A DNA stretch of 35,005 bases from Pseudomonadota bacterium. GTDB taxonomy: Bacteria > Pseudomonadota > Gammaproteobacteria > Burkholderiales > Rhodocyclaceae. Made by a program: the position numbers and the translations under genes. Location of the stretch: contig JAJZSW010000023.1 of assembly GCA_021849505.1 (NCBI GenBank), positions 1 through 35,005 on the forward strand. Reading direction: 5' to 3'. Of this stretch, positions 1-35,005 are shown in pieces; position 1 is the first letter of the stretch; each line of letters opens with the position of its first letter. The notes beneath the pieces are model-generated. The model had not been told where the DNA came from and searched no databases. It saw nothing but the letters and a program-made list of their open reading frames with translations.

Positions 1-2526
<2,526 letters not shown>

Positions 2527-2579
2527 GAACACGTCCGGACAAGCTGATGGAAGCCGTTGATTCTACGCGATAGGAGCAA

Positions 2580-2604
2580 CAAAAAAGCCCGCGAAGCGCG
2601 GGCT
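2580..2604 (-). terminator. Rho-independent terminator of the small exported-protein gene
   Basis: On the minus strand an 8-bp perfect stem (AGCCCGCG/CGCGGGCT) with a 3-base loop is followed directly by a run of T. It begins 22 bases after the stop of the 104-aa gene and lies before alaS, so it separates the two transcripts. Confidence 0.9.
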
Positions 2605-2626
2605 GGCGGGGGAAGCGCTTGCCGGA

Positions 2627-2941
2627 TCAATAGCGCTGGCGGTCGTGCTTCTGGCGATAGATGCGCCGGCTTTCGACGTTCTGCGCATGCTGGACACGGG
2701 CGCGTTCGCGTGCGGTGACGACGCCGTCGGACTTGGCGCGGTTTTCCAACGCGTCTACGCGATCCTGGCCGCGGTCCAGGCGGACGGCTTCGCGCTGGGT
2801 CAGCTGGCCGGAAGCGATGCCCTGGTCGATGCGCTGCTCCTGGTTCATCTGGCGCTGATCGATGCCCGGCGTATAGGTCTGGGCGAAGGCGGGAAGGGTG
2901 ATGGCGGTCGCGAGTGCGGCAATGAACAGTTTGGTTTTCAT
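2627..2941 (-). CDS. Small exported protein of unknown function
   Basis: 104 residues. The N-terminus MKTKLFIAALATAITLPAFA is a textbook Sec signal peptide with cleavage expected after AFA (about residue 20), so the mature product should be periplasmic. The mature part is short, highly charged and rich in Gln/Arg (TPGIDQRQMNQEQRIDQGI, then a basic C-terminus ending RQRY) and is probably helical. It has no cysteines and no catalytic motif that I recognise. Similar small exported proteins are common in betaproteobacteria, but I cannot name the family. The start is well supported by AGGAGAG upstream of the ATG. The gene has its own terminator, so it is probably monocistronic. Confidence 0.8.
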   Translation of the reverse strand: MKTKLFIAALATAITLPAFAQTYTPGIDQRQMNQEQRIDQGIASGQLTQREAVRLDRGQDRVDALENRAKSDGVVTARERARVQHAQNVESRRIYRQKHDRQRY

Positions 2942-2961
2942 TCGGTCTCTCCTTTGTCAGG

Positions 2962-2977
2962 CATGGGACATCCCATG
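2962..2977. promoter_or_regulatory. 16-bp inverted repeat upstream of the small exported-protein gene
   Basis: CATGGGA-CA-TCCCATG, 7-bp perfect arms with a 2-base centre, ends with 20 bases between it and the ATG at 2941. It sits in the only gap where that gene's promoter can be. It could be an operator or a 5'-leader hairpin. No clear -35/-10 pair was found around it. Confidence 0.3.
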
Positions 2978-3034
2978 GGCGCCATTTAGGCAAGGAGATG
3001 TAAGCAGGCGATCATCGATTTGCAAGCAATTGTT

Positions 3035-3712
3035 TCATCGGAACAGGTCGGGGCGGTCGGTGAAGATCGCCGCCGCGCCTAGAGAAAACAGGCGCTCAGC
3101 CGTGCCCGCGTCATTCACCGTCCAGGCCGCCCAGGGGATGCCGGCAGCGCCCAGCTGGCGCGCCGCAGCGGCATCGACCCGTTGCGCGTCCAGATGCACC
3201 GCGACGGCGTTCAAGCGCTCCATCCGCGCCCGCCAGTCCGCCGGCAACGCGTCGCACAGGAGGGCGAAAGGCGCCTGGGGCAGTGCGTGCCGTCCCGCCA
3301 GCGCCGACTTTTCGCTGAACGATGAAATCACGCCATGGCCGTTCCAGTTGCGCGCGAGCCAGCGCCCGACGACGCTGCCCGTCTCTTCCTCGTGGCCGGC
3401 CGCCGGTTTGAGCTCGATGTTCATCCACAGGCCGAGGCGCTGGGACTCCCCGACCGCCTCGCCGAGCGTCGGCACGCGCGCGTCGCAGGCACGGATCTGG
3501 TCGAACGTGTGCTCGGCGACAAAGCCGCGGCAGCGCGTCGTGCGGTCGAGCGTCTCGTCGTGCATCAGGACCGGCACGCCATCGGCCGTCAGCATGACGT
3601 CGAACTCGACGGCCCGGCAGCCGAGCTGCTTCGTGGCCACCAGGCCGGCGATCGAGTTTTCCATCGCCAGATCCCCGCCGCAGCGGTGGGCGATGATGCG
3701 CGGGTAACGCAT
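3035..3712 (-). CDS. ugpQ: Glycerophosphodiester phosphodiesterase
   Basis: Hydrolyses glycerophosphodiesters to glycerol 3-phosphate and an alcohol. About 225 residues, normal for cytoplasmic UgpQ, with no signal peptide. Family motifs are present: the N-terminal IIAHR...MENSIAG (catalytic His and metal-binding Glu), EFDVMLTADGVPVLMHDETL (Glu, Asp and the His-Asp pair), MNIELKP, and the C-terminal WTVND. The usual HRG is HRC-GG here. The ATG at 3712 overlaps the ugpB stop as TGATG. A GTG one codon upstream (3715) is also possible. Coupling with ugpB fits uptake of glycerophosphodiesters followed by hydrolysis, but no ugpA/E/C permease or ATPase gene is nearby. A copy of the window's repeated element lies within this gene (3275-3310). 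Confidence 0.92.
   Translation of the reverse strand: MRYPRIIAHRCGGDLAMENSIAGLVATKQLGCRAVEFDVMLTADGVPVLMHDETLDRTTRCRGFVAEHTFDQIRACDARVPTLGEAVGESQRLGLWMNIELKPAAGHEEETGSVVGRWLARNWNGHGVISSFSEKSALAGRHALPQAPFALLCDALPADWRARMERLNAVAVHLDAQRVDAAAARQLGAAGIPWAAWTVNDAGTAERLFSLGAAAIFTDRPDLFR
3275..3310 (+). repeat. Copy A of a dispersed GC-rich element, inside ugpQ
   Basis: The last 24 bases (3287-3310), beginning GTGCCGTCCCGCCAGCGCC, are identical to 15526-15549 in the histidine-kinase gene. The upstream part CTGGGGCAGTGC also matches there except for two extra bases. On the gene strand it encodes KSALAGRHALPQ. Confidence 0.75.
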
Positions 3713-5040
3713 CACTTCTTCGCTGCGGCGGCCGGGGCAAGAACCGGCGCAGCGCGCGCCACGGCAGAATCCAGAGCGGCCTTCGGCGGCTTCTGGTTGC
3801 CCCAGACGAACTCGATCTCCTCGTTGAGAATGTTGCGGATGCGGCTGCGGCCGAAATCATCGTGCTTGGTGCGCGCCGCATCGCGCTTCGGCATGGCCAG
3901 GCGCGCCTCGGCCTGCGCCAGCAATTTCGGATCGCCGCCCGATTCGCGCAACGCCTGAACGGCCACGGGCGACATCGGCAGGAAACCGGTAGCGCGCACC
4001 CAGTCGCGCTGCGCGTCAGGGCGCATCAGGAAGGCGATGAAGCGGGCGATCACCTGCTGCTCGGGCTTCCTGTCTGCCGCCAGCACCCAGAGTGCCGCGC
4101 CATCGGGCAGCACGTGGCTCGGCCGCGCCCCATAGACATCGTCGTAATGCGGCAGCACGGCGACGCCAACGGGGAAGTCAGGTTTCTGCTTCGCCAGCTT
4201 GGCGTACAGCGCCGATTCGCCGGTCAGCATCGCGCACTCGCCGCTGGCGAAGCGGTCGTCGCCTTCACGGCCCGGCCCCGAGTAAATGAAGTAGAGGCTC
4301 TTCTGCCAACTGGTGAGCAAGGCCATGTGCTTGACGTTGACGAGGTTGTTGAGCGCCAGCTGGTCCTGCTTGCCGTTCTTCACCACCAGCGGCTCGGCAT
4401 GCTGGGCGGCGACGTTTTCGACATGCACCCAGGCGAAGCGCGAACTGGTCAGCGGACATTTCGAACCTGCATCGCGAAGTTTGCCGGCAACCTCCTGCAG
4501 TTCCCACCAGGTCTGCGGCGCCACCTCGGGGTCGAGCCCCGCCTTGGCGAACGCCGCCTTGTTGTAGAACAGCACGGGCAGCGACAGGGCCAGCGGCAGT
4601 GCCTGCATCCTGCCGGCGACGTCGTCCACGGCATCGAACATCTGCGGGTAGAAGAGCTTCAGGTCGAACCTCTGCTTCCCGGTCGCCATCACCTGATGCA
4701 AGGGGCGGAAACGCGGCCGGGCGTCGAACATCTCCATGGCATCGTCCTGGTCGAACAGCGCCAGATGCGGCAAGCGCGCCTTGTCGGCCACGCCATGGAC
4801 ATCCTCGAGCCGGATGCGGCCTTGGTCGCCCTTGAGCTTCGCCTCCGCGTCGTTGAAACGCAGCACCAGCGTCGCGAGCGCATCGACCGCCGTGCCGGAC
4901 AGGGCATGGCGCAACACGATCTGCTGCGGCTCGGCGGGCGGCTGAGGCGTCTTGGCCGGCGGCTGCCTGGGCGCGGCCAACAGGGATAGTGGCAAGGCAA
5001 GGCAGGCGCAGAGGACGGAATTCGTCAATGAACGTTTCAT
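3712..5040 (-). CDS. ugpB: Periplasmic substrate-binding protein, glycerol-3-phosphate type
   Basis: 442 residues. An extracellular solute-binding protein of the ABC-transporter family (SBP_bac_1 fold), most like UgpB, which binds sn-glycerol 3-phosphate or glycerophosphodiesters. The N-terminus MKRSLTNSVLCACLALPLSLLAA is a Sec signal peptide. The mature part starts with a Pro/Ala-rich stretch and then the family pattern: RFN.AEAK, LPVLFYNKAAFAKAGLDPE.APQTWWELQEVAGKLRDAG, FASGECAMLTGESA, and the C-terminal FI.FLM.PDAQRDW...GFLP. An upstream in-frame start at 5073 would put 11 residues before the signal peptide, so 5040 is preferred. The UgpB assignment rests on overall pattern and on translational coupling to ugpQ. 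The permease and ATPase genes are not adjacent. Confidence 0.85.
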   Translation of the reverse strand: MKRSLTNSVLCACLALPLSLLAAPRQPPAKTPQPPAEPQQIVLRHALSGTAVDALATLVLRFNDAEAKLKGDQGRIRLEDVHGVADKARLPHLALFDQDDAMEMFDARPRFRPLHQVMATGKQRFDLKLFYPQMFDAVDDVAGRMQALPLALSLPVLFYNKAAFAKAGLDPEVAPQTWWELQEVAGKLRDAGSKCPLTSSRFAWVHVENVAAQHAEPLVVKNGKQDQLALNNLVNVKHMALLTSWQKSLYFIYSGPGREGDDRFASGECAMLTGESALYAKLAKQKPDFPVGVAVLPHYDDVYGARPSHVLPDGAALWVLAADRKPEQQVIARFIAFLMRPDAQRDWVRATGFLPMSPVAVQALRESGGDPKLLAQAEARLAMPKRDAARTKHDDFGRSRIRNILNEEIEFVWGNQKPPKAALDSAVARAAPVLAPAAAAKK

Positions 5041-5174
5041 CGGTCGGTTCTTGTCGGTTTGGGAAGGCGCCAAGTGTAAACGACATAAGGGCCGGCTTCA
5101 TGCCGTCTATTCCGCTTTCAAGGCCGACCGGCTTTTGCCGTAAACTGGCGTCGATTCGAAACTTTTTGTCGACC

Positions 5175-5576
5175 ATGCGCCTATCGCCAACCACTCTCCT
5201 GCTCGTTTCCGTCTGCGGCCTGCTGCTGGCCGGCTGCGAGCAGCTGGGCATCGAGGATCCCGCCAAGATCGAAGCGGCACGGGAAGCCGAAGGGCGCGCG
5301 GTCGGTGGCGCCTGTCGGCACAGCGGCCGCGCGCTGGAGGACTGCTACAAGCTCAACGCCAAGGCCTCGAAGGCGGCGATCTACGCCGGCTGGCGCGACA
5401 TGGATGCCTACATGCGCGAGAACAACATCGCCGTCGTGCCCAGCGGCAGCGCGCCGGCGAAGAAGGCGCCCGCGCCCGAAGCCGCGCCTGCCGAAGCAGC
5501 CCCCAAACCGGGCGCGACGCCCAGTTCGGCCGAACCGCCGGCACAGGCACCTGCGCCGGGCCGCAAGTCGGCCTGA
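5175..5576 (+). CDS. Small lipoprotein with Ala/Pro-rich tail
   Basis: 133 residues. MRLSPTTLLLVSVCGLLLAGC is a lipoprotein signal with lipobox LAGC (Cys 21), so it should be lipid-anchored, probably in the outer membrane. Residues about 25-90 form a compact charged domain with two more cysteines (GACRHSGRALEDCYKL), which could make a disulfide. It contains AAIYAGWRDMDAYMRENNI. The last 40 residues are a low-complexity Ala/Pro/Lys linker. Function is not recognised. Proteins with this fold-size and a CRHSGRALEDCY-like pair seem widespread in related bacteria, judged only from general appearance. It is transcribed divergently from ugpB. Confidence 0.8.
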   Translation: MRLSPTTLLLVSVCGLLLAGCEQLGIEDPAKIEAAREAEGRAVGGACRHSGRALEDCYKLNAKASKAAIYAGWRDMDAYMRENNIAVVPSGSAPAKKAPAPEAAPAEAAPKPGATPSSAEPPAQAPAPGRKSA

Positions 5577-5600
5577 AAAACCACCGCTGGCGACTTGCCG

Positions 5601-5606
5601 TAGAAT
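5601..5606 (+). promoter_or_regulatory. Possible -10 box (TAGAAT) upstream of rhlE
   Basis: TTGCCGTAGAATCC lies 25 bases after the lipoprotein stop and 135 bases before the rhlE GTG. TAGAAT matches five of six positions of the sigma-70 -10 box. The -35 region (about 5578-5583) is poor. A promoter here would give rhlE a leader of about 130 bases. Confidence 0.35.
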
Positions 5607-5741
5607 CCGCCCGCGTCCTGCCGGTTGGACGCATTCCCTGGCATTTCTTCTTTCGTACCCTGCCTGCCTGAGCCGGCCGATCCCCGCGATCCTTTTCGGG
5701 GTGAATGGGCACGCGATGCCGCAAACAACCGGAGCTCAACA

Positions 5742-7223
<1,482 letters not shown>

Positions 7224-7236
7224 TTCGCCTAACGCC

Positions 7237-8364
7237 ATGGAAACCGCATGGCAACTCGAACTGCGGCCGGCTGCCGCGCGCGCAACGATCCTCGCCCTCG
7301 GCGGCCGCTGGCGGATGGCCGCCGGCCTGCCCGCGCCCGAGTCCATCCTCGACCGGCTGACCCCCGGCACGCGCCGCCTGGGCTTCGACGCCAGCCGGCT
7401 CGCCGACTGGGACAGCGGCCTGCCAACCCTGATCGCCGGCCTGCAGAAACTCTGCACCGCGCGCGGCATCGAACTCGACACCGGCGGCCTGCCGGCCGGC
7501 GTGCAGCGCCTGCTGGCGCTGGCGCAGGCGGTCCCCGAGCAGGCCGTTCCCGGCCGCTCCGGTGGCTCGGCCGGCATCTGCATGCGGGTCGGTGCCGCCG
7601 TGATCGAATTCGCACGCGGCCTGCCGGCCATGCTCGCCTTCCTCGGCGAGGTGACCCTGGCCTTCGGCCGCCTGCTCGCCGGCCGCGCGCGCTTCCGCCT
7701 GCGCGACCTCTGGCTGGAGATCGAGGAAGTCGGGCCGCGCGCGCTGCCGATCGTCTCGGTGATCAGCTTCCTCGTCGGCCTGATCCTCGCCTACCTCGGT
7801 GCGGACCAGCTGAAGCTGGTGGGTGCGCAGATCTTCATCGCCGACCTGGTGGCGATCGGCATGGTGCGCGAGGTCGGCGCGCTGATGACCGGCATCATCA
7901 TCGCCGGCCGCACCGGCGCCGCCTTCGCCGCCCAGCTTGGCACCATGCAGGTGAACGAGGAACTCGACGCCTTCAGGACGCTGGGCATCCGCGCCGTCGA
8001 CTTCCTGGTGCTGCCACGCATGCTCGCGCTGATGCTGATGGTGCCGCTGCTCACGCTCTATTCCGGCTTCATCGGCATGCTCGCCGGCCTGCTGGTGGCG
8101 GTGACGATCTTCGACATCGGCGTATTCGAGTACTACACCGAGACGCTGCGCGCGCTGACCCTGACGCATTTCCTGGTCGGCCTGTCGAAGGGCAGCGTCT
8201 ATGGCGCGATGATCGCCTTCGCCGGCTGCCTGCGCGGCATGCAGTGCGGGCGCAGCGCCGCGGCGGTCGGCCATGCCGCCACCTCGGCGGTGGTCACCGC
8301 GATCCTGCTGATCACCATCGCCGCCTCGGTGATGACCATCGTCTACTACCAACTCGGGATATGA
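7237..8364 (+). CDS. MlaE-family ABC transporter permease with fused STAS-like domain
   Basis: 375 residues. Inner-membrane permease of the MlaE/YrbE family, which moves phospholipid-like substrates together with an MCE protein and an ATPase. The first 110 residues have no membrane segment and resemble the STAS (MlaB-like) domain often fused to these permeases (WQLELRPAAARATILALGGRWRM...). The conserved MlaE core follows: VIEFARGLPAMLAFLGEVTL, a hydrophobic segment LPIVSVISFLVGLILAYLGADQL, VREVGALMTGIIIAGRTGAAFAAQLGTM..NEELDAFRTLGI, then further membrane segments ending VMTIVYYQLGI. The start is the ATG 13 bases after the rhlE stop. The stop overlaps the ATPase start (ATGA), so the two are translationally coupled. 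I avoid the name mlaE because mlaC/mlaB are absent and several paralogous systems exist. Confidence 0.92.
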   Translation: METAWQLELRPAAARATILALGGRWRMAAGLPAPESILDRLTPGTRRLGFDASRLADWDSGLPTLIAGLQKLCTARGIELDTGGLPAGVQRLLALAQAVPEQAVPGRSGGSAGICMRVGAAVIEFARGLPAMLAFLGEVTLAFGRLLAGRARFRLRDLWLEIEEVGPRALPIVSVISFLVGLILAYLGADQLKLVGAQIFIADLVAIGMVREVGALMTGIIIAGRTGAAFAAQLGTMQVNEELDAFRTLGIRAVDFLVLPRMLALMLMVPLLTLYSGFIGMLAGLLVAVTIFDIGVFEYYTETLRALTLTHFLVGLSKGSVYGAMIAFAGCLRGMQCGRSAAAVGHAATSAVVTAILLITIAASVMTIVYYQLGI

Positions 8365-9113
8365 GCGTCCCCCCCCACATCGAAGTCAGCGGACTGGCGG
8401 TCGGCTACGGCGACTACGTCGTGCAGCGCGACCTCGACTTCACCGTGAACCAGGGCGACATCTTCGTCGTGATGGGCGGCAACGGCTGCGGCAAGACCAC
8501 ACTGATGCGCGCGCTGGTCGGCCTGCAGGCGCCGCTGGCCGGCACGGTGCGCTACGGCGGCGAGGATTTCTGGAATGCACCGGAAGAACGGCGCCAGCGC
8601 CTCCAGCGCCGGCTCGGCATCCTGTTCCAGGGCGGCGCGCTGTGGAGCTCGTTGACCCTGGCCGAGAACGTCGCATTGCCGCTCTCCGAATACACCGCGC
8701 TGACGCAGGCGCAAATCGACGAGGTGGTGGCTTTCAAGCTTGCGCTGGTCGGCCTGGCAGGCTTCGGGGATTTCCATCCGTCCGAACTCTCCGGTGGCAT
8801 GAAGAAACGCGCCGGGCTGGCGCGGGCGATGGCGCTCGATCCGGACATCCTGGTGATCGACGAACCCTCCTCCGGCCTCGACCCACTGACGGCGCGCCGG
8901 CTCGACGAACTGATCGTCGAATTGCGCGACAGCCTCGGCACGACGGTGGTCGTGGTGACGCACGACCTCGCCAGCATCCTGGCAATCGGCGACAATTCGG
9001 TCTATCTCGATGCCGACACCCACACCATGATCGCCACCGGACACCCGCGGGACGCGCTGCAGAACGGCAACGCCAAGGTCCGCCACTTCCTGACGCGGGG
9101 CAACCCGACATGA
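8361..9113 (+). CDS. MlaF-type ABC transporter ATP-binding protein
   Basis: 250 residues. ATPase partner of the preceding permease. Walker A is GGNGCGKTT (about residues 38-46), the Q-loop lies at LGILFQGGALWSSLTLAENV, the signature is LSGGMKKRAGLARA, Walker B is ILVIDEPSSGLDP, and the H-loop is VVVVTHDL. The FQGGALWSSL and SGGMKKR versions are those of MlaF-like ATPases for MCE systems. It overlaps by 4 bases with both the upstream permease and the downstream MCE gene, forming one translational unit. Confidence 0.95.
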   Translation: MSVPPHIEVSGLAVGYGDYVVQRDLDFTVNQGDIFVVMGGNGCGKTTLMRALVGLQAPLAGTVRYGGEDFWNAPEERRQRLQRRLGILFQGGALWSSLTLAENVALPLSEYTALTQAQIDEVVAFKLALVGLAGFGDFHPSELSGGMKKRAGLARAMALDPDILVIDEPSSGLDPLTARRLDELIVELRDSLGTTVVVVTHDLASILAIGDNSVYLDADTHTMIATGHPRDALQNGNAKVRHFLTRGNPT

Positions 9114-10105
9114 GCCGCTCCGCCGACCCGACCCTGATCGGCACCTTCGTGCTCGGCGCGCTGGCGCTCGCCGTGACGGCCACGCTGCTGCTGGCCGGGG
9201 GCGGCTGGTTCGGCGCGAAGGGCCAGCACGTCCTGTACTTCGAGGGCGCGGCCCAGGGCCTGCAGGTCGGCGCGCCGGTGATGTTCCTCGGCGTCAAGGT
9301 CGGCACCGTCAAGCAGATCCAGCTGGGCCTCGACAATCATGACGGCGACGACCAGCATTTCGTCGTGCCGGTGACGGTCGAGGTGCTGCCGCACGTGGTG
9401 CGCACGCGCGGCGGCGAGCAGGTTGACCTGCGCGACCGCGCGACGGTACGCGGCCTGGTCGAACGCGGCCTGCGCGCGCGGCTGCGCATGCAGAGCCTGC
9501 TCACCGGCCAGCTCTACGTCGACCTCGATTTCCACCCCGACAAACCGGCCCGCTTCGTCGCGCTCGACGCCGGCGCGAGCGAGATCCCGACCATCCGCAC
9601 CACCGTGCAGGAGCTGACCGCCCGGCTCGAGGCCTTCCCGATCGAGAAGGTCCTCGAAAACCTCTCCGCCATCAGTGCCGCGGCCAACGCGCTGCTGTCG
9701 GCGCAGGGCACGCAGGAACTGCCACGCCGCCTGCAATCCACGCTGCGCCATCTCGACGGGCTGGCGACGCGCCTCGACGCGCAGGCCGGCCCGGTGCTCG
9801 ACGACACGCGCAAGGCGCTGCAGGCGGCGCAGGCCGCGCTCGCCCGGCTGGAGACGGCGGCCGACCGCGTTGCCGCACTTGCCGAGCCGGGTTCCGATGC
9901 GCTACGCGGCATGGCACGCGCCGGCGACGAACTGGCGCAGGCCGCGGCAGCCCTGCGCGCAGTCGCCGCGCAGGAATCGCCGACGGTGCAGCAGGCCAAT
10001 GCCGCGCTCAGGGAAATCGCGCGCGCTGCCGACGCGCTGCGCAAGCTGGCTGAAACCCTCGAGGAACAGCCTGACGCCATCTATCGCGGCAAACGCCCGA
10101 AATAA
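9110..10105 (+). CDS. MCE-domain (MlaD-type) membrane-anchored substrate-binding protein
   Basis: 331 residues. A single N-terminal membrane anchor (LIGTFVLGALALAVTATLLLA) is followed by one MCE domain: YFEGAAQGLQVGAPVMFLGVKVGTV and, later, VERGLRARLRMQSLLTGQLYVDLDFHP. After about residue 165 comes a long Ala/Leu-rich helical region (LDGLATRLDAQAGPVLDDTRKALQAAQAALARLETAADRV) that is probably coiled coil, as in the longer MCE proteins that build a periplasmic channel or tether. It should bind lipid in the periplasm and dock on the permease. No dedicated periplasmic shuttle (MlaC) or auxiliary lipoprotein gene follows, so the outer-membrane partner must be encoded elsewhere. Confidence 0.92.
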   Translation: MSRSADPTLIGTFVLGALALAVTATLLLAGGGWFGAKGQHVLYFEGAAQGLQVGAPVMFLGVKVGTVKQIQLGLDNHDGDDQHFVVPVTVEVLPHVVRTRGGEQVDLRDRATVRGLVERGLRARLRMQSLLTGQLYVDLDFHPDKPARFVALDAGASEIPTIRTTVQELTARLEAFPIEKVLENLSAISAAANALLSAQGTQELPRRLQSTLRHLDGLATRLDAQAGPVLDDTRKALQAAQAALARLETAADRVAALAEPGSDALRGMARAGDELAQAAAALRAVAAQESPTVQQANAALREIARAADALRKLAETLEEQPDAIYRGKRPK

Positions 10106-10119
10106 CAGGAGGACGCAAA

Positions 10120-10962
10120 ATGAAACTGGTACGTTATGGCCACAAGGGGCGCGAAAAACCCGGCCTCGTCGATGCGCAGGGCCGGCTGCGCGACCTGTCC
10201 GCGCACTGCGCCACGATTGGCTGGGAAGAACTGTCGCCGGCCGGGCAAAAACGGCTGCGGCGCATCGACCCCGCCACGCTGCCGCTCGTGAAGGGCAAGC
10301 CGCGCCTCGGCGTGCCCTTCACCGGCATCAGCAAGATCATCGGCGTCGGCCTCAACTACCGGTTGCATGCGATCGAAACGGGCGCGGCGATCCCGGCCGA
10401 GCCGGTGCTGTTCATGAAGGCCACCACCGCGATCAACGGGCCGTTCGACGAAATTATCCTGCCGCGCGGCTCGGTCAAGACCGACTGGGAGGCCGAACTG
10501 GGCCTCGTCATCGGCCGCACGACCCGCTACGTGAGCGAGCAGCAGGCGCTCGACCATCTCGCCGGCTACGTGACCTTCCATGACGTGTCCGAACGCGACT
10601 TCCAGAAGAATCGCGGCGGCAGCTGGGACAAGGGCAAGGGCTGCGACACCTTCGCGCCGATCGGCCCCTGGCTCGTCACGCGCGACGAAGTGCCGGACCC
10701 GCAGGCGCTGCGCGTCTGGTGCGAGGTGAATGGCGAGAAGCGGCAGGACAGCAACACCGCCGACATGATCTTTCCGGTCGCCTTTCTGGTCAGTTACATC
10801 TCGCAGTTCATGACCCTGAATCCTGGCGACGTGATCTGCACCGGCACGCCCAGCGGCGTCGGCATGGGCATGCAGCCGCCGCAGTTCCTCAAGCCCGGTG
10901 ACGTCGTTCGCCTCGGTGTCGAGGGGCTCGGGGAGCAGCGCCAGAAGGTCGTTGCCGGATAA
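10120..10962 (+). CDS. Fumarylacetoacetate hydrolase (FAH) family enzyme
   Basis: 280 residues. FAH-fold enzymes act on 2-oxo acids (ureidoglycolate lyase, 2-oxopent-4-enoate hydratase, acylpyruvase and fumarylpyruvate hydrolase types) with a Mg2+ or Mn2+. The family core is clear: IIGVGLNYRLHAIETGAAIPAEPVLFMKATTAINGP, the metal-binding DWEAELGLVIG, GYVTFHDVSERDFQ, GKGCDTFAPIGPWLV, the RQDSNTADMIFPVAFLVSYIS segment, and the CTGTPSGVGMGMQPPQFLKPGD end. The substrate cannot be told from sequence. A strong AGGAGG precedes the ATG, which is 14 bases after the MCE gene, so it may be on the same transcript without being functionally linked. Confidence 0.9.
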   Translation: MKLVRYGHKGREKPGLVDAQGRLRDLSAHCATIGWEELSPAGQKRLRRIDPATLPLVKGKPRLGVPFTGISKIIGVGLNYRLHAIETGAAIPAEPVLFMKATTAINGPFDEIILPRGSVKTDWEAELGLVIGRTTRYVSEQQALDHLAGYVTFHDVSERDFQKNRGGSWDKGKGCDTFAPIGPWLVTRDEVPDPQALRVWCEVNGEKRQDSNTADMIFPVAFLVSYISQFMTLNPGDVICTGTPSGVGMGMQPPQFLKPGDVVRLGVEGLGEQRQKVVAG

Positions 10963-10973
10963 GCTTAGCCGCC

Positions 10974-11531
10974 ATGACGCACGCGATCCATGCGACGTTG
11001 ACGGGGCACCCGGACAATCCGCCGGGATTGGACCACCGCGTCGGCGTCACGCTGCTGCTCAAGCCCGATGGCAGCCTGACGCTTGCCTATGCGATCCACG
11101 GCCCCATCGGTTTGCTGCGCATCCCCGGCCCGGATCGCCCGGCGCCGCCGGATGCGCTCTGGCAGACGACCTGCTGCGAACTGTTCGTCGCCACGGGCAA
11201 TGACGCTTATCGCGAGTTCAATTTCTCGCCTTCCGGCCAGTGGGCCGTTTACGATTTCAGCGCCTACCGCAAGCCGGTGGAGATTCCCCTGCCCTGCCCG
11301 GCCCCGACCCTTGAGTCGGGCTACGAGGCCAACCGCCTGAGGCTCGACGCCACGCTGCCGGCCGCCGCGCTCCCGGCGGGCGAGATCCTGACCTGCGCCC
11401 TCGCCGTGATCGTCGAAGCGCACGATGGCCGCCGCGGCTACTGGGCACTCGCCCACCCGCCCGGCAAGCCCGATTTCCACCATCGCGGCGGCTTCACCCT
11501 GTGCCTCGACAAGACGGGAGTGCGCGCATGA
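10974..11531 (+). CDS. DOMON-like domain protein
   Basis: 185 residues, no signal peptide. The sequence resembles the bacterial 'DOMON-like' domain group (beta-sandwich, related to carbohydrate- and heme-binding DOMON modules): LWQTTCCELFVATGNDAYREFNFSPSGQWAVYDFSAYR is the characteristic central block, and YWALAHPPGKPDFHHRGGFTL the C-terminal block. No enzymatic role is established for this group. Its stop overlaps the ATG of the NamZ-type gene by 4 bases. This pairing suggests the two act together, perhaps in handling sugar or cell-wall fragments, but that is inference. Confidence 0.8.
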   Translation: MTHAIHATLTGHPDNPPGLDHRVGVTLLLKPDGSLTLAYAIHGPIGLLRIPGPDRPAPPDALWQTTCCELFVATGNDAYREFNFSPSGQWAVYDFSAYRKPVEIPLPCPAPTLESGYEANRLRLDATLPAAALPAGEILTCALAVIVEAHDGRRGYWALAHPPGKPDFHHRGGFTLCLDKTGVRA

Positions 11532-12733
11532 AATTCGGCATCGACCGGCTGCTCGCCGAATCCGCCCTACACCGGCCGCTCGCCGGTCGGCGCGTCGCAC
11601 TGCTCGCCCATCCGGCCTCGACGACGCGCGACCTCACGCACAGCCTCGACGCCCTCGCTGCTGTGTCCGACATCAAGCTGACTGCCGCTTTCGGGCCACA
11701 GCACGGCCTGCGCGGCGACAAGCAGGACAACATGATGGAGTCGCCCGACTTCATCGACCCGGCGCACCGAATTCCCGTCTTCAGCCTCTATGGCAAGGTG
11801 CGGCGGCCGACGGATGCGATGATGGACACGTTCGACGTGCTGCTCGTCGACCTGCAGGATCTCGGCTGCCGCATCTACACCTTCGTCACCACGCTGCGCT
11901 ACGTGCTCGAAGCCGCCGCGCAGCATGGCAAGGCGGTATGGGTGCTCGACCGCCCGAATCCGGCCGGCCGGCCGGTCGAGGGACTGACATTGCGTCCCGG
12001 CTGGGAGAGCTTCGTCGGCGCCGGCCCCATGCCGATGCGCCACGGCCTGACACTCGGCGAGCTGGCGCGCTGGTTCGTCGCCACGCTCAATCTCGACGTC
12101 GATTGTCGGGTGATCGAGATGGAAGGCTGGCAACCCGAGGCGGCGCCGGGCTACGGCTGGCCGCTGGGCGAACGCGAGTGGATCAACCCGAGTCCCAACG
12201 CGCCCAACCTCTCGATGGCGCGCTGCTACGCCGGCACGGTGATGCTCGAAGGCACGACCCTCTCCGAGGGACGCGGCACGACGCGTCCGCTCGAGCTGTT
12301 CGGCGCCCCCGACCTCGACGCTGCCGCCCTGCTCAAGGAAATGCACGCACTGGCACCCCACTGGCTGACAGGCTGCAAGCTGCGCCCCTGCTGGTTCGAG
12401 CCGACCTTCCACAAGCACGCCGGGCAACTCTGCCAGGGCATCCAGATCCACGTCGAGGATCCGGCCCACTACGGCCATGCCGCCTTCAAGCCCTGGCGGC
12501 TGATGGCGCTCGCCTTCAAGGCGCTGCGCCGCCTGCGCCCCGATTACCCGCTGTGGCGCGACTTCCCCTACGAATACGAGCGGGACCGCCTCGCCATCGA
12601 CCTCATCAACGGCAGCCCGCTGTTGCGCGAATGGGTCGACGATCCCGCCGCCGTGCCGGCCGACCTCGAGGCGCTCGCCCGGCCGGACGAAGCCGGCTGG
12701 CTGGCGGCAAGTACATCCTGCCGGCTTTACTGA
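11528..12733 (+). CDS. DUF1343 / NamZ-type protein (possible exo-N-acetylmuramidase)
   Basis: 401 residues. DUF1343 includes NamZ, an exo-beta-N-acetylmuramidase that removes MurNAc from peptidoglycan fragments. Conserved family blocks: RVALLAHPAS near residue 25, FGPQHGLRGDKQDNM, PVFSLYGK.RRPT, DVLLVDLQDLGCRIYTFVTT, WVLDRPNPAGRPVEG, then the diagnostic NPSPNAPNLSMARCYAGTVM and LEGTTLSEGRGTTRPLELFGAP, and PTFHKHAGQLCQGIQIHV. The protein starts directly with the domain and has no signal peptide, whereas described NamZ enzymes act on extracytoplasmic or imported wall fragments. It may therefore work on recycled muropeptides in the cytoplasm. The start is fixed by the ATGA overlap with the DOMON-like gene. 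Confidence 0.87.
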   Translation: MKFGIDRLLAESALHRPLAGRRVALLAHPASTTRDLTHSLDALAAVSDIKLTAAFGPQHGLRGDKQDNMMESPDFIDPAHRIPVFSLYGKVRRPTDAMMDTFDVLLVDLQDLGCRIYTFVTTLRYVLEAAAQHGKAVWVLDRPNPAGRPVEGLTLRPGWESFVGAGPMPMRHGLTLGELARWFVATLNLDVDCRVIEMEGWQPEAAPGYGWPLGEREWINPSPNAPNLSMARCYAGTVMLEGTTLSEGRGTTRPLELFGAPDLDAAALLKEMHALAPHWLTGCKLRPCWFEPTFHKHAGQLCQGIQIHVEDPAHYGHAAFKPWRLMALAFKALRRLRPDYPLWRDFPYEYERDRLAIDLINGSPLLREWVDDPAAVPADLEALARPDEAGWLAASTSCRLY

Positions 12734-12740
12734 ATCGCAC

Positions 12741-12746
12741 TACAAT
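12741..12746 (+). promoter_or_regulatory. Possible -10 box (TACAAT) for the histidine kinase gene
   Basis: TACAAT, five of six matches to the sigma-70 -10 box, lies in the 34-base gap before the kinase ATG. The -35 position (about 12718-12723, CTGCCG) is weak and falls within the end of the preceding gene. A promoter here would leave a leader of only about 15 bases. Confidence 0.3.
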
Positions 12747-12767
12747 GGGCTGGCCCAACGCAGATGG

Positions 12768-15737
12768 ATGGATACGATGCGCCCAGCGGAATCCCGGGAA
12801 GTTCTCGAAGCGATATTCCGGATTGACCTGTGTGATCCAGCCCGGACGCTGGAAGCGAGCGCGGGCGTAATTGGTCTCGTCGGCTTTCCCTCAGAGGATT
12901 TCCTGAGTGGCAAGCTCGCGCTGGGCGAGCGTATCCACGCCGATGATCAGGACATCGTCGAGCAGTTGTTCAGTCCCGCTGCACTTCCCGCCGCAGGCTC
13001 TTTCAATCTGAGACTGCGGCAGGCGAACGGCCACATCCGCTGCGTCAAGGCGCTGTATGCACGATCCATGCAGGAGGGTCGGCCAGTCCTCGAACTGCGC
13101 CTGCAGGACGCGAAGAGCCTGCCGCGCACACTGGGCGACGCCGCCGCGACGGCGAACTTCCAGGCGATGATGGAGAACACCAACGATTTCATTTACTTCA
13201 AGGACCGCAACCACGTCTTCACCGGAGCCAGCCAGACGCTGGTGTCGATAACCGCTCCGGCCGAACACTGGACCGACCTGCTGGGACAGACCGACTACGA
13301 CGTCTTCCCCGAGGAATATGCCGACGCCTATTACCGGCTCGAAAAGCAGGTCTTTGCGGGAATTCCGGTCGCTCGCGAAACCCAGGGCTACCTGACCAAA
13401 GAGGGCCGGCAGGGCTGGGTTGATAACCGGAAGTATCCGATCCGCGATGAGCGCGGCGAGATCGTCGGGCTGTTCGGTATCGCCCGCGACATCACCGAGC
13501 AGCGCCGCATCGAAGCAGTCCTGCTGAGCATCGCCGACTTCGTTTCCCAGGATCACGGTGAACAGATCTTCGAGGCGATGGCGGAGTTCGCCGCCCGGCT
13601 GTTCGCCGTCGACTACGTCCATATCGCGCTGCTGGAACCGAGCCAGACCGAGGTCAGGATCATGGCCGCCCAGCTCGACGGCAAGCGGCTCGAACCCGGC
13701 TATGTCTATGCGCTGGCGGGCACGCCATGCGAGAACGTCATGCAGCGTGCGCACCGGTGCTACGCCGACCATGTGCAGCAACTGTTTCCAGCCGACCACG
13801 ACCTGGTCGTTCTGCAGGCAGAGGGTTACATCGGCGAACCCATCGTCGACAACAACGGGCAGGTACTCGGCCTGATCGTGCTGGTCAGCCACCGGCCGCT
13901 GACCGACACCGAGGACGTCGTCTCGGGCCTGCGCATCCTGGCCGCACGCGCCGCCGCGGACCGGACCCAACTGCTGGCGGCGCAGGCGCTGAAGGCGAGC
14001 GAGCAGCGCTTCCGCACCCTGTTCGAAAGCACGCCGAGCATCGCCGTGCAAGGCTATGACGCCCAGCGGCGGGTGATCTTCTGGAACCAGGCGAGCGAGA
14101 TCCTGTACGGCTATGCGAAGGAGGAGGCGCTCGGCCGGCAGCTCGAAGACCTGATCATTCCCGCTGCCATGCGCCAAGGCGTCATCGACGCCGTCAGCGC
14201 CTGGGTCGCCGGCGGACCGGCCATTCCCGCCGGCGAGCTGAGCTTGCGGCGCAAGGATGACACCCCCGTGCCGGTCTTCTCCAGCCATGTGATGCAAACC
14301 GGCCAGAACGGCCCGGAGATGTATTGCATCGACATCGACCTGACCGAGCAAAAGCGCGCGGAATCGCTCGCCGCGCGCTTCGGGCGCATCATCGACGGCT
14401 CGCTCAACGAAATCTACATTTTCGACGCCGCCACGCTGAAATTCATAGGCGCCAACCGCGGCGCCTGCATGAACCTTGGCTACAACCTCAAGGAACTGCG
14501 CCAGCTCACGCCGCTCGACATCCAGACGGCTTTGACGGCAGAACGTATCGCGGAAATGGTCCGGCCCCTGCGGGACGGCACCCGGGAGACCTTGAAATTC
14601 GAGACCCGCCACCGGCGCAAGAACGGCAGCCTCTACGATGTCGAGATTCATCTGCAACTCATGCGCGACGAAACTCCTCCCGTCTTCGTTGCGATCACCC
14701 AGGACATCAGCGAACGCAAGCGCACCGAAGCCGAGCTGGCACAGTACCGCAACAACCTGGAGGCGCAGGTGACGCAGCGCACGGCCGAGCTGGTCGAGGC
14801 CAAGGTGGCCGCCGAGGCCGCCAACCGCGCGAAGAGCGCCTTTCTCGCCAACATGTCGCACGAACTGCGCACGCCGATGAACGCCATCATGGGCCTGGCC
14901 GGGCTGGCGCTGCGCCATGCCGACGATCCGAAGCTGCGCGACCAGCTCGGCAAGATCGACCAGGCCTCGAAGCACCTGCTGGGGGTGATCAACGACATCC
15001 TCGACATTTCCAAGATCGAGGCTGACCGCATGGTGCTGGAGCAGACGGGCTTCCAGCTCGGTGCCGTGCTGGAGAACCTCGCCAGCCTCGCGGGCCAGCG
15101 CGCCGCCGACAAGGGGCTGCACTTCCGGATCGACCTGCCGGACGAGCTCTCGCGATTGAACCTCATCGGGGATCCGCTGCGCCTCGGCCAGGTGCTGCTC
15201 AACCTCACCGGCAACGCCATCAAGTTCACCGCGCAGGGCAGCGTCACCGTGAGCGTGCGCCGCGACCCCGCCGTTGCCGCTGCGGCGCTGCTGCGCTTCG
15301 AGGTCATCGACACCGGCATCGGCATTCCGGAAGAGGCGCAAGCGCGCCTGTTCCATGCCTTCGAGCAGGCGGACAACTCGACGACGCGCAGCTATGGCGG
15401 CACCGGCCTCGGGCTGGCGATCAGCAAGCGCCTGGCGGGGCTGATGGGCGGAGAGATCGGCGTCGTCAGCGCGACGGGACGCGGCAGCAGCTTCTGGTTT
15501 ACCGTGCGCCTGCCGCTGGGCAGTGGTGCCGTCCCGCCAGCGCCGACTTCGGCACCGAGGAGGTCGAGGACCGGATCCGCACCCGTTTCCCGGGCGCGCG
15601 CATCCTGCTGGCCGAGGACGAGCCGATCAACCGCGAAGTCGCGCTCTGCCTGCTCGATGCGGTCGGGCTGCAGGTGGATATCGCGCTCGATGGCCGACAG
15701 GCTCTCGACCTGGCCCGCCAGCATCGCTACGCGCTGA
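12768..15737 (+). CDS. Multi-PAS/GAF sensor histidine kinase (hybrid; receiver out of frame)
   Basis: Cytoplasmic sensor kinase with no membrane segments. Domain order: a degenerate N-terminal PAS-like region (about 10-110), PAS with PAC (about 126-245; NDFIYFKDRNHVFTGASQ... ending GLFGIARDITEQRR), GAF (about 255-400), PAS (about 412-525), PAS (about 528-655, ending FVAITQDISERKR), a short coiled coil, HisKA with phospho-accepting His 698 in SHELRTPMNAI, and HATPase with N-box Asn 816 (NLTGNAIKF), G1 DTGIGIP and G2 GGTGLGL. The true kinase sequence ends at about 15520. The last 70 residues of this frame (PPAPTSAPRRSRTGSA...) are out-of-frame translation of the receiver. Restoring one base near 15520 would give a hybrid kinase of about 1066 residues. 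The ATG at 12764 is in another frame. The stimulus is unknown, and the PAS/GAF set suggests a small ligand or redox signal. Confidence 0.9.
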   Translation: MDTMRPAESREVLEAIFRIDLCDPARTLEASAGVIGLVGFPSEDFLSGKLALGERIHADDQDIVEQLFSPAALPAAGSFNLRLRQANGHIRCVKALYARSMQEGRPVLELRLQDAKSLPRTLGDAAATANFQAMMENTNDFIYFKDRNHVFTGASQTLVSITAPAEHWTDLLGQTDYDVFPEEYADAYYRLEKQVFAGIPVARETQGYLTKEGRQGWVDNRKYPIRDERGEIVGLFGIARDITEQRRIEAVLLSIADFVSQDHGEQIFEAMAEFAARLFAVDYVHIALLEPSQTEVRIMAAQLDGKRLEPGYVYALAGTPCENVMQRAHRCYADHVQQLFPADHDLVVLQAEGYIGEPIVDNNGQVLGLIVLVSHRPLTDTEDVVSGLRILAARAAADRTQLLAAQALKASEQRFRTLFESTPSIAVQGYDAQRRVIFWNQASEILYGYAKEEALGRQLEDLIIPAAMRQGVIDAVSAWVAGGPAIPAGELSLRRKDDTPVPVFSSHVMQTGQNGPEMYCIDIDLTEQKRAESLAARFGRIIDGSLNEIYIFDAATLKFIGANRGACMNLGYNLKELRQLTPLDIQTALTAERIAEMVRPLRDGTRETLKFETRHRRKNGSLYDVEIHLQLMRDETPPVFVAITQDISERKRTEAELAQYRNNLEAQVTQRTAELVEAKVAAEAANRAKSAFLANMSHELRTPMNAIMGLAGLALRHADDPKLRDQLGKIDQASKHLLGVINDILDISKIEADRMVLEQTGFQLGAVLENLASLAGQRAADKGLHFRIDLPDELSRLNLIGDPLRLGQVLLNLTGNAIKFTAQGSVTVSVRRDPAVAAAALLRFEVIDTGIGIPEEAQARLFHAFEQADNSTTRSYGGTGLGLAISKRLAGLMGGEIGVVSATGRGSSFWFTVRLPLGSGAVPPAPTSAPRRSRTGSAPVSRARASCWPRTSRSTAKSRSACSMRSGCRWISRSMADRLSTWPASIATR
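15516..15549 (+). repeat. Copy C of the dispersed element, at the kinase-receiver junction
   Basis: CTGGGCAGTG then GTGCCGTCCCGCCAGCGCC plus GACTT. The last 24 bases are identical to copy A in ugpQ. Relative to copy A this copy lacks one G in the CTGGGG run and one C after CAGTG. The reading-frame break of the kinase falls inside it. Confidence 0.75.
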
Positions 15738-15967
15738 TCCTGATGGACATGCAGATGCCGAACCTGAATGGCATAGACGCCACGCGGGAGATCCGCACCG
15801 ACTCGCTCAACCGTGCGACGCCGGTGCTGGCAATGACCGCCAACGCCTTCGAGGAGGATCGCCAGGCTTGTCTCGCGGCCGGCATGAGCGACCACCTGCC
15901 CAAGCCGATCGACCCGGCCGTGCTGTTCGAGACCCTGCTGAAGTGGCTGGATAAATCGCCGGGCTGA
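15521..15967 (+). pseudogene. Receiver (REC) domain displaced by a -1 frameshift from the kinase
   Basis: In the frame one base back from the kinase, an intact response-regulator receiver is encoded: SADFGTEEVEDRI linker, then ARILLAEDEPINRE (acidic pocket), phospho-accepting Asp at 15746-15748 in LILMDMQMPNLNG, the conserved Thr in VLAMTANAF, and the Lys in HLPKPIDP, ending KWLDKSPG. It has no plausible start of its own before the acidic pocket: the first ATG-like start (15674) would remove LLAEDEP. Insertion of a single G in the CTGGG run at 15516-15520 joins the kinase to this domain as ...PLGQWCRPASADFG.... Either the gene is broken, the base is a sequencing or assembly error, or it is recoded. 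No classic slippery heptamer is visible. Confidence 0.85.
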
Positions 15968-16138
15968 ATCGCCAGGTTTGGTGCTACCGCCGTGGCGCTG
16001 GCTCCCTCGTTGGTAGCGAGAAGTTTCTTGTCCTGATTCGCTTGCCATGCAGGGCAGCGTGGTCTATTTTGGTGTAGGCAAGCGGGAAGAATGGCGATTC
16101 CCTATTGGTTCGCCTGACACCAATCTGGAGGGTTCGAT

Positions 16139-16606
16139 ATGAGCATGCGCATGAAGGTGTTCGCCATTGCGGCATTGTTCTTGATGGCCGGTTGTGCCGA
16201 GATGCAGCAGATGGGAGGTTCCCGGTATGGCGACACTACCGGGACGGTAGCGAGCCAGACGGACCGGAACGGGAAGATTGCCTCGATCGACACCATCAAG
16301 GTCGATGAGGATTACAAGCTTGGCTTGGGTACCGCGGTTGGTGCGGTGGCAGGTGGCCTGCTGGGTTCCCAGATCGGCGAGGGTCGCGGCTCCACCGTGG
16401 CGACAGTCCTGGGCGCGGCGGCTGGCGCCGCGGCGGGAACGGTGGTGGAAGGCAAGATGAAGAAGAAGGACGCGCAGCAGGTGACCGTGCAAATGGACAC
16501 CGGGGGCCGTGTCACCATCGTTCAACCGGTGGATGGGCGGCTTGCGAACGGCATGAATGTGCGCGTCGAAGGTGGCGGCGAGAGCGCTCGAGTCGTGCCG
16601 CGCTAG
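16139..16606 (+). CDS. Glycine-zipper outer-membrane lipoprotein, SlyB/PcpY-like
   Basis: 155 residues. The N-terminus MSMRMKVFAIAALFLMAGC is a lipoprotein signal with lipobox MAGC (Cys 19). The centre is a two-helix glycine zipper (LGLGTAVGAVAGGLLGSQIGEGRGSTVATVLGAAAGAAAGTVVEG) followed by a basic KMKKKDAQQ and a small beta-rich C-terminal domain (VTVQMDTGGRVTIVQPVDGRLANGMNVRVEG). This is the SlyB/17-kDa-antigen architecture, linked in general to outer-membrane integrity. GGAGG precedes the ATG. The gap before it (15968-16138) holds no gene, but has loosely paired inverted repeats (CGCTTGCC near 16039 with GGCAAGCG near 16077). Confidence 0.9.
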   Translation: MSMRMKVFAIAALFLMAGCAEMQQMGGSRYGDTTGTVASQTDRNGKIASIDTIKVDEDYKLGLGTAVGAVAGGLLGSQIGEGRGSTVATVLGAAAGAAAGTVVEGKMKKKDAQQVTVQMDTGGRVTIVQPVDGRLANGMNVRVEGGGESARVVPR

Positions 16607-16726
16607 AACGAATTCTTTGCGCTTCACGCCGGTCACCTTCAGCGGGAAGCGCAGCAGCAACAGGGCGATCCAGCAGCGGACACTTTACCGCGCGCAGATG
16701 GGGAATGCCCATGGCGTTTTCAAGGG

Positions 16727-16754
16727 CTTGAAGTTTTTCCGGGCAGCGCCATAT
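16727..16754 (+). promoter_or_regulatory. Sigma-32 (RpoH) heat-shock promoter for the hsp20 pair
   Basis: CTTGAA at 16727-16732, a 14-base spacer, and CGCCATAT at 16747-16754. The sigma-32 consensus is CTTGAA and CCCCATNT, so the -35 is perfect and the -10 matches in all but one defined position, with allowed spacing. It lies about 57 bases before the first small heat-shock gene, which is exactly where such a promoter is expected. Confidence 0.85.
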
Positions 16755-16810
16755 CGGCGACATGAGGTGATCAACACCCTCACCCGACAAGCCAGCCAAA
16801 GGAGATTCAC

Positions 16811-17239
16811 ATGTATTACCGGACTTTCTTCCCCCGCGACATCCTCGCGGAAATGGAACGCCTGCAGCGCGACCTGCAGCAGTCTTACGATCCCAGCATC
16901 CGCGGCGGCCTGCGCGGCGGCTTCCCGGCGATGAACGTCGGCAGCACGCCCCAGTCGGTGGAGATTTACGCCTTCGCGCCGGGCGTCGATCCGGCGACGC
17001 TCGACGTGCAGATCGAGAAGGGCGTACTCACCGTCGCCGGCGAGCGCACGCTGCCCGCGCTGCCCGAGAAGGCCACGCTGCACATCGACGAGCGCTTTGC
17101 CGGCCGCTTCCGCCGCGTCGTCACGCTGCCCGACGACATCGAGCCGAACAGTGCCAGCGCCAAGTATCGCGACGGCGTCCTGCACATCAGCATCGCGCGC
17201 AAGGAAACGGCCGTGCCGCGCCGCATCAGCATCCAGTAA
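16811..17239 (+). CDS. Small heat-shock protein, Hsp20 family
   Basis: 142 residues. ATP-independent holdase chaperone that binds unfolding proteins in the cytoplasm. Short N-terminal arm (MYYRTFFPRDILAEMERLQRDLQQ), then the alpha-crystallin domain from about residue 40: PQSVEIYAFAPGVDPATLDVQIEKGVLTVAGER, and FAGRFRRVVTLPDDIE..SASAKYRDGVLHISIARKE with the conserved GVL. The C-terminal I-x-I motif appears as RISIQ. AAGGAGATT precedes the ATG. It is the first gene behind the sigma-32 promoter and is followed after 10 bases by a second Hsp20. Confidence 0.95.
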   Translation: MYYRTFFPRDILAEMERLQRDLQQSYDPSIRGGLRGGFPAMNVGSTPQSVEIYAFAPGVDPATLDVQIEKGVLTVAGERTLPALPEKATLHIDERFAGRFRRVVTLPDDIEPNSASAKYRDGVLHISIARKETAVPRRISIQ

Positions 17240-17249
17240 GGAGTGCGCC

Positions 17250-17624
17250 ATGAGCGAAAACGTCGAGAAAAGCAACGAATCCGTCCGCCCCGAAGCCGGG
17301 CTGCTGCCGCCCGTGAATGTGGTCGAGGACGCCAACGGCATCACTCTTTACGCCGACCTGCCCGGCGTGCCGAAGGACAAGCTGGGCCTGCAGGTGGAGG
17401 CCGACACGCTGACCATCGAGGGCGAAGTCAGTTTCATGATGCCGGAAGGCATGGAGTCGCTCCACGCCGAGGTGAGCCTGCCGCGCTATCGCCGCGTGTT
17501 CACGCTCTCGAAGGAGCTGGATACCGAGCAGGTCGCCGCAGAGTTCAGCAACGGCGTGCTCAAGCTGCGCATCCCCAAGGCGGCGCACGCGCAGCCGCGC
17601 AGGATCGAGATCCGGGTTGACTAA
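17250..17624 (+). CDS. Second small heat-shock protein, Hsp20 family
   Basis: 124 residues. Polar N-terminal arm (MSENVEKSNESVRPEAGLLP) and an alpha-crystallin domain: PVNVVEDANGITLYADLPGVPKDKLGLQVEADTLTIEGE, LPRYRRVFTLSKELDTEQVAAEFSNGVLKLRIPKA (A-x-x-x-GVLxLxIPK signature), ending RRIEIRVD with an I-x-I. The start is the ATG behind AAGGAG, 10 bases after the first hsp20. The two sequences differ clearly outside the core, so they are probably an old pair that may form mixed oligomers rather than a recent duplication. Confidence 0.95.
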   Translation: MSENVEKSNESVRPEAGLLPPVNVVEDANGITLYADLPGVPKDKLGLQVEADTLTIEGEVSFMMPEGMESLHAEVSLPRYRRVFTLSKELDTEQVAAEFSNGVLKLRIPKAAHAQPRRIEIRVD

Positions 17625-17631
17625 ACCCCGC

Positions 17632-17667
17632 CTGGCGGGACGGTAGGTGCCGTCCCGCCAGCACCGA
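17632..17667. repeat. Copy D of the dispersed element: perfect hairpin between convergent hsp20 and pntB
   Basis: CTGGCGGGACGG (17632-17643), loop TAGGTG, CCGTCCCGCCAG (17650-17661): a 12-bp perfect stem. The right half with flank (17646-17667) matches copy C at 21 of 22 positions. It occupies the 46-base gap between two convergent genes and could act as a bidirectional terminator, though it has no T-run on either side. Confidence 0.75.
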
Positions 17668-17670
17668 TTC

Positions 17671-19080
17671 TCAACCCTTGAGCGCGGCCAGCACCTCGTC
17701 GAGCATCTTCTTGGCGTCGCCGAACAACATGCGGTTGTTGTCCTTGTAGAAGAGCGGGTTGTCGACCCCGGCGTAGCCCGAGGCCATCGAGCGCTTCATG
17801 ACGATCGAGGTCTTCGCCTTCCAGACCTGCAGCACCGGCATGCCGGCGATCGGGCTGGTCGGGTCGTCCTCGGCCGCCGGATTGACGATGTCGTTGGCGC
17901 CGATCACGATCGCGACATCGGTATCAGGGAAGTCGTCGTTGAGTTCGTCCATTTCCAGGACGATGTCGTAGGGCACCTTGGCTTCGGCGAGCAGCACGTT
18001 CATGTGGCCCGGCATGCGGCCGGCCACCGGGTGGATGCCGAAGCGCACATTGACGCCCTTTTCGCGCAGCAGCGTGGTGATTTCGTAGACGGTGTGCTGC
18101 GCCTGCGCGACCGCCATGCCGTAGCCGGGCACGATGATGACGTTCTTCGACTCCTTGAGCAGCTCGGCGGTCTCCTGCGCCGACACCGCCGTCACCTCGC
18201 CCGCCGGAACTGCGCCGCCCGCACTGGGTTTGGCACTGTCTCCAGTGCCAAACCCGCCAGCTATTACGCTGATGAAGTTGCGGTTCATCGCGCGGCACAT
18301 GATGTACGACAGGATCGCGCCCGAGGATCCGACCAGCGCGCCGGTGACGATCAAGAGGTCGTTCGACAGCATGAAGCCGGTGGCGGCCGCGGCCCAGCCC
18401 GAGTAGCTGTTGAGCATCGAGACGACCACCGGCATGTCGGCGCCGCCGATGGCCATCACCATGTGGATGCCGAACAACAGGCCGATCACGGTCATGATGA
18501 TCAGCGGCGTCATGCCGGTCTCGATGCTCGGCGCCTGCAGGAAGGCATAGCCGTAGTAGATGACCACCAGTGCGCCGATGCCGTTGAGGAGATGGCGCGC
18601 CGGCAGCAGCATCGGCTTGCCGCCGATCTTGCCCGAGAGCTTGCCGAAGGCGATGATGGAGCCCGAGAACGTGATGGCGCCGATATAGATGCCGATGTAG
18701 ATCTCGAATTCGTGAATCGCCTTTTCCGCGCCGGTGAACACGATCGAGGTATCGATGTAGCTGGCGAAGCCGACCAGGCAGGCGGCGAGGCCGACGAGGC
18801 TGTGCATCAGCGCGACGAGTTCGGGCATCTGCGTCATCTGCACCTTCTTGGCGGCGAAGAGGCCGATGGCCCCGCCGACGACCATGGCGCCGACGATCCA
18901 CGGAATGCCGGCGGCCGTGACGCGCGGACCGAGCACCGTGGCGAGCACCGCGATGGTCATGCCGACGATGCCGTAGAGGTTGCCACGCCGCGCCGTTTCG
19001 GGGTTCGACAGGCCGCCGAGGCTGAGGATGAAGAGGATGGTGGCGCCGATGTAGGCGACTGCGGAGAGATTTGCGCTCAT
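17671..19080 (-). CDS. pntB: Proton-translocating NAD(P) transhydrogenase, beta subunit
   Basis: 469 residues. With PntA it couples proton flow across the inner membrane to hydride transfer from NADH to NADP+. The N-terminal half has about nine hydrophobic segments ([35 protein letters not shown] and others). The C-terminal half is the NADP-binding domain [86 protein letters not shown]. The linker between membrane domain and domain III ([20 protein letters not shown]) contains an unusual DNA hairpin related to the dispersed repeat. Length and motifs are otherwise normal. It starts 7 bases after the pntA stop. Confidence 0.97.
18226..18260. repeat. Hairpin inside pntB, diverged relative of the dispersed element
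   Basis: GGGTTTGGCACTG (18226-18238), loop TCTC, CAGTGCCAAACCC (18243-18255): a 13-bp perfect stem within coding sequence, followed by GCCAG. Its outer part (GTGCC...CCCGCCAGC) matches the ends of copies A, C and D, while the middle (AAA for GT) differs on both arms so pairing is kept. It encodes [11 protein letters not shown] in the domain linker of PntB. Confidence 0.6.
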
Positions 19081-19087
19081 ATCTGAC

Positions 19088-20683
19088 TCACTTCCGGAAC
19101 ATCGCCAGCATGCGGCGGGTGACGGCGAAGCCGCCGAACATGTTGATCGCTGTCAGCGCCAGCGCGAACACCGCCAGGCCGAGAATCCAGCCGTCGGGGC
19201 GTTCCGCGCCTGACGCGGGCGGCGCGATCTGTACCAGCGCGCCGACGCAGATGATGCTCGAGATGGCATTGGTGACGCTCATCAGCGGCGTGTGCAGCGC
19301 GGGCGTGACGTTCCAGATCACCATGTAGCCGACGAAGCAGGCCAGCACGAACACGGTGAAGTGCGAAAGGAACGAGGCCGGTGCATAGGCGCCGACCAGC
19401 CAGAACAGCACGGCACCGATGCCGAAGATCGTCGCCAGCGTGCCGCCGCTCATCGGTGCGCCGGCACCATGGCCATGCGCGGATTTCTTCTCGGCCGGGA
19501 CGGCCGCAGGCTTGGGCGGCGGCGGAGCGGGCAAATTCGGCGCTGGCGCCGGCCAGGTCAGCTCGCCCTGCCTGAGGACGGTGAGTCCGCGGATGGCGTC
19601 GTCCTCGAAGTTGGGCACGAAGGTGCCGGCGGCCGGGTCGGCGCTTTTCGTCTTGACCAGTTCCTCGGTGAGGCGGAACAGGTTGGTGGCGTAAAGCGTC
19701 GACGACTGCTTGGCGAGCCGCGAAGGCAGGTCGGTGTAGCCGACGATCGTGACGCCGTGCTTCACCACGGCCTGGCCGGGCTCGGTCAACTCGCAGTTGC
19801 CGCCCTGCTCGGCCGCCATGTCGACGATGACGCTGCCCGGCTTCATGCTCCGCACCATCTCCGCGGTAATCAGCCGGGGCGCGGGCTTGCCGGGGATCAG
19901 CGCGGTGGTGATGATGATGTCGACTTCCCGCGCCTGCTGCGCGTACATCGCGCGCTGCGCCGCCTGGAAGCCTTCGGACATCACCTTGGCGTAACCGCCG
20001 CCGCCGGAGCCCTCCTCCTCGTAATCGACCTTGACGAATTCGCCGCCCATCGACTTGACCTGGTCGGCCACTTCGGCGCGCGTGTCGTTGGCGCGCACGA
20101 TCGCGCCGAGGCCGGCGGCCGTGCCGATCGCCGCCAGGCCGGCCACGCCGGCGCCGGCGATGAACACCTTGGCCGGCGGCACCTTGCCGGCGGCGGTGAT
20201 CTGGCCGGCGAAGAAGCGGCCGAAGGCATTGGCGGCCTCGATCACGGCACGATAGCCGCTGATGCCGGCCATCGATGTCAGCGCGTCCATCTTCTGGGCG
20301 CGCGAGAGCATGCGCGGCAGGCAGTCGATGGCCAGCACGGTGGCTTGCTTCGCCGTCAGCGCCTGCATCAAATCAGGATTCTGGGCCGGCCAGACGAAGC
20401 CGACGAGCGTGCCGCCTGTTTTCATCAGCGCGACTTCGGCCAGGCTCGGCGGACGCACCTTGAAGACGATGTCGCTCTTGCCCCACAGCGTCACGGCATC
20501 GGCGACGATTTCGGCGCCGGCGGCGCGGTAGGTATCGTCGGCGCAGTTCGCGGCATCGCCGGCCCCGCTTTCGACGGCCACGGAAAAGCCCAGCTTGACC
20601 AATTTCTCGACAACCTCCGGAACCGTGGCGACGCGTTTCTCGCCCGGGAAGGTCTCCCTCGGAACCCCTATCTGCAATGCCAT
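19088..20683 (-). CDS. pntA: Proton-translocating NAD(P) transhydrogenase, alpha subunit (fused PntAA-PntAB)
   Basis: 531 residues from the ATG at 20683, which has a strong AGGAGA. The NAD-binding domain I lies in the first 380 residues ([111 protein letters not shown]). A Pro/Ala linker ([23 protein letters not shown]) then leads to four membrane segments ([72 protein letters not shown]). This is the single-chain alpha form of enterobacteria rather than the split PntAA/PntAB. An upstream in-frame extension to 20908 is not credible because it runs through the phosphatase gene. Confidence 0.97.
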
Positions 20684-20709
20684 GTTTTCTCCTTTTTTTA
20701 TGGTTTGCT

Positions 20710-21501
20710 TCATTTCGCCACAGACCGCTTCCAGGGCGGCACGACTTTTTCCTCGACGATCGATTTCAGGCGGACGATGGCCAGCGAAACATTGTCGCCG
20801 CGCCCCTTGGCGCGCTCGCGCGCCGTATTGACCAGGATCTCCGCGGCCTGGCGCACCGGAAACTCGCTGAGCACGCGCCCCAGTTCCTGGTCGGTGAAAC
20901 AGCCCCACAACCCATCCGTGCAGAGCAGGAAACAGTCGCCGTCGAACATCGGGGCGGCTGAGCCGAATTCGATCTTCGGCTCGTCCGTGTCGCCGAGGCA
21001 GGAAATCAGCAGGTTCTTCTGCGGATGCTCCTCCGCCTGCGCCTCGGTGAGATAGCCCATCTTGACCAGATTCATCACGTGCGAATGGTCATGGCTGCGC
21101 GCGACCAGTTCGCCGGCGCGAAAGTGGTATACGCGCGAATCGCCGCAGTGCGCCCAGTCGGCCCGGCCGCGATGGACCATCAACAGGCAGGCCGTGCTGT
21201 GCGGATCCTGCTCGCTGGTGAGGTGCGCCAGCCTGATGCCGGCGTGCGCGTCGTTGATGCCCGCCGCAAGGATGGCCTGGACCTCGCCCGCCGCCAGCGT
21301 GCTGCTCTGAAAGTTGGTCTTGGCGGAATGGATCACCTGCTCGGCGGCCTGCGCCCCGCCGGTATGCCCGCCCATGCCGTCCGCCACCACCGCCAGCAGG
21401 GCACCCTTGTGCACCGGATGGGCAAACAGGCCGACGCGGTCCTGTTGCTCATCGCGGTCGCCGATATGCTGGGCCGTGCAGGTTTCGATGATGAAGGGCA
21501 T
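20710..21501 (-). CDS. PP2C-family serine/threonine protein phosphatase
   Basis: 263 residues. Metal-dependent (Mn2+/Mg2+) phosphatase of the PPM/PP2C family. Motifs: [11 protein letters not shown] (first metal Asp region), [81 protein letters not shown] and [13 protein letters not shown]. It usually antagonises Ser/Thr kinases or acts in stress signalling, but no kinase gene is present here, so the target is unknown. It lies 26 bases upstream of pntA in the same direction and probably shares its transcript. The ATG has no Shine-Dalgarno and a TATAAT ends just 6 bases upstream. Confidence 0.93.
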
Positions 21502-21507
21502 GCGATG

Positions 21508-21513
21508 ATTATA
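21508..21513 (-). promoter_or_regulatory. Perfect -10 box (TATAAT) directly in front of the PP2C start
   Basis: On the minus strand TATAAT is followed by CATCGC and then the phosphatase ATG. A transcript starting 6-7 bases after the box would begin at or next to the A of the ATG, which suggests a leaderless mRNA. The -35 region (about 21531-21536, AGTAAC) is weak, and the AT-rich block could also serve the divergent MaoC gene (TAGAAT on the plus strand, 21518-21523). Confidence 0.4.
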
Positions 21514-21556
21514 AGATTAGAATCCAACGGGTTACTTTGACTAAAGGGGGGTGTTC

Positions 21557-21997
21557 ATGCTGCCGGGACGTGGTTACAACGAACTCGAGGTCGGCGACGC
21601 CTACGAATCGGCGATGACCCTGACCGAAACCCATGTCGTGCTCGGTGCCGGGCTGTTCGGCGACTTCAATCCCCTGCACGTCAATGAAAGCTGGGCGAAA
21701 CAGGGCAAGTTCGGCACGCGCATCGCCCACGGCTATCTCACCAGCAACGTGATGGCCGCGCAGTTCGGCATGCTGCTCTACGGCACGGCGATCGCCTACA
21801 TGGAGCACGCGATCAAATTCACCGCGCCGGTCAAGCCAGGCGACACGCTGCACGTCACCTGGACGGTGACCGCCAAGGACGACAAGCCGAAGCACGCCGG
21901 CGGCATCGTCAGTTTCACCGGCGTCTGCAAGATTCAGGATGGCACGACCGTGGCCGAAGCGACCGCCAAGCTGCTGGTGAAGAACAACTCCCGCTGA
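21557..21997 (+). CDS. MaoC-like hot-dog dehydratase
   Basis: 146 residues. Hot-dog-fold enzyme of the (R)-specific enoyl-CoA hydratase/MaoC type, acting on acyl-CoA or acyl-thioester substrates. The hydratase-2 motif is recognisable: AGLFGDFNPLHVNESWAKQGKFGTRIAHGYLTSNVMAAQFG, with the catalytic Asp and His in GDFNPLH. MEHAIKFTAPVKPGDTLHVTWTVTAK follows as usual. The start is the ATG behind AAAGGGGGG. A GTG six bases upstream is less well spaced. It stands alone between divergent PP2C and convergent HDOD genes, and its stop directly abuts the HDOD stop. The substrate cannot be assigned. Confidence 0.9.
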   Translation: MLPGRGYNELEVGDAYESAMTLTETHVVLGAGLFGDFNPLHVNESWAKQGKFGTRIAHGYLTSNVMAAQFGMLLYGTAIAYMEHAIKFTAPVKPGDTLHVTWTVTAKDDKPKHAGGIVSFTGVCKIQDGTTVAEATAKLLVKNNSR

Positions 21998-22843
21998 TCA
22001 GGTCCGGTCGAGAAAACGGCCGGTGATCTGTTCGTAGTAGTCCTTCTCCTCGTCCGGACCGAGACCGAGTTCGGTCAGCACGCGCGGGCCGATCTTCTGC
22101 CAGAGCGGATCGTCGACGTCATGCAGCCGATGGTAGAAGTGGCTGGCAGCCTGGATGATCGCCACCAGCGTCACCGAAGCGCCGACGGTCTTCTCCTCGG
22201 GCAGGTCGTGGTGGAAGCGGATCGCGTCGCAGACGAAATCCGGCAGTCCCCAATGGCGCGCCACGAGGTAGCCGACCGAGCAGTGATCGACGTCGAACTT
22301 CTCGTCCTCGGCGGACAGGTCGGGCCAGCAGGTGGCATCGTCGAGGTGGAGCTTCGCGCAGTATTGGGGAAAGCGCAGCATCAGCACCGGCACGCCGCAC
22401 TCGTGGAAGATGCCGGCGAGATAGGCCTGATCGGGAAAGACGTTGCAGACCGAGACGCGATCCGCGGCGACGATTGCCGCCATCTGCGCGATCTCGTGGG
22501 CACGGCTCCAGAACACCTCGAAGGCGCGGCGCGCCTGGTCGCCGAGCGCCGTCGCCAACGCAGCCGCCTGCACCAGGTTGAACACCTGCTTGATGCCCAC
22601 CACCATGAGTATCTGTTCGAGCGACTGGGCATTGCGCGCCCGGGCAAACGCCGGCGAACGCGCCGCCTTGTACAGCAGCGCGACGATGCCGGGATCATGT
22701 CCGATCACGCGCGCCACCGCACGGGCATCGTAATCGTCGCTGCTCAGCAGCTGCTGCAGCTCGACCAGCACGCGCGGCTGCGGCGGCAGCTTGACTCCCT
22801 GACGCGCCAGCTGTTCCAGCGCCTGTTTTTCATCGATCGACAT
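21998..22843 (-). CDS. HDOD-domain signalling protein
   Basis: 281 residues. The HDOD domain is an HD-like helical fold without the metal-binding HD pair, found in bacterial signalling. Family pattern: LPPQPRVLVELQQLLSSDDYDARAVARVIGHDPGIVALLYKAARSPAFARARNAQSLEQILMVVGIKQVFNLV, then AYLAGIFHECGVPVLM, HCSVGYLVARHWGLPDFVCDAIRFHHDL and VAIIQAASHF. No output domain is attached. It is the last gene of the long minus-strand run, 25 bases after glcF, with GGGAGG before the ATG. A role in regulating glycolate genes is possible but not shown. Confidence 0.92.
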   Translation of the reverse strand: MSIDEKQALEQLARQGVKLPPQPRVLVELQQLLSSDDYDARAVARVIGHDPGIVALLYKAARSPAFARARNAQSLEQILMVVGIKQVFNLVQAAALATALGDQARRAFEVFWSRAHEIAQMAAIVAADRVSVCNVFPDQAYLAGIFHECGVPVLMLRFPQYCAKLHLDDATCWPDLSAEDEKFDVDHCSVGYLVARHWGLPDFVCDAIRFHHDLPEEKTVGASVTLVAIIQAASHFYHRLHDVDDPLWQKIGPRVLTELGLGPDEEKDYYEQITGRFLDRT

Positions 22844-22868
22844 CTCACGCCTCCCAGCGCACTGTTTG

Positions 22869-24107
22869 CTACTGCGACAATTTGTTGTCCAGCCATTCTA
22901 TCCAGTGCCGGACCGGCATGTCGGTGCCGGCCTGCAGATGGGCGATGCAGCCGATGTTGGCGCTGGCGATGCCGGCCGGCTGGCCGGCGAGTAGCGCGGC
23001 GAGCTTGTGGCCACGCAGGCGGCGGGCGATTTCCGGTTGCAGGATCGAGTAGGTGCCTGCCGAACCGCAACACAGGTGCGCGTCGGCCACCGGCGTCAGC
23101 TCGAAGCCTGCGGCAATCAACAATTCTTCGACCACGCCGCGGATCTTCAGGCCGTGCTGGAGGCTGCAAGGCGCGTGGAACGCCAGCTGCTGCCGTCTCG
23201 CCGGAACCGACTTTTGCAGCAGCTCGACGAGCGCATGCTTTTCCGCTGAGACGACTTCGCTGACATCGCGGGCCAGTTCGCCGACCCGTTTCGCCTTCGC
23301 CGCATAGGCGGGATCGTCCTGCAGCAGGTGGCCGTAGTCCTTGACCTCGACGCCGCAACCCGAGGCGGTGATGACGATGGCCTCGGTGCCCGCCTCGACA
23401 TGCGGCCACCAGGCGTCGATGTTGCGCCGTGCGTTGTCGCGTGCCCCATCGGCATCGCCGAGGTGCAGCTTGACCGCGCCGCAGCAGCCGGCACCGGCGG
23501 CTTCGCAGAGGTGGATGCCGAGCCGCGCCAGCACGCGCTGCGCCGCGCCGTTGATGTTCGGATACATGCTCGGCTGCGCGCAGCCCGCCAGCGCGAGCAT
23601 CCTGCGCGCCTGCGGGGAGGTCTCCGCGACGGAGCCCGCCGAAGTCAGCGGCGGCACCTTGGCCTTGAGCGCGGCAGGCAGGAACGGCCGCACCATCTGG
23701 CCCAGTTTCATCGCCGTGCCGAACAGTGCCGGCCGCGGCAGGCCCTCGCGCAGCGCGCCGCGCATCAGCGCATCGGCTCCCTTGCGCGGCACGCGGCGCT
23801 CGACCACCGCCCGGCCGATTTCGAGCAGGCGCGAGTAATGCACGCCCGACGGGCAGGTCGTCTCGCAGCTGCGGCAGGTCAGGCAGCGGTCGAGGTGCAG
23901 GCGGGTCTTCGCGGTGACTTCCGCGCCCTCCAGCACCTGCTTGATCAGGTAGATGCGGCCACGCGGCCCGTCGAGCTCGTCGCCGAGCAACTGGTAGGTC
24001 GGGCAGGTGGCGGTGCAGAAACCGCAGTGCACGCACTTGCGGAGGATCTCCTCCGCCTCGCGGCCGGCCGTCGTGCCACGCATGAAATCGGCGAGATGGG
24101 TTTCCAT
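22869..24107 (-). CDS. glcF: Glycolate oxidase iron-sulfur subunit
   Basis: 412 residues, close to E. coli GlcF (407). Two [4Fe-4S] ferredoxin motifs lie near the N-terminus (CVHCGFCTATCPTYQ, about residues 25-39, and CLTCRSCETTCPSGV), followed by two cysteine-rich CCG domains (GAGCCGAVKLHLG and CSLQHGLK...LCCGSAGTYS). It passes electrons from the flavin subunits GlcD/GlcE to the respiratory chain at the inner membrane. The ATG at 24107 gives the usual METHLADF start, 2 bases after the glcE stop. All cluster ligands appear present. Confidence 0.97.
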   Translation of the reverse strand: METHLADFMRGTTAGREAEEILRKCVHCGFCTATCPTYQLLGDELDGPRGRIYLIKQVLEGAEVTAKTRLHLDRCLTCRSCETTCPSGVHYSRLLEIGRAVVERRVPRKGADALMRGALREGLPRPALFGTAMKLGQMVRPFLPAALKAKVPPLTSAGSVAETSPQARRMLALAGCAQPSMYPNINGAAQRVLARLGIHLCEAAGAGCCGAVKLHLGDADGARDNARRNIDAWWPHVEAGTEAIVITASGCGVEVKDYGHLLQDDPAYAAKAKRVGELARDVSEVVSAEKHALVELLQKSVPARRQQLAFHAPCSLQHGLKIRGVVEELLIAAGFELTPVADAHLCCGSAGTYSILQPEIARRLRGHKLAALLAGQPAGIASANIGCIAHLQAGTDMPVRHWIEWLDNKLSQ

Positions 24108-24109
24108 AT

Positions 24110-25162
24110 CTAGAAATCCGGATACATGCGGCCGGGGTTGAAGATCCCTTGCGGGTCGAAGGCGACCTTGAGGTTCCGGTGCAGCGTCATGAGCGGCGCG
24201 GACAGCGGCGCGAAGGTACCGACCTGCGCTTTCAGTCCGGGCGGTGCGCGATAGAGCGTCGCGCTGCCGCCGACAGCCGCCGCCGCGGCGCGGATCGTTT
24301 CCGGAGCTGCATCGCTGCTGAGCCAGCGCAGCGCACCGCCCCACTCGATCAGCTGTTCGCCCGGCAGGTCGAGTCGCGGCGCGAGGGAAGGGACGGACAG
24401 ACGCCACAGCGTTTCCACCGCGAAGAACGGCAGCCGCTGGTCGCGCAGGTCGTTCCAAAAACCGTCCGGTGCCGTCTCGCCAGCGCCGAGTTTCAACTGC
24501 GCCGCCTCCACCGCCGCGCGCGCGCCGGCGAGGCGCAGCGTCAGCACCCCGTTCTCCCAGCAACTCGCGACGATCGGCAGCGGCTGGCCGGCCCAGCGGT
24601 TGAGCTGGTCGAGCGCTTCACCCTGATTCATTTCAAAGCGCAGCGTGGTTTCCGCGACTGGCTGCGGCAGCACCTTGAGCGACACTGCGGTGATCAGGCC
24701 CAGCGTGCCGAGGCTGCCGGCGATCAGGCGCGAGACATCATAGCCCGCGACGTTCTTCATCACCTGTCCGCCGAAGGCGAGTTCGCGCGCCTGCCCGTCG
24801 ATCAGCTTCACGCCGAGCACATAGTCACGGACAGAGCCTGCGCTGGCGCGGCGCGGGCCGGACAGGCCCGCCGCCACCATGCCGCCGACGGTCGAGTCGG
24901 CGGCGAAGCGCGGCGGCTCGAAGGGCAGGCATTGCCCCTTTTCGTTCAGGGCCGCTTCGATCTCGGCGAGCGGCGTGCCGCAGCGCGCGGTGATGAACAA
25001 CTCGGTCGGCTCGTAGGCGACGATCCCCGTGTGGCCTGCGGTTTCCAGCACATCGCCGCGCGGCGTGTTGCCATGGAAATCCTTGCTGCCGCTGCCGCGG
25101 ATGCACAGCGGCGCATTCGCCGACTTGATGCGTTCGATGAACTGTTCGCTCAGATCGCTCAT
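24110..25162 (-). CDS. glcE: Glycolate oxidase FAD-binding subunit
   Basis: 350 residues, the same length as E. coli GlcE. FAD_binding_4 protein: IRGSGSKDFHG, VAYEPTELFITARCGTPLAEIEAALNEKGQCLPFEPPRF, STVGGMVAAGLSGPRRASAGSVRDYVLGVKLIDG, FGGQVMKNVAGYDVSRLIAGSLGTLGLIT, and the C-terminal NLKVAFDPQGIFNPGRMYPDF. With GlcD and GlcF it forms glycolate dehydrogenase, oxidising glycolate to glyoxylate. The ATG overlaps the glcD stop (ATGA) and has AGGGAG. The stretch LGAGETAPDGFW is encoded by a near-copy of the dispersed element. Confidence 0.97.
   Translation of the reverse strand: MSDLSEQFIERIKSANAPLCIRGSGSKDFHGNTPRGDVLETAGHTGIVAYEPTELFITARCGTPLAEIEAALNEKGQCLPFEPPRFAADSTVGGMVAAGLSGPRRASAGSVRDYVLGVKLIDGQARELAFGGQVMKNVAGYDVSRLIAGSLGTLGLITAVSLKVLPQPVAETTLRFEMNQGEALDQLNRWAGQPLPIVASCWENGVLTLRLAGARAAVEAAQLKLGAGETAPDGFWNDLRDQRLPFFAVETLWRLSVPSLAPRLDLPGEQLIEWGGALRWLSSDAAPETIRAAAAAVGGSATLYRAPPGLKAQVGTFAPLSAPLMTLHRNLKVAFDPQGIFNPGRMYPDF
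24468..24489 (+). repeat. Copy E of the dispersed element, inside glcE
   Basis: Matches 15525-15546 at 21 of 22 positions (GTGCCGTCTCGCCAGCGCC core). No left arm is visible, so it is a half-element. It is read in a different codon phase from the ugpQ and rhlE copies. Confidence 0.6.
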
Positions 25163-26637
25163 TTTGTCTCCCTTGCACTGCCGGTCAACCGATACTCCGA
25201 ACAGCGGCGCGGCGTCGGTACCGCCTTGCCGGGATTGAGCAGGCCCTGCGGATCGAAGGCCGCCTTCAGGGCATGGAAGGCCGCCAGTTCCTCCGGGGAA
25301 AACTGCACGCACATCTGGCCGACCTTTTCGATGCCGACGCCGTGCTCGCCGGTGATGGTGCCGCCGACATCGACCGACAGTTCGAGGATGCGCGCGCCGA
25401 ATTCGGTGGCGCGCTCGACCTCGCCCGGCACGTTGGCGTCGAACATGATCAGCGGATGCAGGTTGCCGTCGCCGGCATGAAAGACGTTGGCGCAGCGCAG
25501 GCCGTATTGCTGCGCCAGCTCGCCGATGCGGATCAGCACGTGGGCGAGGTGCTTCCTCGGAATGGTGCCGTCCATGCAGAGGTAATCGGGCGTGATGCGG
25601 CCGACGGCCGGGAAGGCCGCCTTGCGGCCGGCCCAGAACTTGAGGCGCTCGGCCTCGCTCTGCGAGACGCGCAGTTCGCGCGCGCCCGCCTGCTCGAGCA
25701 CCGCCTTCATCGCGGCGATCTCCTCTTCGACTTCCTCGGGCGTGCCGTCCGATTCGGCGAGCAGGATCGCCTCCGCCTCGAGGTCGTAGCCGGCATGGAC
25801 GAAGTCCTCGACGGCCGCAGTGGCCGGCTTGTCCATCATCTCGAGGCCGGCGGGAATGATGCCCGCGGCGATGATGTCGGCCACCGCGTTGCCGGCCCGG
25901 GTCATGTCGTCGAAGGAGGCCATCACCACCTTGGCGATCTGCGGCTTCGGGGTTAGCTTGACCGTCGCCTCCAACACCACGGCGAGCATGCCCTCGGAGC
26001 CGATCAGGACGGCGAGCAGGTCGTAGCCCGGCGCGTCGAGCGCGTCGCTGCCGACCTCCACCACCGTGCCGTCGATCAGCGCGACGCGCAGCTTGAGGAT
26101 GTTGTGCACGGTCAGGCCGTACTTGAGGCAATGCACGCCGCCGGAGTTCTCGGCGACGTTGCCGCCGATGGTGCAGGCGATCTGCGAGCTGGGATCGGGC
26201 GCGTAGTAGAGGCCGAGGGGCGCGGCCGCCTCGGAGATCGCCAGGTTGCGCACGCCGGGCTGCACGACGGCCGTGCGCGCCAGCGGGTCGATGCGCAGGA
26301 TGTGCTTGAGCCTGGCCAGCGAGAGGATCACGCCGCCGTCCACCGGCGTCGCGCCCCCCGACAACCCCGTCCCCGCCCCGCGCGCCACCACCGGCACGCC
26401 ATGGCGATGGCAGGCCTTGAGCACCGCGACGACCTGCGTCTCGTTCTCCGGCAGGGTCACGGCGAACGGCATCTGGCGGTAGGCGGTCAGCCCGTCGCAC
26501 TCGTAGGGCTTCAGGTCTTCAGGGTCGGCGAGCAGGGCGGTACCCGGCAGGATGCCGGCCAACTCGTGCAGCAGCGCGGCGCGGTCGCAGGCGGAGAAGT
26601 CCTGGTCCGACGCGCGGGAGTGCAGTGGTGTGTTCAT
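25159..26637 (-). CDS. glcD: Glycolate oxidase FAD-linked catalytic subunit
   Basis: 492 residues. The FAD-binding PCMH domain in the first half has MPFAVTLPENETQVVAVLKACHRHGVPVVARGAGTGLSGGATP, PDPSSQIACTIGGNVAENSGGVHCLKYGLT and LIGSEGMLAVV. The FAD-oxidase C-terminal domain follows: GRKAAFPAVGRITPDYLCMDGTIPRKHL, NVFHAGDGNLHPLIMFD, TGEHGVGIEKV, FDPQGLLNPGKAVP. It is the hydroxyacid-oxidising subunit of glycolate dehydrogenase. D-lactate dehydrogenases are relatives, but adjacency to glcE and glcF settles the call. Start and stop overlap the neighbours by 4 bases on both sides. Confidence 0.97.
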   Translation of the reverse strand: MNTPLHSRASDQDFSACDRAALLHELAGILPGTALLADPEDLKPYECDGLTAYRQMPFAVTLPENETQVVAVLKACHRHGVPVVARGAGTGLSGGATPVDGGVILSLARLKHILRIDPLARTAVVQPGVRNLAISEAAAPLGLYYAPDPSSQIACTIGGNVAENSGGVHCLKYGLTVHNILKLRVALIDGTVVEVGSDALDAPGYDLLAVLIGSEGMLAVVLEATVKLTPKPQIAKVVMASFDDMTRAGNAVADIIAAGIIPAGLEMMDKPATAAVEDFVHAGYDLEAEAILLAESDGTPEEVEEEIAAMKAVLEQAGARELRVSQSEAERLKFWAGRKAAFPAVGRITPDYLCMDGTIPRKHLAHVLIRIGELAQQYGLRCANVFHAGDGNLHPLIMFDANVPGEVERATEFGARILELSVDVGGTITGEHGVGIEKVGQMCVQFSPEELAAFHALKAAFDPQGLLNPGKAVPTPRRCSEYRLTGSARETK

Positions 26638-27407
26638 CGATAGGGTTCCAGCCAGCCGAAGCTGTCGAGGGTGTCGCCGCTCGGGATGTACTCGCAGCCG
26701 ACCCAGCCGGCATAGCCGAGCTGCTGCAGGCGTGCGAAGAGGAAAGGAAAGTTGATCTCGCCGGTGCCGGGTTCGTGGCGGCCCGGATTGTCGGCGATCT
26801 GGAGGTGGCCGATGCGTGCGATGTTCGTCTCGAGCGTGCGCGCGAGGTCGCCCTCCATGACCTGGGCGTGATAGACGTCGTATTGCAGGAACAGGTTGCG
26901 GCTGTCGACCGCGTCTAGAACCTGCAGCGCGGCGCGCGTGGTCGGCACGAGGTAGCCGGGATTGTCGCGCGTGTTGAGCGGCTCGAGCATCAGCCGGATG
27001 CTGGCGCGCTGCGTCACGGCGGCGGCGAACTTCAGATTGTCCACGAGCGTATCGACGGCCTTGCCCTGCGTTGCGGCGGGGATACCGGCCAGGCAGTTCA
27101 AGCGCGTGCAGCCGAGGGCATCGGCGTATTCGATGGCGCGCCCCACGCCGTCCTGGAATTCGGCCTTGCGCTCGGGCTGGCAGGCGATGCCGCGGTCACC
27201 GGCGGCCCAGTTGCCGGCGGGCAGATTGAACAGCACGACCTCGACGCCCGAGGTCAGGACGACTTCGGCGAGCACAGCCTTGTCGTACATGTAGGGAAAG
27301 TGGAACTCGACGCCGGAAAATCCCGCGCGCGCCGCCGCGCCGAAGCGGTCGAGGAAGTCGTGTTCCTGGAACAGGAAGGACAGGTTGGCGCTGAACTGGA
27401 GGGGCAT
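26634..27407 (-). CDS. hyi: Hydroxypyruvate isomerase
   Basis: 257 residues, matching the family length (E. coli Hyi 258). TIM-barrel AP-endonuclease-2-like fold: LQFSANLSFLFQEHDFLDRFGAAARAGFSGVEFHFPY, VEVVLFNLPAGNWAAGDRGIACQPERKAEFQDGVGRAIEYADALGC, LMLEPLNTRDNPGYLVPTT (metal-binding Glu), FLQYDVYHAQVMEGDL, IGHLQIADNPGRHEPGTGEINF and VGCEYIPSGDT. It interconverts hydroxypyruvate and tartronate semialdehyde, downstream of glyoxylate made by GlcDEF. Glyoxylate carboligase and tartronate semialdehyde reductase genes are not in the window. It starts 8 bases after the preceding gene's stop and overlaps glcD by 4 bases. Confidence 0.95.
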   Translation of the reverse strand: MPLQFSANLSFLFQEHDFLDRFGAAARAGFSGVEFHFPYMYDKAVLAEVVLTSGVEVVLFNLPAGNWAAGDRGIACQPERKAEFQDGVGRAIEYADALGCTRLNCLAGIPAATQGKAVDTLVDNLKFAAAVTQRASIRLMLEPLNTRDNPGYLVPTTRAALQVLDAVDSRNLFLQYDVYHAQVMEGDLARTLETNIARIGHLQIADNPGRHEPGTGEINFPFLFARLQQLGYAGWVGCEYIPSGDTLDSFGWLEPYR

Positions 27408-27415
27408 GAGGCGGA

Positions 27416-28447
27416 TTATGCCAAGGCCAGCGCCGCCGTGTCGTGCGAGAGCGCCTCGACGGTCGCCTCGTCGCTGGCCAGCAGGCGGCGCGCGACGGCT
27501 TCCCAGTGGAGGGCGCCGCGCTGGACGAGTTCCCGCAGTGCCGTCACGTCGGAGCTGACTTTCGTGTAATCGTAGCCGGCCATTGCCGGCCACAGCTCGC
27601 GGCGCATGCCATCGAAGTTGGCGAACCAGAACCACAGCGACGGCCAGGCCTGCCGCTCGATCAGCGCCGGCAGCGTGACCAGGCAATCGGCGAGGTTGTC
27701 GCGCACCGCGCGCATGAGGATCTCGGCGCGGCGTTTCTTCGAGCAGGCCAACTGCTCCTCCCAGCCCGTGCCGAGCAGCTTGCCGGCGGCATGCTCGCCG
27801 CGTTCGTGCAGGATCAGCGTTTCAGTCTCGGCAGCGGTCATGCGTTCGAGCGCCGCTCCGGGCTCGGTTTCATGGCCGTGCGCGGCGAGCGCGAGCGCCA
27901 TCGCGCCGGGCGTCCGCTTCATCGCCCAGGCCTCGGCCTTCTCCCACAGCCACTGGCGCAATGCCTCGCGCCGCACGATCACCGTGCCGCCCTGCAGCGC
28001 GGCGGGGATCGCGGTCAGGTCGCGCGCGTATTCGCATTCGCAGACCAGCACGGTCAGGCCGTCATCCTCCACCTTGCGGTCGAGCCGGCCGAGGAAGAAG
28101 TGGGGCTTGCCGAAGCGGCCGATGCCCGCCCCGTAGACCAGTCCGTGCGGAACGATCGCCCGGTTGATATCGACGACCGCAAACGGCTCGTATTCGGTGC
28201 CCGCCAGCGGCAGCGGCGCGAAATCTTCCGCGGCGAGCGTTTCCCAGAGTTCTTCGCGTGCATTGAGCCATTCGCCCACCTCGGAACGCGCGAGTGGATC
28301 GCCGAGCGGGATGCCGCTTTCCCAGCGGTAGAACTCGCGCATTTCGAGCAGGTAGGTGCACAACGTCATCTCGCGCGCATGCCGCGCGTCGGCGATGTGG
28401 CAGTTGCGCTGGACGGCGGCGACGAGGCGATCGAAATGCGCAATCAT
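27416..28447 (-). CDS. Conserved protein of unknown function, 343 residues
   Basis: Begins MIAHFDRLVAAVQRNCHIADARHAREMTLCTYLLEMREFYRWESGIPLGDPL. Visible features: a helical N-terminal part with LEMREFYRWE, a central alpha/beta part (EPFAVVDINRAIVPHGLVYGAGIGRFGKPHFFLGRLDRKVEDDGLTVLVCECEYARDL), and a helical C-terminal half (ETETLILHERGEHAAGKLLG...RRAEILMRAVRDNLADCLVTLPALIERQAWPSLWFWFANFDGMRREL). The E-x-x-x-HERGE-H cluster could bind metal, but this is a guess. There is no signal peptide or membrane segment. I do not recognise the family with confidence. It is embedded in the minus-strand run, 5 bases after the cysteine-rich gene and 8 before hyi, so it links the AAA/DUF2201 module to the glycolate genes. 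A long upstream extension of the frame has unusual Arg-rich composition and is rejected. Confidence 0.8.
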   Translation of the reverse strand: MIAHFDRLVAAVQRNCHIADARHAREMTLCTYLLEMREFYRWESGIPLGDPLARSEVGEWLNAREELWETLAAEDFAPLPLAGTEYEPFAVVDINRAIVPHGLVYGAGIGRFGKPHFFLGRLDRKVEDDGLTVLVCECEYARDLTAIPAALQGGTVIVRREALRQWLWEKAEAWAMKRTPGAMALALAAHGHETEPGAALERMTAAETETLILHERGEHAAGKLLGTGWEEQLACSKKRRAEILMRAVRDNLADCLVTLPALIERQAWPSLWFWFANFDGMRRELWPAMAGYDYTKVSSDVTALRELVQRGALHWEAVARRLLASDEATVEALSHDTAALALA

Positions 28448-28452
28448 GACGA

Positions 28453-28899
28453 TCAGGTCCTGGGCCGGCTGCGCTTGCGGATCTGCCAGTGGGCGACGCC
28501 CTGCACGATGCGCGAGAACGGCAGCCGGTCGAGCGCGCCGAATTCGGCCTGCGCCAGTCGCACCAACTTGAGAACATCCGGCGCGTGGGCCGCGGGATCG
28601 AGCAGGTCCTTGAGGCCGACGAGCCCGCCGCACTGCACCTTCATCAGCATGGCGTGCGGCAGGACGCGCTGCGTGTCCTTGAGCTTGAGCGCGAAGGCCG
28701 AATTCTGGCGCAGCAGGGTCAGCAGCTGGCCGCAGGCGGCGCGCGCCAGCGGTTCGCGGCAGGCCACCAGCTCACGCTCGGCCAGGGCAAGACGCTGCGC
28801 GGCCTCGCAGGCGGCCGCCTGACACAGCAGTGCCTTCTCGAACACGCAGGGCAGCGGATTGATCTGCTGGCGCGTGGCGTGAAAGCTGGCTTCGTGCAT
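28453..28899 (-). CDS. Cysteine-rich conserved protein of unknown function
   Basis: 148 residues. Five cysteines are concentrated in the first 60 residues (18, 26, 31, 47, 56: PLPCVFEKALLCQAAACEAAQRLALAERELVACREPLARAACGQLL), with another around residue 90 (VQCGGL). Such spacing suggests a metal or Fe-S site, or a redox role, though it is not a standard ferredoxin motif. The rest is helical with a basic C-terminus (WQIRKRSRPRT). No signal peptide, so the cysteines are in the cytoplasm. It lies 15 bases after the 76-aa gene and 5 before the 343-aa gene, in step with the reductase and Fe-S theme of the module. Function unknown. Confidence 0.8.
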   Translation of the reverse strand: MHEASFHATRQQINPLPCVFEKALLCQAAACEAAQRLALAERELVACREPLARAACGQLLTLLRQNSAFALKLKDTQRVLPHAMLMKVQCGGLVGLKDLLDPAAHAPDVLKLVRLAQAEFGALDRLPFSRIVQGVAHWQIRKRSRPRT

Positions 28900-28914
28900 G
28901 GTCTGGCCACCCCG

Positions 28915-29145
28915 TTACCATTCGTCTCCGAACACGGGCTGCACCTCGCGCGGGGTATTCAGGGTGTCCTCGGCCTGCAATTCGTTTTCGCCGAAGACGA
29001 CCCGAAACAGATCCTGGCTGGGTGCGGCATTCTGGCGCATTTCCTTGGCCGCGACAGAGGCTTCCTTGAACTTCTCGAACTGGGCCAGCTTTTCGAGTTG
29101 GCGGATCGGGCCGATCTGGCTCACGCGATAGAGGTAATAGGGCAT
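28915..29145 (-). CDS. Small conserved protein of unknown function, 76 residues
   Basis: MPYYLYRVSQIGPIRQLEKLAQFEKFKEASVAAKEMRQ... begins with a short beta strand, then a charged amphipathic helix, then a strand and helix (DLFRVVFGENELQAEDTLNTPRE), ending acidic (VFGDEW). The compact beta-alpha-beta-alpha layout and the FxENELxAEDxL segment look like a real conserved family rather than a chance frame, but I cannot name it. AGGAAA precedes the ATG at a good distance. Cytoplasmic. The position between the S24-like gene and the cysteine-rich gene suggests a subunit or adaptor of the same module. Confidence 0.75.
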   Translation of the reverse strand: MPYYLYRVSQIGPIRQLEKLAQFEKFKEASVAAKEMRQNAAPSQDLFRVVFGENELQAEDTLNTPREVQPVFGDEW

Positions 29146-29162
29146 GTGGCTTTCCTGTTGGG

Positions 29163-29540
29163 CTAGTCGACGTAGCGTTTGGCGGCCTTGCGGCGGCCGG
29201 GCTTGGATTTCTGGATGATCACCCCCTTGATGACCGACAGGTCGGGAATGCTCGCTGTCGGATATCTGGGGTTGAGGGCGCGCAATTTCCAGCCCCCCTC
29301 GCTGCCGCTCAACTGGCGGAAGATCCACTCGTTTTCGAGCCAGGCCATGACGTAGGAACCGTCGACGGCCAGACCCTCGGGTTCGATGACGATGATGTCG
29401 CCCTCGACGAATTCCGGCTCCATGCTGTCGCCCAGCACCATCAGGACGAAGGGTTCGGCGCTGCTGCAGGCGTCGAGCGCGGCATCGGTGCGGATTTCCC
29501 CCGCCGGCACCACGGGAATGGGAAAGGGTTTCTTATTCAC
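29163..29540 (-). CDS. LexA/S24-fold protein, apparently lacking the catalytic lysine
   Basis: 125 residues from a GTG start with AGGTGG upstream. The S24 (LexA/UmuD/signal-peptidase) fold is clear: VLMVLGDSMEPEFVEGDIIVIEPEG with the nucleophile Ser 39 in GDSMEP, then GSYVMAWLENEWIFRQLSGSEGGWKLRALNPRYP. In LexA the general base is a Lys in a VKRL-like strand. The equivalent strand here reads WIFRQL, with no Lys, so self-cleavage is doubtful. There is no DNA-binding domain before it: the protein starts about 30 residues ahead of the serine. The C-terminus is very basic (KSKPGRRKAAKRYVD). It overlaps the 85-aa gene by 8 bases. A binding or sensing role is more likely than an SOS repressor. Confidence 0.85.
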   Translation of the reverse strand: MNKKPFPIPVVPAGEIRTDAALDACSSAEPFVLMVLGDSMEPEFVEGDIIVIEPEGLAVDGSYVMAWLENEWIFRQLSGSEGGWKLRALNPRYPTASIPDLSVIKGVIIQKSKPGRRKAAKRYVD

Positions 29541-29790
29541 TCAGCCACCTGACCAGGTAGTACAAACGAAATCCCTCGGACGAACGCGACGGCCCCATGA
29601 CTTCCGCCCCATGCAGGTCCTGCGCGGGATCTTGCCGCCGCAGGGCCTCCTCCTCCGAATCCACCACTTCGACGACATTCTCGGGAAAGCGCTGGCGCTT
29701 GCGCCTGACCGACGGGGCGGCCTGGACCAGCGCGAACCGCTGCTGCACGAGATGCGGGGCTTCCGCATCGAGGAAAATTCCGCCTTTCAT
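29533..29790 (-). CDS. Small conserved protein of unknown function, 85 residues
   Basis: MKGGIFLDAEAPHLVQQRFALVQAAPSVRRKRQRFPENVVEVVDSEEEALRRQDP...HGAEVMGPSRSSEGFRLYYLVRWLSE. It looks like a small alpha/beta domain with a hydrophobic C-terminal strand (FRLYYLVRWL). The ATG at 29790 overlaps the DsrS-like stop as TGATG and has AAGGAA upstream. A GTG one codon earlier is also possible. The stop lies inside the start of the S24-like gene. These overlaps on both sides support a real gene. I do not recognise the family. Confidence 0.72.
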   Translation of the reverse strand: MKGGIFLDAEAPHLVQQRFALVQAAPSVRRKRQRFPENVVEVVDSEEEALRRQDPAQDLHGAEVMGPSRSSEGFRLYYLVRWLSE

Positions 29791-30803
29791 CACAGGTTCC
29801 TTAAAGCTCGCAAGTGCCCAATGATAGGCGCGAATAGCGGCTCGAGATGGCGCCGCAGCAGCGGGCCGACCGCCGTGGTCCGGGTGAGGATCGCCTGGGC
29901 ATCGACATTCGACAGGCTTCCCAATGCCTCCAGCGCGGCAATCTCGGCGGGCGGCACCGGCAAGCCGGCAGATGCGCGCCCGGCGGCGAAATACCGGCCG
30001 AGCAGATCGAGCAGCAGATAGACCGCCTCATGCGCGGGGGGCCTTTCCAGCGTCAGTTCGGCGGTCTTGAGATAGCTCTGCCCGGCGCCGGAATAGCAGC
30101 GCGCCAGCAGCCGGGCTGCCGGCGTGTCGGGCAGTTTGTCTGGCAAAGCGCGTGGCGGTTCGGGCGGCAGATCGTCGGGCAGGCTTTCGAGGAAGCCGAT
30201 CAGGTAGTACGGCCGGCGCTTGCCCTTGGCCCAGAGTTGCTCGCGTTTCTCCGCATCGAGCAGACCGGCCGCAAGCACCGCACGCACGCTCTGCATCGCG
30301 GCGATCGGGTCCTCCTCGAAGGGCAGGTGCTCGACCAGGTAATCGGCGAGTACCTGGCCCATCGTGCCGGCCCGTACGGCCGGGTGCATCAGCATCACGC
30401 GCGCGATCTCCATCGTCGCGAGGTTCTGGCTCGCCCACCAGACGCGTCGCGCCAGCTCGTCGGTCAGCCCCGCCGCATGGGCGACGGCCATCACCGCCTC
30501 GGACGCGCCGAGCCTGAGCAGCGCCTCCAGATTCCTTTCGCTGGCCTGTCCCATGCGCGTCCAGCGACGCAAGTGCACCGGGTAGCCGCCGGGCGAGCCG
30601 AGCGCGTGGCCGCCGAGCAGTTCGCGGACGCGCTGGTAATAGCGCTCGGCGCGACCGACCGGATTGAGCGGGATGCGCGCCTCGCCCTTCGGCGTCAGCG
30701 CGTAGAGGGTGCGCGCGCCTTCGTCGATGCGCACCGCCAGCAGTTCGCCGGCGAGCAGCACGTTGAGACGCAGCGCGTCTTCGGGGGATAAATCTGGGTT
30801 CAT
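29790..30803 (-). CDS. DsrS-like protein
   Basis: 337 residues. It resembles DsrS, a cytoplasmic protein encoded at the end of the dsr sulfur-oxidation cluster of Allochromatium and annotated as a sulfur-reduction protein. Matching blocks, from memory of the family: MNPDLSPEDALRLNVLLAGELLAVRIDE, LTPKGEARIPLNPVGRAERYYQRVRELLGGHALGSPGGYPVHLRRWTRMGQ, HAAGLTDELARRVWW, DYLVEHLPFEEDPIAAMQSVRAVL and RRPYYLIGFLESLPDDLPPE. No dsrAB or other dsr gene is in the window, so this is probably a member of the wider DsrS family with a role beside the AAA/DUF2201 pair. The ATG overlaps the DUF2201 stop (TGATG). No membrane segment, no signal peptide and no known catalytic motif. Confidence 0.75.
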   Translation of the reverse strand: MNPDLSPEDALRLNVLLAGELLAVRIDEGARTLYALTPKGEARIPLNPVGRAERYYQRVRELLGGHALGSPGGYPVHLRRWTRMGQASERNLEALLRLGASEAVMAVAHAAGLTDELARRVWWASQNLATMEIARVMLMHPAVRAGTMGQVLADYLVEHLPFEEDPIAAMQSVRAVLAAGLLDAEKREQLWAKGKRRPYYLIGFLESLPDDLPPEPPRALPDKLPDTPAARLLARCYSGAGQSYLKTAELTLERPPAHEAVYLLLDLLGRYFAAGRASAGLPVPPAEIAALEALGSLSNVDAQAILTRTTAVGPLLRRHLEPLFAPIIGHLRALRNL

Positions 30804-32008
30804 CAGTTCAGCTGGATGCGGCGGCCGAAGGGCACGGGGGCCTTGCCCTTGACCAGCCAGAGGACCGGATAGTTGGGCGCTTCCCTGGGGAACTCGCCGT
30901 CGGCGTCGGTGAAGTAGAGGAGCGTGTCGGGTTGCAGGCCGTGGCGCGCGATCCACTCGAACACCGGCGCGAACGAGGTACCGCCGCCGCCGGCGAACTG
31001 GCGCGGCAGGCGCAGTTCGTCCCAGGGCTCGAAGGTCCACGGCGCGCCGGCGGCGAGATCGCTGTCGCAGGCGAACAGCGTGATGCGCACCGGCGTCGTG
31101 CCCTTGAGGGCATTCAGTTCGCCGAGGAATTCGGCCAGGTCCTTTTCCGTCACCGAGCCGGAGACGTCGATGGCGACATGGATATCGCCGCTGTGGCTGC
31201 GCAGCGAAGGCCAGATCACGTCGCCTTCACGACGGGAAGGCCGCTGCCAGGTGTAGTCGTCGCGCGCCGTCTGCGAGAGGTATTGCGCCAGCAGCGCGCG
31301 CCACGACACCTGCGCGGCGAGCGCGGCCTCGGTCAGGCGCGCGAGCTGCCCGGAGAGCTTGCCGGCCTCGCGCGCGCGCTGCGCCGCGGCGGCGAGATGG
31401 CGCTGCCACTGCTGCTGCAGCTGTTCCTTTTCCTGCGCGGACAATGGTGGCGGCGGCGGTGGCTGTTCGCCTGCCTCGCCTTCCCGTGGCGCTCCGCCGG
31501 AACCGGCTTTCTGCTCATCCTTTTCGCCCTGCCCGCCCTCATCGCCGTCCCAGAGATGATCGTCCATCATCTCGCTGTCGTCGTTGCTGTCGTCGATGCA
31601 CGGGTAGATTTCCTCCGCCGCCATGCCGCGATAGACATCGAGCACGATCGCCTCGCCGGGCGGCGTGAGGCCCTCGTCGACGAGGATCGGATTGACGGCG
31701 AAATCGCAGGCCAGGTCCCACTTGCGTTGCACGCGGTGGCCGCGCCGCGCGAAGTGGCCGAGCGCGCAATGCAGGGCCTCGTGCGCGAGCGCGAACTGCA
31801 CCTGGGCGTTGCTGAGGCCGTCGATCCAGCCAGGGTTGTAGTAGAAGGCGCGCGCGTCGGTCGCCGTGGTACGGCACCACTGCGCCGGCTTGAGCGGCAG
31901 ACGCAAGACCAGTGCACCGAGGAAGGGCTTGTCGAGAATCAGCCGCGTGCGGGCGGCGGCGAGCTTGTTCTCGACCTGTTGCGCGAACGGGTCGGCGCTC
32001 TCACTCAT
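30803..32008 (-). CDS. DUF2201-family putative metallopeptidase with vWA-like C-terminal domain
   Basis: 401 residues. N-terminal half: VQFALAHEALHCALGHFARRGHR (HExxH at 76-80 plus His 85) followed by WDLACDFAVNPILVDEGL, as in zinc metallopeptidase-like DUF2201 proteins. Middle (about 140-200): an acidic, Gly- and Pro-rich linker (DDSNDDSEMMDDHLWDGDEGGQGEKDEQK...PPPPPPLS). C-terminal half: VHVAIDVSGSV-type DxSxS (Asp 281; the exact text is HVAIDVSGSVTEKD), later GGGGTSFAPVFEWI and LLYFTDADGEFP, matching a vWA/MIDAS fold. vWA partners of MoxR ATPases (CbbO, NorD) help activate a target enzyme. The gene overlaps the ATPase by 8 bases and the DsrS-like gene by 3. Confidence 0.9.
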   Translation of the reverse strand: MSESADPFAQQVENKLAAARTRLILDKPFLGALVLRLPLKPAQWCRTTATDARAFYYNPGWIDGLSNAQVQFALAHEALHCALGHFARRGHRVQRKWDLACDFAVNPILVDEGLTPPGEAIVLDVYRGMAAEEIYPCIDDSNDDSEMMDDHLWDGDEGGQGEKDEQKAGSGGAPREGEAGEQPPPPPPLSAQEKEQLQQQWQRHLAAAAQRAREAGKLSGQLARLTEAALAAQVSWRALLAQYLSQTARDDYTWQRPSRREGDVIWPSLRSHSGDIHVAIDVSGSVTEKDLAEFLGELNALKGTTPVRITLFACDSDLAAGAPWTFEPWDELRLPRQFAGGGGTSFAPVFEWIARHGLQPDTLLYFTDADGEFPREAPNYPVLWLVKGKAPVPFGRRIQLN

Positions 32009-33053
32009 ACAACATCAGGTCGGCCACCGCGTTCGCCCAGTTGGCGAACTGCGGCACGGCGAACAGCGGCTGGCCGATGCCGCGATGCATGTCGGAGATC
32101 AGCATCACGCCCATCTCGCGCTGCGGAAAGCGCTGCGCGTAGTCGAGGATGCGGCCCCAGACCTGCGGCGCATCGGCATTGCCGCGCGCGCGCAGAGCCC
32201 GGCCGACGAGCGCGGCGGCGACGGCGTATTGCAGGTCGATCTCGGTCGGCACGGCGATCTCCTGGCCGGCGCAGATCGCGTCGAGATCCGGGAGGCGGTC
32301 GAGGCTGTCGATGAAGGCCGCGCACTCGATGCCGGCCGCGTGGCCGACGCAGGCCGCCAGCGCGCCGGCGAGCAGTTCCGGATGATCACCAAACTTCTGC
32401 AGCGCGCGGTGGGCGAACTCCCACGAGCGCGGGCTCGGGAAGGCCATCTCGCCGCCCGCATTCTTCGCCGGGTCGAAATCGAAGATCAGCTCCGGCTTGA
32501 AGCGCAGGAAGGCGACGATCCGTTCGTCGATGCCGTTGGCGTAGGCCCAGGCCGCCCAGTCGTCGAGGTTCACGTCGACCTCGAAGTGCGAGAAGCGGTT
32601 GGCGAGCGGCGCCGGCATGGCGTAGGTGACGCCGCGGTCGCCCTGCCGGTTGCCGGCGGCGAAGATGGCCCAGCCCGGCGGCACGCGGTACTCGCCAAGG
32701 CGGCGGTCGAGGATCAGTTGGTAGGCGGCGGCGGATACCGCCGGCGGGGCGGAAGTGATCTCGTCGAGGAATAGGATGCCCGCCGGCCAGTGGCGGTCGG
32801 CATCCGGCAGCATGGCGGGCACGGCCCACTCGACGCGGTTCTCGATGCGGAAGGGAATGCCGCGCAGGTCGGACGGTTCCATCTGCGAGAGGCGGATGTC
32901 GATGACCGGCACGCCATGGCGCGCCGCCACCTGCGCGACGATCTGCGACTTGCCGACGCCCGGCGGGCCCCAGAGCATGACCGGCGTGTGATGGCCGGCG
33001 GACGTGCTTTCGAATTCGCGGTCGAGGATGAAGGCAAGCTGGGAAGGACGCAT
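32001..33053 (-). CDS. MoxR-type AAA+ ATPase
   Basis: 350 residues. Walker A GPPGVGKS (29-36), Walker B GILFLDEITSA (Asp 97, Glu 98), sensor 1 FAAGNR (Asn 135), and MPAPLANRFSHFEVDV containing the arginine finger. The MoxR-typical PSDLRGIPFRIENRVEWAVP segment and the AAA-lid helices follow. MoxR ATPases act as chaperones or activators together with vWA proteins (CbbQ/O for Rubisco, NorQ/D for nitric oxide reductase). The co-encoded DUF2201/vWA protein is its obvious partner. It starts at the ATG of the TGATG overlap with the reductase stop. The target enzyme is not evident. Glycolate oxidase in the same run is one candidate by position only. Confidence 0.93.
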   Translation of the reverse strand: MRPSQLAFILDREFESTSAGHHTPVMLWGPPGVGKSQIVAQVAARHGVPVIDIRLSQMEPSDLRGIPFRIENRVEWAVPAMLPDADRHWPAGILFLDEITSAPPAVSAAAYQLILDRRLGEYRVPPGWAIFAAGNRQGDRGVTYAMPAPLANRFSHFEVDVNLDDWAAWAYANGIDERIVAFLRFKPELIFDFDPAKNAGGEMAFPSPRSWEFAHRALQKFGDHPELLAGALAACVGHAAGIECAAFIDSLDRLPDLDAICAGQEIAVPTEIDLQYAVAAALVGRALRARGNADAPQVWGRILDYAQRFPQREMGVMLISDMHRGIGQPLFAVPQFANWANAVADLMLYE

Positions 33054-34537
33054 CAGAGCACCTCGACGACAAGTTGCTGCTCGGCGACGCCGCCGGCCTG
33101 CAGCGCCCTGGCCACTGCATCGACGAATCCGCCCGGCCCGACGATGTAGATGTCGCGGTGCGCCGGATCGCATTCGGCGAGGACGTGCCGTGCGGCTTCG
33201 ACGCCCGCCGCGGCCGGGTCCGCGGCATCGATCAATGCATAGCTGAAGGTCTCCAGCGCATCCGCCCAGGCGCGACACTGGTTCTCCAGATAGTGGCCAT
33301 CGGGACGCGTCGCTGCCCAGACGAGGCGCTGCATGCCCGGCAGGTCGGACGCGACGGCATGCTCGATCAGGCTCTTGACCGGCGCAAACCCGCTGTCGCA
33401 GGCGACGAAGACGAGATCGTTGCAGGATTCCTTCTTGAGCACGAAATCGCCGAAGGGGCCGAACAGGCTGACCAGGTCGCCGGGCTTGAAGGCCCCCGCG
33501 AACAGGCGCGCGGCGAACTCGTCCCTTTCCCCATCGCTATTGTCGCGGCAGATATGGAACAACAGATTCCGGTCATCGCAGGGGCAGGACGCGATGGCGT
33601 ACTCGCCGCGGAAGTTTGCCGTGCTGCCGGTGACGTTGAGCGTGATGCGCTGGCCGGCCAGGAAACGCAATCGATTGGTGCGCGGGGTCTGCAGATGCAG
33701 AAGCATGGTGTCGGCCGCGAGCGAAGAAACGCCTTTCACCTTGGCGACGATCTCCTGCTGCGGGATATCGTCCGGCGACTTCGCCTCGAGCATCTCGACG
33801 ACGAGATCGCTGACCGCCGTGTGCGAGCACAGCAGCGTGTAGCCCTGCGCGCGCTCGCTCGCCGACAGCGGGTAGTCGGTATTGCGTATCTGCTTGGTAT
33901 GGCCCGCCACCACGCGCGCCTTGCACAGGCCGCAATTGCCGTTGCCACAGCCGTAGGACGGCGCGAGGCCGGCGCGCAGCGCCGCCTCCAGCACCGTCTC
34001 GTTGCCCTCGACGTGGAATTCGTGTCCGGAGGGTTTCACCTTCACGTTCGCGCTCATCACTCTAAGCATATCGTCCATCACGGCAATCGTGTCGGGCGGC
34101 TCCTCGTTGCCGAGCACGCTGGCCAGTCCGTCGTCAAGGAAGCGGGCGAGCACGGCAAGCTGCTCGGAGGGCGACGCGCCCGCCATTTGCTCGATCTTTT
34201 CGCGCATGGCCTCGATGAGATCGTGGTAATGCGCCAGCGTGCGGCGCACCTCCTCGTACTCCTCGCTCTGCGCGGCGAGGCGCTGGGCGAGGATTTCCTG
34301 ATTCGGCAGGACGCGCTCCCGGATGCGCCGACCGAAGGCCTGTTCCTTGATCTGCGTGATGCGCTCGAAGGCGCCGGAATCCTCCAGCCGGACGTCGGGA
34401 AACAGATGTTGCAAGTCCTCGGTCGTCACCATTCCGTCGTGCGATGGCAGTTCGCCGGCGGCGATGTGCTTCTGCAGCACGGCGCGCGTCACGCCGAGCA
34501 GCTGGGCCGCGCGCGAAAGGGTCAGGGGCAGGGACAT
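33053..34537 (-). CDS. Helix-turn-helix / [2Fe-2S] ferredoxin / FNR-type reductase fusion
   Basis: 494 residues. Residues about 4-50 (LTLSRAAQLLGVTRAVLQKHIAAGELPSHDGMVTTEDLQHLFP) look like a MerR/excisionase-type helix-turn-helix. A coiled-coil region (about 75-120; EILAQRLAAQSEEYEEVRRTLAHYHDLIEAMREKIEQM) follows. A plant-type [2Fe-2S] domain comes next with Cys 197, 202, 205 and 237 (YGCGNGNCGLCKARV...LLCSHT). A ferredoxin-NADP reductase-like half completes it (RLRFLAGQRITLNVTG, GEYAIASCPCDD, GDLVSLFGPFGDFVLK, LVFVACDSGFAPVKSLIEHA, DIYIVGPGGFVDAVARAL). It is first in the 14-gene run, with GAGGAG before the ATG. It should move electrons from NAD(P)H through a flavin to the cluster. The N-terminal domain suggests DNA binding or another docking role. 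Confidence 0.92.
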   Translation of the reverse strand: MSLPLTLSRAAQLLGVTRAVLQKHIAAGELPSHDGMVTTEDLQHLFPDVRLEDSGAFERITQIKEQAFGRRIRERVLPNQEILAQRLAAQSEEYEEVRRTLAHYHDLIEAMREKIEQMAGASPSEQLAVLARFLDDGLASVLGNEEPPDTIAVMDDMLRVMSANVKVKPSGHEFHVEGNETVLEAALRAGLAPSYGCGNGNCGLCKARVVAGHTKQIRNTDYPLSASERAQGYTLLCSHTAVSDLVVEMLEAKSPDDIPQQEIVAKVKGVSSLAADTMLLHLQTPRTNRLRFLAGQRITLNVTGSTANFRGEYAIASCPCDDRNLLFHICRDNSDGERDEFAARLFAGAFKPGDLVSLFGPFGDFVLKKESCNDLVFVACDSGFAPVKSLIEHAVASDLPGMQRLVWAATRPDGHYLENQCRAWADALETFSYALIDAADPAAAGVEAARHVLAECDPAHRDIYIVGPGGFVDAVARALQAGGVAEQQLVVEVL

Positions 34538-34614
34538 CAGCGGTCTCCTCGTGGATATTCGTATTTATGGTTTTGCTGATGATACCCAATCGTGCACTTT
34601 TGCCGAAAGTAGTC

Positions 34615-34632
34615 TTGTAAATTTCTTTACAA
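34615..34632. promoter_or_regulatory. Inverted-repeat operator in the divergent reductase/chrB promoter region
   Basis: TTGTAAA-TTTC-TTTACAA, 7-bp perfect arms, lies 18 bases before the chrB ATG in an AT-rich gap of 113 bases, which is striking in this GC-rich sequence. The left arm can double as a -35 (TTGTAA) with a -10-like TAGAGT 17 bases on (34638-34643). ChrB proteins are chromate-responsive regulators of their own operon, so this may be their operator. It is also upstream of the minus-strand 14-gene run. Confidence 0.5.
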
Positions 34633-34650
34633 ATATGTAGAGTTAGTTAC

Positions 34651-35005
34651 ATGACTGCGAACCCGAATGACTGGCTGACCCTCGTCAGCACCCTGCCCGC
34701 CCGCAATACCGCCGCGCGCATGCGGTTGTGGCGCGCGCTCAAGAACCTCGGCTGTGCGACGCTGCGTGACGGGGTTTATCTGTTGCCGTTGAATTCGCAA
34801 ACGGAAGCAGCGCTGCGCGCCTTGTCCGCCGAGGTTCGGGCTGCCGGCGGCAGCGCCGAAGTCCTGCATGTCCTGGCGGACGCCGCGCAGCAAGCTTCTT
34901 TCCTGCGTCTGTTCGACCGCAGCGAAGACTACGGCCGGTTGCTGGCCGGCATCCACGCGGCACTCAACAATCCCGACCCCAAGGCGGCCCACGTCCTGCG
35001 GCGCG
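34651..35005 (+). CDS. chrB: ChrB chromate-resistance protein (N-terminal part; 3' end outside window)
   Basis: 118 codons are visible and the frame is open at the edge. The start MTANPNDWLTLVSTLPARNTAARMRLWRALKNLGCATLRDGVYLLPL is the characteristic ChrB N-terminal domain (W.ALK..G.A.LRDGVYLLP), followed by EAALRALSAEVRAAGGSAEVLHV. ChrB is a chromate-sensing regulator or accessory factor normally encoded ahead of the chromate efflux pump chrA. The C-terminal domain and any chrA lie beyond the window. The start codon lacks an obvious Shine-Dalgarno (GTAGAG is the best candidate). Confidence 0.88.
   Translation, partial: MTANPNDWLTLVSTLPARNTAARMRLWRALKNLGCATLRDGVYLLPLNSQTEAALRALSAEVRAAGGSAEVLHVLADAAQQASFLRLFDRSEDYGRLLAGIHAALNNPDPKAAHVLRR

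Follow-up and report, generated by a model that had tools for sequence, protein, structure and literature searches.

Among described systems, the closest to the locus studied here is NorQ/NorD, a MoxR AAA+ and VWA chaperone that, according to passages of PMC9976466 and PMC13036017, inserts FeB into cNOR; the passage in PMC9976466 also names CbbQ/CbbO and RavA/ViaA as MoxR/VWA pairs. A second point of reference is DsrS of Allochromatium vinosum, where dsrN-dsrR-dsrS correspond to Alvin_1263-1265 (PMC10892978, in the excerpt containing Table 9). The 2011 A. vinosum genome paper (PMC3368242), in the relevant excerpt, describes what DsrS does as 'still not resolved' and reports that dsrS has a promoter of its own, and the portion of PMC11406059 that mentions dsrS assigns no function to it. 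In the open-licence PMC literature, we found no paper joining A. vinosum DsrS to an AAA ATPase or a von Willebrand protein, none joining MoxR with dsrAB and sulfur oxidation, none on DUF2201/COG3864 together with MoxR, and none on Sfum_1244 or DUF6866. Within the text portions retrieved from the same literature, no passage connects 'dissimilatory sulfite reductase' to MoxR.

Layout of the gene run

The window, i.e., the whole stretch of 35,005 nucleotides that was analysed, corresponds to a single contig from a Sulfuritalea-like MAG. Its gene calls place 14 genes, all on the minus strand, from 34537 down to 21998; the 85-aa gene at 29533-29790 was positioned from the sequence and the ORF list. 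The genes are:

33053..34537, minus strand: RED, 494 aa, with [2Fe-2S] ferredoxin, FAD and NAD domains following a weak HTH at the N-terminus
32001..33053, minus strand: MOXR, MoxR-type AAA+ ATPase, 350 aa (AAA_5, 4e-12)
30803..32008, minus strand: VWA, 401 aa, a DUF2201_N HExxH metallopeptidase-like domain, a low-complexity linker and a C-terminal VWA-like domain
29790..30803, minus strand: DsrS-like protein, 337 aa (profile match to the gene after dsrN-dsrR elsewhere)
29533..29790, minus strand: P85, uncharacterised 85-aa protein (ORF)
29163..29540, minus strand: S24-fold protein, 125 aa (PF00717, 1e-15)
28915..29145, minus strand: P76, uncharacterised 76-aa protein (alignment of homologues)
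28453..28899, minus strand: CYS, four-Cys protein, 148 aa (alignment of homologues)
27416..28447, minus strand: DUF6866/Sfum_1244 family protein, 343 aa (NF045620, 419.1 bits)
26634..27407, minus strand: hyi, hydroxypyruvate isomerase-like (NCBIfam)
25159..26637, minus strand: glcD (family profiles)
24110..25162, minus strand: glcE (family profile)
22869..24107, minus strand: glcF (family profile)
21998..22843, minus strand: HDOD-domain protein, final gene of the run (PF08668, 6.5e-38)

From RED to the HDOD gene, the 13 successive gaps are -1, -8, -1, -1, -8, 17, 15, 5, 8, -4, -4, 2 and 25 bases, where negative values denote overlaps and the last gap is the largest. The next gene beyond the HDOD end, PP2C, lies 496 bases away. 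The co-directional 14-gene run described in the preliminary description was thus borne out, with all genes on the same strand and gaps of at most 25 bases, and its family names (reductase, MoxR ATPase, DUF2201, S24, HDOD and hyi-glcDEF) agree with Pfam and NCBIfam. A similar gene arrangement was seen again in relatives of the window genome, and the run is therefore not a product of chance; a conserved, transcription-unit-like run is supported. Two blocks can be told apart within it, block 1 comprising the MoxR ATPase, the HExxH/VWA protein and DsrS (plus P85), and block 2 comprising RED, the S24-like protein, P76, the four-Cys protein and DUF6866.

Between 21500 and 34900 there are 4 matches to the promoter consensus, vs 1.0 (sd 1.0) in shuffles. 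One of them, considered as a possible strong internal promoter before hyi, has its end at 27415 and is thereby 8 positions away from where hyi starts (27407); this match speaks neither for nor against such a promoter. A palindrome at 34615-34632 (core TGTAA/TTACA), upstream of RED, was considered as a conserved operator of the run and rejected: among loci with a placeable RED start it was found, by its core, in the window only.

Association with dsr genes

Four of the families covered by the genome-wide comparisons, namely MoxR, DsrS, Cys and DUF6866, are shown to be associated with dsrA by co-occurrence and by synteny in other genomes. Among 274 genomes of the class, MOXR and dsrA occur together in 75, MOXR alone in 6 (no strong dsrA match in G127, G187, G206, G238, G246 and G330), dsrA alone in 19 and neither in 174. 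The corresponding counts are 79, 4, 15 and 176 for the DsrS-like protein and 58, 5, 36 and 175 for DUF6866; since the sampled genomes share kinship, Fisher values on these co-occurrences overstate independence. CYS was found in 33 of 48 dsrA-positive genomes and in 0 of 32 dsrA-negative ones, and DUF2201_N in 38/48 vs 4/32. The members of block 1 also keep to one another. A VWA match adjoins MOXR in 31 of the 35 retrieved stretches (L163-L198 without L178), and MOXR and the DsrS-like protein are found together in 77 genomes. In the 76 of these that were compared (G108 was left out, its MOXR being in two pieces), the two lie within 6 kb of each other in 38 and farther apart in 38.

The synteny takes several forms. 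In L207, MOXR, VWA, DSRS and dsrA are co-directional, and at this single locus the triad ends 66 bp away from dsrA; in five MAGs (L132, L137, L138, L144 and L146) RED and DUF6866 lie at most 14 kb from dsrA. In Thiobacillus L143, a distance of about 5.5 kb separates dsrR-N-P-O-J from block 1 and S24-P76-CYS-DUF6866. The DsrS-like profile matches the gene following dsrN-dsrR in L160, L161 and L162, i.e., in three loci the family sits in the post-dsrR position of dsr operons, and the window copy is located elsewhere; in L160, the gene after dsrS is a RED homologue, aligned to residues 164-494 (39%). The window genome's own dsrABEFHCMKL is on another contig (L159), and in the window's genus the module lies 182-327 kb from dsrA (three genomes measured, with both on one contig). 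Gammaproteobacterial DUF6866 loci have dsr genes within 14 kb in 14 of 22 cases and RED, S24, P76 or CYS beside DUF6866 on the same strand in 0 of 22, and block 2 is no unit in gammaproteobacteria.

The MoxR/VWA/DsrS triad is not general to Dsr. In a phylum-wide sample, dsrA is present in 50 of 249 genomes, window genome included, whereas only 2 of the 249 have this MoxR with E<=1e-60; 48 of the 50 dsrA-positive genomes are without it, and DsrS was found in 1 of 49 dsrA-positive genomes. Within the window's family outside its genus, dsrA occurs in 7/18 genomes and DsrS in 1/18. DsrAB can thus mature without the triad, whose client may be another Dsr protein than DsrAB. No single DsrA clade appears to explain the triad: in a FastTree phylogeny of 69 DsrA sequences with a midpoint root, in which four named MAGs were scored as triad-lacking from their dsr locus alone, the genomes without the triad occur dispersed through gammaproteobacterial DsrA, and several lineages of betaproteobacteria are among them.

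Proteins of the two blocks

MOXR, which is 70-91% identical to 18 relatives, has intact Walker A (GPPGVGKS) and Walker B (LFLDE) motifs. In the 19 aligned homologues, the first P of Walker A is conserved in 18 and its other residues in all 19, as is LFLDEI. Against solved chains in the PDB, the MOXR profile matched no CbbQ or NorQ at E<=1e-5, only Midasin. Its VWA partner matches PF13203 (DUF2201_N, 1e-46) and PF09967 (DUF2201, 8.6e-24). The HExxH of this protein reads HEALH in 17 of 18 homologues, the exception being L069 with QQ in place of HE, and the MIDAS motif DxSGS...T...D is complete (D281, S283, S285, T344 and D368) in 18/18. The best PDB matches of the VWA profile are to MJ1213, at E 0.04-0.05 only.

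The DsrS-like, P85, P76 and CYS proteins have no Pfam match at E<=0.1. The DsrS-like model (pLDDT 90.0) is predicted to have a short beta part and a helical solenoid; Foldseek gave no match at E<=0.001, VIA gave non-specific matches to helical-repeat proteins with Z at most 7.6, and the profile retrieved a single chance-like match among PDB sequences (E 0.19). P85 has a conserved GPSRSS motif in 24 distinct aligned sequences, and P76 was aligned over 66 distinct homologous sequences. RED matches Fer2 (1.7e-13), NAD_binding_1 and FAD_binding_6, with HTH_17 under its Pfam cut-off. In the S24-like protein, FRQL is conserved at >=85% over 55 loci. Where lambda CI has the Lys that we take to be catalytic, this protein carries Arg, and it thus lacks the catalytic lysine of S24 (LexA/CI) peptidases. 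CYS has four invariant cysteines (18, 31, 47 and 56), and C90 is present in most homologues.

The 343-aa protein exceeds the NCBIfam Sfum_1244 cut-off (NF045620, 419.1 bits vs 150) and also matches Pfam DUF6866. The model (pLDDT 95.8) has, as modelled, the overall DPP III/PolE fold, covering most of the chain: VIA-align gave Z 10.6 to DPP III (280 aligned, rmsd 5.5) and Z 9.9 to PolE (264 aligned, rmsd 5.1), with the next unrelated row at Z 4.9, and helical models can reach such Z values (9.9-10.6) by chance. With Foldseek alone, nothing reached E<=1 (best E 1.8), and no Pfam sequence link to the PolE or DPP III families was found. A profile match to a CutA fragment in the PDB (E 0.0015 over 49 residues) was taken as chance. 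The likeness to DPP III is one of overall fold, and that to PolE one of overall fold and motif spacing. DUF6866 has an invariant HExxE-X23-E motif (motif residues in 35/35 aligned sequences). The HExxGH zinc motif of DPP III (M49) peptidases (PMC12614342) is without counterpart in DUF6866, whose conserved motif is HExGE. The PolE family (DUF6421 Fe/pterin oxidase) and DUF6866 both have an HE pair and a 23-residue spacing to Glu; relative to the PolE/DUF6421 motif H(E/D)xxH-X(21-23)-E, the spacing agrees and the second His is Glu in 35/35.

Candidate functions and comparison with known systems

We favour, with moderate confidence, the reading that the run joins accessory genes of sulfur oxidation by reverse dissimilatory sulfite reductase (rDsr) to a glycolate-oxidation operon and that MoxR/VWA/DsrS remodels a Dsr-pathway protein. 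On our analysis the triad is probably an ATP-driven remodelling machine, in which the MoxR ring would spend ATP, via the VWA protein, to remodel its client. The purpose may be cofactor or metal insertion or repair, like NorQ/NorD for NO reductase, with DsrS, a predicted helical solenoid, as putative third subunit or as the adaptor for the client. A redox/metal branch made up of RED, the Cys protein and DUF6866 would act in the same Dsr pathway. A more specific version, which we put forward tentatively and regard as doubtful, is that beta- and gammaproteobacterial rDsr has a dedicated metal-centre assembly/repair set, in which the MoxR/HExxH-VWA motor and DsrS adaptor are joined by a redox branch. 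In this branch DUF6866 would be a non-haem metal enzyme of a new kind (DPP III/PolE fold, H-E-E ligands), supplied by the ferredoxin reductase together with the four-Cys protein.

The same proteins might instead control Dsr protein levels rather than enzyme maturation, with the VWA HExxH as a real protease, MoxR unfolding, DsrS selecting substrates, and the S24-like protein and HTH-bearing RED sensing conditions. The HEALH in 17/18 VWA proteins, the Pfam label of their N-terminal domain ('putative metallopeptidase'), the N-terminal HTH match of RED and the promoter reported for dsrS in the PMC3368242 excerpt would agree with this, but QQ replaces HE in the L069 homologue, Arg stands at the S24 lysine position and the HTH match is under the Pfam cut-off, and we consider such a role rather unlikely. 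It is less probable still that the machine acts on a different enzyme in autotrophic sulfur oxidisers, e.g., on Rubisco as CbbQ/CbbO does, its tie to dsrA being indirect. Co-occurrence is unable to separate Dsr from linked traits, and the glycolate neighbourhood in Rhodocyclales would fit CO2 fixation; the direct synteny with dsrR and dsrA, the MOXR profile's match to Midasin and to no solved CbbQ/NorQ chain, and the DUF2201_N domain of the VWA protein nevertheless argue against it.

The preliminary description had proposed that the set is a redox-fed system for maturation or repair and had named the flavo-iron-sulfur glycolate oxidase as one possible client. Maturation or remodelling fits the intact Walker, MIDAS and HExxH motifs, but glycolate oxidase as client was rejected as the main reading and appears very improbable, since MoxR, DsrS, Cys and DUF6866 track dsrA and lie near dsr genes elsewhere. 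In its favour, GlcF is an iron-sulfur family protein (GlcE and GlcF are over their cut-offs, GlcD is under both of its own, and hyi scores 353.3 bits vs a TIGR03234 cut-off of 353.45 and is over that of 2-oxo-tetronate isomerase), and the tight linkage is kept in Rhodocyclales, where 33 of 38 loci with enough sequence have glycolate genes next to DUF6866. Neighbourhoods without glycolate genes, which the same description had named as what would refute it, are thus uncommon in that order but the rule in gammaproteobacteria, where 0 of 19 loci have them near DUF6866 and 14/22 have dsr genes within 14 kb; glycolate genes adjoin DUF6866 in 1/5 of other betaproteobacterial loci and in 5/9 loci of unclear taxon. 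Moreover, named Rhodocyclales loci mostly keep glc (20/24) with a triad member within 8 kb in 3/25. The glycolate genes are neighbours whose position is conserved chiefly within a single order. Salvage of 2-phosphoglycolate is an established pathway in CO2-fixing organisms, and the glycolate genes are perhaps co-expressed for it in CO2-fixing sulfur oxidisers.

Pairing DsrS with one MoxR/VWA pair, by linkage and genome-wide co-occurrence, offers this protein a specific role that can be put to the test, and MoxR chaperones gain a further pathway as candidate client. The Sfum_1244/DUF6866 and four-Cys families gain a pathway, and for DUF6866 there are also a predicted fold and a set of possible metal ligands.

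Similar to NorQ/NorD, the window pair consists of a MoxR gene adjoining a gene whose product has a VWA domain at its C-terminus, connected by a linker to an N-terminal domain; the VWA MIDAS (DxSxS-T-D) is present in both, and each is tied to a single respiratory metalloenzyme pathway. In contrast to NorQ/NorD, with which it was compared by description, the window pair has an N-terminal DUF2201_N with HExxH, a putative third partner in DsrS, and rDsr as its probable pathway. CbbQ/CbbO and RavA/ViaA, likened by description, share the MoxR/VWA pairing on one enzyme, but their clients differ. DsrS of A. vinosum (Alvin_1265) occupies the same place after dsrN-dsrR as the profile matches in L160-L162, a likeness by gene position; unlike it, the window dsrS adjoins moxR-vwa, as is the case, within 6 kb, in 38 of the 76 genomes compared.

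The 14-gene run and its glycolate neighbours

The co-directional run of 14 genes proposed in the preliminary description was borne out, as all 14 genes lie on the minus strand and all gaps measure at most 25 bases. The window is a complete contig (C31) of an assembly in 161 contigs, and the closest named contigs to it come from Sulfuritalea and Rhodocyclaceae MAGs. The run and two features flanking it are as follows:

34537-21998 (minus strand): in gene order, a Fer2-FNR reductase (RED), a MoxR AAA+ ATPase (MOXR), a DUF2201_N HExxH and VWA-like protein (VWA), a DsrS-like protein, an 85-aa protein (P85), an S24-like protein (S24), a 76-aa protein (P76), a 148-aa four-Cys protein (CYS), the 343-aa DUF6866 protein, hyi, glcD, glcE, glcF and an HDOD gene
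34615-34632: a perfect AT-rich palindrome, TTGTAAA-GAAA-TTTACAA, 78-95 bases 5' of the run's first gene, absent upstream of RED in the relatives examined
19088-21501: a PP2C phosphatase and pntA, 496 bases past the end of the run; relatives have both 3' of glcF/HDOD, each at 14 loci

Neighbourhoods around DUF6866 were compared across genomes (96 distinct loci, with duplicates by identical DUF6866 C-terminus removed) and fall into two separable blocks: block 1, MOXR-VWA-DsrS-P85, and block 2, RED-S24-P76-CYS-DUF6866. In the window's genus, block 1 is located between RED and S24. For this genus together with genome G026, every one of the 12 loci that extend 6 kb or more upstream has a member of the MOXR/VWA/DsrS triad within 8 kb of DUF6866; among the other named Rhodocyclales, only 3 of 25 loci do.

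Glycolate genes on the same strand and within 8 kb after DUF6866 were counted, for Rhodocyclales, where the locus extends 6 kb or more downstream. They were present in 33/38 Rhodocyclales loci (13/14 for the window's genus together with G026, and 20/24 for the named loci), as opposed to 0/19 gammaproteobacterial loci; thus, the join to glycolate oxidation is conserved in the order Rhodocyclales and does not belong to the module as such. Such genes also occurred in one of five Burkholderiales/Hydrogenophilales loci (classified by title) and in 5/9 loci of unclear title. The co-occurrence of module and glycolate genes on which the preliminary description rested its check is thus seen in Rhodocyclales and not in gammaproteobacteria.

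Co-occurrence with dsrA

We drew an even class sample of 274 genomes, one per species, in which dsrA, the marker of the reverse dissimilatory sulfite reductase (rDsr) pathway, was counted present at E below 1e-30, our own threshold, in 94 genomes; 87 of these exceed the curated cut-off. DsrS was found in 79 genomes with dsrA and 4 without, DUF6866 in 58 with and 5 without, and MOXR (E<=1e-60) in 75 with and 6 without. For a chosen 80 of the 274, CYS was present in 33/48 dsrA-positive versus 0/32 dsrA-negative genomes, and the broad DUF2201_N family in 38/48 versus 4/32. Fisher tests of co-occurrence gave p values from 8e-48 to 2e-28, which overstate independence since genomes share ancestry. 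Besides dsrA, these five families were the subjects of the genome-wide searches.

The four DsrS-positive, dsrA-negative genomes (G127, G187, G246 and G330) all carry MOXR and DUF6866 as well. Because three of them are fragmented into about 350 to 580 contigs, and a contig end in G187 falls within a TauD-family gene which elsewhere precedes dsrA, the missing dsrA likely reflects assembly gaps, though this is not proven. The fifth genome with DUF6866 but without dsrA is G153. The best MOXR match exceeds 450 bits in 79 of the 81 genomes, the exceptions being G170 (a 133-position fragment) and G206 (434.7 bits, no dsrA). At the G206 locus (L174), a VWA gene adjoins the divergent MoxR; the genome has no strong dsrA match, and the pair is possibly a sister system with a different client.

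MOXR and DsrS occur together in 77 genomes. When 76 were compared (G108 left out), the two genes were within 6 kb of each other in 38 and not in the other 38, so the pairing is more than mere linkage. VWA adjoins MOXR in 31 of 35 fetched stretches; no VWA neighbour was seen in L185, L187, L193 and L196, the first of which is cut by a contig end.

Outside this class, the link to dsrA fails. A phylum-wide sample contained dsrA in 50/249 genomes and this MoxR (E<=1e-60) in 2/249, one being the window's own genome, and DsrS was present in 1 of 49 dsrA-positive genomes. In the window's genus, dsrA was found in 17/18 genomes and DsrS in 15/18; in its family outside the genus, the counts were 7/18 and 1/18. 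Given the rarity of MoxR and DsrS among dsrA-positive genomes elsewhere, the triad is an accessory of beta- and gammaproteobacterial rDsr and not a general requirement of DsrAB.

Synteny with dsr genes

The genes dsrA, dsrB, dsrE/F/H (TusD/C/B), dsrC and dsrO were named from family matches above curated cut-offs, and dsrM, dsrK, dsrL and dsrJ were presumed from gene order. Matches under the cut-offs were used for dsrP and dsrR, and a cobyrinate a,c-diamide synthase match for dsrN, in agreement with the annotation of these genes in PMC10892978.

Away from the Rhodocyclales, dsr genes take the partner role: they lie within 14 kb of DUF6866 in 14 of 22 distinct gammaproteobacterial loci. RED, S24, P76 or CYS stood beside DUF6866 on the same strand in none of the 22, which makes block 2 a betaproteobacterial unit only. 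RED and DUF6866 are found within 14 kb of dsrA in five MAGs whose titles read Burkholderiales, Betaproteobacteria or Proteobacteria (L132, L137, L138, L144 and L146), P76 joining them in four, and a Thiobacillus MAG (L143) has MOXR-VWA-DsrS-P85-S24-P76-CYS-DUF6866 about 5.5 kb from dsrR-N-P-O-J. At locus L207, MOXR, VWA, DsrS and dsrA are consecutive on one strand, with 66 bases from DsrS to dsrA. The DsrS-like profile matches the gene directly after dsrN-dsrR in L160, L161 and L162, the operon position that dsrS occupies in Allochromatium vinosum (Alvin_1263-1265; PMC10892978, Table 9).

In genome G075 (L160:13538-17622), dsrS is followed by a RED homologue (39% identity across the ferredoxin and reductase part) and, about 1.5 kb beyond on the opposite strand, a CYS homologue (37%); hence, members of block 2 can be located where a dsr operon ends. 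The dsr operon of the window's own genome is on a separate contig (C146), where the 15-kb stretch examined spans dsrA to dsrL, and within the genus the module is 327 kb (G017), 194 kb (G002) and 182 kb (G012) from dsr.

A Cas6-family protein (PF09559, 3.5e-57) is encoded upstream of dsrA at L065:13269-13955 (minus strand). Its protein cluster recurs, along with a TauD-family gene and another gene of DsrC/TusE type, in 14/33 clustered loci and also beside dsrA in the window's own genome (L159). Gammaproteobacterial neighbours of DUF6866 include a glycosyl-transferase-3 family gene, 2OG-Fe(II) oxygenase-like genes and a conserved gene of about 190 aa without a Pfam match (L059:11900-13018, L065:10553-11179, L065:8771-9343).

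Predicted structures and comparison with known systems

The DUF6866 structure model (pLDDT 95.8) retrieved nothing at E<=1 by Foldseek. A second look with VIA-align placed DPP III (280 aligned positions at rmsd 5.5, Z 10.6) and PolE (264 at rmsd 5.1, Z 9.9) at the top, the next unrelated row having Z 4.9, and the tool warns that helix-rich models may attain such Z values without kinship. The five named residues of the DUF6866 motif H214-E215-x-G217-E218-X23-E242 are invariant (35/35); the PolE family motif is given in PMC12614342 as H(E/D)xxH-X(21-23)-E. The DUF6866 sequence showed no Pfam link to DUF6421 or M49. The S24-like protein aligns with Arg at the position of the lambda CI Lys and is thus probably not an autoprotease.

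The DsrS model has a short beta part and then a helical solenoid (pLDDT 90.0), with no outstanding match in the PDB. DsrS acting as an adaptor or third subunit of MOXR/VWA would be compatible with these data. In the open-access literature searched, no description came up of a dsr-dedicated MoxR/VWA machine partnered by DsrS, or of DUF6866 as a candidate metal protein with the DPP III fold in the Dsr pathway.

As a kind, the MoxR/VWA machine is already known. MOXR has intact Walker motifs, and VWA carries HEALH (17/18), then a low-complexity linker and, at its C-terminus, a VWA domain with DxSxS-T-D (18/18). NorD has the same layout of N-terminal domain, linker and VWA, and its linker is remodelled by NorQ for metal insertion, as described in PMC13036017 and PMC9976466.
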